Positions 1 through 64,000 of a DNA stretch of 64,000 bases are shown here, piece after piece. Every line of letters begins with the position of its first letter. Position 1 is the stretch's first letter. The stretch comes from Emticicia aquatilis (GTDB lineage Bacteria > Bacteroidota > Bacteroidia > Cytophagales > Spirosomataceae), in NCBI RefSeq assembly GCF_014644295.1, contig NZ_BMKK01000009.1, positions 62,001 to 126,000 on the forward strand, in the 5' to 3' direction. The translations under genes and the position numbers were made by a program. The notes beneath the pieces were generated by a model. That model saw only the letters and a list, made by a program, of their open reading frames with translations, had not been told where the DNA came from and did no database searches.

Positions 1-2
1 GT

Positions 3-239
3 TATCCAGAAAGTAGTGTTTTTGGTAAAAATTTCTACAAACAACTGGCCGTTGGTGGAGGCTTAGGGTTACGTCTTGACTTCACGTATGTCAAACTTCG
101 CCTCGACTTAGCGACACCATTCTGTAAGCCGTGGTTGCCCGAAGGCGAGCGTTGGGTGATTCAAGACATCAAACCATTTGATAAAGCATGGAGAAAACAA
201 AATCTGATTCTAAACATTGCCGTCGATTATCCATTCTGA
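3..239 (+). CDS. C-terminal end of an Omp85/BamA-type outer-membrane barrel protein (5' truncated)
   Basis: The window opens inside this gene; 78 residues and the stop are visible. The fragment contains a glycine-rich strand (VGGGLGLRLDF), the segment RLDLATPFCKP, and ends in NIAVDYPF. A terminal aromatic after alternating hydrophobic residues is the usual last strand of an outer-membrane barrel and a recognition signal for the BAM machinery. The pattern GxGLRLDFxxVxxRLDLAxP is typical of the bacterial surface antigen (D15/Omp85) barrel of BamA and TamA relatives. It converges on rpoZ and bamD across a shared hairpin. Which Omp85 member it is cannot be decided without the POTRA part. Confidence 0.7.
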   Translation, partial: YPESSVFGKNFYKQLAVGGGLGLRLDFTYVKLRLDLATPFCKPWLPEGERWVIQDIKPFDKAWRKQNLILNIAVDYPF

Positions 240-251
240 CATAAACCAAAA

Positions 252-285
252 AAGGAAGACTCCACTTTGGGGTGAAGTCTTCCTT
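252..285 (-). terminator. Hairpin terminator between convergent genes
   Basis: Ten perfect pairs (AAGGAAGACT with AGTCTTCCTT) plus inner pairs around a short loop. Read on the minus strand, the stem is followed by TTTTTTGG, a good intrinsic terminator for rpoZ. The plus-strand side lacks a comparable T run. Confidence 0.75.
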
Positions 286-307
286 AAAAAGTTCTTTCTG
301 TAAAAAA

Positions 308-613
308 TTACTCAGCGTCTTTCCAACGGTATTCAACTTTATCTTCAATAAATTCTTCCAATGCTACTGAAGTTGGCTTTGGTTGACGCTCATAGAATCT
401 TGAGATTTCGATTTGCTCACGGTTCTCAAAAATTTCTTCTAAGTTGTCGATATTTGAAGCAAATTCACCCAATTTTTGAGTCAATTCTTCTTTGGTTTTC
501 ACAGCCACTTGTCTGGCACGTTGTGATGCAATATAAACCGACTCATAGACATTACCAGTTTTAGCGGCTAATTTATCTACGTCTCTTGCAATGATTGAAG
601 GATTTACTGCCAT
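308..613 (-). CDS. rpoZ: DNA-directed RNA polymerase omega subunit
   Basis: A 101-residue protein matching the Bacteroidota form of omega, which helps assemble and stabilise the beta' subunit of RNA polymerase. The N-terminal segment NPSIIARDVDKLAAKTGN, followed by YESVYIASQRARQV, corresponds to the conserved omega helices (the RARQ motif). The acidic C-terminus (FIEDKVEYRWKDAE) is the usual phylum-specific tail. I start at the ATG at 613: the reading frame extends to a TTG at 640, but that adds a lysine-rich stretch with no family counterpart. It lies downstream of bamD, a common arrangement in this phylum, and is followed by a strong terminator. Confidence 0.9.
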   Translation of the reverse strand: MAVNPSIIARDVDKLAAKTGNVYESVYIASQRARQVAVKTKEELTQKLGEFASNIDNLEEIFENREQIEISRFYERQPKPTSVALEEFIEDKVEYRWKDAE

Positions 614-720
614 ATTTTTATTTTTGTCCCCTACTTTCAAAGGAACTTTATTTTAAGTTTACTTATAATCTATTTTAACTATTATACTTTTTGATACTAA
701 CCACCCGAATAAGTAATAAA

Positions 721-1653
721 TCAAGGATTACTTTTTCCTGCTTTATCATCTTTTTTAGCTGCGGCATCTTCTTTTTCTTTGGCAACTCTTGCAGCTTCTT
801 TGGCTTTCAATTCTTTTACTTCTTGTTCGTATTTTACGGCTTTTTCTAACCCTTTAGTAGCACCGTCATATACTTTTTCAGCTTGTTTTATATATTTACT
901 TTTCGGAAATTTATCAATGAAATCTTCATAGAATTTCAAAGCATCTGTATAGCGTTCCCTTTGTTTATTTTCAAAACTAACCGCTGCCAAATCATACTGT
1001 GACTGCACTTTCAGGAATGATAACTCTTCGATAAACTCCGAATCTGGAAAATCTTTTTGGAAATTATCAATCGCCACAACCGCTGCTTTAAAATTAGCAA
1101 TCGTTACACCACTTGTTTTATAATAAAGTTTAGCCTTTTCGTAAGCTTTTTCTTCCAAACGATGTCTTAACTCCTTCAAGTTTTGGTTACAACTTTCAGC
1201 ATACTTACTTTCAGGAAACGAGTTAATGAAAGTCTGTAAAGCATCAATAGCTGTAAGCGTACTTGACTGGTCAAGATTAAAGTTTGGAGAGTCTTTGTAC
1301 ATCGAGTTGGCGTACATATAAAATGCCTCTTCTGCCATTGGGCTATTGGCATAAGTTGCATAAAAACTCTTAAACAAATAAGCACTCATGCTGTATTGTT
1401 TTTGCTGATACTGAGCATAAGCATTATAAAACTGAGCATTTTCGGCGAGAGAGTCACCTTTCAACAATGGAATGATTTCTTCAAAAAGTATGCCTGCTTT
1501 GTAGTAGTCACCTTTTTTATAATAATCATTAGCAGCTTTATATTTCTCATCAGTAGTACCTTTCTTTTGAAGCTTCATAAACTTACTTGAACAAGCCGAA
1601 AGCATCAAAATACTAACAAATAACAGGGCGATATGTGGTCTTTTTAAAAACAT
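721..1653 (-). CDS. bamD: Outer-membrane assembly lipoprotein BamD
   Basis: 310 residues. The signal peptide ends in a lipobox (LSAC, Cys21), so this is a lipoprotein. The mature part is helical with tetratricopeptide-like repeats (KAANDYYKKGDYYKAGILFEE, AENAQFYNAYAQYQ, ALKFYEDFIDKFPKS), as in BamD/YfiO, the BAM-complex lipoprotein needed for folding beta-barrel proteins. The C-terminus is lysine- and alanine-rich and probably disordered. On the minus strand a TATCTTTG box at 1666-1659 lies six bases before the ATG and matches the Bacteroidota -7 element, so the message may have almost no leader. An Omp85 barrel gene, a functional partner family, ends at the left edge of the window. Confidence 0.88.
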   Translation of the reverse strand: MFLKRPHIALLFVSILMLSACSSKFMKLQKKGTTDEKYKAANDYYKKGDYYKAGILFEEIIPLLKGDSLAENAQFYNAYAQYQQKQYSMSAYLFKSFYATYANSPMAEEAFYMYANSMYKDSPNFNLDQSSTLTAIDALQTFINSFPESKYAESCNQNLKELRHRLEEKAYEKAKLYYKTSGVTIANFKAAVVAIDNFQKDFPDSEFIEELSFLKVQSQYDLAAVSFENKQRERYTDALKFYEDFIDKFPKSKYIKQAEKVYDGATKGLEKAVKYEQEVKELKAKEAARVAKEKEDAAAKKDDKAGKSNP

Positions 1654-1789
1654 GGGTGCAAAGATAATAAAAATGCTACGTTTTTGTAACGAATTTTATA
1701 GCTTAATTATTTCTAATGATTAAAATATAAGTGGTTTATGGTCTGAAACGGCTCAAATCTAAGATATTTGAAATAAGCGAGTTAGAGAA

Positions 1790-2569
1790 TTAGGCTTGCT
1801 CAACCGATACTTTCATATCATTGAGGTAAATATTACCAAATTGTGTGGCAAATGCTACGTCACTGGCATCACGTCCGTAGGCCAATACGACCCTATTCCC
1901 TTTGGGTTGAGCTTGTGTAGCATCGAATGTAAACCATTGGTTTTCGAGATATACTTCAAACCATGCGTGCAAGTCCATGGGGTTAAGTTCATACAAATAT
2001 CCCACTACCATACGAGCAGGTACATTGATGGCTCGACAAAGTGCAATGCAGAGATGAGAAAAATCTCGGCAAACCCCAATTCGACTCAAATTAATATCGC
2101 AAGCTGATGATGAAGATGAACTATAACCATATTCGTAAACTACATTATTTCGTACCCACTGGCATATTGCATCGATTTTCTCATAGCCTGTTCGATAGGC
2201 TTGTGTGATTTCGTCGGCCATATACAAAAACCTGTCTGACTCACAATATCTACTTGGTAATAAATAAATTAAGCTATAATCGGGAAGTTGCTCAATCGAA
2301 ACTGCTTGAGCAGCAAAATTAACATCAATTGTTTCTGAAGTTTCAACAAGTGCAGAAGCTTGAATCTTAAAATTACCTATCGGACTCAATAATCTTTGGC
2401 AAAGATTACCATAAATATCTTGATACTCAGTAAAATTTGTGAATGGAAAAAGCGAAAATTGTTCGTCTAAAACCTGTTGAGCAGCCCCACTTTGCGGGCG
2501 AAGCATCATCACTAAAGGGACATTATCGGGACAATCGTAATCAAGCTGGCAAGATACTTTTAATTTCAT
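1790..2569 (-). CDS. Transglutaminase-like cysteine protease family protein
   Basis: 259 residues with no signal peptide, so probably cytoplasmic. The N-terminal half (about 1-110) resembles the beta-rich domain that precedes the transglutaminase core in bacterial proteins of this type. The core carries the full papain-like triad: Cys167 in GVCRDFSHL, His201 in MDLHAWFEV and Asp216 in FTFDAT. The family includes proteases and amidases, and the substrate cannot be predicted here. A serine run (five residues, about 151-155) lies just before the catalytic loop. It stands alone between bamD and a 500-base intergenic region. Confidence 0.8.
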   Translation of the reverse strand: MKLKVSCQLDYDCPDNVPLVMMLRPQSGAAQQVLDEQFSLFPFTNFTEYQDIYGNLCQRLLSPIGNFKIQASALVETSETIDVNFAAQAVSIEQLPDYSLIYLLPSRYCESDRFLYMADEITQAYRTGYEKIDAICQWVRNNVVYEYGYSSSSSSACDINLSRIGVCRDFSHLCIALCRAINVPARMVVGYLYELNPMDLHAWFEVYLENQWFTFDATQAQPKGNRVVLAYGRDASDVAFATQFGNIYLNDMKVSVEQA

Positions 2570-3070
2570 TGGGGGCTATTTTTGATAAAGATAGTGGAAT
2601 TATTCAGAAGAAGAAATCCTTTTATCCATTACCTCAAAAATACATTAGAAATATACATTTTAATGTTAAATTATTATTAATTCCTAAGATTTTAGAATAT
2701 TCTGACACGTACTACAAACTCCTTTCAACGACCTAACAACTTTCAAAAAATAATTCTTCCTTAAAATACTAACGTTTAATTATTGTCGTTGTTTATTTAA
2801 GTGTAATTAAGAACCTTATCTGTTTGCTTACCACTTAGCAAAAAATAATTCTGCCAAAATAGACTTTAGGCAAATTCTTAATAGGTACTTCTTTCAATTT
2901 TAAGGTATTTTTAATACCACTTAATAACTTTATAATTTGAAGAAGTGTTACCTTTGCCTTAGCTTTTCACTGAAAATAAGTTAAACTGCGAAAATTATAA
3001 ACCTTTTTAGAATTACGTTTATTTTTATCGTGTTTTTAACTTGTTATCTTTAACTTTCCTAATAACGCAA
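2570..3070. other. AT-rich intergenic region upstream of the Kelch gene
   Basis: About 500 bases without a convincing gene. A TACCTTTG box at 2949-2956 fits the Bacteroidota -7 element (TAnnTTTG) and could serve the Kelch gene at 3071, but I see no TTTG at the expected -33 distance. A small hairpin (GGTATT-TTT-AATACC) lies at 2904-2918. Nothing else stands out. Confidence 0.4.
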
Positions 3071-4987
3071 ATGATTAACCTTAAAAGCTACGCTTTTACT
3101 GTATATCCCTGCATAAAAATTAAAAAAACCTTCCCCTTAATTATTCTTACGGTCATCTCTTTTAATTGTTTTTCTCAAAATCAATGGACTTGGATGTCAG
3201 GATATTTGGTAAGTGATGCAGCTTGGAATTACCCCCGTCCTCTACCCTCGCCTTTAAGCGTGCGAGGCACTCCGTGGACTTTAGGCAGTACCTTTAAACC
3301 TTCGGTTAGAGAACACGCTGCTGGAGGTATAGCCAATAATAATGAAATTTATGTTTATGGAGGGGCTTCTTTAGAGTCTGAATATTCTTCTGATTTTTGG
3401 GTATATGACGTTTCTCAACAAAAATGGGCATTTATTTCTGATTTAGGTTCTCAAGCTATAGCTGACTCTATTGGAAAAGAAAGCACAATTGCACATCCTG
3501 GAGGAAGAAACAGGACGGCTTCTACGGTTGATAAAAATGGAAATATTTGGTTATTTGGTGGGCTTTATTACGATAGAAATATGTCTGATTCCTATGCAAA
3601 GTCAGACTTATGGAAATATAATCCAAAAACGAAAAAATTCACTTATTTTGATGAGCATGGAGGTTCTCCAGATAAGCCAAGTCCCAGATATAGGGCCAGA
3701 GCTTGGTTTGATGATAACAATAATATGTGGTTATATGGTGGTGCGATTGATTCTCCAAGCGGTTCGCTCTCGTATAATGATTTATGGATGTTTAATACCA
3801 CAACTAAAAGTTGGTTTTTTATAAGTGGTAACAAAAATGCCTCATATTGTAAGAATTGTCTCAATGGCGTATATCCAACAACTCCAGGCACTGGTGGGAC
3901 ACAGTATTTTCCACGTGCGAGGTCTGATTATGGATATTGGAAAGACAACTCTGGGAATGTATGGATTTATGGTGGTTATGCCGAATCTCATGGCTCAGAT
4001 GAATATGGTGACCTTTGGAAGTTTAATCCTACCACAAAAGTATGGACACTCATTTCGGGAAATGACACTTTAAACCCGCCTAAAACTGCAACTAACCCAG
4101 GTTCAAGAAATGCTCCTTATTGTTGGGTAGGTAATGACAACAAACTATACATGACTGGCGGGCAAAGACAATACTGGTATTTTTTAAGAGATACTTGGCG
4201 AGTAAACCCCACAAACGGTAGTTGGGAAGTTGTCAAAATAGATACATTAACTAACGAAGCTCCTATTTCGGCAGGCCTTAAAATCGAAAATTCTACTAAT
4301 ATGCCAGGGTCTTCAGTTAACACCCTCAATCACCTCACTACTGGCTCACATACTTATATGTTTAGCGGATATGGTATGGGGTCGAATAACCTTTTGGGCT
4401 TTACAGGAGCCATGTGGCGATATTCTTTAGATGGCTATAATCCCAATTTAATACCAATCGCCAATTCAGACTCTCTTGTTTTACCTTACCGAGATTCTAT
4501 TGCCTGTAATATAAAAGCAAATGACTTACCCAAAGGCTCATTTAATAATGCCACATTTGATATTGATATAAACCTTGCGGGAATCCAGAAGAGTCTTAGT
4601 ACTACCAGTGGTACATTTACGGTTGACAGTACTGGAACTGTTTGGTTTAAACCAACAACCACCAACTTTGTGGGAACTGTTTTATTGAGTTATACTTACC
4701 AAAATTCGGCTAAGTATGTTTCAAACACGGCACAGCTCAAGCTAATTGTCTATAAATGTGCCACGACCCAATTAACTCTTGCGTCACCCTCTAACGATAT
4801 TACGAACGGAGTCTATCAATACAATAATAATGAATCTGCCAAACTTATTAATAAAATAAATCCTGTCGGTGAAAATACAGTGACAGTTAAAGTAAATGCC
4901 GCCACATCAATTGTATTTCTACCTGGTATGACAGTCAATACTAATAATGGTTCAACCTTTGAAGCCAAGATATCTGGCTGCAATTAA
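3071..4987 (+). CDS. Secreted Kelch-repeat protein with C-terminal coathanger-stack-like domain
   Basis: About 638 residues. A hydrophobic export signal ends near CFSQ and is followed by NQWTWMSG, the typical opening of Bacteroidota Kelch/galactose-oxidase-like proteins. Six Kelch blades are visible, each with a paired-glycine strand and a following W (IYVYGG, IWLFGG, MWLYGG, VWIYGG, LYMTGG, YMFSGY). After the propeller, about 480-570 looks like a cadherin- or Ig-like domain. The last 50 residues (INPVGENTVTVKV ... FLPGMTVNTNNGSTFEAKISGC) resemble the 3-coathanger stack found at the end of many secreted Bacteroidota proteins. I start at the ATG at 3071; an upstream in-frame TTG at 3041 adds ten residues. 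No copper-ligand set of galactose oxidase is apparent, so I call it a binding propeller. A leucine-rich-repeat lipoprotein gene follows after 11 bases. Confidence 0.75.
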   Translation: MINLKSYAFTVYPCIKIKKTFPLIILTVISFNCFSQNQWTWMSGYLVSDAAWNYPRPLPSPLSVRGTPWTLGSTFKPSVREHAAGGIANNNEIYVYGGASLESEYSSDFWVYDVSQQKWAFISDLGSQAIADSIGKESTIAHPGGRNRTASTVDKNGNIWLFGGLYYDRNMSDSYAKSDLWKYNPKTKKFTYFDEHGGSPDKPSPRYRARAWFDDNNNMWLYGGAIDSPSGSLSYNDLWMFNTTTKSWFFISGNKNASYCKNCLNGVYPTTPGTGGTQYFPRARSDYGYWKDNSGNVWIYGGYAESHGSDEYGDLWKFNPTTKVWTLISGNDTLNPPKTATNPGSRNAPYCWVGNDNKLYMTGGQRQYWYFLRDTWRVNPTNGSWEVVKIDTLTNEAPISAGLKIENSTNMPGSSVNTLNHLTTGSHTYMFSGYGMGSNNLLGFTGAMWRYSLDGYNPNLIPIANSDSLVLPYRDSIACNIKANDLPKGSFNNATFDIDINLAGIQKSLSTTSGTFTVDSTGTVWFKPTTTNFVGTVLLSYTYQNSAKYVSNTAQLKLIVYKCATTQLTLASPSNDITNGVYQYNNNESAKLINKINPVGENTVTVKVNAATSIVFLPGMTVNTNNGSTFEAKISGCN

Positions 4988-4998
4988 AATATAAAAAG

Positions 4999-5817
4999 AT
5001 GAAAAAAAATTTTTACTCTTGTTTAGTAGCTGGTGTGTTTGTAGTAGCTTGCAGCTCTCGAACCATAGAAATCGACCCAAATATTATTCTTATTCAAGAT
5101 AGTAATTTTGAAAAAGCCTTAATTGCAGAAAAAATTGACTCTGACAGCACTATTAATGGTCAAATAAAAAGGTCTGATGCCGAAGACGTTAAAGTTTTGA
5201 GCGTTCCGAACTTACAAATAAAATCATTGAGTGGTATTGAAGGCTTTAAATCCCTTACTTATTTAGATTGTTCGTTAAATCAGCTAACAAATCTTGATGT
5301 AAGTCAGAATACTGCTTTGGAATCGTTAGATTGTTCATCAAATCTTCTTACTAATATTGATTTAAGCAAAAATCTCAATTTGGCGGCATTTAATTGTGTT
5401 AATAATCAATTAAAAGATTTATCCATTCCGAGTAAGCAGTTATATGCCCTAAATGCCAATAATAACTTATTGGTGACGGTATCAGTTGATGCGGCTACAA
5501 GACTTTCATTGCTTTATTTATCAAATAATCAAATCAAAAGCATTAGCCTAATCAATAATCAAGCTCTTGCTGAGTTGAAATGCAACAGCAATAAACTCAC
5601 AACAATTGATTTGAGTAAAAACACTAAGCTACGTTATTTAGATGTATCGAACAATTCATTATCAACGCTTGACTTATGTAATAATACCGAAATTCTCAAA
5701 CTCATTTGTTCGTCGAATAATATCGCAAAAATTACTATTCCGAAAAAAATACAACCAATGTTTGTAAATAACACGGCATTAATTGATAGTAAAACTTCTT
5801 ATTCGACTTGTGATTGA
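4999..5817 (+). CDS. Leucine-rich-repeat lipoprotein
   Basis: 272 residues. Lipobox VVAC with Cys18. The mature protein starts with a region found in related cell-surface proteins (DSNFEKALIAEKIDSDSTINGQI), then about eight 20-22-residue leucine-rich repeats of the form LxxLDCSxNxLTxLDLSxN. The repeats include LTYLDCSLNQLTNLDVSQN and LRYLDVSNNSLSTLDLCNN. Such proteins are usually surface-exposed binding proteins. The gene lies 11 bases after the Kelch gene, so both are probably co-transcribed; a shared surface role is inference. No catalytic motif is visible. Confidence 0.8.
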   Translation: MKKNFYSCLVAGVFVVACSSRTIEIDPNIILIQDSNFEKALIAEKIDSDSTINGQIKRSDAEDVKVLSVPNLQIKSLSGIEGFKSLTYLDCSLNQLTNLDVSQNTALESLDCSSNLLTNIDLSKNLNLAAFNCVNNQLKDLSIPSKQLYALNANNNLLVTVSVDAATRLSLLYLSNNQIKSISLINNQALAELKCNSNKLTTIDLSKNTKLRYLDVSNNSLSTLDLCNNTEILKLICSSNNIAKITIPKKIQPMFVNNTALIDSKTSYSTCD

Positions 5818-5953
5818 GATTTAACCTAATCTTTCATTAAATTAGCATTAGAATTGGCTCTTTTTGTGAGGTTATATCGTTAAATTATTGTTAAATACTT
5901 GAATTTTACGCCATTTTTGACTTATTTCGCAGAACACATTTTGTTGTCGAGCG

Positions 5954-8248
5954 ATGGAAGAAAGCATAAAAAATACCCCCAATGACAAAGGCTCGAAAAG
6001 TAGCCTTTTTTCTTTTTTAAATGGATTAGTCCCAAGTAATAAAGCCAACGAATCGAAAGGCATTGCAGAAGATTCTAAAATCAACCGCTATGCTGATAGC
6101 ATTGAACAGTCGAATTACCTGAGTCGTGATTTAAGTTGGCTCAAATTCAACGAGCGAGTTCTTGACCAAACTCGTGAAAAAGACCTTAATCTATTTGAAA
6201 GATTGAAGTTTTTGGCCATTACAGCGTCTAATCTTGATGAGTTCTTCACGGTTCGTTTGGGCAGTCTTTACAATTATCTTGACTTCAATAAAGAGCGTAT
6301 CGACTATTCTGGTTTGCGTGAAATTCCTTTCCGGAAAGCTCTCATGCTCTCGGTTAAGCAATTTTGTCAGGAACAAGATAGAATTTTTAAGGAAGAACTC
6401 ACTCCGCTTTTTTCTGATTATAAGTTTAAAATCGTAAAAATCAGCGAGCTTTCTCCTGCCGAGTTAGAAGAAACCATTGCGTACTTCGATAATACTGTTT
6501 ATCCGATGCTTACGCCAATGCTTTTCGACCACACCCATGCTTTCCCTGTTTTGATTGCTAAAACGTTGATTTTTGGGGTCGTAACTGATGCTAATCGTTC
6601 AACACTCTTTCCCGACGATAGCGAAAACAAAAAACTTTCATTTGTTCAGATTCCAGGAAATCTCCCAAGATTTTTTACGATTGAGCGTGGAGAAGAAATT
6701 TTGTTTTTACCAATCGAAGAAATCGTTCGACACGAAATAAAGAAACTATATCGAAACATAGAAATTCAATCGGTTAATCTGTTTCGCATCGTAAGGAATG
6801 GAGATTTTACCCTCGAAGAATCTGATGATATTGAAGCAGACTTCGTGGACGAAATCAAGCAAAAAATTAAAAGTCGCCGTTTAGGACGAGTGGTTCACAT
6901 GGAAATTGAACCCAATCCAAATGAGTGGATGCTTACGATGCTCCAAAAGCGTTTCGAGATTGACAAATACAATATCTTTTTTGATGAGTACCTTATAGAT
7001 TATACTTGTTTATGGCAAATTATTCGTCATCCAGAGTTTCAAGAAGATATTAAACCAGTGCATCCGCCAATCGTTCATCCGAGATTGCGAGATAAAAACG
7101 CTGATATTTTTGAGGTAATTCGTGAAAAAGACTTATTGTTGCATCATCCATACAACAATTTTGAGCCAGTTTTACAACTTATCGAAAAAGCTGCCGAAGA
7201 CCCAGATGTTTTGGCTATTAAACTTACCATCTATCGTTTGGCTAAAAAATCTCGTGTAACACAAGCCCTTCTGAAAGCGGCTGAAAATGGCAAACACGTA
7301 TCGGTTTTGTTTGAAATTAAAGCTCGTTTCGACGAAGAAAACAATATCCGTGAAGCTGACCGACTTCAACGTGCGGGTTGCTTTGTGATTTATGGTATTG
7401 GTTGGTATAAAACCCATACCAAACTCATGTTGATTGTAAGAAAAGAAGGAAATAAAGTTACCCAATATGCTCACTTAGCGAGTGGAAATTACAATGAAGA
7501 TACGGCAAGACTTTATACAGATATTGGCTTGCTAACAAGTAATCCGACTTACACGAAGGATATTTCGGAGTTTTTCAATGTAATTACGGGTCATTCACAG
7601 CCTGCCGATTATCATAACTTAATTACGTCGCCTCGTGATATGCGTAATAAACTCATTGAGATGATTCGCAATGAGGCCACAAATGCTCAAAATGGCTTGC
7701 CAAGCGGTATTTGTATCAAGCTTAACTCACTCGAAGACCAACACGTAATTAACGAACTTTACAAGGCTTCTCAAGCAGGTGTAAAAATAAAATTGATTGT
7801 GAGAGGTATTTGTTGTTTACGCCCAGGTAGAAAAGGATTAAGCGAAAACATCACCGTACGCTCAATCGTTGGGCTTTTCCTCGAACACGCACGCATCTTC
7901 TATTTCCATAATAATAACCAAACAAAGCTCTATGGTGGCAGTGCTGATATTATGGTGAGAAGTTTTGATAAACGTATTGAGTCTCTATTTGAAATTGTTG
8001 ATGAAGATATAAAACGCCAAGTGATGCACATCTTAGACTATAATCTTCGAGATAATGTAAACGCTTATGAGCTTCAAGAAGATGGCACCTATAAGCGGGT
8101 AGTTTGCTCTCTTTCATCAGAAGAACAGCCTTTTGATATTCACCAACGCTTCTTTGAAGTAACAGGACAAGACAACGAACCAATCGTATTGTTCGATACC
8201 GAACCAAAAGTAGTTGAAGAAATAGAAACAAGCGAGGTTGAAAACTGA
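5954..8248 (+). CDS. ppk1: Polyphosphate kinase 1
   Basis: 764 residues; reversibly polymerises the gamma-phosphate of ATP into polyphosphate. The N-terminal domain shows YLSRDLSWLKFNERVLDQ and the ATP-contacting SNLDEFF (Asn93). The two phospholipase-D-like C-terminal domains carry the autophosphorylated histidine in THTKLMLIVRKE (His488) and a second active-site histidine in FLEHARIFYF (His645). The segment YAHLASGNYNEDTARLYTD is also diagnostic. About 50 extra residues precede the usual start and are polar and serine-rich. The gene is monocistronic and ends three bases before a strong bidirectional terminator. Confidence 0.96.
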   Translation: MEESIKNTPNDKGSKSSLFSFLNGLVPSNKANESKGIAEDSKINRYADSIEQSNYLSRDLSWLKFNERVLDQTREKDLNLFERLKFLAITASNLDEFFTVRLGSLYNYLDFNKERIDYSGLREIPFRKALMLSVKQFCQEQDRIFKEELTPLFSDYKFKIVKISELSPAELEETIAYFDNTVYPMLTPMLFDHTHAFPVLIAKTLIFGVVTDANRSTLFPDDSENKKLSFVQIPGNLPRFFTIERGEEILFLPIEEIVRHEIKKLYRNIEIQSVNLFRIVRNGDFTLEESDDIEADFVDEIKQKIKSRRLGRVVHMEIEPNPNEWMLTMLQKRFEIDKYNIFFDEYLIDYTCLWQIIRHPEFQEDIKPVHPPIVHPRLRDKNADIFEVIREKDLLLHHPYNNFEPVLQLIEKAAEDPDVLAIKLTIYRLAKKSRVTQALLKAAENGKHVSVLFEIKARFDEENNIREADRLQRAGCFVIYGIGWYKTHTKLMLIVRKEGNKVTQYAHLASGNYNEDTARLYTDIGLLTSNPTYTKDISEFFNVITGHSQPADYHNLITSPRDMRNKLIEMIRNEATNAQNGLPSGICIKLNSLEDQHVINELYKASQAGVKIKLIVRGICCLRPGRKGLSENITVRSIVGLFLEHARIFYFHNNNQTKLYGGSADIMVRSFDKRIESLFEIVDEDIKRQVMHILDYNLRDNVNAYELQEDGTYKRVVCSLSSEEQPFDIHQRFFEVTGQDNEPIVLFDTEPKVVEEIETSEVEN

Positions 8249-8250
8249 GT

Positions 8251-8288
8251 AAAAAAGGAGTTGGATTTCAGAATCCAACTCCTTTTTT
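8251..8288. terminator. Bidirectional terminator between ppk1 and the lacI-type gene
   Basis: A perfect 17-pair stem (AAAAAAGGAGTTGGATT with its complement) and a four-base loop TCAG. T runs on both strands allow termination in both directions. The right-hand T run overlaps the stop codon of the minus-strand regulator gene. Confidence 0.93.
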
Positions 8289-9297
8289 AATGCACAATTA
8301 GCTTCGTACCCATCACAATTTCTTGATACGGTGGCATTTCTTCGGATGGATTTTCGATGATATTTATCAGTAGTTCTGTTGCTTTTATACCCATATTGTA
8401 AGCAAATTGCTCGACTGAGGCCAACGGAGGATTATCTAAATAAAATGTCATAGGCAGATTGGCAAAACTTACGAACAGAATATCTTTGTTGGGTACAAGC
8501 CCCTTTTGCTTGCAAACTTGCATCGCATAAAGTGCCAAATAATCGTTGAAAGTCAGAATAGCTTCAGGAGGTTCTGGCAGAGCCAAGAGTTCCTCCATTT
8601 TTACCATTGTATCATCTTTCGATAAATCGGTTGATTTTATGTACTTAGGTGAGGTTTCAAGATTAAACTTTTTGATGGCAGTCAGATAGCCATTTAGGCG
8701 TTCATCGCACACTTCCAAATTCGATGGGCCATTTAAAAGAGCTATTCTCTTAACACCACTATTTATCAAATATTCAATTGCTTCAAAAGCACCATCGGTA
8801 ATACTACAACGCACTTTATTGGCCTCAAGATTGCGTGGCACACGGTCAAAGAAGACAAGTGGGGTTCCGAAATGCTCTACTTCTTTAAAATGGCTGTAAT
8901 TATTTGTTTCGGCAGCTACTGAGGCAATTACCCCATCTACTCGGCTGCTTAGAAACGATTTGAGAGCCTTTTCTTCTCTATCAAACTTATCTCTTGATTG
9001 GCTCACAACAACGTTATAACCTTTCTCCAAAGCTACATCTTCGATACCCGAAATAGCCATCGAAAAAAACTCTTCTTGCAAGTACGGAAGTAGAACACCA
9101 ATGGTGTATGTACGATTCTTTTTTAAGAAAATAGCAGCTGGATTTGGCACATAGTGCATTGTTTTTGCCAACTCCCATACTCGCTCTCGTGTACGAAGGC
9201 CAATTCGAGTGTTATTCTGTAAAGCCCTCGAAACCGTTGAAATGGAAACACCCAATTTTTGGGCTATTTCTTTGATGGTGGCTTGATGTCTTTGCAT
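8287..9297 (-). CDS. LacI-family transcriptional regulator
   Basis: 336 residues. The N-terminal helix-turn-helix (ATIKEIAQKLGVSISTVSRA, about 6-25) and hinge region (MHYVPNPAA) are typical of LacI/GalR proteins. Residues 62-336 form the periplasmic-binding-protein-like effector domain (TIGVLLPYLQEEFF, SRVDGVIAS, RIALLNGPSN). It lies at the left end of the mirror-image SusCD island. Five dyads resembling the LacI-family consensus operator are found in the window, all between the two susC genes or upstream of galK; I infer that this protein binds them. The effector is unknown. Galactose or a related sugar is a reasonable guess because galK is among the candidate targets. I see no such dyad in front of its own gene. 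Confidence 0.92.
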   Translation of the reverse strand: MQRHQATIKEIAQKLGVSISTVSRALQNNTRIGLRTRERVWELAKTMHYVPNPAAIFLKKNRTYTIGVLLPYLQEEFFSMAISGIEDVALEKGYNVVVSQSRDKFDREEKALKSFLSSRVDGVIASVAAETNNYSHFKEVEHFGTPLVFFDRVPRNLEANKVRCSITDGAFEAIEYLINSGVKRIALLNGPSNLEVCDERLNGYLTAIKKFNLETSPKYIKSTDLSKDDTMVKMEELLALPEPPEAILTFNDYLALYAMQVCKQKGLVPNKDILFVSFANLPMTFYLDNPPLASVEQFAYNMGIKATELLINIIENPSEEMPPYQEIVMGTKLIVH

Positions 9298-9365
9298 AAA
9301 AGCAAGTCGTTATAAATTTAGTTAGGGTTATAAATGTTAAAGGATTTAGCAGTTTTAAAGGAAAA

Positions 9366-11096
9366 TCACTTATTTCTTCGCCAGAAATACCAAACTCCTG
9401 CCAAAAGTCCCAAAGCTAATAAAATCCATTTCAATATTGACCAAATCGCAAAATGTTTTTCTTCGGTAATTGTAATCGTCTGATTAACTTTCTGATTTTT
9501 CAAGACTTGTTTTTCTCCTCCTGTCCAATGCACAATTATTTCGTCGATTTGGGTGGCATTGCCTACGCCAAAATGAGCAAAGGTGGCATTCTGTGAAAGA
9601 TGACTCGACCCTCCCCCATCTATTTCTCTGATTTGGTGTTTCCCATCAACTACAATTTCTACCCTCGAAGCCAAGCCGTGCGACTCAGCATCAACACCTT
9701 TAAGTGCAATTTTTATCCAATTTCCTTTGGCCGAATCATTGCGAAACAAATGGGTAGTTGAAGCAACTGGATAGCCCGTCAAAATCGGTTCTTGATTGAC
9801 AACCAGAATATCTAAATCGCCATCGTTTTCTAAATCAAAAACAATCGAACCTCGACCAATTCCGTAATCGCTTACACCCATCAAACGGCCTTTTTCTTCA
9901 AATCTTCCGTTGATATTCTCCAAATAATAGTCGCCCATCGGTACACAATTTGGGTTCAAATCTCCGTTGGCTACGAATAAATCGAGGTCGCCGTCATGGT
10001 CGAAATCAGCAAAATTTGCCCCCCAACTAATCGTGATAAATCCTAAGCCAACTTCACGGGATTTCTCAACAAATGGCTTTCCTACGCCATTATTGACCAT
10101 AAACTTATTGAAACGAATGTTGGTAATGAAGTAATCCATCCAACCATCGTTATTATAGTCACCCACCGCCGAAGCCATTGAATTTATCTTCAAATCCATT
10201 GCAGTTTCCTTGCTCACATCTCTAAACTCATGCCACGGGTATTCATTCTTAAACAATAAATCGGGCGTGCGTTTGTAACCAAAATCATGGTTTACGAAAA
10301 GGTCTTGGTCGCCATCGTTATCGAAATCAGTGAAAAGTCCACCAAATCCAAAACCTTTGTGGCTCAGTCCATAATCTTTATAAACATTCTTAAACGATTT
10401 CCCTTTTTCGTTGAGTAACAAATATCCTTCCGTAATCTGATTGGCACTTACAATCATGGCGTCGTTGATAGTGCTGAGGTCGCCAGGGTATTCGGTAAAA
10501 TAATTTCCAACATAAAGGTCAGGATAGCCGTCGGCATTGAAATCGCCAAAACTTGCTCCAGTGCTAAAAGAGTTTAGTTTTCCGAGTCCAAATTCGGCCG
10601 TTGCATCACGAAAAGTATTGTTGCCATTATTCAAATACAATAAATTAATGGCTCTTGGAATAATCTTCTTTTGCCCTTTTGAAGTAATGGTAGTGATGTA
10701 TAAATCTACGAATCCATCTCGATTTACATCGGCTGCGGCAGCACCTTGTGTAATAAATTTTTTAGTGTCAATAAGACCAGATTTTTCGTAGATATTTGTA
10801 AATCCCCCTTTTTTGTTATTCAAATACAGCACATCGTCGGCCATGCCACCTGCCAAATAAATATCATCAAAGCCATCATTATTAATATCTAAAACACAAG
10901 CTCCACCACCTAAAAACCCTTCAAAAACCTTAAATTGGTGTTTGATTCCAGCTTGCTCAGTGATGTCTTTGAAAGGTGTTTGAGCGAATGAATAACTACC
11001 ACAAAAGACTAAAATATAAGTTAAAAACCCAATCAAGTTAAGTGATTTGAGTTGAAAACCCGCATTGGCAACGACTATAAATTTAATATTCTTCAT
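9366..11096 (-). CDS. FG-GAP/VCBS repeat protein with ASPIC/UnbV domain and C-terminal membrane anchor (CRTAC1-like)
   Basis: About 576 residues. An N-terminal export signal ends near SYSFAQ. A beta-propeller of FG-GAP repeats follows, with calcium-loop motifs DINNDGFDD, DVNRDGFVD, DFNADGYPD, DFDNDGDQD, DYNNDGWMD, DFDHDGDLD and DLENDGDLD. Near 460-540 is the ASPIC/UnbV segment (RVEIVVDG ... GVGNATQIDEIIVHW). The C-terminus has one membrane helix (WSILKWILLALGLLAGVWYF) and a basic RRNK tail, so the propeller is anchored on the outer face of a membrane. The preferred ATG at 11096-11094 overlaps the stop of the haloperoxidase gene in an ATGA arrangement, implying translational coupling; an ATG at 11105 adds three residues. 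The two probably act together. Function is unknown. Confidence 0.82.
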   Translation of the reverse strand: MKNIKFIVVANAGFQLKSLNLIGFLTYILVFCGSYSFAQTPFKDITEQAGIKHQFKVFEGFLGGGACVLDINNDGFDDIYLAGGMADDVLYLNNKKGGFTNIYEKSGLIDTKKFITQGAAAADVNRDGFVDLYITTITSKGQKKIIPRAINLLYLNNGNNTFRDATAEFGLGKLNSFSTGASFGDFNADGYPDLYVGNYFTEYPGDLSTINDAMIVSANQITEGYLLLNEKGKSFKNVYKDYGLSHKGFGFGGLFTDFDNDGDQDLFVNHDFGYKRTPDLLFKNEYPWHEFRDVSKETAMDLKINSMASAVGDYNNDGWMDYFITNIRFNKFMVNNGVGKPFVEKSREVGLGFITISWGANFADFDHDGDLDLFVANGDLNPNCVPMGDYYLENINGRFEEKGRLMGVSDYGIGRGSIVFDLENDGDLDILVVNQEPILTGYPVASTTHLFRNDSAKGNWIKIALKGVDAESHGLASRVEIVVDGKHQIREIDGGGSSHLSQNATFAHFGVGNATQIDEIIVHWTGGEKQVLKNQKVNQTITITEEKHFAIWSILKWILLALGLLAGVWYFWRRNK

Positions 11097-12433
11097 TTCT
11101 TCCATTTCAATTGAATAATGTTTTCTGCCACAACCTTCCCTTTTTCTAAGCCTGCTTCGTTATCTTGCGGAACGTGAATACCTCCATAGAAACGAGACTT
11201 GGCGGTTTCTTCGGCTACTTGCCAAAAAGACTCAAAATGACGGGCTTTAAAATCTACATTTCGCAGTTCATCACGCTTCCGACCTACGTGGGCATCATCA
11301 GTAAATGAAAATTTTTCTCCATACAAACTACTCAAAATAGTTGCGGTTGAAGCCGCTTGAATAGCATGACCCGACGGAAAAGCTGGAAACGGAGGGTCAG
11401 GCCAAAATGACTCCCAAAATTTATCAATGTACTGAGGAATAAATGTGTTGGGGCGTTCGGTAAAAAACTTATATTTCCACTTCCAACAATTGGTAAAGGC
11501 ATCGGCTACTCCTAAGCCAACTTTGGCGTAGGTTTCGACACACTTCATTAGATTTGGTTTGGCTTTTTTGATTACTAAAGTTGCCAAATAATACGAATGC
11601 CCCGGTGGTGTAAAAGTTTCGTCGGGGTCGTCTCCCCACCAAATAGCAGCTTCTTTCTGAGCTTGGGTAAGGCTTTTTTCTTGATTATAAACTGCTAAAA
11701 ATTGCTTGTAATAAGCCGAGTTGGGTAAAGTATCGTAAGGTATGGGTTTAGGGTCGGGAATTTGATGATTTGAGATTAAGAATGTTCGGTTTTCGCCCCA
11801 ATGTGGTTGAAGCGGATAATGACTAAACGACTGTCCGTAAAGTGGTGGTTTCCACGAACCTAAGTGGTTTGGATAGACCATTTTCTTATCAAAATTTCGT
11901 AAATAGCCACGGTATCCACCATCGGTTTTCGACCATTCAAAAATCACTTTAGCTACTTCTTTTCCAAAACTTACTGACCTTTCTATCAGTGCTTTATCTT
12001 CTTTATTTTTTGTATAGTATTCAAAAATGGTTTTCTCCAGAGAGTCTATTTTTAGCTTATTTTGGTCAGAAGTTTGATTATAAATATTTTTAAGGATTGA
12101 GGCTTGGGCGGCATTTAGAGCGAGTTTCCAATCGTATTTTATGGTTGGGTTGGGCTTTGGCAAACTATCAAGACCATCGAGTTGACCAGTAAGTGACTGA
12201 TACGAAGAATCGGCATATACAAAAGATTCGTACATCGTCAATCCGATATAACCTAAGCATCGAGACGCATAAGTAGGTGAATTTGAAGGAGTGTTTTTGG
12301 TAATAAAAAGGGTCATATCGGCCCATTTAGTTGCTAAGTCTTGCTCATCCAACACAATATCTTTTTTGCAACTAAGGAGCGTACCGATTATAAAAACTAA
12401 GACAATAATAGATTTCGGTAAACTTTTTTTCAT
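11093..12433 (-). CDS. Vanadium-dependent haloperoxidase-like lipoprotein (PAP2 superfamily)
   Basis: 446 residues with lipobox LLSC (Cys22). The C-terminal helical domain carries the complete vanadate/phosphate-binding signature of vanadium haloperoxidases and acid phosphatases: K320-x6-R327-P328, then PSGH at 353-356, then S413-R414-x5-H420. The spacing and long N-terminal helical region match bacterial vanadium-haloperoxidase-family proteins rather than short PAP2 lipid phosphatases. Members oxidise halides with H2O2 or act as phosphatases; the true substrate cannot be told from sequence. It is followed with a 4-base overlap by the membrane-anchored FG-GAP protein and lies downstream of a SusC/SusD pair, separated from susD by a terminator. 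Exported lipoprotein, probably at the outer membrane. Confidence 0.85.
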   Translation of the reverse strand: MKKSLPKSIIVLVFIIGTLLSCKKDIVLDEQDLATKWADMTLFITKNTPSNSPTYASRCLGYIGLTMYESFVYADSSYQSLTGQLDGLDSLPKPNPTIKYDWKLALNAAQASILKNIYNQTSDQNKLKIDSLEKTIFEYYTKNKEDKALIERSVSFGKEVAKVIFEWSKTDGGYRGYLRNFDKKMVYPNHLGSWKPPLYGQSFSHYPLQPHWGENRTFLISNHQIPDPKPIPYDTLPNSAYYKQFLAVYNQEKSLTQAQKEAAIWWGDDPDETFTPPGHSYYLATLVIKKAKPNLMKCVETYAKVGLGVADAFTNCWKWKYKFFTERPNTFIPQYIDKFWESFWPDPPFPAFPSGHAIQAASTATILSSLYGEKFSFTDDAHVGRKRDELRNVDFKARHFESFWQVAEETAKSRFYGGIHVPQDNEAGLEKGKVVAENIIQLKWKK

Positions 12434-12481
12434 AGGAAACTCATTAGGGATTTGAGTCGGTTAGTATTAATGCTGAAAATT

Positions 12482-12505
12482 AAGCAATTCTTTATAAAAT
12501 TGCTT
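12482..12505. promoter_or_regulatory. Dyad upstream of the haloperoxidase gene
   Basis: AAGCAATT and AATTGCTT form an eight-base inverted repeat around an eight-base spacer, between the susD terminator and the haloperoxidase start. It differs from the LacI-type operators in the window. It could be an operator or a leader hairpin. Confidence 0.3.
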
Positions 12506-12510
12506 TAAAA

Positions 12511-12547
12511 TTTAAAAATCTACCCCACAAAGAGGTAGATTTTTAAA
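12511..12547 (-). terminator. Terminator after the left susD gene
   Basis: A 14-pair stem (TTTAAAAATCTACC with its complement) around a nine-base loop, 26 bases past the susD stop, followed on the minus strand by TTTTAAAG. It separates the SusCD unit from the haloperoxidase/FG-GAP unit, which would need read-through or its own promoter. Confidence 0.8.
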
Positions 12548-12572
12548 TTACTGTCGTTTGAATGAATGACGA

Positions 12573-14456
12573 TTATTGTTCGTGACCTGGATTCTGAACT
12601 AATTTCGTATTTCGTTTTACTTCATCACGACTTAAAGCTCGATAATACATTTTGTCAGTCCACTTACGGGTTTCGTTCGATGTATTATCTTCTACGGTAT
12701 AAGTATAATCATACAATGATTTATCGTATTTGTAGATAGCTGGAGCTTTTGCACCTGCTTTAAGTTTAGCATCAACATTGATTGATTTGATACCACGACC
12801 AACAGTAGTTGCAGGAATCATCCAACGACGTGCATCATGATAGCGGTGTTCTTCATATACCAGCTCAATTCGGCGTTCGTTACGTAATCTATCACGCAAT
12901 GCAGTACCTTTATCAGCCACGGCTGGCATACCTGCTCTGAATCTGATTCGGTTAATCCATTTAAGGGCTTCTGCCTCATCGCCAGTTTCGATACAAGCCT
13001 CAGCATAGCTAAGAGCTAATTCTGTATAGCGAATAAATGGCCACGGAATTACTTGTGCTGATGATTGGTTATCTGCTAAAGCTGGATTTGGGTCGATAAA
13101 CTTACGAGTATAGTAGTGCGTACGGCTACCATTCCAGTTTTCAATAGCAGACTCACGAGTGTCGATACCGTTGATTCTTCCACCTTTCCCATCATCATAA
13201 TAACCAGTTTGAATTTGGTTAGCAGGGTCTAAACCCGCCACATCCGATGGTCTTGGTTTCCATGTTGCACCATCATATAACACGGTTGCATAGAAACGTG
13301 GGTCACGGTTATCATAAGGAGCAGTTTTGTGTTCTTTCTTTGACCAATCGAATTTCGAGCCGTCCATCATTTCGTAATCATCCACTAAGTTTTGGATTGG
13401 TGTGTTACCAGCCCAGTTATGATACCCATTCGGGCCGTTATTGATACCATAGTGAATACCACCCAAAGGCCAGTTGTCTTCTTGCGTATAAAGAGCCGTA
13501 TGCGTACGTTGGAAAATCAACTCAACTGCGGCTGATGGGTCGCCAACAGCACTTTGTCCACCAAGAGCAATCGACATATAGTTGTTTCTGCCTTCTTCGG
13601 CCGATACTGGAGCCGATAAAGCCATTTTATAACCAACACCTGCATCTAAAGCAGCTTTGGCAGCAACTTTGGCGGCATTCCATCTTGCAGCACGGTCGCC
13701 TGATGGATAAGCAATCAAATCAAGGTTTGGATAGCTACCCAAAATGCTTGATTTAGCTTTAACGGTTGGCCCATCGTGCAAGTCACTGGCCGCATAAAGT
13801 AATACACGAGCTTTAAGCGACATCGCTGCTAATTTTGATGCTCTACCTGCAATATTTGGCTTTCCATCTAATAATTTCGACGCATTGTCAAGGTCGCTTA
13901 CGATAAATTTCACGCACTCATCGTAGGTATTACGTGGAGCAGAATAGTCTTCATCTAAGCCATAAGCCTTGCTAATCAAAGGTACACCGCCATAAAAACG
14001 AAGTAATTGGTGGTAGTAATAAGCACGCAAGAAATACGCTTCACCCATGAGTTTATCTTTCAAAACCGCATCAGTAAATGTAGCTTTTGGAAGATTTTCA
14101 AGTGCTACGTTTGCTTGTCTGATAGCCAAATACATAGTACTCCATTTGTAAGTATCACTTTCCCAACCTAAGTTATTTGGGCTTTCGGTTCCTTCGGTAA
14201 AAGTATTGATATTACGTCCAGCGTGCGTAAACATCGCCTCATCAGTATAGGCGGCAAGAGCTTGCTCTTCAAAACCGCCATATCCCAAAAACGAGTAAAC
14301 ATTGAAAATGAAGGCCTCTGACAAGGCTCCATCGCCCCAAGTAGCTGCACTTGAGATTTTATCAAGTGGCTTTGTATTTAAAAAATCCTTGTCGCACGAT
14401 AAAGCAAATGCCATTAAGATTGCAAACAGGCTTGCTTTTATTTTAATATTCTTCAT
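12573..14456 (-). CDS. SusD/RagB-family nutrient-binding outer-membrane lipoprotein (left arm)
   Basis: 627 residues. Lipobox ALSC (Cys21) followed by DKDFLNTKPLDKISS, the standard SusD opening. Family landmarks are GEAYFLRAYYYHQLLRFYGGVP, the helical TPR-like scaffold, and the C-terminal segments ALKWINRIRFRAGMP, LRNERRIELVYEEHRYHDARRW and VQNPGHEQ. SusD proteins are lids on SusC transporters that capture ligand at the surface. It is 14 bases downstream of susC. It is clearly paralogous to the right-arm SusD (shared FTHxGRxIxTxTEG and TPIQxLxDDYEMMDGSKFDW), so the island looks like a duplication and inversion. The ligand cannot be predicted. Confidence 0.95.
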   Translation of the reverse strand: MKNIKIKASLFAILMAFALSCDKDFLNTKPLDKISSAATWGDGALSEAFIFNVYSFLGYGGFEEQALAAYTDEAMFTHAGRNINTFTEGTESPNNLGWESDTYKWSTMYLAIRQANVALENLPKATFTDAVLKDKLMGEAYFLRAYYYHQLLRFYGGVPLISKAYGLDEDYSAPRNTYDECVKFIVSDLDNASKLLDGKPNIAGRASKLAAMSLKARVLLYAASDLHDGPTVKAKSSILGSYPNLDLIAYPSGDRAARWNAAKVAAKAALDAGVGYKMALSAPVSAEEGRNNYMSIALGGQSAVGDPSAAVELIFQRTHTALYTQEDNWPLGGIHYGINNGPNGYHNWAGNTPIQNLVDDYEMMDGSKFDWSKKEHKTAPYDNRDPRFYATVLYDGATWKPRPSDVAGLDPANQIQTGYYDDGKGGRINGIDTRESAIENWNGSRTHYYTRKFIDPNPALADNQSSAQVIPWPFIRYTELALSYAEACIETGDEAEALKWINRIRFRAGMPAVADKGTALRDRLRNERRIELVYEEHRYHDARRWMIPATTVGRGIKSINVDAKLKAGAKAPAIYKYDKSLYDYTYTVEDNTSNETRKWTDKMYYRALSRDEVKRNTKLVQNPGHEQ

Positions 14457-14470
14457 ATTTTAATTTAGAT

Positions 14471-17400
14471 TTAGAATGATAAAGTTAAACCTGTGTTGAT
14501 TACACGAGACTGAGGGTAGTAAACACCACTTTGAGCTGTTGCTTCTGGGTCATAAACTTTCATCTTGTCGATTGTAAATAAGTTTAAGCCATTTACATAA
14601 ACTCTCACGGTTCCGAGTTTTACTCTATCTGTCAATTTTGTAGGTAAAGTATAACCTAATTCTAAGTTTTTCAAACGGATATAATCTTTGCTAAATAAAT
14701 AGTAAGTGTTGTTTCCGTAGTTTCCACCTGTATAATAGGTATCACCTCTACTCGCCAAACGAGGGTGTTCGCTGCTCGGATTATCAATTGACCAACGATT
14801 ATCGTAAGAATATTTCAAGAAGTTACCGATGTCACCCGATTCTGTTTGAATACGAATAGCTGCACCCGCTGCACCTTGGAACAAGATATTAAGGTCGAAA
14901 CTTTTGTATCTGAAATCAAGGGTTGCTCCAAAGTTAAATGTAGGCGTATCGTTTTTATCTAATCTAACTCTATCGTCACCCGTAATTTTGCCATCACCGT
15001 TGTAATCAACAAATTTCATATCGCCTGGGATAAGTTTTGATGTTACGGCCGAATAGTCAATTTTGTTAGCGTCAATGGATGCAGCATCCTTAAATACACC
15101 ATCTGATTTATACACTAAATAACCATTGATTGGCTTACCTTCTTGTAATTGATAGCTTGGTGCTCCTGGAATTTCATCCATAAATACCACTCTATTTTTA
15201 GCATAACCACCATTGATGGCCGCTCTGAAAGTAAGGTCTTGGCTCGCTTTTCCGTTATAGCCGATGTTGAACTCAAAACCACGATTATCAACTTTTCCAG
15301 CATTTACGGGAGGCAACAATGAGTTAATACCTGATGATGATGGAGTTGAACCTGTTTTCTGAATCAAGATTTGGTCACGACGGTTATAGAAATATTCTAA
15401 AGTCGCATCAATTTTTCCATTCAAGAAAGTACCATCTAAACCTACGTTATAGTTATTGGCTCTTTCCCAAGTAAAGTTAGGGTTTGCCAACACCGTTTCT
15501 CTCAAAGTCGTAACCACTTGGTTGTTGATTGGATACTGTCCAAAGCCATAAGTTGATAAGAACGCATATTCTTGCAACTGGTTGTTGTAGAATACTTGGT
15601 CGTTACCCATTTGGCCATACGATGCACGGAGTTTTAAGTAGTCGATGCCCGGTACTTTAAAGAAGCTTTCGTTAGTAAGATTCCAACCCACCAATAAACC
15701 TGGAAAGAAACCGAATCTCTTAGCTTCAGGGAAGATGTACGAACCATCGTAACGGTAGATACCTTCGATGAGGTATTTTTCTTTGTAGTTATATTGCAAA
15801 CGGCCGTAGTAACCTAAACGAGCTCTGTTATATGCACTACCACCTGTACTTTGTTGAAGCGAACCACCCGCAAAGATTTGGTCAATTGCTGGCGAGATGT
15901 AGTTTCTACGGAAAGCACTGAAGTTATCGCCTTTGAAAACCTCTTTCGTTACACCAACCAATGCCGATATATTATTATTAGCACCGATTTTTTTGTCGTA
16001 AGTTAAAGCTGCACTCAAGTTGGTATTCAATACTGAGCGATATTCTTGCGTTAGGCGTGGGTCTTTGAAGTTTGAACGAATAGCACCTTCGAGTTTTGGA
16101 GTTACGCCATCTGCTTCAAAAGTCTTTTTGTCCCAATAATACAACGACCACGGCGTTTGCCAAGTTTTAGTTGTTCCGCTTGTTCTATCAATCGCTGCTG
16201 ATAATGATAATTTCAAACCTTCAATCCAAGGGTTAGTGATATTCACCCCACCATTTGCTTGGATATAATCGGTTGGAGATTGCTTATAACCAGTCGCATT
16301 AGTAGTAATTACGTAAGGGTTTTGACCATTTTCAATATCTGGGCCTGGCATTCCGTTTGGCCAAACTTCTGGCTCAGTCGGACGGCCACGCATCAACATT
16401 CTGAAAATTGCACCCGCATCTTCAGTTGGATATTTGCGGTCTTCTCTTCTAACCATAATGCCTAAATTAGTATTGATATACTTATTCACTTTTGCATCAA
16501 GGTTTGTACGGAAGTTATATTGCTGATAGTTGGTTGCTGAGTTTTTGTAGTAAGCATCTTGGTTTACATAACCCAATGAAGCCATATACTTTACGGCCTC
16601 AGTTCCACCTGATAATTGTAAGTTATGACGTGCTTGTGGCGACCAAGTTTTGAAGGCATCGCCAAACCAATCAGTATCTGGATATAACCAAGGGTTATTG
16701 CCTGTTGCGTATCCTTTTACAGCTTCTGGGCTATAATTGGCACTCAATGAGCTAACGCCCGCCGTTGGTGATTTATAAACACCCGTTGTTTTGATTGCTT
16801 GCCAAGCAGCAGACCATTCGCCCGCAGGAATTGATTTGTAAATCGGCAATTCATTCATAATGGCAGCATACTCCGAAGCATTGGCCATTTGAGGAACTCT
16901 CGCTGGTTGCGAAAAACCTTGGTTGAAATCATAAGTGATTGTCGGCTTGCCTGACTTACCACGTTTAGTAGTTACCAAGATTGCACCATTGGCAGCTCTT
17001 GCACCATAGATGGCTGCCGAAGCATCTTTCAATACTGAGATAGACTCAATATCACGCGGGCTTAAACGACCCAAACCACCATCACGGTCAGGAATACCAT
17101 CAATAACTACCAATGGGCTGCTGTTTCCGAGTGTATTTGTACCACGAATTGAGATTTTCGCACCGTCATTACCTGGCTCACCACTTGTTTGGATAACAAC
17201 CAAACCTGGGAGACGACCAGCCAAAGAGTTTGAAATATCAGTTGCTGGCGACTTGATTAATTTTTCGCCTTGTACTTGTACGACGGCACCCGTAACGGTT
17301 ACTTTTTTCTGTGTACCGTAACCTACAACAACTACTTCGCTGAGGGCTTTTGTATCAGTTTCGAGAGCGATGTCAAGCACTGAGCGGCCATTTACGGCAA

Positions 17401-17668
17401 CTTCTTGTGTAACGAAACCAATATACGAAACAACTAATGTAGCGTTTTTTCCTGCCGCAATAGAGTATTCGCCATTAACGTCAGAGATGCTACCAACGTT
17501 TGTTCCCTTCACCAACACGCTTACGCCGGGTAAGCCTTGCCCTTTATCGTCAGCGATTTTACCCTTGACGTTCTGGGCGATGGCATTAGTAAAGATTGTA
17601 AAAATAAACATCAACAACAAGAAATTCACTTTCCTATTGGGATGAATACACCGAGTAGAAATAATCAT
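14471..17668 (-). CDS. SusC/RagA-family TonB-dependent outer-membrane transporter (left arm)
   Basis: 1065 residues. Signal peptide ending near NAIAQ, then a carboxypeptidase-regulatory-like domain (about 34-110; GLPGVSVLVKGT, SYIGF), the SusC-specific VVVGYGTQKK segment and the TonB plug (about 115-230; DISNSLAGRLPGLVV, IRGTNTLGNSSPLVVIDG, SISVLKDASAAIYGARAANG). The rest is a large barrel ending in NTGLTLSF. It imports its ligand using TonB/ExbBD energy together with its SusD. It is the first gene of the left arm and is transcribed away from a 745-base regulatory region containing LacI-type operators. It is strongly similar in segment order to the right-arm SusC. Confidence 0.95.
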   Translation of the reverse strand: MIISTRCIHPNRKVNFLLLMFIFTIFTNAIAQNVKGKIADDKGQGLPGVSVLVKGTNVGSISDVNGEYSIAAGKNATLVVSYIGFVTQEVAVNGRSVLDIALETDTKALSEVVVVGYGTQKKVTVTGAVVQVQGEKLIKSPATDISNSLAGRLPGLVVIQTSGEPGNDGAKISIRGTNTLGNSSPLVVIDGIPDRDGGLGRLSPRDIESISVLKDASAAIYGARAANGAILVTTKRGKSGKPTITYDFNQGFSQPARVPQMANASEYAAIMNELPIYKSIPAGEWSAAWQAIKTTGVYKSPTAGVSSLSANYSPEAVKGYATGNNPWLYPDTDWFGDAFKTWSPQARHNLQLSGGTEAVKYMASLGYVNQDAYYKNSATNYQQYNFRTNLDAKVNKYINTNLGIMVRREDRKYPTEDAGAIFRMLMRGRPTEPEVWPNGMPGPDIENGQNPYVITTNATGYKQSPTDYIQANGGVNITNPWIEGLKLSLSAAIDRTSGTTKTWQTPWSLYYWDKKTFEADGVTPKLEGAIRSNFKDPRLTQEYRSVLNTNLSAALTYDKKIGANNNISALVGVTKEVFKGDNFSAFRRNYISPAIDQIFAGGSLQQSTGGSAYNRARLGYYGRLQYNYKEKYLIEGIYRYDGSYIFPEAKRFGFFPGLLVGWNLTNESFFKVPGIDYLKLRASYGQMGNDQVFYNNQLQEYAFLSTYGFGQYPINNQVVTTLRETVLANPNFTWERANNYNVGLDGTFLNGKIDATLEYFYNRRDQILIQKTGSTPSSSGINSLLPPVNAGKVDNRGFEFNIGYNGKASQDLTFRAAINGGYAKNRVVFMDEIPGAPSYQLQEGKPINGYLVYKSDGVFKDAASIDANKIDYSAVTSKLIPGDMKFVDYNGDGKITGDDRVRLDKNDTPTFNFGATLDFRYKSFDLNILFQGAAGAAIRIQTESGDIGNFLKYSYDNRWSIDNPSSEHPRLASRGDTYYTGGNYGNNTYYLFSKDYIRLKNLELGYTLPTKLTDRVKLGTVRVYVNGLNLFTIDKMKVYDPEATAQSGVYYPQSRVINTGLTLSF

Positions 17669-17924
17669 AATTTTAGTTTTGTAGGTTTAAATTTTGATTT
17701 TAAGGTTAAAACAATACGATTATCGAAGCGAGGAGATTCGATATTGAACAAGCGAGCCATGTTATTGAATTGATTAGGTATGCGTTTTTGTGCGAATTGA
17801 AAATCGCCTTGAACAATGCAGAAGTTTCATAAATATTAGGTTTCTTCAGTGCAAATTGCAATAATCATATAAACTATACAATATAGATTTGTACTATTCA
17901 TATTAAATTAACAAGTGATGTCTT

Positions 17925-17940
17925 GTGCAAACGTTTGAAA
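17925..17940. promoter_or_regulatory. LacI-type operator 1 (left susC side)
   Basis: GTGCAAACGTTTGAAA, an even palindrome centred on CG with one changed base in each outer right half, matching the LacI-family consensus core CAAACGTTTG perfectly. It lies about 260 bases upstream of the left susC start. Confidence 0.75.
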
Positions 17941-17966
17941 GTTGTCATTTAGAGCAACATACCAGC

Positions 17967-17982
17967 GTGCAAAGGTTTGCAC
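17967..17982. promoter_or_regulatory. LacI-type operator 2 (best dyad)
   Basis: GTGCAAAGGTTTGCAC: seven perfectly symmetric pairs, with only the central two bases breaking symmetry. Its centre is 42 bases (four helical turns) from that of operator 1, which would place two repressors on the same DNA face. Confidence 0.8.
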
Positions 17983-18232
17983 AGATTTAAGTTTTTCATT
18001 AATTTTTCCAATATTTAAAGCATCTTCGAACAATCGCTTAAATTTTGAGAATATAGGCAACAATAGATAATTCGTTGAGTATTTTCTTAGGCATTTTTTT
18101 CTTCTTAAAACTCTCTTTAAGAAAGCCCTTAAAAACCAAAATTGACAAGCAACTTTGGCATCCTAATCTCAATTTGATACGCTCTTAAAATTATTAGAAA
18201 AGTATAATATTTTAATCAAATATTGAAATTTT

Positions 18233-18248
18233 GTGCAAACGATTGCAA
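18233..18248. promoter_or_regulatory. LacI-type operator 3 (right susC side)
   Basis: GTGCAAACGATTGCAA, same register as operators 1 and 2 with two asymmetries. It lies 166 bases upstream of the right susC start. Confidence 0.72.
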
Positions 18249-18413
18249 ATCAAAAATTATAAGATTTAGCCCATATTTTTCCAAAAAAACGCATAACTAA
18301 GCCTTTTTTCTTCAATAGTGTTAATTATTTCAATTCTATTATTAAAAAAAATTAATTTAATTTTAATCGAATTTTAATCTTAAACGTCTATTAACCTTTT
18401 AACTAAATCTTCT

Positions 18414-21400
18414 ATGAAAAAATTTACTCTACGGAGTATCTTTGTCTTGTTGCTCGGGGCAGTAGGTGCTTTGTCAGTTCCTAACGTTTTTGCTGGTCCC
18501 AGTTCAGGTAAAATACTTGAACAAAAAGTATCGGGAAAAGTAACCGATTCGGAAAAAGGAGAAGCACTTCCAGGGGTGAGTATTCTCATCAAAGGCACTC
18601 AAAAAGGCACGACAACAGATGCTAATGGCGACTATACCCTCACTGTTGCAGACAGCAAAGCGGTATTGGTTTTCAGTATTGTGGGCTATGAGCCACAAGA
18701 GGTTGCGGTTGGAAACCGTACTACCATAAACGTTGGTATGAAATCTGACACAAAGACTTTGGGCGAAGTGGTGGTCGTAGGTTATGGCGTACAGAAAAAA
18801 GAAACCATTACTGGTTCGGTTGCATCAGTAAAAGGTTCTGAATTAATCAAGTCGCCAACCGTAAACTTAAGTAACTCAATCGCTGGTCGTATGGCTGGTG
18901 TTGTGGCAGTGAACAGAAGTGGTGAGCCTGGTGCCGATGGTTCGGCAATTCGTATTCGTGGCTCAAATACCCTCAACAATGGAGATGCCCTTATTGTAGT
19001 TGATGGTATCCCGAACCGTGCGGGTGGTCTTGACCGTATTAATCCAAACGACATCGAAAGTGTTTCAGTTTTGAAAGATGCTTCGGCAGCTATCTACGGT
19101 TCTCGTGCTGCCAATGGTGTTATCTTGATTACTACCAAACGTGGAAAAACTGGAAAACCACAAGTTTCGTATTCGGCTAACCAAGGTTTCGCACAACCTA
19201 CCGTAATCCCTAAATTGGCCAATGCAGCTCAGTACGTGAGTATGCTCAATGACCTTGATATTTATGGTTTGCCTGTGAGCGAATGGGCTGCTGCTAACTC
19301 GGCCTACAAATCGACGGGTTCGTACACTCGTCCTGACGGAACAATCAGAAAAGCTCCTTTTACGCCTAAAGATATTCAACAATACTCTGATGGCTCTGAC
19401 CCTTGGCTTCACCCAAATACTGATTGGTACAAAGCTACATTGAAACCGTGGTCGCCTCAAACTCAGCATAATTTACAAGTTACGGGTGGTACAGAAAACG
19501 TAAAATATCTGGCTTCGATTGGCTACCAAAATCAAGATGGTTTCTACAAAAACTCAGCCACGGCTTATCAACAATATGATATTCGCTTTAATATTGATGC
19601 AAAAATCAATAAGTACATCGACCTCAACGTAGGTATCTTAGGCCGTGAAGAAGCTCGCAACTACCCTACTCGTTCGGCTGCTGCTATCTTCAGAATGCAG
19701 ATGCGTGGAAAACCACAACAACAAGCTTATTGGCCAAACGGTCTTCCGGGTCCTGATATCGAAAACGGCGAAAACCCAGTTGTAATCACTACAAGTCTAT
19801 CGGGTTATGACCGTCAGAAACAAGACTATATCCAAACAAATGGCTCACTCGATATTAAAATTCCGTGGGTACAAGGTTTGAAATTTACAGGAACTGCCGC
19901 TATCGACAAAAGATTGGGAACAAGAAAATTATGGCAAATTCCGTGGACACTTTATCAACAAGGCTCTGGCTTCGAGGCTGATGGTACAACACCTAAGTTA
20001 GTTGCGAGCAAGAGAGGTCCAGCTGAGCCAAACTTAACACAATCATTCGATGACCAATTGAATATCTTGCTCGGTGGAGTTGCTACTTATGAGCGTAAAT
20101 TTGGTAATCATGGCTTAACGGTATTGGCAGGAACAAACACTGAAACTATCGAAGGAAATAACTTCAATGCTTATCGTCGTTATTTCATCTCTCCTGCTCT
20201 CGACCAAATGTTTGCGGGTGGCGACCTCGAAAGAAACAACGGTGGTGGTGGATTTGAAACTGCACGTATCAACTATTTTGGTCGTGTGGCTTATAACCTC
20301 AAAGAAAAATACTTAGTTGAGTTTTTGTGGAGATATGATGGTTCTGACCGTTTCCCTAAAGCAACTCGCTATGGTTTCTTCCCAGGTGTAATGGCAGGTT
20401 GGGTACTTTCTGAAGAAAAATTCATGAAAGAAATTCCAGCAATCAGTTTCTTGAAATTGAGAGGTTCGTGGGGACAACTTGGAAACGACCAAGTGAACCT
20501 TCCTAACTCTTCTACTCCTGCAACATACCAATACTTGTCAACTTACGGTTTCCGTAGTTATATCTTAGGTGATGCAGAGCAAAAAACATTATTTGAGACT
20601 CGTCTTCCTAACGAAAACATTACTTGGGAAGTTGCCTCTAACTCAAACGTTGGTTTAGAAGGTCAATTATTTAACGGAAAAATCAACTTCGAGTTTGATT
20701 ATTTCTACAACTACCGTTCAAAAATCCTTTGGTTTAAAAATGCTTCGGTACCACAATCGACAGGTATTACACTTCCTGCTCAAAACATTGGTGAAGTATC
20801 AAACCGTGGATTTGACTTTAATGTTGGCTACCGTGGACAAGCTGGCGAATTTAAGTATAATGTAAGTGTAAACGGTGGTTATTCTAAAAACCGAATCGAA
20901 TTCTGGGATGAAGCTCCAGGTGCTCCAGAATGGCAACGCACAACTGGCCGCCCGATGAATACTTTCATGGCTTACCTTTATGATGGTGTATTCAAAGACC
21001 AAGCTGCTATTGATGCTCGTGGTATTGATTATTCGGCTATCGTAAAAGAACTCCGCCCTGGCGACATGAAGTATAAAGATTACAACGGTGATGGCAAAAT
21101 CACACCTGACGACCAAGTAAGAACTGATAATACTACACTTCCGCTTTTCCAAGGAGGTATCAATCTCGGTGCTCAATACAAAAACTTTGACCTCACTATC
21201 TTGATTCAAGGTGCAGCAGGTGCAAAACAATATGTAAGTGCTGGTGAAATGGGTAATATCGGTAACTATTTGCTTGACATCTATCAAAATCGTTGGACGA
21301 TTGACAATCCAAGCGATGTACACCCACGTATCGCTAACCGTTCTGACCAATATTTTTCGGGTGGAAACACTTATTGGTTGAGAAGCACAGATTATATGCG

Positions 21401-21605
21401 TTTGAAAAACTTCGAATTAGGCTATACGATTCCTGAAGTAATCGGCAAAAAAGTTGGTTTTAGCAGCATGAGACTCTACGCAAGTGGTATCAATTTATTT
21501 ACGATTGACAAATTGAAAGTATTTGACCCAGAAACAGCAAGTACAACTGGTCAATATTATCCTCAATCAAGAGTTCTTAACTTAGGCTTAAACGTTAAAT
21601 TTTAA
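18414..21605 (+). CDS. SusC/RagA-family TonB-dependent outer-membrane transporter (right arm)
   Basis: 1063 residues. Signal peptide ending near NVFAG, carboxypeptidase-regulatory-like domain (KVSGKVTDSEKGEALPGVSI, SIVGYEPQEV), VVVGYGVQKKETITG, then the TonB plug (NLSNSIAGRMAGVVAV, IRIRGSNTLNNGDALIVVDG, SVSVLKDASAAIYGSRAANG) and a barrel ending in VLNLGLNVKF. It matches the left-arm SusC block by block (NxxDxWPNGxPGPDIENGxNPxVITT, GDMKxxDYNGDGKIT) but differs enough to suggest an old duplication and possibly a different ligand. The susD gene follows 11 bases later. Transcription starts from the region with operator 3. Confidence 0.95.
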   Translation: MKKFTLRSIFVLLLGAVGALSVPNVFAGPSSGKILEQKVSGKVTDSEKGEALPGVSILIKGTQKGTTTDANGDYTLTVADSKAVLVFSIVGYEPQEVAVGNRTTINVGMKSDTKTLGEVVVVGYGVQKKETITGSVASVKGSELIKSPTVNLSNSIAGRMAGVVAVNRSGEPGADGSAIRIRGSNTLNNGDALIVVDGIPNRAGGLDRINPNDIESVSVLKDASAAIYGSRAANGVILITTKRGKTGKPQVSYSANQGFAQPTVIPKLANAAQYVSMLNDLDIYGLPVSEWAAANSAYKSTGSYTRPDGTIRKAPFTPKDIQQYSDGSDPWLHPNTDWYKATLKPWSPQTQHNLQVTGGTENVKYLASIGYQNQDGFYKNSATAYQQYDIRFNIDAKINKYIDLNVGILGREEARNYPTRSAAAIFRMQMRGKPQQQAYWPNGLPGPDIENGENPVVITTSLSGYDRQKQDYIQTNGSLDIKIPWVQGLKFTGTAAIDKRLGTRKLWQIPWTLYQQGSGFEADGTTPKLVASKRGPAEPNLTQSFDDQLNILLGGVATYERKFGNHGLTVLAGTNTETIEGNNFNAYRRYFISPALDQMFAGGDLERNNGGGGFETARINYFGRVAYNLKEKYLVEFLWRYDGSDRFPKATRYGFFPGVMAGWVLSEEKFMKEIPAISFLKLRGSWGQLGNDQVNLPNSSTPATYQYLSTYGFRSYILGDAEQKTLFETRLPNENITWEVASNSNVGLEGQLFNGKINFEFDYFYNYRSKILWFKNASVPQSTGITLPAQNIGEVSNRGFDFNVGYRGQAGEFKYNVSVNGGYSKNRIEFWDEAPGAPEWQRTTGRPMNTFMAYLYDGVFKDQAAIDARGIDYSAIVKELRPGDMKYKDYNGDGKITPDDQVRTDNTTLPLFQGGINLGAQYKNFDLTILIQGAAGAKQYVSAGEMGNIGNYLLDIYQNRWTIDNPSDVHPRIANRSDQYFSGGNTYWLRSTDYMRLKNFELGYTIPEVIGKKVGFSSMRLYASGINLFTIDKLKVFDPETASTTGQYYPQSRVLNLGLNVKF

Positions 21606-21616
21606 TTATTAGAAAA

Positions 21617-23473
21617 ATGAAAATGTATAAAAAAATAATTTTGTCATTCTTTACAGTTTCGTTTTTTACGATTAGTTGTAACGATGACTTTGTAGATACT
21701 AAACCGCTCGACCAACTCTCGCAAGAGGTAGTATGGGGCGATGCTTCTTTGGCCGAAGCCTTTGTAAGCGAATTGTACGGAGGCTTAGGTGTGGGCGGTT
21801 TCAATGAGCAAATGCTTGCTTCATTAACTGACGAAACAATTTTTACACACCCAGGTAGAGGTATAACAACTGTTACAGAAGGTAGAAGTAATCCTGCTGA
21901 CCCAGGTTGGATTAACGGTACTTTAAGTTGGGTGAATATGTACTCAAGAATCAGAGCTTGTAATTTAGCTCTCGCTAACTTAGCAAAACCACAATTCCCT
22001 AATACAGGTAATATCGTTGAGCGACTTATTGGCGAAACTAAGTTTATGCGTGCTTATTATTACCACCAATTGGTGCGTTATTATGGTGGTGTGCCAATCG
22101 TTGATAAGGCTTTTGCATTAACTGATGCAGATTTCTTGACACCTCGTAATACTTTTGAGGAATGTCTAAACTTCATAGTAAAAGACCTCGACGAAGCAGC
22201 TACTCTACTTGATGGCAAATCACTACAAAAAGGTCGTGCTACAAAAGCTGCGGCATTAGCTCTTAAATCACGTATGCTAATTTATGCTGCCAGTGACTTA
22301 TATGATGTGCCAACGGCTAAAGCAAAATCTAAAGCAATGGCATCTTTCGGAAAGCCTGAGTTGATGGGCTATGTATCGGGTAGCCGTACTGAACGTTGGC
22401 AAAAAGCAAAAGCTGCTGCAAAAGCAGTGCTTGACCTTTCGGGATACGGATTTCAATTAGGCTTAACTGCACCTGCAACTGCCGACCAAGGTACAACTAA
22501 CTACATAAACCAATCGCTTGCTCGTAATGGGGGACAAAACGAAATCATTTTTGGACGTTATTTTATCCAAAGCAAAAACGAAGATGGTGGTCGTGTTGGA
22601 CTTTTCAATGGCCCTAATGGCTACAATAACTGGGCTGGAAACACTCCAATCCAAGAATTGATTGATGATTATGAAATGATGGATGGCTCGAAATTCGATT
22701 GGACTAAACCAGAATTGGCAAAAAGCCCTTACGATAACCGTGACCCACGCTTAAAAGCATCTGTCTTATACGAAGGTTCTCCTTGGAAACCACGTTCAGC
22801 AAGTGCAGCTCCGCTTGACCCTGCCAACCAAATCCAAACTGGTGAATACGAAGTTATCTCGGGTGGAGCAAAGAAAACACACTTTGGTTTAGATACTCGT
22901 AAGAGTAGCATCGAAGACTGGAATGGTAGCTACACTGGTTATTATATGCGTAAGTTTACTGACCCTAACCCAGGTTTAGTTGACCAAAACTCGTGGCAAC
23001 AAATTCCTTGGCCGTTCTTACGTTATACTGAAGCAATGTTTAACTACGCTGAAGCATGTATCGAACTTGGCGAAGATGCCGAAGCCAGAAAATGGTTAAA
23101 CCAAATTCGTTTCCGTGCAGGTATGCCAGCTATCACTGAATCGGGCGATGCACTTCGTCAACGTTATCGCAATGAGCGTCGTATTGAGATGGTCTTTGAA
23201 GAACAACGTTACCACGATGCCCGCCGTTGGATGATTGCCCCAACCACGCTCGGCCGTAAGGCAAGTATCATTGTTGTAAAAGGCACACTTAAAGCAGGTA
23301 AAACTGTTTCGACATATAAGTATGACCCAAGCAACTACGATTATTCTTTCACAGTAGGTAAAATTGACCCAGGCAAAGAAAATCGTAACTGGGATGACAA
23401 AATTTATTTCTTACCAATTCATCGAGATGAAATGAATAGAAATAGTAAACTGGTACAAAACCCTGGTTACTAA
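21617..23473 (+). CDS. SusD/RagB-family nutrient-binding outer-membrane lipoprotein (right arm)
   Basis: 618 residues. Lipobox TISC (Cys21) and the SusD opening NDDFVDTKPLDQLSQ. Family landmarks: GETKFMRAYYYHQLVRYYGG, EARKWLNQIRFRAGMPAI, RYRNERRIEMVFEEQRYHDA and KLVQNPGY at the end. It pairs with the upstream SusC as its surface lid. It is paralogous to the left-arm SusD. A terminator follows directly, so the SusCD pair is a unit separate from the large FG-GAP lipoprotein gene downstream, just as in the left arm. Confidence 0.95.
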   Translation: MKMYKKIILSFFTVSFFTISCNDDFVDTKPLDQLSQEVVWGDASLAEAFVSELYGGLGVGGFNEQMLASLTDETIFTHPGRGITTVTEGRSNPADPGWINGTLSWVNMYSRIRACNLALANLAKPQFPNTGNIVERLIGETKFMRAYYYHQLVRYYGGVPIVDKAFALTDADFLTPRNTFEECLNFIVKDLDEAATLLDGKSLQKGRATKAAALALKSRMLIYAASDLYDVPTAKAKSKAMASFGKPELMGYVSGSRTERWQKAKAAAKAVLDLSGYGFQLGLTAPATADQGTTNYINQSLARNGGQNEIIFGRYFIQSKNEDGGRVGLFNGPNGYNNWAGNTPIQELIDDYEMMDGSKFDWTKPELAKSPYDNRDPRLKASVLYEGSPWKPRSASAAPLDPANQIQTGEYEVISGGAKKTHFGLDTRKSSIEDWNGSYTGYYMRKFTDPNPGLVDQNSWQQIPWPFLRYTEAMFNYAEACIELGEDAEARKWLNQIRFRAGMPAITESGDALRQRYRNERRIEMVFEEQRYHDARRWMIAPTTLGRKASIIVVKGTLKAGKTVSTYKYDPSNYDYSFTVGKIDPGKENRNWDDKIYFLPIHRDEMNRNSKLVQNPGY

Positions 23474-23489
23474 TATACGTTTTGAATCA

Positions 23490-23534
23490 AAATGGGTAGT
23501 TGAAGGTAGTAATACTTTTAGCTACCCATTTTTT
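23490..23534 (+). terminator. Terminator after the right susD gene
   Basis: A ten-pair stem (AAAATGGGTAG with CTACCCATTTT), a loop of about 22 bases and a T run (TTTTTTC). It mirrors the terminator after the left susD. Confidence 0.8.
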
Positions 23535-23654
23535 CTATTTCATAATTCAATTCTTTCTATCATAACACATCTTTGTATATTTGTTTTCTTTTACAATAAA
23601 GCAAATATCAACCCCACTTTTTATTCTCCCATTCGGAGACTATTGACCTAAAAA

Positions 23655-26600
23655 ATGAAAATCTCTACAATCGCATACCTATTATTAATAAGTGTATTCA
23701 TTACAAGCTGTAATAAGTCGTCATCAGAGGTAACCGAAGATGAAGATGAAGGTGAAAAACAAGAACCCATATTTACGTTACTTTTTCCCGATAAAACCAA
23801 CGTCGATTTTCAGAATGTCATTAACGAAGGCCTAAACACCAATGTATTGATGTATGAATACTTCTATAATGGTGGAGGTGTAGCGGTTGGCGATGTAAAT
23901 GGCGATGGCCTCGAAGACCTCTACTTTACGAGCAACATGCAGCAAAACAAATTGTATCTGAATAAAAGCAAGATGCAATTTAAAGACATAACAACCCCAG
24001 CAGGTGTTGCAGGTCGTGAAGGCCCTTGGAAAACAGGTACTACGATGGTAGATATAAACGCCGACGGAAAACTTGATATTTATGTGTGCCACTCGGGCAA
24101 CCTCATGCCTGAAAAAAAAGCCAATGAGTTATTCGTCAATCAAGGTAATGATGCTAATGGTATTCCTAAGTTTATTGAACAAGCCAAACAATATGGACTT
24201 GATAGTCCAGCATCAAGTACTAATGCTTACTTCTTCGATGCCGACAAAGATGGTGACTTAGATATGTTTTTACTCAATCATAATATCAAGTCGCTGCCTG
24301 TTCTTGACGAAGCCCGTACGGCAGCACTCATCAAGCAAGATGATGCCGTAAGTGGTTCGAGATTTTATAAAAATGATAAAGGTTTTTTCAGAGATATTAC
24401 TCGCCAAGCAGGTATCCAAAGTTCGGCTTTATCTTATGGGCTTGGGGCGGGAATCGCAGATTTTAATCAAGATGGCTGGCCAGATATTTATGTGAGTAAT
24501 GATTATGCCGTACCTGATAGGTTATACATTAATAATAAAAACGGAACTTTCAAGGAAGTAAGCAACGAACAACTCGGCCATACCTCTAATTTCTCGATGG
24601 GAAATGATGTAGCCGACATTAACAATGACCTCTTACCCGACATTTTCACACTTGATATGCTTCCTGAAGATAATCGTCGTCAGAAATTATTGATGGCACC
24701 CGATAATTATGATAAGTTTGATTTGAGTGTAAGGTCAGGGTTTCATCACCAATATATGCGAAATATGCTCCAACTCAATAACGGAAACGGCACATTTAGC
24801 GAAATTGGGCAAGTTTCGGGTATTTCCAATACAGACTGGAGTTGGGCTGCCCTTTTTGCCGATTATGACAACGACGGTTTGAAAGACTTATACATCACGA
24901 ACGGGTATCTGCACGATTATACCAACCTTGATTTCTTGAAATACATGGACGATTTCATGGCTACCAAACAAGGTGGTTTCCAACGAACCGATGTACTTGA
25001 ATTGGTTCAAAAAATGCCTTCATCCAATGTAAAAAACTACATTTTCAGAAATAATGGTCAACTCAGCTTCAAAGACCAAACTACCAATTGGGGCTTGGGC
25101 GAGCAGTCGAATAGTAGCGGAGCGGCTTATGCCGATTTAGATAATGACGGAGATTTAGATTTAGTGGTCAATAATATTAATTCACCTGCATTTATCTACC
25201 AAAACGAAGCCAACAATAAACTTGGCAATCAGTTTTTGAAAGTAAAACTCAACGGTGAAAACGGTAATAAAATGGGTATTGGTGCCAAAGTTTATCTATA
25301 TGCTCAAGGAAAAAGTCAATATCAAGAGCAAATGCCTACTCGTGGTTTTCAATCGAATGTGAGTTTTACGTTGAATTTCGGTTTGGGTAAAAATGCTAAA
25401 ATCGACTCAATAAAAGTTATTTGGAATAGCGATAAAAGTCAAGTTTTGACCAACGTCCAACCTAATCAAACTTTAGTTTTAGAAGAAAAAAATGCTACGA
25501 ATAAAGCAAATTTAGGCATTCAGAGTAATACAATTTTCACGGAAGTAACTTCTCCAATCATATCGGTTCAGAATAAAACGACTTATAATGATTTCAAAAG
25601 ACAAATTTTGTTGACCAACTCTCAATCTTATATAAGTCCAGTAATGGCCAAAGGTGATGTCAACAACGATGGTCTTGAAGATGTTTTTGTAGGTGGAAGT
25701 TATGGCAAAAACAGCGAACTTTATATTCAATCGAATGGCTCGTCATTACAATTTACAAAGAAACCGTTTCCTTCAAATCCTAATGCAGATGTGAGTGATG
25801 CTGTTTTCTTTGATGCCAACGGCGATGGCTTTCAAGATATTTATGTGGCTCACGGTGGCTACGGAAATTTCACCGAAAATGACCCAAATCTACAAGACCA
25901 ACTTTTCTTGAATAACGGCAAAGGCGATTTCCAACTTAGTGCTTCTGCCCTACCTGCTATGCTTACAAGCACAGGTTGTGTACGAGTAACCGACATCAAT
26001 GGCGATTCAAAACCTGACCTTTTTGTGGGTGGTAGAGTTTCGGTGGGCAAATATCCAAACATTCCACGTAGTTATGTGTTAATCAATGATGGTAAAGGAA
26101 ACGGTTCGTCGCCACGATTCAAAGACAACACACCAGAAGAATTAAAAAACATCGGTATGGTAACAGATGCCGCTTTTGTTGATTTGAATAAAGATAAAAA
26201 ACAAGAGTTAGTAGTTGTTGGTGAATGGATGCCAATAACAGTTTTTGAAGTTACCGAAGGTAAACTGACAGATAAAACCGAAAATTATTTTGACCGTAAA
26301 CTATCAGGATGGTGGAATAAACTGACAGTTGAAGACCTCAATGGCGATGGTTCGCCCGACTTATTAGTTGGTAATTTAGGGCTGAATAGTCAGTGTAAAG
26401 TAAGCGATAAACAACCTACCGAACTTTACTACAAAGACTTCGACGATAATGGTAGCATCGACCCAATTTTGTGTACTTATATTCAGGGAAAAAGTTATCC
26501 ATATTTGACTCGTGACGAATTATTGGAGCAAGTACCAACCAAACGACCAAAATTTACGTCTTATGATAGTTACTCAAATGCAACCTTGACTGATGTTTTT

Positions 26601-27002
26601 GGCGAAGATGAACTAAAAGATGCTAAAAAACTGGAAACAAACTATTTAAAAACAGTCCTTTTAACACAAAATGCCCAAGGAAAGTTTGAAGAAAAAGCAC
26701 TCCCGATTGAGGTTCAGTTTGCACCGATTTATACAATTACAATTACTGATTACGACCAAGATGGCAAAAAAGACCTTATCATGTGTGGTAATTTGAATAA
26801 AGCTCGTCTGAAATTTGGCAAATATGATGCCAACTACGGGCTATTGCTCAAGGGCGATGGAAAAGGGCAATTCGTGAGTATTCCTCAACGTCAATCAGGT
26901 TTTAATTTACAAGGCGATGTACGCTCTGCTTTATCAATTAAAAACCATATTTTATTCGGAATCAACCAGCAGGGCATCCGAGCATTTAAAACCAAATTAT
27001 AA
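23655..27002 (+). CDS. Large FG-GAP/VCBS lipoprotein with internal ASPIC/UnbV domain (CRTAC1-like)
   Basis: 1115 residues. Lipobox ITSC (Cys19) and an acidic linker (EVTEDEDEGEKQE). The order is an FG-GAP propeller (calcium loops DVNGDGLED, DINADGKLD, DADKDGDLD, DFNQDGWPD, DYDNDGLKD, DLDNDGDLD), an ASPIC/UnbV segment near 540-610 (MGIGAKVYLYAQGK ... FGLGKNAKIDSIKVIW), then a second propeller (DVNNDGLED, DANGDGFQD, DLNGDGSPD, DYDQDGKKD). The left-arm relative has only the first propeller and ASPIC part plus a membrane helix, so this one is a doubled form anchored by lipid. Likely surface-exposed and calcium-stabilised; ligand unknown. It may be co-controlled with SusCD despite the intervening terminator. 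Confidence 0.85.
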   Translation: MKISTIAYLLLISVFITSCNKSSSEVTEDEDEGEKQEPIFTLLFPDKTNVDFQNVINEGLNTNVLMYEYFYNGGGVAVGDVNGDGLEDLYFTSNMQQNKLYLNKSKMQFKDITTPAGVAGREGPWKTGTTMVDINADGKLDIYVCHSGNLMPEKKANELFVNQGNDANGIPKFIEQAKQYGLDSPASSTNAYFFDADKDGDLDMFLLNHNIKSLPVLDEARTAALIKQDDAVSGSRFYKNDKGFFRDITRQAGIQSSALSYGLGAGIADFNQDGWPDIYVSNDYAVPDRLYINNKNGTFKEVSNEQLGHTSNFSMGNDVADINNDLLPDIFTLDMLPEDNRRQKLLMAPDNYDKFDLSVRSGFHHQYMRNMLQLNNGNGTFSEIGQVSGISNTDWSWAALFADYDNDGLKDLYITNGYLHDYTNLDFLKYMDDFMATKQGGFQRTDVLELVQKMPSSNVKNYIFRNNGQLSFKDQTTNWGLGEQSNSSGAAYADLDNDGDLDLVVNNINSPAFIYQNEANNKLGNQFLKVKLNGENGNKMGIGAKVYLYAQGKSQYQEQMPTRGFQSNVSFTLNFGLGKNAKIDSIKVIWNSDKSQVLTNVQPNQTLVLEEKNATNKANLGIQSNTIFTEVTSPIISVQNKTTYNDFKRQILLTNSQSYISPVMAKGDVNNDGLEDVFVGGSYGKNSELYIQSNGSSLQFTKKPFPSNPNADVSDAVFFDANGDGFQDIYVAHGGYGNFTENDPNLQDQLFLNNGKGDFQLSASALPAMLTSTGCVRVTDINGDSKPDLFVGGRVSVGKYPNIPRSYVLINDGKGNGSSPRFKDNTPEELKNIGMVTDAAFVDLNKDKKQELVVVGEWMPITVFEVTEGKLTDKTENYFDRKLSGWWNKLTVEDLNGDGSPDLLVGNLGLNSQCKVSDKQPTELYYKDFDDNGSIDPILCTYIQGKSYPYLTRDELLEQVPTKRPKFTSYDSYSNATLTDVFGEDELKDAKKLETNYLKTVLLTQNAQGKFEEKALPIEVQFAPIYTITITDYDQDGKKDLIMCGNLNKARLKFGKYDANYGLLLKGDGKGQFVSIPQRQSGFNLQGDVRSALSIKNHILFGINQQGIRAFKTKL

Positions 27003-27041
27003 GAAAAACATTATATACTTTCTTAGAATTTTACAAATTAT

Positions 27042-27057
27042 GTGCAAACCTTTGCAA
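27042..27057. promoter_or_regulatory. LacI-type operator 4 (upstream of galK)
   Basis: GTGCAAACCTTTGCAA, the same 16-base frame as the sites between the susC genes, with a changed centre and one changed outer base. Confidence 0.7.
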
Positions 27058-27084
27058 TACCATATTATAGGCGAGAATAAGACT

Positions 27085-27100
27085 ATTCAAACGATTGCAC
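27085..27100. promoter_or_regulatory. LacI-type operator 5 (upstream of galK)
   Basis: ATTCAAACGATTGCAC. The right half is intact and the left half carries two changes. Its centre is 43 bases from operator 4, nearly the same spacing as operators 1 and 2. Confidence 0.6.
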
Positions 27101-27156
27101 TGATAGTTATTTGACTGTTTTTCAAAATTTTATCTATAATTTATTCAAAAAAATAT

Positions 27157-27164
27157 TATTTTTG
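27157..27164 (+). promoter_or_regulatory. Possible -7 box upstream of galK
   Basis: TATTTTTG fits the Bacteroidota -7 consensus TAnnTTTG. No convincing TTTG lies 19-21 bases upstream. It is 57 bases downstream of operator 5 and 49 bases ahead of a terminator-like hairpin. Confidence 0.35.
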
Positions 27165-27212
27165 ATATTAGTAGAAAGAATCAAAAGTGATTAAGTTAAC
27201 AAAACTTTATAG

Positions 27213-27246
27213 AAGCCCCGATGTTTCTTGGGGCTTTCTTTTTTTT
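27213..27246 (+). terminator. Terminator-like hairpin between the FG-GAP gene and galK
   Basis: AAGCCCC pairs with GGGGCTT around a ten-base loop and is followed by a T-rich run (TTTCTTTTTTTT), a strong plus-strand intrinsic terminator. It ends 36 bases before the galK ATG. It may end the upstream operon or act as an attenuator in the galK leader. Confidence 0.85.
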
Positions 27247-27282
27247 ACTCTTTAACCAAAAACACAAACTATTGACAATATA

Positions 27283-28461
27283 ATGTTGAATGAGCTGTTA
27301 ACCCAAAAATTTAAAGACCATTTTGGGGAAAATCCTACTTTATTAGTACGAGCCCCCGGTCGAATTAATCTTATAGGCGAGCATACCGATTACAATAATG
27401 GATTTGTTCTCCCCGCTGCTATCGACAAAGCTATATACTTCGCAATCTCTCCCAGAAATGATAAAAAGTGTATTTTATTCGCTTATGATTTAGATGATTC
27501 GTATGAGCTTTCTTTAGACAATATTCATAAATCAGAAAAGAATTGGGCTAATTTCCTGATTGGTGTTTTAGCTGAGATTCAAGAATCAGGCAAACAAATC
27601 AATACTGGCTTTAATTTAGTTTTTGGCGGAGATGTACCTCTTGGTGCGGGGCTGTCATCATCGGCAGCCGTAGAAAGCGGAATGGGATTCGCTCTTAACA
27701 AATTATTTGATTTAGGGCTTTCAAAACTCGAATTGGCACTTATTGCCCAACAAGCCGAACACAAATATGCGGGTGTTAACTGTGGTATCATGGATATGTT
27801 TGCTTCGATTCATGGAAAAACAAATTCTGTTATTAAACTCGACTGCCAAGACCTTACTTTTGAATATTTTCCGTTTGATTTCCCAGAATATTCACTCGTT
27901 TTGTGCAATACAGGTGTGAAACATAACCTCGGCGATAGCGAATATAATCAACGTCGAGCCGAATGCGAAGAAGGAATCAGAATACTTCAGAAGCCTTTTC
28001 CACAAGTTGATAGCTTGCGTGATGTAACAATACCAATGCTTCGTAGCCAAGCCGATAAATTATCGCCTGTTGTATATAGTCGTTGCAAATACGTTGTCGA
28101 AGAAATCGAACGAGTAGATGTTGCGTGCGAAGCACTTGAAAATGGAGACTTGACGACTTTCGGTCAAAAAATGTACGAAACGCATGAGGGTCTAAGCCAA
28201 GATTATGAAGTAAGCTGCCCAGAATTAGATTTTTTGGTTGAACAGACACTCAACCTTGACACGGTTGCTGGGGCCAGAATGATGGGTGGTGGCTTTGGTG
28301 GCTGCACAATTAATTTAGTCAAAGCCGATGTTGTAGATGATTTTATTGAAAGTATGACCTTAGCTTATAAAGATAAGTTTGACCGAGAATTACTATCATA
28401 CAAAGTAAAAATCACGAATGGTGTAGAGGAAATACAGGAAATAGTCGAAAAAGCGTCATAA
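27283..28461 (+). CDS. galK: Galactokinase
   Basis: 392 residues; phosphorylates galactose at C1 with ATP, the first step of the Leloir pathway. GHMP-kinase signatures: galactose-binding RAPGRINLIGEHTDYNNG (23-40), phosphate-binding PLGAGLSSSAA (119-129), catalytic aspartate in GIMDMFAS (Asp171), and C-terminal GARMMGGGFGGCTINLV. Length is normal. No galT, galM or galE lies nearby, so the pathway is split on the chromosome. Two LacI-type sites and a terminator-like hairpin precede the gene. It converges with the fimbria-like operon at an 11-base gap. Confidence 0.96.
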   Translation: MLNELLTQKFKDHFGENPTLLVRAPGRINLIGEHTDYNNGFVLPAAIDKAIYFAISPRNDKKCILFAYDLDDSYELSLDNIHKSEKNWANFLIGVLAEIQESGKQINTGFNLVFGGDVPLGAGLSSSAAVESGMGFALNKLFDLGLSKLELALIAQQAEHKYAGVNCGIMDMFASIHGKTNSVIKLDCQDLTFEYFPFDFPEYSLVLCNTGVKHNLGDSEYNQRRAECEEGIRILQKPFPQVDSLRDVTIPMLRSQADKLSPVVYSRCKYVVEEIERVDVACEALENGDLTTFGQKMYETHEGLSQDYEVSCPELDFLVEQTLNLDTVAGARMMGGGFGGCTINLVKADVVDDFIESMTLAYKDKFDRELLSYKVKITNGVEEIQEIVEKAS

Positions 28462-28472
28462 ATTTTTATAAC

Positions 28473-28979
28473 TTATAATTCAACAATCGTGTAGGTGATT
28501 GTTGTGCTATATGTTTTTACTGGCAATATAACCGATATACCACTTAACGAGTACTCAATCGGTATATTACTAAGGCTAATACCACCCAGACTTAAAAAAC
28601 TAACGTTTATTGTAAAAAAAGCAGTAGAAATATTTGTAATAGTTTGAGCAGTAGTGCCTCCACTGGCACTCACTGCACTCAAAATACTGGGCGTTCCAGC
28701 ACCAGTTCTGCGAGCAGTTAGTACTAAATTATTGTGCCAATCAGTATTGGTTTTACTAACCGAAATCCGATAGTTTTTGGCCACCAACAAGGACCCCAAA
28801 CCACTGGCAGTAATCAATGTTTGATTAGCTGCACTGGTCAACGTACTGGGCGAATAATCGCTTCCCGTAGTTGAAATTGCGGTAATACTTGGTAGCCAGT
28901 TTCCACTAACCGAAATAGCCTGACCTTCAGCCAACAAACTTATCGTTAGTAAAACCCCAAGAAGTCCAGTCTTTATCAT
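28473..28979 (-). CDS. Small secreted protein, candidate minor fimbrial subunit
   Basis: 168 residues with a signal peptide ending near AEGQA. The mature part is Ser/Thr/Gly-rich and predicted all-beta (LGSLLVAKNYRISVSKTNTDW, TAQTITNISTAFFTINVSF). It ends in YSTTITYTIVEL, like the ends of the other two small proteins of the operon (TYTLIDN, TYTLADN). It is the last gene of the five-gene minus-strand operon, three bases after its neighbour. It is the most divergent of the three and has internal features of a tip or adaptor subunit, but that is inference. I do not recognise a named family. Confidence 0.6.
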   Translation of the reverse strand: MIKTGLLGVLLTISLLAEGQAISVSGNWLPSITAISTTGSDYSPSTLTSAANQTLITASGLGSLLVAKNYRISVSKTNTDWHNNLVLTARRTGAGTPSILSAVSASGGTTAQTITNISTAFFTINVSFLSLGGISLSNIPIEYSLSGISVILPVKTYSTTITYTIVEL

Positions 28980-28982
28980 AAA

Positions 28983-29522
28983 TCAATTATCAATGAGTGT
29001 GTAAGTAATCTGGACAACGTTTGTGCCACTTCTCAGCAATCCATAGTTTGAAACATTCACGGTATAAGTAAGTTTAAATCCGTTGCCAACTCCAACGCCT
29101 GTATATGCCCCAGTAATATTATTTAAGACAGTGGCAGCCGTTCCGAGTGTTATAGGGCTTGCCACACTCGCCACTATTGTTCCCAGTGTTCCGCCGCCGC
29201 CCACTGCTGCATTCAAACCTAATTTTAATTGTAATCCACTCGGCACAGTACCAGCCGAAATACTGGCTTCTATTCTTCGGCTTACACCGCTCGCTACTGC
29301 CGAAGTAAAATTGAGCCATTTGGTTTCGTCGCTGACAGTAGTTGTTAGTGCCAAACCAGCCGTTGCAGGGCTTCCCAACGTCAATGTACTACTTCCACTT
29401 GAGGCTATACTTATTCGGGCAACACTACTAAAAGTCAAACTTACCGAAGCATTGCCAGAAGTCTGAGCTTTGCCTTTTAGGTAAATAAGCGTTAGTAATA
29501 ATGTAAGCACGATTTTTCTCAT
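28983..29522 (-). CDS. Small secreted beta-rich protein, candidate fimbrial subunit
   Basis: 179 residues, signal peptide ending near KGKAQ. Shares with the 196-residue protein at the head of the operon the pattern VLxxITxxYTGxG, LTYTxxV and the end YGxLRxGTxxxxxTYTLxDN. The N-terminal ASVSLTFSSVARISI is an alternating strand that could serve as a donor strand. The middle (ASGVSRRIEASISAG) recalls spore-coat-U/Csu-like pilin subunits, but no cysteines are present. It starts two bases after the usher-like gene stop. Structural subunit role is inferred from context and repeats among the three proteins. Confidence 0.62.
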   Translation of the reverse strand: MRKIVLTLLLTLIYLKGKAQTSGNASVSLTFSSVARISIASSGSSTLTLGSPATAGLALTTTVSDETKWLNFTSAVASGVSRRIEASISAGTVPSGLQLKLGLNAAVGGGGTLGTIVASVASPITLGTAATVLNNITGAYTGVGVGNGFKLTYTVNVSNYGLLRSGTNVVQITYTLIDN

Positions 29523-29524
29523 TT

Positions 29525-32500
29525 CTATTCTAAATTTGAGGCTACACTCTTGTTTAAGTTATCGCTCTGTTTGATGCTCGAAGTGCGGTTGCCTTCTATA
29601 TTCCCTGTTTTTGTTTTATTACGCTGCACAATTCTATTTTGCAACTGAAACTTGGGTTCGACCTCCAACTTTATTAATATCGGTTCTCGCTTCAGAATAA
29701 GGCTAACTGGCGTCGAATCGAATAGTTTTTTGGCCTGATTGGCTTTATTATTCTTTGAAATAGGCTGTGATACTTTCTTTTTATTATCGGTAGATGTTCG
29801 ATTTGAATTCTGCTTTTTACTATCAGTTCCCTGCTTATCTACAAGTTTGAAGGTTCTCGGCATAAATTCTATCTGACGCTCAACTGGACGCACAGCAAAT
29901 TCGGTTTTCTTAATCTTATCAACCACAATTTCTATCGTTTGTTGGGCATTTATCACCGTGAACCCTTCTTCATTACCTGCCAAAGTTGCTAAAATTTGCC
30001 AAGTACCAGGCTTCATCTCTTTGAACGAAAACCGATTACTTTCATTCAATTGAGTAACAAAACTTTCATTATCATTAAAAAGCTTCACCAAAACAACTGG
30101 CTTTTCGGTATAATTTGTGGCAAGTTTTTCACCATCTTCAAAAAACACCTTTCCTTCAATTCCACCTGTTTTTAGTAACTGTATCTGAATATTGGTCGTG
30201 CTATCAGCTTTTAAATTTACTTCTAATGGCAATTTTACGTTCGTAATTACACCAAATGGAGTTGTGCTTTTATCTATTTCAAGGTAATATTTATCTGGAA
30301 TTAATTTATTAAAATAAAAATTACCGTTTTCGTCAGTTAGCATACGTTTTTCGCCTAACTGAACCACAATACCTTTCTTGCTCGTGCTATTAGAAAGGCC
30401 CAAAATCTGCCCTCTGATATTACTCAGATTTTTATTTTTAGCAACTGGGGCATTGATTCGTAGTGTATATTTCAGCGATAGATACGTTGTTTTCTGAAAA
30501 TCGACCGATAAGTTCGGTATAAAAGTTTGTCCCGCAGTTAGGTTAAAACTATGATTTTTAATCCTAAGCCCTACCGACAAATCAACTAAGCTTCTATTTT
30601 CGATGAGTTCGTCGGGTGCGAAATTATTTCTATACGAAAAATTAGCATTCAATTTATCGCCTACAAACATTCGCAAAGAACCACCATAGAAAAACAAATC
30701 TGTCAGTGTGTTTTCGGTCGAGAATCGGCTTGTTCGTTGGTGTTCAGCCATTCCGCCAATCCACATCCACGGAAAAACTCTCACTTGAGGTTGTAGAGAA
30801 TTAGCTATCGACTGTCTCGGCACACTTGCGTCGTTATTTTGTAATAGATTTTGAGCGGTACCGTATCTTCCTTCATACCAAAGAATAAATTTAGGAGCAT
30901 TCAGATTGTAGGCGATTCGGGCAAAATCTTGTTTGAAATGAAACTTTTTAGGTTCGAGCCTGTCTTCTCGTTCTTGTTTATTATAACTCAGCAATAAATT
31001 GCTAAACTTACTAAGTTGGAAACTGGTGAATGCCTGTATACTTGAATTATAAGGCGATATATTAAAATTAATGGCATCTAAACTCGGATTTATACGAGTA
31101 ATATTATTCCCTACACCGATACTTATTTTCTTACTAAGAGCAATCGAAAGATTATTGACCAACAAATAACTGTTGTTATAATATCCATAAAAGTCCTTGC
31201 CAGCATATATGTAGTCGCTGTGGAGTTGGAATCTTTTAAGTTGTATCGAAACCCGATTAAAAAGACCATAATCATACTGTTGCTCTACCCTATTTCCTAC
31301 TACTTCGGTTTCCCAGTTTAATACTTTCCCCTGAAATTTTGTAGAAACTCCCACTAAATCTGACCAAAATGCTCGGTTTTTCTTGACCATGTATTTCGAC
31401 ATATAATCAATCGAGACCCTAAACTTGGTACTTGGTTTCAGAAAAAAACTACCTCCAAATGTTTCTTTTTGCTCATTAAAAAACCTTGGTTGAATATAAA
31501 ATCCCGAAAAACCGAGCTTCTTAAATTCATTATCAATACGCATTCCACGGCCAAAACGACCAAATTCCATGAGGTTATTAAATTGCAAAGTATAGTCGCC
31601 TAATTTGATAAAGTTTTGATTTTTAAAACTATAATTAAGCGAATACACATCGTAGCTTCCCAAAATCGGAATATCAATATTGGTGGGGCCATGAGCCGTA
31701 AAATCTAAGAAATGCTTACCTTTCATATCCAAAAAACCTCTGCCTCTAATATCAAACTGCACCCCCGAAGTATTTTTGTTGCCAATCATATAATTGGTGT
31801 ACCATATACCTGCTTCAATCGGAAATCTTAGATATGGGTCTTTTTTCTTGATTTTATTAGAATATACTGGCAGTGAATTAATCACTTGTATCGGCACAAG
31901 CGAATCTTTCAGATAGGCTTTGATACCCAAGGGAGTTTCCCATGAATTACTATCGCTCTCTTTTATCAGTTGTATGTTTTTGAGCCTTACCGATTCATTT
32001 GGACCTATTTTTAGCGAATCATTATTAAACTCTATTCGCCCACCTATGCTTTCGAGCCTTACTTCTTCCTGACTATTGCCTAAATTATGTATCAAATACT
32101 CTACTTTTAGCGTATCTCCTTCTTTAACATACTCTGGCAAAACCACTGGAGTTATTTCTACTTTTCTTACTCTTACTACATCAATCAATAATTTCTTTGA
32201 GATAATCGGCCCATCTTTCCTTTTTGCATAGACATAAAGCGTAAAACTCCCTGCCTTTGCGAACTTTGGAGACATGATGGTATAAATGTATCGGAGGGTT
32301 TCTTCATTGACTTGGTTTTGTGGCTCTTTCTTGAAAAGTACTTGCCAATAAGCAGGAACTCCAACCGAAACAATGATAGGTTCTTGCAATTTGGTAGGGC
32401 TTTTTACTTCAAAAATGATGTTAAAATGAGAACCAGGTGAAGCTGTTTTTGGAATATTAAGCATATTTATTTCTAATTCCTCTTGTCCGAAACAACCAAA

Positions 32501-32542
32501 AGAAATCATCAAACAAAATAATATATAGTAAAAGGGCTTCAC
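29525..32542 (-). CDS. Usher-like outer-membrane barrel protein with N-terminal Ig-like and C-terminal carboxypeptidase-regulatory-like domains
   Basis: 1005 residues, GTG start directly at a signal peptide (ends near FGQ). Order: two Ig-like domains (about 20-230; the second includes VEYLIHNLGNSQEEVRLE), a long alternating barrel region (about 240-725; e.g. FIKLGDYTLQFNNLMEFGRF, similar to the early strands of ushers), then two carboxypeptidase-regulatory-like domains (about 735-880; MLTDENGNFYFNKLIPDKYY and GIEGKVFFEDG). The last 120 residues are polar, Lys/Asn/Ser-rich and probably disordered. Barrel plus a 'DENGNFxFxxLxPxxYxLEID' domain is how fimbrial ushers are built. It is flanked by a chaperone-like gene and small secreted subunits. 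An alternative is an unrelated surface barrel with adhesin function. Confidence 0.55.
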   Translation of the reverse strand: MKPFYYILFCLMISFGCFGQEELEINMLNIPKTASPGSHFNIIFEVKSPTKLQEPIIVSVGVPAYWQVLFKKEPQNQVNEETLRYIYTIMSPKFAKAGSFTLYVYAKRKDGPIISKKLLIDVVRVRKVEITPVVLPEYVKEGDTLKVEYLIHNLGNSQEEVRLESIGGRIEFNNDSLKIGPNESVRLKNIQLIKESDSNSWETPLGIKAYLKDSLVPIQVINSLPVYSNKIKKKDPYLRFPIEAGIWYTNYMIGNKNTSGVQFDIRGRGFLDMKGKHFLDFTAHGPTNIDIPILGSYDVYSLNYSFKNQNFIKLGDYTLQFNNLMEFGRFGRGMRIDNEFKKLGFSGFYIQPRFFNEQKETFGGSFFLKPSTKFRVSIDYMSKYMVKKNRAFWSDLVGVSTKFQGKVLNWETEVVGNRVEQQYDYGLFNRVSIQLKRFQLHSDYIYAGKDFYGYYNNSYLLVNNLSIALSKKISIGVGNNITRINPSLDAINFNISPYNSSIQAFTSFQLSKFSNLLLSYNKQEREDRLEPKKFHFKQDFARIAYNLNAPKFILWYEGRYGTAQNLLQNNDASVPRQSIANSLQPQVRVFPWMWIGGMAEHQRTSRFSTENTLTDLFFYGGSLRMFVGDKLNANFSYRNNFAPDELIENRSLVDLSVGLRIKNHSFNLTAGQTFIPNLSVDFQKTTYLSLKYTLRINAPVAKNKNLSNIRGQILGLSNSTSKKGIVVQLGEKRMLTDENGNFYFNKLIPDKYYLEIDKSTTPFGVITNVKLPLEVNLKADSTTNIQIQLLKTGGIEGKVFFEDGEKLATNYTEKPVVLVKLFNDNESFVTQLNESNRFSFKEMKPGTWQILATLAGNEEGFTVINAQQTIEIVVDKIKKTEFAVRPVERQIEFMPRTFKLVDKQGTDSKKQNSNRTSTDNKKKVSQPISKNNKANQAKKLFDSTPVSLILKREPILIKLEVEPKFQLQNRIVQRNKTKTGNIEGNRTSSIKQSDNLNKSVASNLE

Positions 32543-32582
32543 AGGTCTATTAGTCAGGGAATTATTAGGCGTAAGTCAATAT

Positions 32583-33374
32583 TTACTCTATCTCAATCGT
32601 CAGGTTCGACCCAATTAGGTTCTTACCGTTATCTGCTACCAATACTCCGTCGTACTTACCCTTGGGCAAATCGCTTACTTCAATTTCAAAATTGCTGCAT
32701 TTTTCGGGAAATACTCGGCGAGGGTTTGCATCTAAAGTCTTTATTTTCTGGCCTTTAGCATCATAGATTTCTAATTGCATTTTTGTGCGAACCACAAACT
32801 GCCCTTCATTCTTGAGTTGGACTTCCACTAATCGAGAAGATATTTGGGTTTTCTTTAGATTTATATCTTCAAAGGTCATCTTTGGTGCTTCAAAAGAGCC
32901 TAAATCAACTAAAATCTGAATAGCATATCTTACTTTTGATGCTATGTTTAGTCCATTTTTTTCGCTGGTCGAAACGGGGTCGCCAGGTTCAATCATTATC
33001 ACTACCCAGTATGTACCTTTCTTATCGACTTGACGTGGAACATTGATGGTATAAGACAAATCATATTCTTCTCCGCCTACTAAATTCTTTTCATCAATGC
33101 TCGTTTTGAGCCAATTTTTCAAACTTCTATCATGGGTTTCGGTACTCGAAAAAACCTCGTTTTTTCCACAAGAAAATAGCATATCTTGTTTATATGCCAC
33201 AAACTTTTCGAGTTTTACGCCATCATTTTTTAGTTTTATTTTTCCTGTAATAATACTTCCATCCGAACCCGTATGTTGGTGAGTAAGACCATTTAAGACG
33301 ACTATCGTTCCGAATGTTTGAGTTGACCAGAAAAGAAATAAAACCAAATAAGCAGCAATACGACGATTTCTCAT
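32583..33374 (-). CDS. Periplasmic chaperone-like Ig-fold protein
   Basis: 263 residues with a signal peptide ending near STQTFG. The mature protein looks like two beta-sandwich domains. The first, about 25-145, includes TGKIKLKNDGVKLEKFVAYKQ and YDLSYTINVPRQVDKKGTYW. The second, about 155-263, includes VEVQLKNEGQFVV, TLDANPRRVFPEKCSNFEIE and LPKGKYDGVLVADNGKNL. Such two-domain architecture, 'extra protein' opposed strands and the position between subunit and usher-like genes suit a fimbrial chaperone, though the classic FGS/FGL chaperone signatures are not evident. Related architecture occurs in DUF916/DUF3324-type surface proteins, which is the main alternative. Confidence 0.5.
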   Translation of the reverse strand: MRNRRIAAYLVLFLFWSTQTFGTIVVLNGLTHQHTGSDGSIITGKIKLKNDGVKLEKFVAYKQDMLFSCGKNEVFSSTETHDRSLKNWLKTSIDEKNLVGGEEYDLSYTINVPRQVDKKGTYWVVIMIEPGDPVSTSEKNGLNIASKVRYAIQILVDLGSFEAPKMTFEDINLKKTQISSRLVEVQLKNEGQFVVRTKMQLEIYDAKGQKIKTLDANPRRVFPEKCSNFEIEVSDLPKGKYDGVLVADNGKNLIGSNLTIEIE

Positions 33375-33412
33375 TTGAAGGATGGATTTTATTTAAACAA
33401 GTACAATAAAGA

Positions 33413-33445
33413 TATGGCTTAGCTAAATCGAATAACTAAGCCATA
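33413..33445 (-). terminator. Intra-operon hairpin after the first subunit gene
   Basis: A perfect ten-pair stem (TATGGCTTAG with its complement) and a 13-base loop lie between the 196-residue subunit gene and the chaperone-like gene. On the minus strand it is followed by TCTTTATTG, a poor T run, so partial termination or 3'-end stabilisation of the subunit message is more likely than full stop. Confidence 0.6.
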
Positions 33446-33479
33446 CAACTTAACCTTTTTATAAATACTGATACCAAAA

Positions 33480-34070
33480 TTAATTATCTGCCAGTGTATA
33501 AGTTACTGTAATGGTGTATGTACCTGCTCTCAAAGCTCCATATTGAGCCGAACTGAGCGTAGCAGGCAAAACATCTGAAGTATATGTCAGCAAACTACCA
33601 TCCGTTGCTCCAGTTCCTGTGTAACAACTCGTGATACCATCTAAGACTTTCACGGTTGTACCAGTGGCTAAGGTTTGAGTTGGAGCCAATACCACCTGAG
33701 CTCCAGTAGTTGTACCAAGCACACCAGAACCAGATGAAGGCGTTGCGGCTGCAACTTTTACGTTCAGACCATTAGTAAGCGATGTAACCCCAGTAGCAGT
33801 AACATAAATCTTGCGGTCAGTTATGGCTGTACCCATAATTGAAGAATACTGTAAGTACAAAGCAGCACCACTCGCAACAGCCCCCGTGATTGGGTCACCG
33901 GCTACTGCGGGAGCCGAATAAGTCAATGTCTTAGTGTTGCCAGTTGTAGGGCTAATTCTAATCATTGTTACTGCCGGAATCTCAATACTGACATTATGTG
34001 AAGTAGTTTGGGCAAAGGACTCGGTGTAGATTCCACTTAAAAGTGCAAGTGCGATAATTATCTTTCTCAT
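33480..34070 (-). CDS. Small secreted beta-rich protein, candidate major fimbrial subunit
   Basis: 196 residues, signal peptide ending near ESFAQ. The mature part starts with TTSHNVSIEIPAVTMIRIS, an alternating strand, is Thr/Ala/Gly-rich, and ends in YGALRAGTYTITVTYTLADN, closely matching the end of the 179-residue protein. A single Cys (ITSCYTG) is present, so no disulfide. It is the first gene of the operon and is followed by a stable hairpin, the usual position of a major pilin whose message is kept in excess. The assignment to a fimbria-like fibre is inferred. Confidence 0.62.
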   Translation of the reverse strand: MRKIIIALALLSGIYTESFAQTTSHNVSIEIPAVTMIRISPTTGNTKTLTYSAPAVAGDPITGAVASGAALYLQYSSIMGTAITDRKIYVTATGVTSLTNGLNVKVAAATPSSGSGVLGTTTGAQVVLAPTQTLATGTTVKVLDGITSCYTGTGATDGSLLTYTSDVLPATLSSAQYGALRAGTYTITVTYTLADN

Positions 34071-34579
34071 TGACGTAAATGGGTGTTTAATAAAAATATG
34101 GATATAACAAACGGTGATACAATTTTTAGTCTTTCAAGACACTCTAATAGCATTTCTGAATTTTTAACACAGCAATAGCAGGTAATTAATTTCGGAAACA
34201 CAATTTTGTGGCTCAGAAACTAATTTCTTATTAAAAGGGGGTGTTTAACGGAGAGTTAGACTACAATATTTTATAGTCTTTATACTATAAACTGCGGCAA
34301 GAAATATACCAATCAACGAAAGTAATAGAGAATATACATCTAAGCAAGTAATTATAGGCAAAATAGTATGTATTACTGAGGATTTCTATTATGCAGTAAC
34401 TAATAGCAAAAATTGTACCATTTGCTTTTTTAATAATTGGCAGATTTAAGTCCTAAAAATCAATTAATTGAAAGTAAATCATAAAAGTGTTACACGTCTA
34501 AAAAATAAATATTATTTTCGCTAATCGTTTACTGACCAGTAGGCTCGCCCAAATCAATTAGTATCAAGTACAGCAATTC
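34071..34579. other. Intergenic region between the fimbria-like operon and glpD
   Basis: 509 AT-rich bases between divergent genes, with no supported ORF. Two small dyads: GTCTT-TC-AAGAC (34129-34140) and TTATAGT-N6-ACTATAA (34271-34290). Either could be a regulator site for the fimbria-like operon. No clear TAnnTTTG promoter was found. Confidence 0.4.
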
Positions 34580-36202
34580 ATGAATAGAAGTAAAAACCTT
34601 GAAAGATTACAAAACGAACAATTTGATATTTGCATCATTGGTGGTGGTGCCAGTGGTGCAGGATGTGCCTTAGATGCTACTTTGCGAGGTTTTAAAGTAG
34701 CCTTGATTGAAAAAGAAGACTTTGCAGCCGAAACTTCTTCAAAATCAACCAAACTAATTCATGGAGGAGTAAGATATTTGGAGCAAGCCTTCAAAAATTT
34801 TGATTTTGCCCAACTTCGCCAAGTCAGACATGGGCTTGAAGAACGCCATACCGTGATTCGTAATGCACCGCACTTAGCTCACCCATTGGCCTTGATTACG
34901 CCAGTATTTAGTTGGTTTGAAGGTTTTTACTTTACTATTGGGCTTACTATTTATGGTTTCTTTGCCAAAAACGATACCATGCCCAAAGCCCAATGGCTTA
35001 ATAAAAAAGAGACATTTGAGCATATCCCTACGCTTACGCCAAAGCTTCATAGCTCTGTAATGTATTACGATGGCCAGCTCGACGATGCACGTTATTGTTT
35101 AGCCCTTGCCCACTCTGCCGACGAAGCAGGAGCAGCCGTAGTTAATCATGCCTCAATCACAAATTTTGAAAAAGATAGCAGCGGTAAGTTGATTGCTGCA
35201 ACCATAAAAGACAATCTTTCAGATAAAAGCTTTAGCGTTAAAGCCAAACTTTTCATTAACTGCACTGGCCCACACGGAGATAGTATTAGGCTATTGGCAA
35301 ACCCTGACCAAGAAAAACGCCTACGCCCAAGTAAGGGTGTGCATATCATGCTTCCTCCCGAAGTTTTGCGTAGCCAAGATGCGATGCTGATTCCTAAAAC
35401 CAAAGATGGTAGGGTTGTTTTTGTTATTCCGTTTGAAGGTGAAGTGATGGTAGGCACAACCGACGATGAATACCGAGATTTAGATAAAGAGCCTATTTTA
35501 ATTGAACAGGAAATTGATTTCTTGCTCGATACACTCCGACCATACATTGCCAAAGTTCCAGATAAATCACAAATTAAGTCTGGATTTGGCGGTTTACGTC
35601 CACTTATCGCTTCGTCTGGCTCGAAAGCAACAAAAAAACTGGTACGTGACCACGAAGTAGAATACGATGAGAAATCAAATTTACTGAGCCTTTTAGGTGG
35701 TAAATGGACTACTTATCGCTTAATGGCAAAGGATACAATTGATGAAGCGTGTAAGCTTTTGAATAACGAAACTGAATGTACCACCGAGCTTCACTATCTA
35801 ATTGGTGGAGAAAATTATAATTTTGAAGAATGGAAAATCATTCAGAAAAAATATAATCTCGACGAAGATATTTGTCAGCATTTAGTAAAAAAATACGGTA
35901 CTAAGGCACACAATGTGCTGGAAACCTCGATTCAAACTGACCGAATTCATAAAGATTATCCATTCATCAAAGCCGAAGTGATTTACACGGTTCGTGAGGA
36001 AATGGTAGGCAGCCTCCGAGATTTCTTTGCCCGCCGAACTCGCATGGAATTAATGGATTGGAAAGCTACATTTAATTCGGTAGATGCAGTAGCAGAAATC
36101 ATGGCTTCCGAACTAAATTGGAATGAACAACAAACACAAACCAATATTGCTGATTATAAAAAGCTTTTGAAAAATTTCATGCAAAAAGCCAATGTAATTT
36201 AG
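34580..36202 (+). CDS. glpD: Glycerol-3-phosphate dehydrogenase, FAD-dependent
   Basis: 540 residues; oxidises sn-glycerol 3-phosphate to dihydroxyacetone phosphate and passes electrons to quinone at the inner membrane. The FAD-binding motif is DICIIGGGASGAGCALDA (about 16-33), followed by KSTKLIHGGVRYLEQ, a GlpD hallmark. Further family segments are PSKGVHIMLP, VMVGTTDDEYRDLDKEP, SGFGGLRPL and LLGGKWTTYRLMAKD. The C-terminal domain holds EVIYTVREEMVGSLRDFFARRTRM. The gene is alone, with its stop overlapping by four bases that of the convergent outer-membrane protein gene. No glpK or glpF is adjacent. Confidence 0.93.
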   Translation: MNRSKNLERLQNEQFDICIIGGGASGAGCALDATLRGFKVALIEKEDFAAETSSKSTKLIHGGVRYLEQAFKNFDFAQLRQVRHGLEERHTVIRNAPHLAHPLALITPVFSWFEGFYFTIGLTIYGFFAKNDTMPKAQWLNKKETFEHIPTLTPKLHSSVMYYDGQLDDARYCLALAHSADEAGAAVVNHASITNFEKDSSGKLIAATIKDNLSDKSFSVKAKLFINCTGPHGDSIRLLANPDQEKRLRPSKGVHIMLPPEVLRSQDAMLIPKTKDGRVVFVIPFEGEVMVGTTDDEYRDLDKEPILIEQEIDFLLDTLRPYIAKVPDKSQIKSGFGGLRPLIASSGSKATKKLVRDHEVEYDEKSNLLSLLGGKWTTYRLMAKDTIDEACKLLNNETECTTELHYLIGGENYNFEEWKIIQKKYNLDEDICQHLVKKYGTKAHNVLETSIQTDRIHKDYPFIKAEVIYTVREEMVGSLRDFFARRTRMELMDWKATFNSVDAVAEIMASELNWNEQQTQTNIADYKKLLKNFMQKANVI

Positions 36203-36732
36203 AGCGAATGCCCAAGACTTAGGCCAGCTCCAAACCGAAAGTGTTGTTCAGCGTAGATTGGTGTGAGGTGAATTTTATAGAAAAAAACATCAGATTTTCC
36301 CCATTTTATAAACTGTTTTCTAAGACCTACGATAGGTGCGAGATACAAGACAGGCCTTTGCCCCAGTGAAGAAACATAGCTCAACCCCAATCCTGTTTCC
36401 AGAAAACGTTCTTTAAAAACTTTTTGCGGGGCCGCATCGCAATCCTTTTTCTTATTCAATAAAAAATTGTAGGTTAAAGAAAATGGCACCGAAACGGCTT
36501 GTGAAGTGCTGTTTGACTTAAACCCAACCCCAGCCCTGATAACTCCAAACGAATTTTTAGCTTTGTAAGGCACAAATTCAAAGTTAGCTGATAAAAACGG
36601 ACTTATTCCCCCAATCTCAGCAGACAAAGCAATGTCACTGCGAGTACGGTATTGAATTTGAGCAGCAGTTTTACAGAAAAAAATAAAAGATAAAATACCA
36701 GCAAAATGTAATCGGGCGGTGTTCCGTTTCAC
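36199..36732 (-). CDS. Small outer-membrane protein, paralogue of the next gene
   Basis: 177 residues from a GTG start (the only start near the signal peptide, which ends at KTAAQ). The mature protein opens with IQYRTRSDIALSAEIGGISP and ends with RFGAGLSLGHSL, and alternates hydrophobic strands as in a small beta-barrel. The neighbouring gene product shares the opening (IMYRTRYRTAIMAE) and ending (LRGGLSLGVSL), so the pair is a tandem duplication. No enzyme motif; function unknown. The stop overlaps the glpD stop. Confidence 0.6.
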   Translation of the reverse strand: MKRNTARLHFAGILSFIFFCKTAAQIQYRTRSDIALSAEIGGISPFLSANFEFVPYKAKNSFGVIRAGVGFKSNSTSQAVSVPFSLTYNFLLNKKKDCDAAPQKVFKERFLETGLGLSYVSSLGQRPVLYLAPIVGLRKQFIKWGKSDVFFYKIHLTPIYAEQHFRFGAGLSLGHSL

Positions 36733-36774
36733 TCAAGAATAGTTTGAATTTTCGTAACCGCAAAGATAAGGATT

Positions 36775-37353
36775 TTAGAGCGAAACGCCTAAGCTAAGTC
36801 CTCCACGAAGTTCATATTTACCGAATGAATAAGAAGGAGTGACATTCACCCTAAAGAAAACAACTCTTGGATGTGGCGGAATATCAAAAATGACTTGTTG
36901 TCTCAAGCCCAAAATGCCAAATGAATAACTCCGAGTTTCGGCACTTCTGTATGCAACGGGGGTTATTCCTGCTCCCATCTCAACAAACCACTCAGCAGCA
37001 ATTTTAGAAGGAGCCGACTTACACTTCACAGCAACTCGTTTATTAATTCCTCTACGAAGATTATTAATTAGATAATTATAAGTAACTGACGTTGGCACAG
37101 AAACGCCGCCACCATTGGCTACTTGCCCAACTCCAGTTGACCTTCCACCTGGTAGAAAACCAATACCCGTACGCAATGCTAAAAAACTATTTCTCCACCT
37201 TACAGGTAAATATTCTACATTGACTGACCCCAACGGACTAATAGCAAACGATTCGGCCATAATTGCCGTACGATAACGTGTACGATACATTATTTGAGCA
37301 TTAGTTGTCTCAAATAATGTGACTAAAATGATGAGGGTTAGAAAATACTTCAC
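36775..37353 (-). CDS. Small outer-membrane protein
   Basis: 192 residues, signal peptide ending near TTNAQ. Alternating strands (FLALRTGIGFLPGG, SVTYNYLINNL, WFVEMGAGITPVAY, RVVFFRVNVTPSYSF, LRGGLSLGVSL) suggest an eight-strand or similar outer-membrane barrel. It is 42 bases upstream of its paralogue and probably co-transcribed with it. A two-residue RR-rich loop (RRGINKRVAVKCK) sits mid-protein. Function unknown. Confidence 0.6.
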   Translation of the reverse strand: MKYFLTLIILVTLFETTNAQIMYRTRYRTAIMAESFAISPLGSVNVEYLPVRWRNSFLALRTGIGFLPGGRSTGVGQVANGGGVSVPTSVTYNYLINNLRRGINKRVAVKCKSAPSKIAAEWFVEMGAGITPVAYRSAETRSYSFGILGLRQQVIFDIPPHPRVVFFRVNVTPSYSFGKYELRGGLSLGVSL

Positions 37354-37500
37354 TCGATTATAGGATTACGTCAATTTAAGTAAGATAAAAACGTGCCAAA
37401 ATGTATCCGCTAAATAATAATTTGTAATTTTCTAACCATTTTTCTTATTTGAAAACGAATTTTAAGCTTAAAAAATTACAATATCAAATACTTAGTCATA

Positions 37501-37528
37501 AAAAAAGACGAGTTGCCTCGTCTTTTTT
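37501..37528. terminator. Terminator after the beta-oxidation gene
   Basis: A 12-pair stem AAAAAAGACGAG / CTCGTCTTTTTT with a four-base TTGC loop and T runs on both strands. It ends the minus-strand gene at 37551. Confidence 0.92.
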
Positions 37529-37550
37529 TACATATACGTTTGAATATTAC

Positions 37551-39695
37551 TTACAAATTTCTAACTAATTCCTTTTGTTTTTCGGTCAATCTGAATCGTT
37601 CACCATAAGTATCGGCCAATCTATCTACTTCTTTCAAGAAAGTTTCTTTTCCTACGAATTCGGGAAAATTGAGCGTTCCGCCCGCATACGGAGGAAAGCC
37701 CCAAGCCAAAATCGAACCGATATTTCCATCTAACTTGGTCATCAAAACACCTTCGTCGAAGCAGCGAATACACTCTACCACTTGGCGGTAAAGCAAACGT
37801 TTCTTTACTTCCTCAACATCGGGTTGGGTTTCTGCGACAGGGAAATACTCAGCCAAACCTTCCCATAAATGTTTTTTTCTTCCTTCTGGATACTCATAAA
37901 AACCTTTTTTGTTTTTCTTACCAAAACGCCCCAAATCTTCCACCATCATTTTGGTTACTTGATAAGCACCATCTTCTTCACTCAAGGCTCCATCAGCAAT
38001 TGACTGTTTCGAGATTTTCAAGGCTAAATCTAAAGCCACTTCATCAGATACTGCTAAGGCCCCCACTGGCATTCCTGCATTTTTTCCTGCATTTTCAATC
38101 AAAACTGGGTCAACACCGTCTTTCAACAGAGCAATGCCTTCGGTGGTGTATGTACTAAAACAACGAGAAGTATAAAAACCACGAGAGTCATTGACAACGA
38201 TTGGCGTTTTGCGGATTTTCTTCACAAAATCAACGGCTAAGGCTACGGCATAATCTGAAGTTTGTTTGCCTCGAATTAGCTCAACCAACATCATTTTATC
38301 AACTGGCGAGAAGAAGTGAATACCGATAAAATTTTCGGGTTTTGCAGAGGCCTTTGCCAAGCCAGTAATCGGAATCGTAGAAGTATTTGAGCCAAATACT
38401 CCACCTTCAACTAACATTGGTTCAGCTTCTTTGGTTACAGTTGCTTTTAGCTCACGGTTTTCAAAAACTGCTTCAATAATCAAATCACAACCTTGCAAAT
38501 CAGCTACTTCGGCCGTTGGTTTTATCAAACTCAATAGTTTTTCACCTTTATCGGCAGTCGTTTTTCCTCGTTCGATACCTTTTTGTACCAGTCCTCTCGA
38601 ATAATCTTTGCCCTTTTCGGCCGCTTCGACAGTAATATCTTTCAAAACAACTTCAATTCCTGCCATTGCCGATACATAAGCAATGCCAGCACCCATAAAA
38701 CCAGCCCCTAAAATGCCGAGTTTCTTCACATCAGTGGCTGGAATATCTTTCGGGCGACTTGCACCTTTATCGGCTTCATTTTTACCTAAAAACATTACTC
38801 CAATCAGGTTTTTCGCTTCACGAGAAGTAGCAACCTTCACGAAATAACGAGCCTCAATCGGAATTGCACGGTCCATATTTACTTGCAAACCTTCATACAC
38901 ACACGAAAGAATGGCAATCGGAGCAGGATAATTACCTTTGGTTTTATCCATAATCATGGCTGTTCCACCTGCAAAAGTTCTCATTCCAGTTGGCGACTGC
39001 ACATTTCCACCTGGTACTTTGAAATTTTCACGAGCCTTGATTGCTCCAGTCTTTTTATCAAACTCATCCCACGGCTGAATGGCCTTTGGGTTTGCCAAAA
39101 TCCATTTCATGGCTTTCTCCATCATTTCTCCACGAGTAGCCGCAATATCATTGACCATGCCATAACCTAATGCCTCTTTTGGCGAAATTCGCTTACCTTC
39201 AACCATCAACATCAAAGCAGCTTCCATACCGATTAGACGAGGCAAACGTTGCGTACCACCACCGCCAGGAAGCAAACCAAGTTGTACTTCGGGCAAGCCA
39301 ATAACAGCTTTTGGATTATCAAGAGCAATACGATAATGACACGATAAGCAAACTTCGTAGCCACCACCCAAAGCCGTTCCGTTCATAGCCGCAACTACTG
39401 GTTTTCCACAAGTTTCGAGTTTACGGAAAATAGCATTGAAATCAAGCGAAAATTTGTGCATTTCGCTCTGGTCTTTACCATTATTACGTAAAATCATCTT
39501 TACATCAGCTCCCGCAATAAATTCATTTTTTTCGGAAGTGATGATGATTCCTTTGACTTCTGAGTCAGCATAGGCTTTTTCGAGATGCCCCTCAAATTCA
39601 GGAATCGAAATATCATTCATAACGTTCATCGGCGAAGTGGTCATGTTCCAACTGATAATCGCCACGTTGTTTTCTACTTTATAGTTAATTTCCAT
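37551..39695 (-). CDS. Bifunctional enoyl-CoA hydratase / 3-hydroxyacyl-CoA dehydrogenase (FadJ/FadB-like)
   Basis: 714 residues; catalyses hydration and oxidation in fatty-acid beta-oxidation. The N-terminal crotonase part (about 1-190) has the oxyanion-hole segment FIAGADVKMI, GTALGGGYEVCLSCHYR and the catalytic glutamates in YEVCLS and GLPEVQLGLLPGGGG. The NAD part (about 325-500) begins GAGFMGAGIAYVSAMAG, and GIHFFSPVDKMMLVELI supplies the catalytic His and Glu. The C-terminal dimerisation domains follow, ending with WGFPPYAGG. No thiolase gene is adjacent, so its partner is elsewhere. The ATG overlaps the preceding nucleotidyltransferase-like gene by 11 bases. Confidence 0.92.
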   Translation of the reverse strand: MEINYKVENNVAIISWNMTTSPMNVMNDISIPEFEGHLEKAYADSEVKGIIITSEKNEFIAGADVKMILRNNGKDQSEMHKFSLDFNAIFRKLETCGKPVVAAMNGTALGGGYEVCLSCHYRIALDNPKAVIGLPEVQLGLLPGGGGTQRLPRLIGMEAALMLMVEGKRISPKEALGYGMVNDIAATRGEMMEKAMKWILANPKAIQPWDEFDKKTGAIKARENFKVPGGNVQSPTGMRTFAGGTAMIMDKTKGNYPAPIAILSCVYEGLQVNMDRAIPIEARYFVKVATSREAKNLIGVMFLGKNEADKGASRPKDIPATDVKKLGILGAGFMGAGIAYVSAMAGIEVVLKDITVEAAEKGKDYSRGLVQKGIERGKTTADKGEKLLSLIKPTAEVADLQGCDLIIEAVFENRELKATVTKEAEPMLVEGGVFGSNTSTIPITGLAKASAKPENFIGIHFFSPVDKMMLVELIRGKQTSDYAVALAVDFVKKIRKTPIVVNDSRGFYTSRCFSTYTTEGIALLKDGVDPVLIENAGKNAGMPVGALAVSDEVALDLALKISKQSIADGALSEEDGAYQVTKMMVEDLGRFGKKNKKGFYEYPEGRKKHLWEGLAEYFPVAETQPDVEEVKKRLLYRQVVECIRCFDEGVLMTKLDGNIGSILAWGFPPYAGGTLNFPEFVGKETFLKEVDRLADTYGERFRLTEKQKELVRNL

Positions 39696-40176
39696 TAGAT
39701 GGTTGAATATATGTTGTTTGTTGTAAAATCAAATTTGCTTTTTTTAAGTCCTTTTCTCTACCAAATAGCTTAAAGATTCGATATTGTTCGGCCAAAGTTG
39801 GAATTTTCACGCTCAATTTTTCATTGATTACAACTTCTTGCCAGTCATTAATTCTCAGTATTTGCCATTTATTTTCATGAAAAACTTTCAATTCACCCAT
39901 TACTTCGATAAGTATCTCGCCAAATCGGAATCTACCAAAATTCGATAGAAATTTATCACCGTGAGCAGGCGAATAAGCTTCCAATTTATTATTTTGCCAA
40001 AGTTGTTTTAAAAAGTCAGCATCACGATTTGAGGTCAATAAATCAATATCATCAATACTTTCAAGCTGAATCCCCGCTAATACCAGAGCAGAGCTTCCAA
40101 CAACCCAAAATGGGTCTTGAAGATGAGTTAAGTCTTCTGAAATATACGTGATTGATTCTTTAATCTTTTCTAACAT
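39685..40176 (-). CDS. Nucleotidyltransferase-like protein
   Basis: 163 residues. PFWVVGSSALVLAGI followed by DDIDLLTS matches the G-S-x-A ... D-x-D motif of minimal nucleotidyltransferase folds, with the acidic pair DID and a later strand LIEVMGEL. Proteins of this kind include antitoxins of the HEPN/MNT or AbiEi-AbiEii type and other stand-alone transferases, but no HEPN or toxin gene lies beside it, so I assign only the fold. I start at the ATG at 40176: the longer frame from 40206 would begin inside the TATATTTG promoter box. It overlaps the beta-oxidation gene by 11 bases, so the two are probably co-translated. Confidence 0.55.
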   Translation of the reverse strand: MLEKIKESITYISEDLTHLQDPFWVVGSSALVLAGIQLESIDDIDLLTSNRDADFLKQLWQNNKLEAYSPAHGDKFLSNFGRFRFGEILIEVMGELKVFHENKWQILRINDWQEVVINEKLSVKIPTLAEQYRIFKLFGREKDLKKANLILQQTTYIQPSNGN

Positions 40177-40183
40177 AAATACC

Positions 40184-40211
40184 GTATGCTTGCATACTAT
40201 TTGCAAATATA
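40184..40211 (-). promoter_or_regulatory. Promoter box and palindrome upstream of the nucleotidyltransferase-like gene
   Basis: On the minus strand TATATTTG (40211-40204) fits the -7 consensus. Between it and the start is GTATGC-TT-GCATAC (40184-40197), a perfect six-base palindrome arms with a two-base spacer, in the position of a repressor site near the transcription start. Confidence 0.45.
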
Positions 40212-40275
40212 AAAAAATTATAGTTAATAGTAATACCGATTAGAAATGAATTACAGAAATAATGATTTAAAAGAA

Positions 40276-40316
40276 AAAGCTCTCAAAATGTAAGAAAAAT
40301 ACATCTTGAGAGCTTT
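40276..40316 (-). terminator. Terminator after the LD-carboxypeptidase gene
   Basis: A long stem: AAAGCTCTCAA pairs perfectly with TTGAGAGCTTT, extended inside by ATGTA/TACAT after one mismatch. A-rich left flank gives a T run on the minus strand. Confidence 0.85.
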
Positions 40317-40334
40317 AAAAAATATAAATATTAG

Positions 40335-41249
40335 TTATCCTAACAATGGAAACGCTAACCTAACATCCTCACTATCAACACTCAACGAGGCAACTCTACC
40401 ACAAGGAATTGTCCAGTTTATAGCTTCGTGACCGACAGGAAAATCGTAGCAGATTGGGTAATTATATTCGGCAGTATGCTCGGCTATGATTTCGTAGAAA
40501 GTTTTACCAAATGGCTCATCATTTTCTTTTACATCCGAAAAATCTCCAACTATCAGGCCCGCTAAGTTTTTGAGTTTGCCTGCACGTTTTAATTGCACTA
40601 TCATGCGGTCGATATTATATAGGTATTCAGAAATATCTTCGATAAACAAAATTTTGCCATCGGTATCTACTTCTGATTTCGAGCCAATCAAGTGAGCTAA
40701 AATACAAAGATTTCCACCTACAATTTGCCCTGCCCCTACTCCTATTCTATTACTTGGTTTTGATGGAATGGTGTAGTCAATGTTTCTGCCAAGAAGAAAT
40801 GCTTCGAGTTTTTGAACCGAATCATAATCTCGCATGAACGTTTTAGGCATCGGTGCATGAAGACTCTGAAAACCCATTACTTGCAACTGCCCATGCACAG
40901 CCGTAATATCTGAGAAACCAATAACCCATTTTGGATTTTCCTTAAATGCGGTAAAATCAACGGCATCAATGATTCTTGAACTTCCGTAGCCACCTCTGGC
41001 CGAAAAAACTGCTTTAATTTCTTGATTATCAAGCTGCTGTTGAAAATCTCTCAAACGTATTTCGTCTGTTCCTGCAAAATTAAAATATGATGCACTCACC
41101 GATTCGCCTACGATAACTTCTACGCCCCAATTTTCTTGCATGAGGTTTATAGCCGACCGAATATCTTCTGGATTTAGCTTACTGGCAAGAGCAACTATGG
41201 CTACTTTATCGCCTTTTTTTAGGAACGGAGGAGAAATTAATGAGTTCAT
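40335..41249 (-). CDS. LD-carboxypeptidase (S66 family)
   Basis: 304 residues; cleaves the terminal D-alanine from L,D-bonded muropeptide tetrapeptides during peptidoglycan recycling, normally in the cytoplasm (no signal peptide here). S66 features: ARGGYGSSRIID, the nucleophile in VIGFSDITAVHG (Ser113), the glutamate in LFIEDISEYLYNIDRM (Glu204) and the histidine in PVGHEAINWTIPCG (His274). Together they form the Ser-Glu-His triad. Length is typical. It is monocistronic, between a terminator and a short-period repeat upstream. Confidence 0.93.
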   Translation of the reverse strand: MNSLISPPFLKKGDKVAIVALASKLNPEDIRSAINLMQENWGVEVIVGESVSASYFNFAGTDEIRLRDFQQQLDNQEIKAVFSARGGYGSSRIIDAVDFTAFKENPKWVIGFSDITAVHGQLQVMGFQSLHAPMPKTFMRDYDSVQKLEAFLLGRNIDYTIPSKPSNRIGVGAGQIVGGNLCILAHLIGSKSEVDTDGKILFIEDISEYLYNIDRMIVQLKRAGKLKNLAGLIVGDFSDVKENDEPFGKTFYEIIAEHTAEYNYPICYDFPVGHEAINWTIPCGRVASLSVDSEDVRLAFPLLG

Positions 41250-41263
41250 TATTGTATTTTTTT

Positions 41264-41299
41264 ACCACGGAGGCACGGATAATACAGAGCTTCACGGAG
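41264..41299. repeat. CACGGA short repeat
   Basis: Three copies of CACGGA (41266, 41274, 41293) in the gap between the LD-carboxypeptidase and potassium-channel genes, in the context ACCACGGAGGCACGGA. This belongs to a class of short degenerate repeats seen between genes here. Confidence 0.5.
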
Positions 41300-41325
41300 T
41301 TGATTCTCGTAAGAATTTAAAAAAA

Positions 41326-42285
41326 TTAAGGGTTCAAAGATACGAGGTCAAAATCATGAATTTTACGTAAATCTAAAATATACCTTTCTTCACCATCGTT
41401 TTCGAGCATTGGTTTGAATTTTGCCCCCCAAACGAGTTCATCATTAAAGTATGAATGACGCTTATGAACCGCATCAGCAAAAGTATCGTCAATACCCTCA
41501 GTAGCAATCATAAATTCGGCGTCTGATTCAGCAAGCGACTCGGCGGTTTCGCCATAAAGTGGGCTATCTTCAGTTATCGCATGAACGATTGTCCAGTTAG
41601 TAGGAAAAAAATTAACTTTCGAACGTTCGAGGGTAAGGCCATAATATTGCCTGCTTCTAACACCATTTTTTTCTTCTACTTTAGAGAAAACCAAGCTCAC
41701 ACTCATATTAATGATTTGGTTACTTTTTTCATTAACCATTCTGAACATAAAGGCGTTGGTATCGAGATACGGAGCAATAATTGCATTTCTACTAAACAAT
41801 ATTCGAGGGTTTGGGCGAGAAAAACGACCGTACAATAGACCTGTAATGATAGCAAACATCATCAAGCCACTCAAAGCCTCAATACCTGCCACAAAACTGG
41901 CAGCAAAACCTACTGGAGCAATACGGCCATAACCTACGGTAGTGAGTGATTGTGCCGAAAAGAAGAAGGCATCCCAAAACTGAGAATGAGTATTGGTCAT
42001 ATCAACACCTGCTAAGTGTTCCATACCAATCAGATAATATAAACTTGCAAAAATGAGATTTAAAACCAAATAAACACATAATACAAGAACGAAAAAGCCA
42101 CTCCAACGAACTGTGATAAGGCGATTGTATAAGTTGAGCCAAGCCTCAAATGACTGCCCAACTCGCTTTACATTAAACTGACCTGCACCCGTAATCAGAC
42201 GGGTTTGGCGGTCGGTCATTTTTGTACCAAAGCCTAAATCTTGACGATTACGTTCTTTTTCAACAAGGGAATCTTTTTTCTTCAT
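41326..42285 (-). CDS. Inward-rectifier (KirBac-type) potassium channel
   Basis: 319 residues from the ATG at 42285 (the frame extends 12 codons further upstream without an obvious need). Order: a basic N-terminal slide-helix region with FNVKRVG, first membrane helix (about 61-85), pore helix and selectivity filter TTVGYGR (115-121), second helix (about 125-150, ending in GLLYGRFSRP), then the cytoplasmic Ig-like domain of Kir channels (FSRNAIIAPY ... FRMVNEKSNQIINMSVSLV ... WTIVHAITEDSPL). It forms a tetrameric K+ channel in the inner membrane. It is separated by about 90 bases from the DUF721 gene upstream, so it may or may not be in the same transcript. Confidence 0.92.
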   Translation of the reverse strand: MKKKDSLVEKERNRQDLGFGTKMTDRQTRLITGAGQFNVKRVGQSFEAWLNLYNRLITVRWSGFFVLVLCVYLVLNLIFASLYYLIGMEHLAGVDMTNTHSQFWDAFFFSAQSLTTVGYGRIAPVGFAASFVAGIEALSGLMMFAIITGLLYGRFSRPNPRILFSRNAIIAPYLDTNAFMFRMVNEKSNQIINMSVSLVFSKVEEKNGVRSRQYYGLTLERSKVNFFPTNWTIVHAITEDSPLYGETAESLAESDAEFMIATEGIDDTFADAVHKRHSYFNDELVWGAKFKPMLENDGEERYILDLRKIHDFDLVSLNP

Positions 42286-42372
42286 AAATATATTGTGGTG
42301 CGAATCAGACCTCGACCGCATTCTGTTAGGATAGTTTTAAACAGAAAACACAATTTTACTATAAAAAAGTTT

Positions 42373-42678
42373 TCAAAGAAATACTACATCATCAACAACT
42401 GATTCTCCAACGTCTTTATTGATGAGGTCGAGTAGCTTGGTTTTTGCCATAAAAAGTTCTTGGCGAAGTGGCGAGGAGTCGATTCGGAGATATAAAACTC
42501 TGTTTTTTACGTAGATTTCTTTGGTACGGGAGGCAATGGTTGGCCCCATCATTCGTCCCCAAAACGCTATCAGATAGGTTTCGTTGAAACGAGTTTTTAG
42601 GTCGAATGTTTTCAGAAATGCTTCGATAGCATCTTTCAGTGGTGTAGCTTGCGAACGACGGGCGGTTTCTGATGCCAT
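42373..42678 (-). CDS. DUF721 (DciA-like) protein
   Basis: 101 residues. The pattern TPLKDAIEAFLKTFDLKTRF, YLIAFWGRMMGPTIASRTKEIYVKN and VLYLRIDSSPLRQELFMAK is typical of DUF721. Members related to DciA load or regulate the replicative helicase DnaB, but the short Bacteroidota forms have not all been tested. It is encoded 31 bases after the ybbR-like gene and may be part of the same transcript. Confidence 0.8.
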   Translation of the reverse strand: MASETARRSQATPLKDAIEAFLKTFDLKTRFNETYLIAFWGRMMGPTIASRTKEIYVKNRVLYLRIDSSPLRQELFMAKTKLLDLINKDVGESVVDDVVFL

Positions 42679-42709
42679 GATTTTTGGTGCTTTTAGCGAT
42701 GAATCAAAA

Positions 42710-43363
42710 CTATTTCAACAACTCTGCTACTTCAAAACTTATTAATGCTTTTTCGGCATTCGATTTTACTAAATTATTCGGCGGCAAAGTAATTTTCACT
42801 TTATCATCAAAGTTAGTTGCTAAACGCTTGGTTGGTATCGTGAGAAAAATCGTATCATTATATTCTTTGAGTACTGACTCTGGGCCTTCTAATGTTATCT
42901 CTGATGGAGAAATATTAATAAGACTCGATACCACAAAGTTCTTCTGTAAATCAATTCCTAAACTATCAACTTTCAGTTTAATAGTTTTTCTCTTTTTCCG
43001 CTCAAAATGTAGGGTTGTTGTATCGGCCAAGATATAATTCAACTTTGGTCTTTTCAACAAAACTGTAAGCGATTCGAGCAATGAGGTATTATCTAAACTG
43101 CTGACTGACAATGGATTATTGATTTCATAAACCAAAGGTGTAGCATTTGAAAACAAGTTGTACTTCAACAAGTCCCAACCCGTACTCGACAAACTAACAT
43201 TTAATTTTTGGGGTAAAGGTTTGGTTGATATATATAGGGAGTCGTTATACTTAATGGTGAGGGGATAACTGATTTTGGCCGAATATCCCGATTTATTTAG
43301 AGAGTTTAGCAGCCAAATTACAAAGGCAGCCAAAAAGCACAGTAATAAGGTTTTAATATTCAT
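42710..43363 (-). CDS. YbbR-domain protein (CdaR-like), membrane-anchored
   Basis: 217 residues from the ATG at 43363, which places a membrane helix at the N-terminus (IKTLLLCFLAAFVIWLL). The rest is extracytoplasmic, with repeated YbbR-like beta domains (SYPLTIKYNDSLYISTKPLPQ, LKVDSLGIDLQKNFVVSSLINISPSEITLEGPESVL). In Firmicutes CdaR regulates the diadenylate cyclase CdaA, but no such gene is visible here. In Bacteroidota ybbR commonly follows yajC, as here. Confidence 0.8.
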   Translation of the reverse strand: MNIKTLLLCFLAAFVIWLLNSLNKSGYSAKISYPLTIKYNDSLYISTKPLPQKLNVSLSSTGWDLLKYNLFSNATPLVYEINNPLSVSSLDNTSLLESLTVLLKRPKLNYILADTTTLHFERKKRKTIKLKVDSLGIDLQKNFVVSSLINISPSEITLEGPESVLKEYNDTIFLTIPTKRLATNFDDKVKITLPPNNLVKSNAEKALISFEVAELLK

Positions 43364-43370
43364 CTTAAAA

Positions 43371-43447
43371 GTCAATAGACGATAGTCCACAGACAACAGA
43401 TAAAATTATTTTCTGTGGACTATAGACTATCGACAGTGGACTGTTTT
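43371..43447. repeat. Degenerate 7-bp tandem repeat with inverted arms
   Basis: Left arm: GTCAATA-GACGATA, GTCCACA, GACAACA, GATAAAA (43371-43405). Right arm: CTGTGGA-CTATAGA, CTATCGA, CAGTGGA, CTGTTTT (43413-43447). The arms are inverted: ATAGTCCACAGA (43382-43393) pairs perfectly with its complement at 43412-43423. It lies between yajC and the ybbR-like gene. Confidence 0.75.
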
Positions 43448-43450
43448 CTA

Positions 43451-43729
43451 TTATTTTTTTCTTGCAATAGCAGTTTTATCGAAAGTCAATCTTGCACCAC
43501 CACCTGCCGAAATAGTTACGGTAGTTTCGTCTTTAGCAACAATTTTACCGTGCATACCTCCGAAAGTTACGATTTCATCACCTTCTTTCAATTCCTCAAC
43601 CATTTTCTTTTGGTCTTCGGTCTTTTTTTGTTGTGGACGAATCATGAAGAAGTAAAATACTGCTATCATCCCGACCATCATAACTATCGAAAACATACCA
43701 TTTCCGCCCTGTGCTTGTAAAAGAATCAT
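43451..43729 (-). CDS. yajC: Preprotein translocase subunit YajC
   Basis: 92 residues: a glycine-rich start, one membrane helix (FSIVMMVGMIAVFYFFMIRP) and the hallmark RPQQKKTEDQKKMVEELKEGDEIVTFGGMHGKI. YajC associates with SecDF in the inner membrane and improves protein export. Its position between DUF1573 and ybbR is conserved in this phylum. Confidence 0.93.
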   Translation of the reverse strand: MILLQAQGGNGMFSIVMMVGMIAVFYFFMIRPQQKKTEDQKKMVEELKEGDEIVTFGGMHGKIVAKDETTVTISAGGGARLTFDKTAIARKK

Positions 43730-43788
43730 TATTTTAGATTTTTTTGGTTAGATTATATTTGAATTTCAACGGCTCGATATTCGGCCTA

Positions 43789-44280
43789 TTATAACTTAGG
43801 TATTGCTTTTAATGCTGCCTTAGCCGAATCTGGCATATCTTTTCCGTAAACGATAGCCGTAAAAGCCAAAACGGTTTGCGGAGGATTGGCATTAGAGAAA
43901 ATAGTCACAAATTTTTTGTTTGTTCCCACTTTTCCTTTGCTATTAAAACGCACAACGATTTGGTCAGACTGGCCAACACCAACTGGATGGTCGGGTTTTG
44001 AAGCAACCGTACAACCGCACTGCACTTGCACATCTGTGATTGTTAAAGCACTTTTTCCGACGTTTTTGAATTTGAATGCGTGCGATACAGTATCGCCTTC
44101 GGTGAGTGTACCAAAATCAAAAACCTCTTTATCAAACTCCATGATTGGAGCATTTGCAAGGGCAGCCAACGAGTCTTCTTGGCTCATTCCTGTCTGTCCT
44201 TTTGAATCAATTAGGTTGCAAGAAAAATTCAATCCTGCTAAAATAATCGTTGAAGTAAGAGCTAAAAATACTTTTTTCAT
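43789..44280 (-). CDS. DUF1573 lipoprotein
   Basis: 163 residues from the ATG at 44280 (a TTG four codons upstream is the only longer option). Lipobox NFSC (Cys21). The mature part is one Ig-like DUF1573 domain: FDFGTLTEGDTVSHAFKFKN, ITDVQVQCGCTVASKP, IVVRFNSKGKVG. The CGC motif is characteristic. Function of the family is unknown; it is a periplasmic or surface lipoprotein that follows nusB in many Bacteroidota. Confidence 0.88.
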   Translation of the reverse strand: MKKVFLALTSTIILAGLNFSCNLIDSKGQTGMSQEDSLAALANAPIMEFDKEVFDFGTLTEGDTVSHAFKFKNVGKSALTITDVQVQCGCTVASKPDHPVGVGQSDQIVVRFNSKGKVGTNKKFVTIFSNANPPQTVLAFTAIVYGKDMPDSAKAALKAIPKL

Positions 44281-44288
44281 GTTTTTAA

Positions 44289-44323
44289 TCAATAGTCCAT
44301 GGACGATGGTCGATAGACAAAAG
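44289..44323. repeat. Degenerate 7-bp tandem repeat
   Basis: TCAATAG-TCCATGG, ACGATGG, TCGATAG, ACAAAAG: five heptamers directly upstream of the DUF1573 gene. A related inverted piece (CTATCGTCTATTGCC) occurs at 44401-44415. Confidence 0.7.
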
Positions 44324-44419
44324 GTGTATAATTAATGTACAAAGAAATGCCAATTTTCAATAGATACGCTAAGCTGATTAATTTGAAATTTTCAAAAAGC
44401 TATCGTCTATTGCCTACTC

Positions 44420-44740
44420 TTAGTTTTTAGATTTAATTTGGCTCATCAAAGATTCTACGTCTTCGAGTAATTTTTCGGCTTTTTGACGTGCTTCGCTTAC
44501 CACTTTTTGGCCTTCTGCTTTGGCCGAACTATCGCCACCAACTACTTCCATCGCTACTTCGTCGCCTCTTTCGATGAGGTCATTGATGAATTTCTGTAAT
44601 TGTTCACGGTATTTAGATAAACGGAATGACAGTTTATCACGAGTTACTTCGCCTTTATCGGGTGCATATAAAATACCGATGGCTGCTCCTGTGGCTACTC
44701 CAGCCAAAAATGCAATGAAAGTTCTTGATGAATTGCTCAT
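44420..44740 (-). CDS. YtxH-domain protein
   Basis: 106 residues from the ATG at 44740; the frame extends further but would overlap nusB and has no family counterpart. SSRTFIAFLAGVATGAAIGILYAPDKG is the YtxH signature: a glycine-zipper membrane helix followed by APxKG. A charged helical coiled-coil-like segment follows (SKYREQLQKFINDLIERGDE ... ARQKAEKLLEDVESLMSQIK). Probably a small membrane-associated, possibly stress-related protein. It lies between nusB and DUF1573. Confidence 0.82.
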   Translation of the reverse strand: MSNSSRTFIAFLAGVATGAAIGILYAPDKGEVTRDKLSFRLSKYREQLQKFINDLIERGDEVAMEVVGGDSSAKAEGQKVVSEARQKAEKLLEDVESLMSQIKSKN

Positions 44741-44750
44741 AAAATTCAAT

Positions 44751-44782
44751 GAGTGAATGTTTGAATATTTGAATGAGTGAGT
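44751..44782. repeat. Degenerate 8-bp tandem repeat upstream of ytxH
   Basis: GAGTGAAT-GTTTGAAT, ATTTGAAT, GAGTGAGT: four octamers. A different unit and period from the heptamers a few hundred bases away. Confidence 0.65.
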
Positions 44783-44831
44783 TAATTTCCCACTAAAACT
44801 ACTTTTTATTATACAGAACTCTTTTTTAGAC

Positions 44832-45968
44832 TTATTTATTATCCAACATACCTCTACCGCTCTTACGAAGTTTGCCAGATTCTTTGAGGTCTTTCGATAC
44901 ACCATCTAAAATACCATTCACAAACTGCCCACTTTTTGGGGTGCTGTAATCTTTAGCGATTTCGATGATTTCGTTGATTGTAACTTTCACCGGAATACTT
45001 GGGTAGTTGAGCATTTCTACAACCGCCATCTTCAATAAAATATGGTCAGTGATAGCAATACGCTCGATTTCCCAGTTTTTGAGCTTCGGAATCAGAATTT
45101 CTTCTAAATCTTTGGTTTCGAGAATACTTTTCTGATACAAAGTTTGTAAAAATTCTTTTCTTTCGTCCCATTCTTCGTCTAAAAGAGCTAATTTTAATTT
45201 ACCGTCTTCTACCAAAGCTTGGAAAGTATGCGTTACGGCTGCTCTAAGAGTCTCGATATCGTCAATCCAATACAAATCTTGTTTCTCAAAAAACTCCCAT
45301 GCAATTTCGTGTTTCAATATTACGTTTTTGAGTAGATATTTCAAAATCGCAAAATCTTCTTCGAGTGTATGATTGGTTTTCGATACATATTCTTTGTAGC
45401 GGTCGTTGGCACGAATTACCTCACGGTATAGCTTAGCAACAAAAACCTGCTCATTGACCATGCTAATGCTGCGACGACTACAAAGGATTTCAAGCGATTT
45501 TTCTTGACGTAAAGCCTTAATAATTTGATTATCAATTAATTTTGATTTTGCATCGCCGTTGCTATCTTGGTTGGCACGGTTGCCGAGTTCGATAAAGAGC
45601 AATAAGATTTGTAGATACAATTCATACACTCTTTCGGCTTCGATTACCATGCGGGTGGCATAATGCTGAACGTCTTTTTTGTTTTTGAGAAGATAAAATT
45701 CTTTTGCTTTTTCGACCATTCTCAACACTTCGTCGGGTGCATCGAATTTTTCAGCTTCTTGTCGAGAAAAAGCTTCTTGAAAAAGATTTTGACCTAACTT
45801 TTTTAATCCTTCCAGTTTCTCTTTATCTTGATATTCCATCGAATTCAAATCTGGAGAGAAGTGGTCGGCAATTAAGTCTAAAGCTAATTGGAAATTCGCA
45901 CCCTCGGCTTGTTTGTAAGCAAAGAGGGCTTGCATCGCACGAATCCGTATGAGGCGTCTGTTAAGCAT
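44832..45968 (-). CDS. nusB: Transcription antitermination factor NusB (long Bacteroidota form)
   Basis: 378 residues, more than twice the E. coli length. The N-terminus LNRRLIRIRAMQALFAYKQA is the NusB start, and the true NusB core is at the end (about 230-360): WDERKEFLQTLYQKS, AITDHILLKMAVVEML, PVKVTINEIIEIAKDYSTPKSGQFVNGILDGV. The middle, about 60-225, is an inserted helical region that is usual in this phylum. NusB acts with NusE in antitermination, mainly on rRNA operons. The promoter just upstream is an unusually good match to the phylum consensus. Confidence 0.92.
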   Translation of the reverse strand: MLNRRLIRIRAMQALFAYKQAEGANFQLALDLIADHFSPDLNSMEYQDKEKLEGLKKLGQNLFQEAFSRQEAEKFDAPDEVLRMVEKAKEFYLLKNKKDVQHYATRMVIEAERVYELYLQILLLFIELGNRANQDSNGDAKSKLIDNQIIKALRQEKSLEILCSRRSISMVNEQVFVAKLYREVIRANDRYKEYVSKTNHTLEEDFAILKYLLKNVILKHEIAWEFFEKQDLYWIDDIETLRAAVTHTFQALVEDGKLKLALLDEEWDERKEFLQTLYQKSILETKDLEEILIPKLKNWEIERIAITDHILLKMAVVEMLNYPSIPVKVTINEIIEIAKDYSTPKSGQFVNGILDGVSKDLKESGKLRKSGRGMLDNK

Positions 45969-46001
45969 AGGCGTTCAAAGAACTGAAGTTTTATTTTGGT
46001 G

Positions 46002-46033
46002 CAAAATTAGTAAAAAAAATTCACAACCCCAAA
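46002..46033 (-). promoter_or_regulatory. Consensus Bacteroidota promoter of nusB
   Basis: On the minus strand TTTG (46033-46030), then exactly 20 bases, then TAATTTTG (46009-46002). This fits TTTG-N19/20-TAnnTTTG in both elements. The nusB start is 34 bases downstream. Confidence 0.75.
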
Positions 46034-46134
46034 CGGCAGCGGCCGACCGTCACCAATACCGAATTTGTGTTTAGTAGATAGATTATTTTGTGGCTAATAC
46101 GGAAAAATAATTATTTTAGAGTAGATTTGGGTTT

Positions 46135-47646
46135 ATGAAAAAAGCGAAAATGAATATAAAATCAAGATATATCCTTCTTATTATACTGTTAGTCAGCCAG
46201 TTGAGTGGTTTCTCGCAAACCTACACGGCAGAACAGATAAAAGAAGACCTTGTGAATCTCAAAAATGAGATTGAGAAATATCATCCCGACCCTTTCAAAT
46301 ATATTTCAAAAGAGCGTTTTACATTCTTACAAGATTCTATATTACAAAGAGTTTCGGGCCGTTATACGCTACGTGAGGCTTATTTTACATTTTTGCCGCT
46401 GGTGCAGGCTGTCGGTTGTGGTCATACACACATGTCGCCCGACCGGAGGTTACTTTCTAAGAGCAACTCATTTACCGAACGTCCCAAATTTTTTCCGTTT
46501 AGTGTACGATACATCAATAATCAGTTGTTGGTTTCTCGCAATTATTCTGCCGATAAAAAGATTACTCGTGGCACCGAGATTTTAGAAATTGATGGTCAGC
46601 CAGTAAAGAAAATTTTGGAACATTTGGAGAAAATTTCTTACTACAATGGCGATGGCGTAAACCCCAATGCAAGAAAGTATTATGCGATTAGGGAGTTCAG
46701 AAAATTGTATTATTTATGGAAAGGTGAAGAAGATAATTTCTTGATAACGTACATCAAGCAAGGGCAAAATAAACCTAAAACTACAAAAATAGAAGGCCAA
46801 AGTGTAGATTTTATGGAAAAGATGCTCGAAATTCGTTATCCTGATGTTGACGAAGACACCACAGGAATTGTATCTTATCGAGTAATTGATTCGACTCAGA
46901 AAGTTGCTATGGTTGATATACGCTCTTTTATGTACGGTATTAGAGATTATGGCAAAGGTACTAATTTTGAAGGCGAAACCCGCAAGATTTTCAGAAAATT
47001 GGAAGAAAACAAAATCGAAAATTTGATTCTTGATTTAAGAGGTAATTCGGGTGGAATTATTGATTATTCTATTTTCTTTTTACGATACTTTGCCAATCAA
47101 CCTTTCGATGCTTACAAGTTAGGGTTTAGAGACGAAGGCTTACAACGACTCAAACAAGATTACAAAAAATACGACGCTTATTTGGCCAAAGAGGCAGCTT
47201 CGAGGCTTAACAAAGAGTTTACGGTGCGAGACTCCGACGGCTATTTAGAAAGCAAATACCAACAAAAACAACGCCCTCACGATGAGTTTCGATTTAACAA
47301 AAACGTGTATGTGCTGATGAATGGAGGTACGTTTTCGGCGGCAGCATTATTGGTTTCAAAACTTCATAACATGGGTGTGGGTACGTTTGTGGGTATGACT
47401 TGCGGTGGAGCATACGACGGCTGCTCGGCTGCTCAGTTTTCATCAATTAAATTACCGAATACCGAACTGGAGATTTCATTACCATTGGGAAGGATTCTCT
47501 ATAATGTTGATGCAAAAAAATACAATAAGCCAATTTTGCAGCCTGACTTTGAGGTCAACCCCAACCTTGAAGATTTCTTGAATAATGAAGATACTGTACT
47601 GAAATACACCCTCAATCTGATAAAAAATAAGGTTAAAATTAGATAG
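46135..47646 (+). CDS. Exported S41-family (C-terminal-processing-like) peptidase, paralogue 1
   Basis: 503 residues, signal peptide ending near SGFSQ. An N-terminal helical region is followed by a PDZ-like middle (GTEILEIDGQPVKKILEHL, about 143-165). The tail-specific-protease core has LILDLRGNSGG (about 298-307) and NGGTFSAAALL with the presumed nucleophile Ser401. A conserved HTHMSPD motif sits near 100. The second half ends with ILQPDFEVNPNLEDF. Substrate unknown, located in the periplasm or outside. It heads a four-gene plus-strand group and shares architecture with the next gene. Confidence 0.82.
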   Translation: MKKAKMNIKSRYILLIILLVSQLSGFSQTYTAEQIKEDLVNLKNEIEKYHPDPFKYISKERFTFLQDSILQRVSGRYTLREAYFTFLPLVQAVGCGHTHMSPDRRLLSKSNSFTERPKFFPFSVRYINNQLLVSRNYSADKKITRGTEILEIDGQPVKKILEHLEKISYYNGDGVNPNARKYYAIREFRKLYYLWKGEEDNFLITYIKQGQNKPKTTKIEGQSVDFMEKMLEIRYPDVDEDTTGIVSYRVIDSTQKVAMVDIRSFMYGIRDYGKGTNFEGETRKIFRKLEENKIENLILDLRGNSGGIIDYSIFFLRYFANQPFDAYKLGFRDEGLQRLKQDYKKYDAYLAKEAASRLNKEFTVRDSDGYLESKYQQKQRPHDEFRFNKNVYVLMNGGTFSAAALLVSKLHNMGVGTFVGMTCGGAYDGCSAAQFSSIKLPNTELEISLPLGRILYNVDAKKYNKPILQPDFEVNPNLEDFLNNEDTVLKYTLNLIKNKVKIR

Positions 47647-47667
47647 TATTATTGAGTCAGCAGCCGA

Positions 47668-47752
47668 TAGTTCACAGACAACACCGAAAACCAATAACCA
47701 GTACACAAATAACCAGTATCCAGTACACTAATCTCCAGTATACCAGTAACCA
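47668..47752. repeat. CCAGTA-based short repeat
   Basis: Five CCAGTA copies at 47698, 47713, 47720, 47735 and 47743 with spacing near multiples of seven (15, 7, 15, 8), preceded by a heptamer-like GATAGTTCACAGACA. It fills the gap between the two protease genes. Confidence 0.55.
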
Positions 47753-47758
47753 ACCACT

Positions 47759-49216
47759 ATGCAGAAAATAATTGTTTTTTTACTATTTCCACTTTTTCTA
47801 CAAGCACAAAAATCAAAAGATACTTTTTCGCCCGAGGAGATTCGAGCAGATATGGCATTTCTGAAAAAAAAGTTCGAGAAAATTCACCCAGGAATGTATT
47901 ATTATATGAGTCGAGAAGCTTACAATAAGGTGTATGATTCGCTCTATAATTCTATTAATCAGCCACTTAACTATTTAGAAACATTTCGAGTTTTATCTCA
48001 ATTAGTGACAAACGTCAAAGACGGACACACTAATCTAAGATACGACAAGAAGCGATTCAATAAAAAAAATGCCAAGTTTGTACCTTTTTATCTTCGCAAA
48101 ATTGACAAAAATTACTATTTGGCCTTGAATTATTCGGCCGATTCGACCATCATTCGAGGAAGCGAGGTTTTGGCATTTAACGACGAGCCTATAGGGCAAT
48201 TAATACAGAAACTCAAAGTATTTGTTTCGAGCGATAATGGCAATGAACACGTAAAAGATTATTACACATTGAGTGCTTTTCCGACTTATTTTAAAAGATA
48301 TTTCGGAGAAGTTGATTCGATTAAAATCTCTTATCGTTTACCCAAAAACGACACTATTTTCTATAAAAAAGTAGCTTGCCAAACGAACGTCGAAATTCTG
48401 AAAATTGATAAAAAACGCTACAAAAACCTCAATCGCCCTAATCTTTCGCTGAAAATTTTGGATAGTGTTAATCACATTGCCAAACTTGATATTACTGAGT
48501 TTACGATGAGTGGGAAATTTCTGGATTTCAGCAACCAAAAATTCAAGCGGGTTTTGCGGGTAAGATTCAAAACCATAAAAGACATCAAAGTAGAACATTT
48601 GATTGTTGATTTCAGAGCCAATGGAGGTGGATTTATTCCAAATATTTCTCGTTTCTTGAAATACCTTTCGCCGAAACCTTTTACATTGGTCGATACACTG
48701 GCTTTAAAGAAAAAAGCCTATTTTACACTTTTCAAACCTTATTATTTTGGCCCTCCATTGACAATGTGGTTGGGTTTTATGAAGCGTGAGGGCGAATTTA
48801 TGTATCGGGTAAATAAGCGAAATGACAAGCAAAAACCAGAAAAACAACTGGGCTATCGTGGAAAAACATATTTCTTAACCGACCCTGGTTGCTATTCGGC
48901 AACCACTTTTACGCTCAATTTGGCAAAAGATTTGGGAATCCCAGAAAAAATCATTGGCCAACAAGTAGGCGGTGCCAGTTGGGGAAGTTTTGCAGTAAAT
49001 TGGCAAGATTTCAAGCTACCCAATTCAAAATTTATTGTACATACGCCTTTGATGAAAATCAGCCATAATTTACCAAACAATATAAACAAAGATTTTTTCC
49101 TACAACCTGACTATGAAGTAAACCGCAACCGTGAAGAACTACTCAAAAATAATACAAGTGTAGTTGATTTTACGGTCGAGATGATTCGGCAGAGTAAGGC
49201 GATTAGAGAAAGATAA
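47759..49216 (+). CDS. Exported S41-family peptidase, paralogue 2
   Basis: 485 residues, signal peptide ending near LFLQA. Same order as its neighbour: TFSPEEIRADMAFLKKKFEKI, KDGHTNLRYD, a PDZ-like GSEVLAFNDEPIGQLIQKL, VDFRANGGGFIPNISRF in place of LDLRGNSGG, and DPGCYSATTFTLNLAKD with presumed nucleophile Ser380. The C-terminus FLQPDYEVNRNREELL matches that of paralogue 1. The two proteins are clear tandem duplicates, but diverged, so substrates may differ. Confidence 0.8.
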   Translation: MQKIIVFLLFPLFLQAQKSKDTFSPEEIRADMAFLKKKFEKIHPGMYYYMSREAYNKVYDSLYNSINQPLNYLETFRVLSQLVTNVKDGHTNLRYDKKRFNKKNAKFVPFYLRKIDKNYYLALNYSADSTIIRGSEVLAFNDEPIGQLIQKLKVFVSSDNGNEHVKDYYTLSAFPTYFKRYFGEVDSIKISYRLPKNDTIFYKKVACQTNVEILKIDKKRYKNLNRPNLSLKILDSVNHIAKLDITEFTMSGKFLDFSNQKFKRVLRVRFKTIKDIKVEHLIVDFRANGGGFIPNISRFLKYLSPKPFTLVDTLALKKKAYFTLFKPYYFGPPLTMWLGFMKREGEFMYRVNKRNDKQKPEKQLGYRGKTYFLTDPGCYSATTFTLNLAKDLGIPEKIIGQQVGGASWGSFAVNWQDFKLPNSKFIVHTPLMKISHNLPNNINKDFFLQPDYEVNRNREELLKNNTSVVDFTVEMIRQSKAIRER

Positions 49217-49248
49217 AATCCGAATGTTAAATCATAAAAACCGCTTTT

Positions 49249-50427
49249 ATGAAAAAAACACTACTCCTATTATTCACTTTTTGCAGCTTTTGGGCTTATT
49301 CTCAGATAGAAAGCAGAGGAAAACTATTGAATAGTCGCAAATTTTATGTCATTGACTCAATCCCCATTTACACATTTCCACCTAACGAAAGTGCCTTTAT
49401 TGCAGACACATTAATTCATTCTCGACGAAAAGCGACAGATATTCAGACCTTTAAAAAGTATAACTTAGAAGGTAAAACCGACGAAATCATTTTTGTCATA
49501 ACCAAACCTTATTTCACTCGACCTGATTCAATCAAAAAGATTCCGTCACGTAACATGATGGAATTAGACTTACAAGAAAAATACAGGCTAAAAGGTTCAA
49601 AGCAAGTCTATGAGGGCCGTTTTTTAGATTATTTTATCAATGGTTTGATAAAAGCCAATGGGTATCTGGCTAAGGGGAAATTAGATGGTGTGATGTATGA
49701 ATATTACGAAAATACGCAACTAAAGAGCGATAAAAGTTATAAATATGGTGAACCAGACGACGAATGGTTTGAATATTATGAAGATGGCAAACTCAAAATA
49801 AGGTGTTTTTATGTAAACGGCAAATACGATGGTGTCTATCGAAGTTGGTATCCGAATGGGCAGTTAAGAGAAGAAACTCCTTATAAAAAAGGAAGGATTC
49901 ATGGGCAAAAAGAAGAATGGTATTCGACAGGTATTCTTAAATCATCAGTAACTTACCAAGAAAACTTTACATTCTTAACGCCTCAACAAAAGAGAATTGA
50001 GCGAAAAGTATATTTTGCTAAAAATAGTGTAAGTACAGGTAGCCCAATAAGTGCGGTTAATCAATTGGGGGACATAATCATGGAAGATAGCACCAATACT
50101 GACCACTACATGATGCGAGGACATATTTTGAGTGATTTGAAAGAATATGACCAAGCTATAGATAACTTCTCAAAAGTTCTTCAAATAGAACCACTACTGC
50201 TTGATGCTCATTATTACAGAATAATTGCTGCAATAAATCTTTACGACCCAAAGCCAATTATTGATACTAAAAAGAAAAAAGATACTCCAGTGGAAAATTT
50301 ATTAGCTAACGAAATACCAGAAAATATTTTGGATATGATTTGTAGTGATTTAACATTTATAAAAAGTAATATTACAGGCGAAGAAATGGCAGAGTTAGAG
50401 CCTCTTCTGAAAAAATATTGTAGATAA
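49249..50427 (+). CDS. Exported MORN (YwqK-like) and TPR protein
   Basis: 392 residues with a signal peptide ending near WAYSQ. The middle (about 120-245) has MORN-type repeats, each like GKLDGVMYEYYENTQLKSD, GEPDDEWFEYYEDGKLKIR and GKYDGVYRSWYPNGQLREE. Residues about 280-330 form a tetratricopeptide repeat (YMMRGHILSDLKEYDQAID). Such proteins often carry the misleading name 'toxin-antitoxin YwqK family antitoxin'; no toxin is seen. Probably an envelope scaffold. It is 32 bases after the second protease and four bases before the L,D-transpeptidase-like gene. Confidence 0.78.
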   Translation: MKKTLLLLFTFCSFWAYSQIESRGKLLNSRKFYVIDSIPIYTFPPNESAFIADTLIHSRRKATDIQTFKKYNLEGKTDEIIFVITKPYFTRPDSIKKIPSRNMMELDLQEKYRLKGSKQVYEGRFLDYFINGLIKANGYLAKGKLDGVMYEYYENTQLKSDKSYKYGEPDDEWFEYYEDGKLKIRCFYVNGKYDGVYRSWYPNGQLREETPYKKGRIHGQKEEWYSTGILKSSVTYQENFTFLTPQQKRIERKVYFAKNSVSTGSPISAVNQLGDIIMEDSTNTDHYMMRGHILSDLKEYDQAIDNFSKVLQIEPLLLDAHYYRIIAAINLYDPKPIIDTKKKKDTPVENLLANEIPENILDMICSDLTFIKSNITGEEMAELEPLLKKYCR

Positions 50428-50431
50428 AGAT

Positions 50432-51065
50432 ATGCTGAGATACTTATTTATCACAACTATTATAGGGGTTCTTTCATGGAGTTGTCAATCTAAGGCTGAG
50501 AATTACAGAGCAACTAAAACCCAAAACGATTCTCTTCAAAATCTCAGAAATCTGGCTTATGCCAAAGAAGCAAAAGAGTTTTGTAAATCAAAAAAAATAC
50601 AATACTGATTTCTGTATTTTGATTGATATGAGTATCCATTCAGGCAAAAAACGCTTATTTCTTTGGGATTTCAAGACAAATAAAATCATCAAAAGTGGAA
50701 TGTGCAGCCATGGATGCGGTAATATGCCGTGGGGAAAAGATTTTAGTAAAACCAACCCATCATTTAGCAATAAAGACGGAAGTCACTGTTCGGCTTTAGG
50801 TAAATATAAAATCGGAGAAAGGGGCGTGAGTCAATGGGGAATAAAGGTAAAGTATTTACTTCACGGTCTTGAAGAAACAAATAATAATGCACTTGTTCGA
50901 ACGATAGTTTTACATTCGTGGAATGATGTGACCGAAGGGGAAGTGTATCCAGAAGGCACACCCGAAGGCTGGGGATGCCCTGCTATTTCAAATGAAGTAA
51001 TGAAAGATTTAGACTCAAAGCTTAGTAAAACCTCAAAACCTGTTTTACTTTGGATTTATAAATAA
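50432..51065 (+). pseudogene. L,D-transpeptidase-like (YkuD_2) lipoprotein gene split by a +1 frameshift in an A8 run
   Basis: The first frame (50432-50608) encodes 58 residues: a lipoprotein signal (LSWSC, Cys18) and a helix ending AKEAKEFCKSKKIQY. The second frame carries on immediately: YNTDFCILIDMSIHSGKKRL, GSHCSALGKYKIGERGVSQW, HGLEETNNNALVRTIVLHSW and EGWGCPAIS with the catalytic cysteine. This is the murein L,D-transpeptidase catalytic-like family. Removing one A from the eight A's at 50590-50597 joins both frames into one about 210-residue lipoprotein. The gene therefore looks broken, phase-variable or read by slippage, or one base is a sequencing error. The second frame alone has an ATG at 50559 but would lack an export signal. 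Confidence 0.8.
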
Positions 51066-51148
51066 GTCTAATAGAGCGGCAGTACTTTTATAGTTCAGAA
51101 ACCTTTTATCACTTGATTAGTTTAAATAAAATCAATGAAAAGTTTTTT

Positions 51149-51334
51149 ATGCCCAGACGTACTTCGATTAATGACATTCAGGAAATCACCGATTTGAATA
51201 ATTTAGAGAGAATTGTGCAAGACAAACGCAACGATAAACGAGCCGATGCCAAGAAAAACAGACGAAATCGGCATTACACGAAAGTCTTAATAAAGTATCA
51301 ACTTAAAGATGGACTAACGATTGATGAAGCATAA
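51149..51334 (+). CDS. Small basic hypothetical protein
   Basis: 61 residues from the ATG at 51149 (MPRRTSINDIQEI ...). It has a highly charged middle (RIVQDKRNDKRADAKKNRRN) and ends KDGLTIDEA. A TTG-initiated extension to 51113 is possible. No family recognised. The charge pattern suggests a nucleic-acid-associated or coiled-coil protein. It converges with the symporter gene. Confidence 0.45.
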   Translation: MPRRTSINDIQEITDLNNLERIVQDKRNDKRADAKKNRRNRHYTKVLIKYQLKDGLTIDEA

Positions 51335-51336
51335 AA

Positions 51337-51373
51337 AATGGCACTTCTGAGCTAATTCCTCAAAAGTACCATT
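51337..51373. terminator. Hairpin between the small gene and the symporter gene
   Basis: AATGG-C-ACTT-C-TGAG pairs with CTCA-AAAGT-A-CCATT, about 13 pairs with two mismatches, and A/T-rich flanks on both sides. It sits between convergent genes and probably serves both. Confidence 0.5.
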
Positions 51374-51390
51374 CATAAAAACTATTCTTT

Positions 51391-53046
51391 TTACCAGAAA
51401 ATTGTATAAATAATTACAAAAATCGCTACAATCGCTACCGCTCCAATAGCAAAAGTTCTATCAACTTTAAACCATTCTTTCTTCACTTCAAAGGCATTTT
51501 CTTGGTCTTTGCCTTTTCCTTCAATTAGGCTGATGATGATGTGAACCAAAGAACAAATCCAAAATACAACGCCCATTCTATTCATGAAAGGAAAATCAGG
51601 ATAAAGATTGGCAATCACTGCCGAAAGTGCAATACTCAAAATAGCTGCCGTTAAAGCTCCATTGGCAGTAGCTTTCTTCCAGAAGAAACCTAACAAGAAA
51701 ATACTCAGAATACCTGGTGAAATATAGCCTGTGTAAACTTGAATGTATTCAAATGCTTGTCCGAAATTAGCTAAAAGTGGACTCACAATCAGAGCAATGA
51801 TAAATGCAATAACGATTGCCACACGACCCGTCCAAACAGTTTGTTTTTCGGTAAGATTTTTATTGAAGAATTTTTTATGAATATCCAACACATAAATCGT
51901 AGAAATACTATTGGCTTTTCCTGCCAACGAAGCCACGATTGCCGCCGTAAGGGCAGCAAATGCTAAGCCTTTTAAGCCAACTGGCAATAGATTTAATAGT
52001 ACAGGATAAGCATTATCGGGTTTCACGACGCCATTGCTCGTAATTCCATTTACGATTGAAGCATCGGCATTTTCTTGAAAAATCACATAAGCCGCCAAAC
52101 CTGGGAGAACAACGATAAATGGCATTAACATTTTCATAAATGCCGCAAACAAAACGCCATTACGAGCCGTAGAAATATCTGCACCCAAAGCACGCTGAGT
52201 CATGTATTGATTACAACCAAAATAGTTGAGGTTATTTACCCACTGGCCGCCGATGATAAACATCATAATACCCGGCAATTGCTTGTAGGCATCAATAAAA
52301 CCACCTTTTCCATCATGTACTTGATATTGATTAGGCTTAAAAATCATGTGCAAATGGCTATCGGCTTTGTCGGCAATTAGATTTAAACCTTCAAAAATAC
52401 CCGCACCAGTTCCTACTTTATTTGAAAGTAAATCAAGAGCTAAATAAGTAGTTGCTAATCCTCCGAAAATCAAGCAAACAACCTGAATTACGTCGGTATA
52501 ACCAATTACTTTCATACCTCCAAGTGTGATAATTACCGCAAAAACTGTCAAGAAAATAGCACAAGTCATAAAGCTAAAACCTGTCATTTTTTCCAAACTC
52601 AAACCTCCGAGATAAATAATTGAGGTAAGATTGACGAAAATGTAGAGAAAAAGCCAAAAAACCGCCATAATTGTTGCCAATCGCTTGTCGTAGCGTTTGG
52701 CCAGAAATTGTGGCATCGTAAAAATCTTGTTGTTGAGGTACATCGGCAGAAAATATACCGCCACAATGATTAGTGAAACACCACCCAAAAGTTCGTAAAC
52801 CGAAATGGCAATACCGAGCTGAAAAGCCTGCCCACTCATACCAATAAATTGTTCGGCCGAGATATTCGAGGCGATGATTGAAGCACCAATTGCCCACCAA
52901 GTTAGCGAGCCTTCAGCCAAAAAGAAGTCTTTGCTATCGGCAGATTGTTTGCCTTTGTTTTTGTAAATCCAGTAGCCGTAGGAAGATACGATAACGAAAT
53001 AAATAAAAAAAATGGTGTAGTCGAGCGTTTCGAGTCCAAGTGTCAT
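51391..53046 (-). CDS. Na+/sugar symporter of the SSS family (vSGLT-like)
   Basis: 551 residues with about 14 membrane helices. It resembles the Vibrio Na+/galactose transporter vSGLT over long stretches: WWAIGASIIASNISAEQFIGM, FWLFLYIFVNLTSIIYLGG, YTDVIQVVCLIFGG, VNNLNYFGCNQYMTQRAL and AAFMKMLMPFIVVLPGLAAY. The positions that in vSGLT contact sugar include the Gln of AEQF, Glu of YELL, Asn of NNLNYF and Lys of FMKM, all kept. The vSGLT serine three residues after the Glu is glycine here. Substrate could be galactose, glucose or arabinose; galK and the GH51 gene next to it make the first and last attractive. Confidence 0.9.
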   Translation of the reverse strand: MTLGLETLDYTIFFIYFVIVSSYGYWIYKNKGKQSADSKDFFLAEGSLTWWAIGASIIASNISAEQFIGMSGQAFQLGIAISVYELLGGVSLIIVAVYFLPMYLNNKIFTMPQFLAKRYDKRLATIMAVFWLFLYIFVNLTSIIYLGGLSLEKMTGFSFMTCAIFLTVFAVIITLGGMKVIGYTDVIQVVCLIFGGLATTYLALDLLSNKVGTGAGIFEGLNLIADKADSHLHMIFKPNQYQVHDGKGGFIDAYKQLPGIMMFIIGGQWVNNLNYFGCNQYMTQRALGADISTARNGVLFAAFMKMLMPFIVVLPGLAAYVIFQENADASIVNGITSNGVVKPDNAYPVLLNLLPVGLKGLAFAALTAAIVASLAGKANSISTIYVLDIHKKFFNKNLTEKQTVWTGRVAIVIAFIIALIVSPLLANFGQAFEYIQVYTGYISPGILSIFLLGFFWKKATANGALTAAILSIALSAVIANLYPDFPFMNRMGVVFWICSLVHIIISLIEGKGKDQENAFEVKKEWFKVDRTFAIGAVAIVAIFVIIYTIFW

Positions 53047-53213
53047 TAGTAATTGTATTAGGGTTAATTATTAGTCGTGAATATATCAATAAATTCTTTA
53101 AATCATTATATTTTGAATATCAATTCATCATTTTTCAATAAAATAGTATAATAAATTGGTACTGAAATTGAGGTGACATGAATGAAACATACATTCTTAT
53201 CACATCAAAAAGC

Positions 53214-55187
53214 TTACTTTTTAATCCTGAAAACCTTAAATGAATAAGGTTCTAAGACAAGATTTGCCTTTCCTTGAGCAATACTGATTGCCGACTCAAC
53301 AGGAACGATTTTATTGGGTTCAGTAATAGTATTGAAGTTCTTAATGTCTTTTTCAAGCATTGAAATCACTTTAACATTTGCTTTTGCCGCTAAACCATTG
53401 ATATTCAAATCAATCGTATGCGTTTCGCTTGAAGTATTTATCAGTTTAATGATAACTTCATTTGTTTTTTCATCAATCGAAGATGCTCCATAAAGCCCGT
53501 TTTTACCAGTCAGATTTTCTCCATTACTTTTTATCGAAATAGTTTTCGTTCCTGCATTATTGGCATATAATTTTTGAACATAATAATTTGCCGTTCCGAA
53601 TGAAGTAAGGTTATCGAACCAAATCAAATCAGGCGTCCATTGCCAACGATTGACATGAGCAAAAAGTGGGGCATACGAAGTCATATAAACCACATCGGCG
53701 TTGCGTTCTAAACCAGTCATAAATGCCGCTTCCGATAATGCACATTCCCAGTTGTTTTTGTTATCTGGCGTAGCCACACCATTACTTTGAGCAGCATATT
53801 CGCCTGCAAAAATTTTATAACGATTTCGGTCATAATTATCATAGCGTGTAGCATTATCTCTAAACCATTTTGGTTCTTTATAATAATGTTCATCTACAAT
53901 TTGGGCATTAAGCTTGGGTAAAGTCTTTTCGGCTTGCTCAAATAATTCACCATCAGATGAAGGTCCAGTTCCAGAAACTAATTTAATATTCGGATATTTG
54001 GCATGAACCGCTTTTGAGATAATGCTATAACGTTCAAAATATTCTTCTCCCCATTGTTCATTTCCCACACCGAGCATTTGTAGGTTAAAAGGTGCAGGAT
54101 GCCCCATTTCGGCACGCAACGCACCCCATTTCGTATCAGTACCACCATTAGCAAACTCAATTAGGTCGAGAGCATCTTGCACAAATGGGTCGAGGTCTTC
54201 TAAAGGTTGCATTTCCGAAGAATTGAACTGACAAGCCAATCCACACGATAAAATTGGTAGTGGCGTTGCACCGATGTCATCACACATCAAGAAGTATTCG
54301 TAGAAACCTAAACCAAAGGTTTGGTAATAATCAGGAGTTGGGCGATGCTTAAACTCCATGTTCCAACGATTGACAATTTGTTGACGGTTCTCAATCTTAC
54401 CCACTGTTTTTTTCCATTGATAGCGTTCGGCCAATGTACGTCCTTCAACTATACAGCCACCAGGAAAACGCACAAAACCAGGTTTCAAATCGGCCAACAA
54501 TTGCACCAAATCTTTACGAAGTCCACCTTTGCGACCTTTCCAAGTATCTTGAGGGAAGAGCGAAATCATATCAATATCTAACTGCCCAGCCCCTTTGAAA
54601 AACACATTTACTTTGCAATTAGGGTCAGTTTCGGTGGCAGTGATTACCCCCTCAATTCTCTGCCAATTAGAACCAAGTAAATTTACCGTCGTACTTCCGA
54701 TAACTTGATTTTTACTATTGATGATTTCTACCAAAAGACTAATACTTCCTTTATTGAGTCGAGCCAAGGCAGAAAAATCGTACTTTTCACCCTTTTTTAT
54801 ACCAATACCATCAAAACCTTCATTTTGCAGACCCAACTCTTTCTTTTCATCACGTTTATCTACCCTCACAACTCTTGGATTATTGGGATTTCCTTTTGAG
54901 TTATTATAAATCGTCAATTCATTTTGAATACTAAAACGAGTTTCGGCTTCGGGGAGGTGTTTCCAAGCCATCCACGGATATTCAAACTCAAACGAACGGT
55001 TTTTGATTAATTCGGCATATAAACCACCATCAGCAGCAAAGTTTATATCTTCAAAGAAAATACCATACATCGTTGGCTGAATCGTGACCAAGGGCTTTGT
55101 AGCATCTACTTCTACTTTTGTTGTTTTCTGTGCAAAAGCATTTATTACAAGCAAAAAAGAGGTTATTAATGTTAGGGTTTTTCTCAT
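53214..55187 (-). CDS. Exported alpha-L-arabinofuranosidase (GH51)
   Basis: 657 residues from the ATG at 55187 (a longer frame to 55250 has no signal). Signal peptide ending near NAFAQ. An N-terminal beta-rich and carbohydrate-binding-like region (MYGIFFEDINFAADGGLYAE, about 40-60) precedes the TIM barrel with GFVRFPGGCIVEGR. GH51 catalytic residues: acid/base Glu377 in GVGNEQWGEEYF and nucleophile Glu463 in FAGEYAAQS. A C-terminal beta domain follows. It removes terminal L-arabinofuranose from arabinan, arabinoxylan or arabinogalactan. It is 167 bases upstream of the symporter on the same strand, so the released sugar may be that transporter's substrate. A TAAATTTG box (55234-55227, minus) precedes it. 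Confidence 0.93.
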   Translation of the reverse strand: MRKTLTLITSFLLVINAFAQKTTKVEVDATKPLVTIQPTMYGIFFEDINFAADGGLYAELIKNRSFEFEYPWMAWKHLPEAETRFSIQNELTIYNNSKGNPNNPRVVRVDKRDEKKELGLQNEGFDGIGIKKGEKYDFSALARLNKGSISLLVEIINSKNQVIGSTTVNLLGSNWQRIEGVITATETDPNCKVNVFFKGAGQLDIDMISLFPQDTWKGRKGGLRKDLVQLLADLKPGFVRFPGGCIVEGRTLAERYQWKKTVGKIENRQQIVNRWNMEFKHRPTPDYYQTFGLGFYEYFLMCDDIGATPLPILSCGLACQFNSSEMQPLEDLDPFVQDALDLIEFANGGTDTKWGALRAEMGHPAPFNLQMLGVGNEQWGEEYFERYSIISKAVHAKYPNIKLVSGTGPSSDGELFEQAEKTLPKLNAQIVDEHYYKEPKWFRDNATRYDNYDRNRYKIFAGEYAAQSNGVATPDNKNNWECALSEAAFMTGLERNADVVYMTSYAPLFAHVNRWQWTPDLIWFDNLTSFGTANYYVQKLYANNAGTKTISIKSNGENLTGKNGLYGASSIDEKTNEVIIKLINTSSETHTIDLNINGLAAKANVKVISMLEKDIKNFNTITEPNKIVPVESAISIAQGKANLVLEPYSFKVFRIKK

Positions 55188-55446
55188 AGATTTTAATTTT
55201 GTTGTAATTCCATCAATTTTATGTGTCAAATTTACACTTTTGAAATGCAAATTAAATTAATTTTCTAAAAAGTATTAAGAATTGTATAAAATTTAGGCTA
55301 AAAAAAATATTCATCAATAAAGCTGAACACTTAACAAATCTCCCAAATTGTATTTTTGGTCTATGTAATTAGTTTTTTCTTCTCAAAAAAACGCCAATTC
55401 TTTCAAAAACAGCTACTTTTATTAGTTCTTACATCACCTAAACTAA

Positions 55447-57726
55447 ATGAAAATAAAACTTTACTTCTTACTTCTAATTCCTATTATTTTTTGCTTCCAG
55501 TTATCTGCTCAAACGGTCAATGAACAGAAATATAATATTCATATCAAACGAACTTCTGAAAAGATAAAAATTGATGGAATATTAGACGAAAAAACGTGGG
55601 GAATGGCCGAAAAAACGCCACCATTTCGTCAGCAATTTCCTTATGATACCTCAACTGCAATTCAACAAACGACGGCAAGAGTGGCCTTCGATGACGAATT
55701 TATGTATTATAGTTTTGTGGTTGAGCAACCTCGAAAATACGCAGTTCTTTCTCTAAAACGAGATTTCCCAGCTGGTGGAGGAACAGATTTAGTTGTCTTC
55801 AATATTGATACTTTCAGAGATAAACAGAATGGTTTTCATTTTGCAGTGAACCCTTACGGCGTACAACGTGAAGCTTTGATTTCAAACGGAAATGTGGTTT
55901 CAAATGATTGGGATAATAAATGGTACACGGCCGTAAAAAATTACGATGACCGTTGGGTGGTTGAGTGTGCCATTCCGTTTAAAACAATCAGATATAAATT
56001 GGCGGAAGATGGACAAAATACTTGGAATGTAAATTTCTTTCGCAATAATCTTCTCTTGAATGAGCGTTCGTCGTGGGCTCAACTGCCACGTAGCGGAAAA
56101 GGTACAGATTTGGCTTTTTCGGGAACTTTAATTTGGGATGATGCTCCACCCAAACCAGGCCCGAATGTCTCGATAATTCCTTACAGCATTGCTTCTGTGG
56201 GGCAAGATTTTATCAACGAACAGCCTTTAGAAAGAAAAGCCAATATTGGTTTTGATACAAAAATTGCGGTTACGCCATCGCTAAATTTAGATATTACGGT
56301 CAATCCCGACTTTTCGCAGGTTGAGGTCGATAGACAAGTAACCAATTTGAGTCGTTTTGAAATTCTTTTCCCTGAAAGAAGACAGTTTTTTCTTGAAAAC
56401 AATGACCTTTTTGGCTCATTTGGAACAGATAATATTACACCATTCTTTTCCCGAAGAATCGGAATTACCAAAAATCCAGTAACTGGCAATAGTCAACAAG
56501 TAAAGATTTTGGGCGGAGCAAGACTCAGCGGTAAATTGACTAATAATTGGCGTATTGGTTTGATGTCGATGCAAACAAAAGGCACTAAATTCGATGATAA
56601 AATTGGTCTGGCAGGGGCAAACTACACCGTTGGAGCTATTCAACGGAAGTTATTCACGAGGTCGAATATATCATTAATGGTTGTAAATAAAGAAAATGCC
56701 ATTGGTAAATTAGAAACCCAACAGGCCGTTGATTCATTAAAATTTCATCGAATTGTGGGTTTAGATTACAATATGGCATCGAGAAATGGTTATTGGCGAA
56801 ATAAGTTTTTCTATCATCAATCATTTACACCGACGAGTTCAAAAGGGCAAAATTCGGCGGGCATTATTTTTTTGAAAGACTCTCCGACATGGTTTATTAG
56901 TTCGGGAAGTACGTATGTGGGCGAAAACTACTTCGCTCCAGTGGGCTATGTTCCTCGTCAAAACTTCCTTAGAAATGAATCAAATTTTGGCTATACGTTT
57001 TATCCGAAAAGTCCTAAAATCAATCGAGTATTAAACAACTTTGGTGTAGGAATAGATTGGGATTATTTCACCCGAAAATCTGATTTTAAAACCATTGATT
57101 ATGATTTTACCCCGATGTTTTTTGTACTTCAGTTCACCAATAATGCCAACCTTACGATATTCCCGTATCGGTTTATGTACACCTATTTGTTCAGTGATTT
57201 CGACCCTACCAATACTGGTGGAAAAGCACTCACCAAAAATCAAGGTTTTTCTTATCAACAAACTCGTTTTAGCTTTCAATCAAATACTAATAAACCATTT
57301 TTCTTCAATTTAAGTGGCAGGGCAGGCGAATATTATAATGGACACTTTTTATCTCTGGGCAGTACCGCCAATTATCGTTTTATCCCTCACGCATTGCTTT
57401 CGGTTGATATTACCCATAATCGAATCAAACTACCTAAACCATACAGTTCTGCGGTTTTGTGGTTGGTGAGTCCACGTGCTGAAATAACATTTAATAAAAA
57501 TGTATTCTGGACAACCTTTGTGCAGTATAACAACCAAGCCAATAATGTCAATATTAACTCACGTTTTCAGTGGCGTTTCAAACCAGCCAGCGATTTCTTC
57601 ATCGTTTACACCGATAATTATTTCGCAACCGACCCCGAAATGCTCGAAAAACCTTACAATTTAGGTTTGTTAAATAGCAAAAGTCGTGCTTTAGTGATGA
57701 AACTTACTTATTGGTTTAATATATAG
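55447..57726 (+). CDS. DUF5916 outer-membrane protein with N-terminal CBM9-like domain
   Basis: 759 residues, signal peptide ending near LSAQ. Residues about 25-230 form a carbohydrate-binding-family-9-like beta sandwich (IKIDGILDEKTWGMAEKTPPF, FAVNPYGVQREALISNG, NDWDNKWYTAVKNYDDRWVVECAIPF). The remainder (about 240-759) is a DUF5916 barrel: VTPSLNLDITVNPDFSQVEV, LFPERRQFFLENNDLF, ITKNPVTG, ending in the outer-membrane-like YWFNI. Function of DUF5916 is unproven. A TATTTTTG box at 55351-55358 could be its -7 element. It is divergent from the GH51 gene across about 260 bases. Confidence 0.87.
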   Translation: MKIKLYFLLLIPIIFCFQLSAQTVNEQKYNIHIKRTSEKIKIDGILDEKTWGMAEKTPPFRQQFPYDTSTAIQQTTARVAFDDEFMYYSFVVEQPRKYAVLSLKRDFPAGGGTDLVVFNIDTFRDKQNGFHFAVNPYGVQREALISNGNVVSNDWDNKWYTAVKNYDDRWVVECAIPFKTIRYKLAEDGQNTWNVNFFRNNLLLNERSSWAQLPRSGKGTDLAFSGTLIWDDAPPKPGPNVSIIPYSIASVGQDFINEQPLERKANIGFDTKIAVTPSLNLDITVNPDFSQVEVDRQVTNLSRFEILFPERRQFFLENNDLFGSFGTDNITPFFSRRIGITKNPVTGNSQQVKILGGARLSGKLTNNWRIGLMSMQTKGTKFDDKIGLAGANYTVGAIQRKLFTRSNISLMVVNKENAIGKLETQQAVDSLKFHRIVGLDYNMASRNGYWRNKFFYHQSFTPTSSKGQNSAGIIFLKDSPTWFISSGSTYVGENYFAPVGYVPRQNFLRNESNFGYTFYPKSPKINRVLNNFGVGIDWDYFTRKSDFKTIDYDFTPMFFVLQFTNNANLTIFPYRFMYTYLFSDFDPTNTGGKALTKNQGFSYQQTRFSFQSNTNKPFFFNLSGRAGEYYNGHFLSLGSTANYRFIPHALLSVDITHNRIKLPKPYSSAVLWLVSPRAEITFNKNVFWTTFVQYNNQANNVNINSRFQWRFKPASDFFIVYTDNYFATDPEMLEKPYNLGLLNSKSRALVMKLTYWFNI

Positions 57727-57748
57727 GATTAAGTGCAGCACATCTGTT

Positions 57749-58366
57749 TCACCCCCTATTCAGCAACCAGCCCGTTACGCTAAAACGTTCGGTAAAGGCT
57801 TCGCTTACTTCGTGGTCGAGTTTTTCGCTTTCAAAACAAACCAAACGTCCAGCCAATGGAGCAATGACCGTACTTTTTTCAACGCCATTTTCCTGAGTGT
57901 ATATAATCAAATTTCCACCGTTTTCTGGAATCCAGTTAAGGTTTAGGTAATAAATCACCGACAAAATTCTCCCCTTCTGAGCTTGAAAAGTATCTCTGTG
58001 ACGGCGATAGAATTTTCCAACATCATATTTGGCAAAATGAATTTCGGTATCTACAATACCCAAATAGCAGGTCTGATTGAGATAATCGACAAAAGCTTGG
58101 TTTTTATCGAGCAACATTCGCTCGGCAGCATCAGTGGAATTGGTTTCGAGCCATAAAATTTCATCGCCTCGCACTAAGGCCGCTTTGTGAACTTCGCTTT
58201 GTTTGCCAATGCTGGCTTCTTTAAATTTTCCTGCTTGGTAGCGTTGAGCAAAAGTTTCTAAAAGATTTTTGACTTCATCAGGCTCTAAAAAATCATCACA
58301 AATGGCATAGCCTTTGGCCACGATTCCTTCGATGAGTTGCTCAAACTGCTGTTCTTGTGTTGGCAT
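57749..58366 (-). CDS. 2-oxoglutarate/Fe(II)-dependent oxygenase
   Basis: 205 residues with the metal triad His123-x-Asp125 (HRDTFQ) and His185 (LDHEVSEAFTERFSV), and a 2OG-binding arginine Arg194 (ERFSVTGW). The double-stranded beta helix core is VDTEIHFAKYDVGKFYRRHRD ... RILSVIYYLNLNW ... GGNLIIYTQE. This matches prolyl-4-hydroxylase-like bacterial proteins. Substrate unknown: protein proline, lipid or small molecule. Its leader holds a strong terminator-like hairpin 14 bases before the ATG. It converges with the DUF5916 gene. Confidence 0.87.
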   Translation of the reverse strand: MPTQEQQFEQLIEGIVAKGYAICDDFLEPDEVKNLLETFAQRYQAGKFKEASIGKQSEVHKAALVRGDEILWLETNSTDAAERMLLDKNQAFVDYLNQTCYLGIVDTEIHFAKYDVGKFYRRHRDTFQAQKGRILSVIYYLNLNWIPENGGNLIIYTQENGVEKSTVIAPLAGRLVCFESEKLDHEVSEAFTERFSVTGWLLNRG

Positions 58367-58380
58367 TTTCCCAAAAAGAA

Positions 58381-58411
58381 AACCTTGTAAATCTTGCCGA
58401 TTTACAAGGTT
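58381..58411. promoter_or_regulatory. Terminator-like hairpin in the 5' leader of the oxygenase gene
   Basis: A perfect 13-pair stem (AACCTTGTAAATC with its complement) and a five-base loop TTGCC. On the minus strand it is followed by TTCTTTTT and then the oxygenase ATG 14 bases downstream of the stem. On the plus strand TTTTTT follows, upstream of the helicase gene. The flanking genes diverge, so this is not an ordinary 3' terminator. Confidence 0.65.
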
Positions 58412-58557
58412 TTTTGGGTTTTCGATAAAGGTAGCGAAATATTAGGAGATAGAATAAGTTTATGTAAAATAAGGCTTTCAAACTATTCTAAAACTTTGCT
58501 AATCACGAAATTTTCGTAAATTCGGGCAGATTTTAAATACTCCCAAAAAACCTTCCG

Positions 58558-61062
58558 ATGGCAACTCATAAAGTTTCAAAAAGCAAATCTGCCAAGAAAA
58601 AAAAGGTAGAAACGCCCAAGAAAATACCTTATTACAGAAAGCCCGATAACTTAACCCTCGACCAATGGCAAATTGCACTACGCAAACAATTCGGACAAGA
58701 CAATGAGTTTTTGGTGACAAACATCGGGCAAGAAAAGTTTTTTTCGGACTTTCAAGTAATCAATAAGGCCACCAACAACTCATATAAAGTTGCCATCAGA
58801 AGCACCGACGACACACAAAATTTTTGCGAATGTCTTGATTTTAAAACCAACCGTTTGGGAGTCTGCAAACACATCAGTGCTACTCTCCATCATTTGAGCA
58901 GTCTGCATGGTTCAAAGAAAGCATTCAAAGAAGGCGGATTTCAGCCACATTATAGTTCGGTTTATTTAGATTATCTCAATGGGCGTCAGATAAAAATCCG
59001 CATCGGTTCAGAAAACAAAGAAGCCTATACTCAACTTGCCAAGGCCTATTTCGATGAAAATAATATCCTAAAACCCGAATCCTTTGCAGTATTTGAGGTT
59101 TTTCTGGAAGAAGCCAAGAAAATCAGCAAAAGCTTTAGGTGCTACTCCGATGCCCTCGATTTTGTAATTGGCGAGCGAGATAAGATTCGTCGCCGTGAGT
59201 TTTTCATGAATCTGATTCCTAAAGGTAGCGAAGACTTAAATTTTGAAGGTTTGGTCAAAGCTGAGCTTTTTCCGTATCAGAAAAAAGGCGTTTTGTTTGC
59301 TGCAATTGGAGGCCGTAGCCTCATTGCCGACGAAATGGGTCTTGGAAAAACACTGCAAGCAATCACCACGGCCGAACTCTATAAAAAAGAACTGGGCATC
59401 AACCGAGTGTTGATTGTTTGTCCTACTTCTTTGAAATACCAATGGAAATCAGAGATTGAGCGATTTACCGATAATTCGGTGCATGTCATTGAAGGTTCGC
59501 TTATCAAACGAACGGCCCAATACCAGTACGTTGATGCTTTCTACGTCATTGTGAGCTACCATACCATGACCCAAGACCTCGATTTATTGAATAAAATGGA
59601 GGCCGACATGGTGATTCTGGACGAAGCACAGCGTATCAAAAACTGGAAAACTAAGGTTTCGCAACAAATCAAAAAACTCATCACGCCATATGCCATCATA
59701 CTTACGGGTACACCACTCGAAAACAAACTCGAAGAGCTATATTCAATCATTCAACTCATTGATGTTTTCCGTCTGGGTCCAGTTTATCGTTTCTTAAACC
59801 AGTATCAGATTAGCGACGAATCGGGCAAAGTAGTGGGTTATAAAAACCTACACGAAATATCGAAACTCCTTTCTGATATTTTAATCCGACGCACCAAGAA
59901 GGAGGTTTTATCGCAATTACCGAAGCGGATGGATAAGAATTTGTTTGTGCCAATGACACAAGAACAAATGGATATTCATAATGGGCTGGGCGATAATGTG
60001 GCCAAATTGGTGAGTAAATGGCGTAAATATGGCTTCTTGAATGAAACTGACCGCCGACGCTTGATTTTATCGCTGAGCCAAATGCGAATGGTCTGTGATA
60101 GTACTTACATACTCGACCAAAAGACTCGACACGATACTAAGATTGAGGAGGTAATGAATATTTTGGACGAGTTTCTCGAAAATTCGGACGAAAAAGTGGT
60201 CATTTTCAGCCAATGGGAACGCATGACGAGGCTCGTGGCTCAGGAACTCACCGAACGAGGAATTAAGTTTGAAAATCTGCACGGTGGTATCGAGAGTACG
60301 AAGCGAAAAGATTTGCTCGATAATTTCAAGAACGACCCCAACAGTCGAGTTTTCTTATCGACCGATGCGGGTGGAGTGGGTTTGAATCTTCAATCAGCTT
60401 CCTTGTTGATTAACTTAGATATTCCGTGGAATCCTGCAATTTTGGAGCAACGCATTGCCCGCATTTATCGACTTGGCCAAGAACGCAATGTATCAATCAT
60501 TAACCTTGTTTCGACGGGTACGATTGAACACAAAATGCTTGATGTATTGAAGTTTAAAGGAGCCATGGCCGAAGGTGTGCTTGATGGTGGAGAAGATACT
60601 ATTTTCTTAGGCGAAGATAAATTTAAGCAGTTTATGAGTTCGGTTGAAAACCTTACCGATGCTCCGCAAGACGAAAATACAATCATCGACTCGGAAGAAG
60701 AACACGAAGCCGAAGAACAAGATTCGGCCAATCTACTCGATAGGGCATTGATAGATTTACCGCAAAATGCCACCACATTTTTGGGAGATGATGATGTAAA
60801 AGAAGAAAGCCTTTCGACCAGTGAATTGGTTGGAGAGAACACTAACCCGAATGAGTTACTTGTCAAAACAGGCGTTCAGTTTTTCACACAATTGGCTCAA
60901 ACCTTAAAAAATCCAGAAGAAAATAAGGCCTTAATCGAACATCTAATTTACAGAGATGAAACAGGCAAAATTTACTTAAAAATACCAATTGAAAATGAGT
61001 CGGTGGTGGTTGAGGCTTTGCAAAGTTTGGGTACTATCTTTGGGGCATTTTTGAAACCTTAA
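58558..61062 (+). CDS. SNF2-family helicase-like ATPase with N-terminal SWIM zinc finger
   Basis: 834 residues. SWIM zinc finger: Cys90-x-Cys92 and Cys103-x-His105 (CECLDF ... GVCKHI). The SNF2 core has motif I DEMGLGKT (258-265), DEAQ (355-358), LTGTPLENKLEEL, and the C-terminal helicase lobe with VVIFSQWERM, LSTDAGGVGLNLQSA and QRIARIYRLGQ. The C-terminal 170 residues are acidic (DSEEEHEAEEQD). SWIM-SNF2 proteins translocate on double-stranded DNA and are found in repair, transcription and some defence loci. No methylase or nuclease is adjacent, so a specific role is not assigned. The OmpA gene starts 46 bases downstream. Confidence 0.92.
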   Translation: MATHKVSKSKSAKKKKVETPKKIPYYRKPDNLTLDQWQIALRKQFGQDNEFLVTNIGQEKFFSDFQVINKATNNSYKVAIRSTDDTQNFCECLDFKTNRLGVCKHISATLHHLSSLHGSKKAFKEGGFQPHYSSVYLDYLNGRQIKIRIGSENKEAYTQLAKAYFDENNILKPESFAVFEVFLEEAKKISKSFRCYSDALDFVIGERDKIRRREFFMNLIPKGSEDLNFEGLVKAELFPYQKKGVLFAAIGGRSLIADEMGLGKTLQAITTAELYKKELGINRVLIVCPTSLKYQWKSEIERFTDNSVHVIEGSLIKRTAQYQYVDAFYVIVSYHTMTQDLDLLNKMEADMVILDEAQRIKNWKTKVSQQIKKLITPYAIILTGTPLENKLEELYSIIQLIDVFRLGPVYRFLNQYQISDESGKVVGYKNLHEISKLLSDILIRRTKKEVLSQLPKRMDKNLFVPMTQEQMDIHNGLGDNVAKLVSKWRKYGFLNETDRRRLILSLSQMRMVCDSTYILDQKTRHDTKIEEVMNILDEFLENSDEKVVIFSQWERMTRLVAQELTERGIKFENLHGGIESTKRKDLLDNFKNDPNSRVFLSTDAGGVGLNLQSASLLINLDIPWNPAILEQRIARIYRLGQERNVSIINLVSTGTIEHKMLDVLKFKGAMAEGVLDGGEDTIFLGEDKFKQFMSSVENLTDAPQDENTIIDSEEEHEAEEQDSANLLDRALIDLPQNATTFLGDDDVKEESLSTSELVGENTNPNELLVKTGVQFFTQLAQTLKNPEENKALIEHLIYRDETGKIYLKIPIENESVVVEALQSLGTIFGAFLKP

Positions 61063-61108
61063 TCACTAAAAAAACACCATAAAAGTTTAAAATACACTAA
61101 CCTAACCA

Positions 61109-62476
61109 ATGAAAAGTTGCTCAATTATTTTGATATTACTGACGATGTTCGGCACATCGGCGGTATGTCAAGAAAACCAATCTGTTACACTAAAAGGCAA
61201 AATCAGAGACCATAAAAGCAAGATGCCGTTGGCGGCTCAAATAAAAATCATTTATACTGATAGTCAATTAAATACGCAAGAATCTAATGCTAAAGGAGAT
61301 GGCAGTTTTGAGTTAAAGACTTTTCCGAAACAATGCGTTTTTCAAGCAAAAACAGATGGATATATTGTTTCAAATGTATTGTTGAATCTGGATAACTTGA
61401 GCGAATCGACTGCTTTTGTCGAGATTCCGTTGGTCTTTAATGGCAAATCTAAAATCAACCAACTTCTGCTGGAGTTTTCTGAACAGAAAAAAGAAAAAGA
61501 AGACGAAAAAGACAATGGAATTCCGAAAAACAAACAAGTTTTTCAGGCCGTTGATGCAATAGAAAATAAAGCCATACCAGCCCAATTTCGTCTCACGGGA
61601 AGCTATAAAAACAATGTAATTAATAAAACAACATCTCGAGAAGCAACGGTTTTCGACCACAATTTTACAGAAAGAGAGCATTTGATGGTTGAGGTAATTG
61701 CTGAGGGCTACCAAAAATTTTTGAGTGAAATTGATATTGAAACTTTTGACGAAACAGTACACGAAAACACCGCCAAACTCATCAAGAAAATTTCGTTTCT
61801 GAACCTCATCATCAAAAACGAAGCCAACCTACAGAATGTAAATGTCTTTGAGGTAGCCAACGGCACGCAAAAACAAATAGTATTATCAAAAACAAATGAG
61901 ATGTATTTGGGGCAACTCAAAACGGGCGGCAGTTATAAAATCTCAATCAATTCAAATACTGATAAAGAGGTCGTTAGAGAGTTTTTGGCAGTTGAAGGTA
62001 TCAATCAAGTATTAATGGTTCTCGACCCAAAACAGCAAAAGCAGGTAAGTTTAAGCGAGCGGCCTACGCAAATATTGCCACAAACAAAAGTGGTTACGGT
62101 TGAAAAACAAGCCTACACCGCCGAGAAAAAAGCATTTAGTTTAGAAAGCAAAACACTATTTTTCGACCAGAGTAGCTATGCTCTGAAGCCAGAATCGAAA
62201 CAAATTTTAGAAGAAATAAGCAAACAACTAATTGATTCGCCTGATGTAAATATTGAGATTACGGGCTATGCAGATAACGTGGGCGATGCCCGACAAAATC
62301 AGTATTTATCAGAATTTAGGGCAAAAGTAATTTCGAGTTTTTTGTTTAATAAAGGCATTAACGACAAGCGAATAAAGCTCAAAGGCAACGGAGGCAAACA
62401 AGCCGACAGCGACACCGAAGATGCCCGACAACGCAACCGTAGGGTTGAGTTGAGGTTTTATGCCCCTAACCCCTAA
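61109..62476 (+). CDS. OmpA-family protein
   Basis: 455 residues, signal peptide ending near SAVC. N-terminal carboxypeptidase-regulatory-like domain (VTLKGKIRDHKSKMPLAAQI, GDGSFELKTFP), a charged linker (SEQKKEKEDEKDNG), a second related domain, then the OmpA/MotB peptidoglycan-binding domain (about 345-455): LFFDQSSYALKPESKQIL, IEITGYADNVGDARQNQYLSE and DARQRNRRVELRF. It anchors the outer membrane to the cell wall. Proteins with this architecture are common in Bacteroidota. Confidence 0.85.
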   Translation: MKSCSIILILLTMFGTSAVCQENQSVTLKGKIRDHKSKMPLAAQIKIIYTDSQLNTQESNAKGDGSFELKTFPKQCVFQAKTDGYIVSNVLLNLDNLSESTAFVEIPLVFNGKSKINQLLLEFSEQKKEKEDEKDNGIPKNKQVFQAVDAIENKAIPAQFRLTGSYKNNVINKTTSREATVFDHNFTEREHLMVEVIAEGYQKFLSEIDIETFDETVHENTAKLIKKISFLNLIIKNEANLQNVNVFEVANGTQKQIVLSKTNEMYLGQLKTGGSYKISINSNTDKEVVREFLAVEGINQVLMVLDPKQQKQVSLSERPTQILPQTKVVTVEKQAYTAEKKAFSLESKTLFFDQSSYALKPESKQILEEISKQLIDSPDVNIEITGYADNVGDARQNQYLSEFRAKVISSFLFNKGINDKRIKLKGNGGKQADSDTEDARQRNRRVELRFYAPNP

Positions 62477-62482
62477 AGGGGT
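62469..62482 (+). terminator. Short hairpin at the end of the OmpA gene
   Basis: ACCCC-TAAA-GGGGT, a five-pair stem whose loop holds the stop codon TAA. Followed by ATAAATTT, a weak T run. CCCCTAAAGGGG is also a common Bacteroidota intergenic motif. Confidence 0.4.
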
Positions 62483-62511
62483 ATAAATTTAAAAAATTAT
62501 AGGAAATAGCC

Positions 62512-62519
62512 TATTTTTG
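62512..62519 (+). promoter_or_regulatory. -7 box of the AAA ATPase gene
   Basis: TATTTTTG fits TAnnTTTG. A TTTA occurs 20 bases upstream (62488-62491), one base off the -33 TTTG. The start codon is 19 bases downstream. Confidence 0.55.
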
Positions 62520-62537
62520 TAAAAAAATACGAGTATT

Positions 62538-63776
62538 ATGATTACACCAGCGGAATTTCCATACATTACATCTATACATGTAAATGATTGTTATACATAT
62601 CAAAACTTTGATATTGATTTAGTAAAACATCAACCATTTAGCCATTTGATTCTAACTGGAAAAAATGGTTCAGGGAAGAGTACGATTTTAAAAAATTTAG
62701 ATTTACACATAACAAGCTTATTCCATAACAATGAAAATATTGAATTGAATGATAGTATTAATAAATTAAAAAAAGAAATTAAAAGATTAGAAAATTCTAA
62801 TCCAACTTCAAACCAATCACAGGCAAACGACCTAAAAAATATATTGAAAACCTTTGGAAGGTTACTCATAACTTTTTCTATTCAAGATAATGTTTATTTT
62901 AATAATAGAAAACGATTTATTTACTCTTACTTATCACCTATTAGAAATAGTAAGGTAAACAATGTTTTAAGTCCAACTAAACAAGATGAGTTTGAGAGAC
63001 AGTTGACTCAAAATAAAACATCTTCTGAGTATTTTATCAAAAACTTTAAACAGTTTTTAGTCAATAGGAAAGTAAATCAAGCTTTTGCCCAATTGAGGAA
63101 CAATAAAGAAGAAATTGAAAAAACCAATACTTTTTTTGAAGGAATAGAAAGCATTTTTGGTGAAATTTTTGAAGACAAAAACTTGAAGCTAATTTTTGTA
63201 GAAGACTCTTACGAATTTTTTATTCAACTAAACGATGGAAGGCAACTTACTTTTGATATACTCCCCGATGGTTTTTCTGCATTTTTGAGCATCTTAATGG
63301 ATTTATTTACTCGTTTAGATTTAATCAGAAAATCCGTAGGAAATTTCACTTATGACCCCTGTGGAATTGTATTGATTGATGAACCCGAAACTCATTTGCA
63401 TCTTTCTTTGCAATACCAAGTTTTACCGATTCTGACCAAACTCTTTCCGAACGTTCAGTTTATTGTAGCAACCCACTCCCCTGCCGTAATTTCGAGTATA
63501 AAAAATGTAACAGTTTTTGATTTAACGAGTAAAGAAGTCATGTCAGATGAAGCCGTTGGCAAGAGTTTCTCAGAATTAATGGTTTCTCATTTTGGCTTAG
63601 ATAATGAGTTTTCTAATGTAGCTGATGGTATTTTTGATAAGTTTAATGCTATCATTAAAGAATATCGAGGAAATATACCTCAAAGAAATGCAAAACTAAA
63701 AGAACTTTTAAACGAAAATGAAAAGTATATTTCGCCAACGATGCGTTTTGAATTAGAAGCTAAATTATCGGAATAA
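62538..63776 (+). CDS. AAA ATPase of the ABC/OLD-like (AAA_21) type, candidate PtuA
   Basis: 412 residues. Walker A GKNGSGKST (41-49), an ABC-signature-like LPDGFSAFLSIL (242-253), Walker B and His loop LIDEPETHLHLS (279-290), and the switch motif ATHSP (311-315). The middle (about 65-200) is a coiled-coil insertion rich in Lys/Glu/Asn. No nuclease (TOPRIM) domain follows, unlike OLD nucleases. The truncated gene 21 bases downstream has an HNH-type start, and the combination of an SMC-like ATPase and HNH partner is the layout of Septu (PtuA-PtuB) and related two-gene phage-defence systems. Base composition is more AT-rich than its neighbours, which fits acquisition by transfer. Confidence 0.75.
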   Translation: MITPAEFPYITSIHVNDCYTYQNFDIDLVKHQPFSHLILTGKNGSGKSTILKNLDLHITSLFHNNENIELNDSINKLKKEIKRLENSNPTSNQSQANDLKNILKTFGRLLITFSIQDNVYFNNRKRFIYSYLSPIRNSKVNNVLSPTKQDEFERQLTQNKTSSEYFIKNFKQFLVNRKVNQAFAQLRNNKEEIEKTNTFFEGIESIFGEIFEDKNLKLIFVEDSYEFFIQLNDGRQLTFDILPDGFSAFLSILMDLFTRLDLIRKSVGNFTYDPCGIVLIDEPETHLHLSLQYQVLPILTKLFPNVQFIVATHSPAVISSIKNVTVFDLTSKEVMSDEAVGKSFSELMVSHFGLDNEFSNVADGIFDKFNAIIKEYRGNIPQRNAKLKELLNENEKYISPTMRFELEAKLSE

Positions 63777-63797
63777 TCTAAAAACACTTTTGCCAGT

Positions 63798-64000
63798 ATG
63801 ATTAATGTTACGAGAGGCCAACGCCCAACTTCATTAGATAGAACTGAAATACGAGGATATTTAGAACAACTTGCTGATTATAATCTACTCGATGAAGAAA
63901 CAAGAAAAAAGGCGGCCAAACCAGACGCAGGTGCGTATAGAAACTCAGATGTTTTGGAGGCTTTTGACCGTGATTTTTATTCAAAATGCTATCTAACTGA
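63798..64000 (+). CDS. Truncated gene, probably HNH-type nuclease (PtuB/TIGR02646-like)
   Basis: 67 codons before the window ends. It begins INVTRGQRPTSLDRTEIRGY and contains SDVLEAFDRDFYSKCYLT. HNH proteins of the PtuB/TIGR02646 group begin with a similar short basic strand (xIxRGxxPxxL) and later show a VxEAFxxxFxxKCxYCE type zinc-binding knuckle; this one matches up to KCYLT. The active HNH part lies beyond the edge. A spacing of 21 bases suggests an operon with the ATPase. Confidence 0.5.
   Translation, partial: MINVTRGQRPTSLDRTEIRGYLEQLADYNLLDEETRKKAAKPDAGAYRNSDVLEAFDRDFYSKCYLT

Follow-up and report, generated by a model that had tools for sequence, protein, structure and literature searches.

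A candidate chaperone-usher-like surface-fibre operon with a predicted plugless barrel and a WxLIP-related chaperone in Emticicia aquatilis

Could a member of the Bacteroidota build a surface fibre by a route resembling the chaperone-usher pathway? The question is raised by five genes of Emticicia aquatilis (assembly GCF_014644295.1, contig NZ_BMKK01000009.1, positions 62,001-126,000 of the forward strand; this stretch of 64,000 nt, analysed as a whole, is referred to as the window). No description of chaperone-usher systems in Bacteroidota was found in the open literature searched, nor was an established name for such an operon. The operon would probably assemble its subunits by donor-strand exchange into a thin surface fibre that is not made of lipoproteins, following a chaperone-usher-like route in what would be a new usher-like lineage of the Bacteroidota. 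The evidence partly supports a system that works like chaperone-usher assembly in outline, yet is not an ordinary member of that class. The operon occupies positions 34070 to 28473 of the window:

33480-34070, minus strand: subunit A gene, 196 aa (family alignment, AF2 model, VIA)
32583-33374, minus strand: chaperone-like gene (P0002), 263 aa, two Ig-like domains, WxLIP-related
29525-32542, minus strand: usher-like barrel gene (P0003), 1005 aa, GTG start (AF2 model, Foldseek)
28983-29522, minus strand: subunit D gene, 179 aa, of the A family by alignment
28473-28979, minus strand: subunit E gene, 168 aa (alignment, hhalign to A/D)

The first-pass annotation of this DNA described five co-directional genes with the last three joined by gaps of 2-3 bases; all five open reading frames are present, and the gaps measure 2 bases between the barrel gene and D and 3 bases between D and E. 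The operon, which encodes no enzymes, is flanked by a galactokinase-like gene in convergent orientation and by a glycerol-3-phosphate-dehydrogenase-like gene in divergent orientation. All five proteins stay below the curated cut-offs of Pfam and NCBIfam, so that profile scanning alone would call them all hypothetical. Nonetheless, with family profiles the order A-chaperone-barrel-D-E is recovered at 16 loci besides the window operon, where neighbouring genes overlap by 1-8 bases at many junctions. The conserved operon is distributed from Emticicia to Mariniphaga, and its five-gene arrangement far exceeds chance. One of these 16 is an intact second copy, 46% identical, in the E. aquatilis genome itself, and the only four members of the subunit family in that genome are found two in each operon. 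Beyond the 16 loci, D and E are fused at one locus (L027) and E is missing at another (L005). The arrangement is that of chaperone-usher pili (FimD/PapC, Csu, ECP), where subunit, chaperone, usher and minor subunits follow each other in the same gene order.

The chaperone-like protein had been described as a two-domain Ig protein, and this holds: two Ig-like domains are present, homologous to WxLIP over both. The family profile matches the EfmWxLIP1 structures (PDB codes: 9i1y and 9i25) across both domains with an E value of 5e-5, and alignment of the family with WxLIP by hhalign gives 97.3% and an E value of 2.4e-11. WxLIP_PGBD is matched in 6 of 15 family members, individual members being near or below the Pfam cut-offs. 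By sequence, the closest demonstrable relative is the Gram-positive WxLIP, to which the protein is clearly related, and the link to PapD-type chaperones is weaker; in this the operon differs from chaperone-usher pili. If this relationship stands, it would tie pilus chaperones to complexes on the surface of Gram-positive gut bacteria, and their common origin would become testable. Relatives detected with the chaperone profile occur in 37 of 395 Bacteroidota genomes (~9%), several of them adjoining other usher-like barrels. One segment of the protein would be suited to strand donation:

32898-32954, minus strand: conserved chaperone strand, residues 141-159, GLNIASKVRYAIQILVDLG, candidate donor (G1-like) strand

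R149, Y150 and Q153 are invariant here in the family alignment, and the strand aligns with WxLIP and lies near the G1 strand of E. coli chaperones in a pooled alignment.

Subunit A is probably the major fibre subunit, and its signal peptide would probably be cleaved before the invariant Gln21. The earlier reading of these proteins as subunit-like is supported insofar as the model of A, its structural matches and its N-terminal strand pattern agree with an incomplete Ig fold and an N-terminal donor strand, although the scores are weak. The AF2 model has a pLDDT of 82.7. Of the 50 best VIA matches, almost all are pilins or related filaments of the donor-strand kind, and the alignments run from around residue 33 to the C-terminal end; individually, these matches (Z of 4.6-6.6) and the best Foldseek E value (0.047) are weak. 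The residues before this region form the following extension:

33975-34010, minus strand: donor-strand-like N-terminal extension of A, residues 21-32, QTTSHNVSIEIP

In the model, the mature N-terminal strand has no strand partner despite a pLDDT of about 90. In the family, positions 27, 29 and 31 are hydrophobic in 92, 100 and 100% of sequences (n = 36), positions 28 and 30 are mostly polar and Pro32 is present. The last strand motif lies at most 4 residues from the C-terminal end in 35 of 36 subunits. Both the predicted donor-strand-like extension and the ending on a conserved strand are shared with chaperone-usher pili. Family alignments place D in the same family as A, whereas E is a distant relative of both (hhalign 93.9-96.2%) that lacks their N-terminal strand motif and shows a gap there in the hhalign alignment. 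E is a candidate tip subunit.

The WxLIP relationship, extending over both chaperone domains, would also fit a different and unlikely reading, in which the operon is a Gram-negative counterpart of WxL/WxLIP systems: the WxLIP-like protein would be a permanent partner of A, D and E, and the barrel would do no more than anchor or export a non-polymeric complex. WxLIP (DUF916-DUF3324)/WxL clusters share with the operon a homologous two-domain partner and, often, a small partner gene directly upstream; in several clusters the small WxL gene immediately precedes WxLIP, as A precedes the chaperone gene here. Moreover, an AlphaFold prediction has the WxL sandwich completed by a strand of WxLIP (PMC10599100). 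However, the subunits have no detectable WxL relationship (no PF13731 match; hhalign 1.4-1.7%), a kinship with WxL domains being unsupported even though the C-termini look alike, and WxL domains are absent from 198 Bacteroidota genomes (the control matched). Also unlike WxL clusters, the operon has no LPXTG protein, its chaperone ends in a strand (...GSNLTIEIE) and lacks the WxLIP-type C-terminal membrane helix, and an outer-membrane barrel is added. Finally, the free, alternating N-terminal strand of A and D suggests polymerisation.

The barrel protein is where the operon both approaches and departs from known ushers. Its AF2 model comprises three parts:

31853-32479, minus strand: N-terminal domain, residues 24-227, two Ig-like domains
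30437-31834, minus strand: transmembrane barrel, 26 predicted strands, no plug insertion
29834-30424, minus strand: two C-terminal beta-sandwich domains in the usher CTD1/CTD2 position

The top four Foldseek matches in the PDB are all FimD (E values of 4e-16 to 1.4e-12), followed lower down by LptD (4e-7) and BtuB (8e-7). The VIA alignment with FimD spans the barrel and then the C-terminal domains as far as FimD residue 833. These sandwiches (residues 707-791 and 793-902, the first CarboxypepD_reg-like) likewise follow the barrel in chaperone-usher pili. Thus far the usher-style character attributed to this 1005-aa protein stands. In contrast, a plugged barrel of 24 strands, set beforehand as a test, was not obtained: the model has 26 strands, and no loop is longer than 14 residues, which leaves no plug domain. 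Also unlike chaperone-usher pili, the two Ig-like domains replace the classical usher NTD. A plugless usher, if true, would call pore gating into question.

The operon proteins also differ from those of chaperone-usher pili in having no match to PF00577, PF00345 or PF05229, profiles proposed for searching with the first-pass annotation. PF00577 is absent from P0003 and gave zero matches in 148 Bacteroidota genomes (the E. coli control matched), the phylum across which this usher-like operon recurs. PF00345 does not match the chaperone family, and matched one other genus only, with no barrel gene in the short flanks read. PF05229 matches none of 27 A/D subunits and nothing in 198 genomes, though no control genome matched either. 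The predicted plugless 26-strand barrel, the lack of Pfam matches and the WxLIP-like chaperone indicate that this is not an ordinary chaperone-usher member.

We consider it improbable that the system is instead a genuine chaperone-usher member, archaic or alternative, that diverged strongly and lost its plug. The pooled superfamily profile aligns with E. coli chaperones at 94.3% (E value of 9.6e-8, 187 columns), with shuffled and reversed controls at 0.2% or less, but a control that is no more than Ig-like, the N-terminal part of the L099-type barrel, itself attains 82.6% across 190 columns. Direct profile comparison with E. coli ushers, chaperones and subunits found nothing (0.3% for the barrel against ushers, 1.2-5% for the chaperones), a comparison that failed for the known relatives EcpC (19.6%) and EcpB (0.4%) as well and so says little either way. 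Two other Bacteroidota operon types, L099 and L100, have chaperones homologous to that of the operon (97.5-98.1%). The L100 type (A6) has a TcfC/plug-like segment in the plug position, and 3 of 16 members of its chaperone family match PapD_N weakly; however, the TcfC match is found in one A6 member only and is below the cut-off. A SPOR tail occurs in 7 of 11 L100-type members, and profile searches of the PDB returned SPOR domains only for the L100-type barrel and no match for its chaperone. The L099-type barrel is a full-length homologue of the operon barrel (100%, E value of 6e-41), and that operon ends in a two-part, tip-adhesin-like gene of 477 aa. Tentatively, chaperone-usher pili and WxL/WxLIP complexes might be branches of one ancient donor-strand superfamily, with the operons found in Bacteroidota (the plugless 26-strand type, L099 and L100) as surviving intermediates.

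Some other outer-membrane function with Ig-like accessory proteins, for instance polysaccharide export or a conduit of the MtrB type, is very unlikely: MtrB is the best VIA match of the barrel (Z of 19.4 over 413 residues, against 15.9 over 347 for PapC and 15.7 over 348 for FimD) and polysaccharide porins such as AlgE match too, but all five proteins lack a CxxCH haem motif, for which reason the MtrB match was discarded as a hint of function, and neither the enzyme-free operon nor the strict co-occurrence with a chaperone and two to three small Ig-like subunits fits such a role.

The genes present, the order they keep, the relationships of their families and the folds predicted for them are what the analysis shows; for the surface-fibre reading, the following sequence of events is proposed. 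All five proteins would be exported by Sec. The chaperone-like protein would then complete each unfinished subunit with one of its own strands and deliver that subunit to the barrel, where the conserved N-terminal strand of the incoming subunit would displace the chaperone strand in the previous one, so that the subunits would polymerise into a filament leaving through the barrel as it grows. In this fibre, A would be abundant and form the shaft, D would serve as a minor or adaptor component and E would probably sit at the tip. The chaperones of this lineage have a common ancestor with the WxLIP proteins of Gram-positive bacteria and probably also, further back, with PapD-type chaperones. Type V (FimA/Mfa1) fimbriae, from the same phylum, are also fibres with strand complementation, an exchange that we infer here; however, they arise from lipoprotein precursors, and no lipobox is present in any of the five operon proteins.

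Against the fibre reading we count the predicted lack of a plug, the 26 predicted strands, MtrB ranking above PapC in VIA, the weak scores of subunit A and the lack of a direct profile match to the E. coli proteins. In its favour are the gene order at 16 loci, the intact second copy, the FimD matches, the pilin-like A with its unpaired, strictly alternating strand, the subunit C-termini, E without the motif, and the chaperone relatives, several beside usher-like barrels. Also counted in its favour is a hairpin after A:

33412-33446, minus strand: stem-loop of 14 pairs directly 3' of gene A, -18.6 kcal/mol

Shuffled sequences have a mean of -6.7 and a minimum of -12.8 kcal/mol, and at 13 of 16 tested loci the hairpin 3' of gene A beats all 40 mononucleotide shuffles. 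It is likely a processing or attenuation element favouring expression of A, and the hairpins at different loci have unrelated sequences.

The five co-directional genes for which the first-pass annotation proposed a candidate chaperone-usher-like surface fibre operon were found exactly at the coordinates it gave, all on the minus strand of the window (G000:C9:62001-126000, within a 6.75-Mb genome):

34070-33480, minus, subunit A
33374-32583, minus, gene of the chaperone-like protein
32542-29525, minus, barrel gene
29522-28983, minus, subunit D
28979-28473, minus, subunit E

This operon is real and conserved. The A-chaperone-barrel-D-E order was recovered by family profiles in 16 loci besides the window, many of whose gene junctions overlap by 1-8 bases. 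In L027, a single 338-aa gene corresponds to a fusion of D and E, and a Mariniphaga locus from another order (L005) carries additional subunits and lacks E. Also, the window's genome contains a second complete operon on another contig, the two barrels being 46% identical, and its A/D family is confined to these two operons; the barrel of an Emticicia MAG is 83% identical to that of the window. The relatives search covered 58 genomes, that of the window counted, and 11 of them have the barrel. Chaperone relatives were detected by the chaperone profile in 37/395 Bacteroidota genomes (25/171 genera). Full-length barrel relatives are rarer, leaving out numerous short matches of the barrel search that are CarboxypepD-like domains of other proteins. 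Moreover, a stem-loop downstream of gene A, differing in sequence between loci, has a higher stability than any of 40 mononucleotide shuffles in 13 of 16 loci tested. In pilus operons, hairpins of this kind increase the proportion of the major subunit.

It is probable that the operon assembles a surface fibre in the chaperone-usher style, with putative donor-strand exchange, secretion and filaments. The AF2 model of the barrel protein (pLDDT 77, 15 sequences) ends in a disordered tail, preceded by:

residues 24-227, two Ig-like domains
residues 237-702, barrel of 26 strands, longest loop 14 residues
residues 707-902, two C-terminal sandwich domains

A Foldseek comparison with the PDB gave four FimD structures as the top matches (4e-16 to 1.4e-12), LptD (4e-7) and BtuB (8e-7) ranking below. 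VIA placed MtrB first (Z 19.4), with PapC at 15.9 and FimD at 15.7, level with some porins. Based on this domain layout and these matches, the predicted architecture is usher-like. Nonetheless, the model has no plug, and its 26 strands depart from the 24 of an usher barrel. The proposed PF00577 profile check found nothing in 148 Bacteroidota genomes, with a positive E. coli control; on key membership tests, this lineage falls outside the standard ushers.

In the model of subunit A (pLDDT 82.7, 36 sequences), the sandwich begins at residue 34, and residues 22-33 are unpaired yet confidently predicted. Hydrophobic residues occupy positions 27, 29 and 31 in 92-100% of the sequences, alternating with mostly polar ones at 28 and 30, and Pro32 comes next; the final strand motif lies at most 4 residues from the protein end in 35 of 36 subunits. 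Foldseek matches were weak (best E 0.047). In VIA, donor-strand pilins or related filaments make up nearly all of the best 50 matches (Z 4.6-6.6), with alignments that run from around residue 33 through the C-terminus; singly these scores prove little, and the evidence lies in the uniformity of the matches. Subunit E, a distant relative of A and D, has a gap at the site of their N-terminal motif, which fits a candidate tip role.

The 15-member chaperone profile matched both domains of E. faecium WxLIP1 (PDB 9i1y/9i25, E 5e-5); among single members, there are six matches to WxLIP_PGBD and one to WxLIP_HBD. Against six WxLIP proteins, hhalign gave 97.3% (E 2.4e-11), compared with <1% for shuffled and 2% for reversed controls. 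The pooled profile reached 94.3% against PapD-type chaperones, where a merely Ig-like control gave 82.6%; this kinship is suggestive and weaker than that with WxLIP. In WxL clusters, a small WxL gene often adjoins the WxLIP gene on the upstream side, and in published AlphaFold modeling a WxLIP strand completes the WxL sandwich (PMC10599100), the same principle as donor-strand complementation. No WxL domains occur in 198 Bacteroidota genomes, and the subunits have no detectable relationship to WxL. Thermotoga maritima, a control genome outside the Gram-positive bacteria, also matches WxLIP_PGBD. Separately, seven genomes, all from a single Bacteroidota genus (g102, family f36), have PapD_N matches above the Pfam cut-off (L076 1264-2178, L077 1375-2202 and related matches), with no barrel gene beside them in the short flanks read.

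Two related Bacteroidota operon types, L099 and L100, offer leads to a shared ancestry with chaperone-usher systems, short of proof:

2268-10954 in G265, L099 operon
1301-7836 in G069, L102 operon (L099-type)
1925-7082 in G198, L100 operon

L099 and L102 encode near-identical 181-aa subunits in tandem, a chaperone that clears the WxLIP_PGBD cut-off, a 477-aa two-part adhesin-like protein and a 934-aa barrel homologous to that of the window over its full length (100%, E 6e-41). The L100 chaperone, WxLIP/PapD-like, is homologous to the window chaperone (98.1%), and 3 of 16 L100-type chaperones weakly match PapD_N. The usher-like barrel of L100 has a TcfC-like segment at the plug position and a SPOR tail, and the L100 subunit is SCPU-like (E 0.66); 54 of the family's 77 genomes carry related barrels.

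A search of the open PMC literature turned up no account of chaperone-usher pili from Bacteroidota; because it covered open PMC only, the novelty of the system is provisional. Archaic chaperone-usher systems are said to occur across a wide range of phyla (PMC9452303), and a passage of PMC5789003 describes the assembly of Bacteroidetes fimbriae as little known.

Finally, kinase-like and response-regulator-like genes come after the L099 operon, and transposase-like ORFs adjoin the second operon copy in the window's genome (L017 1034-1874). In the window, two neighboring similar ORFs of 177 and 192 aa (36199-37353, minus) resemble a duplicated outer-membrane protein.
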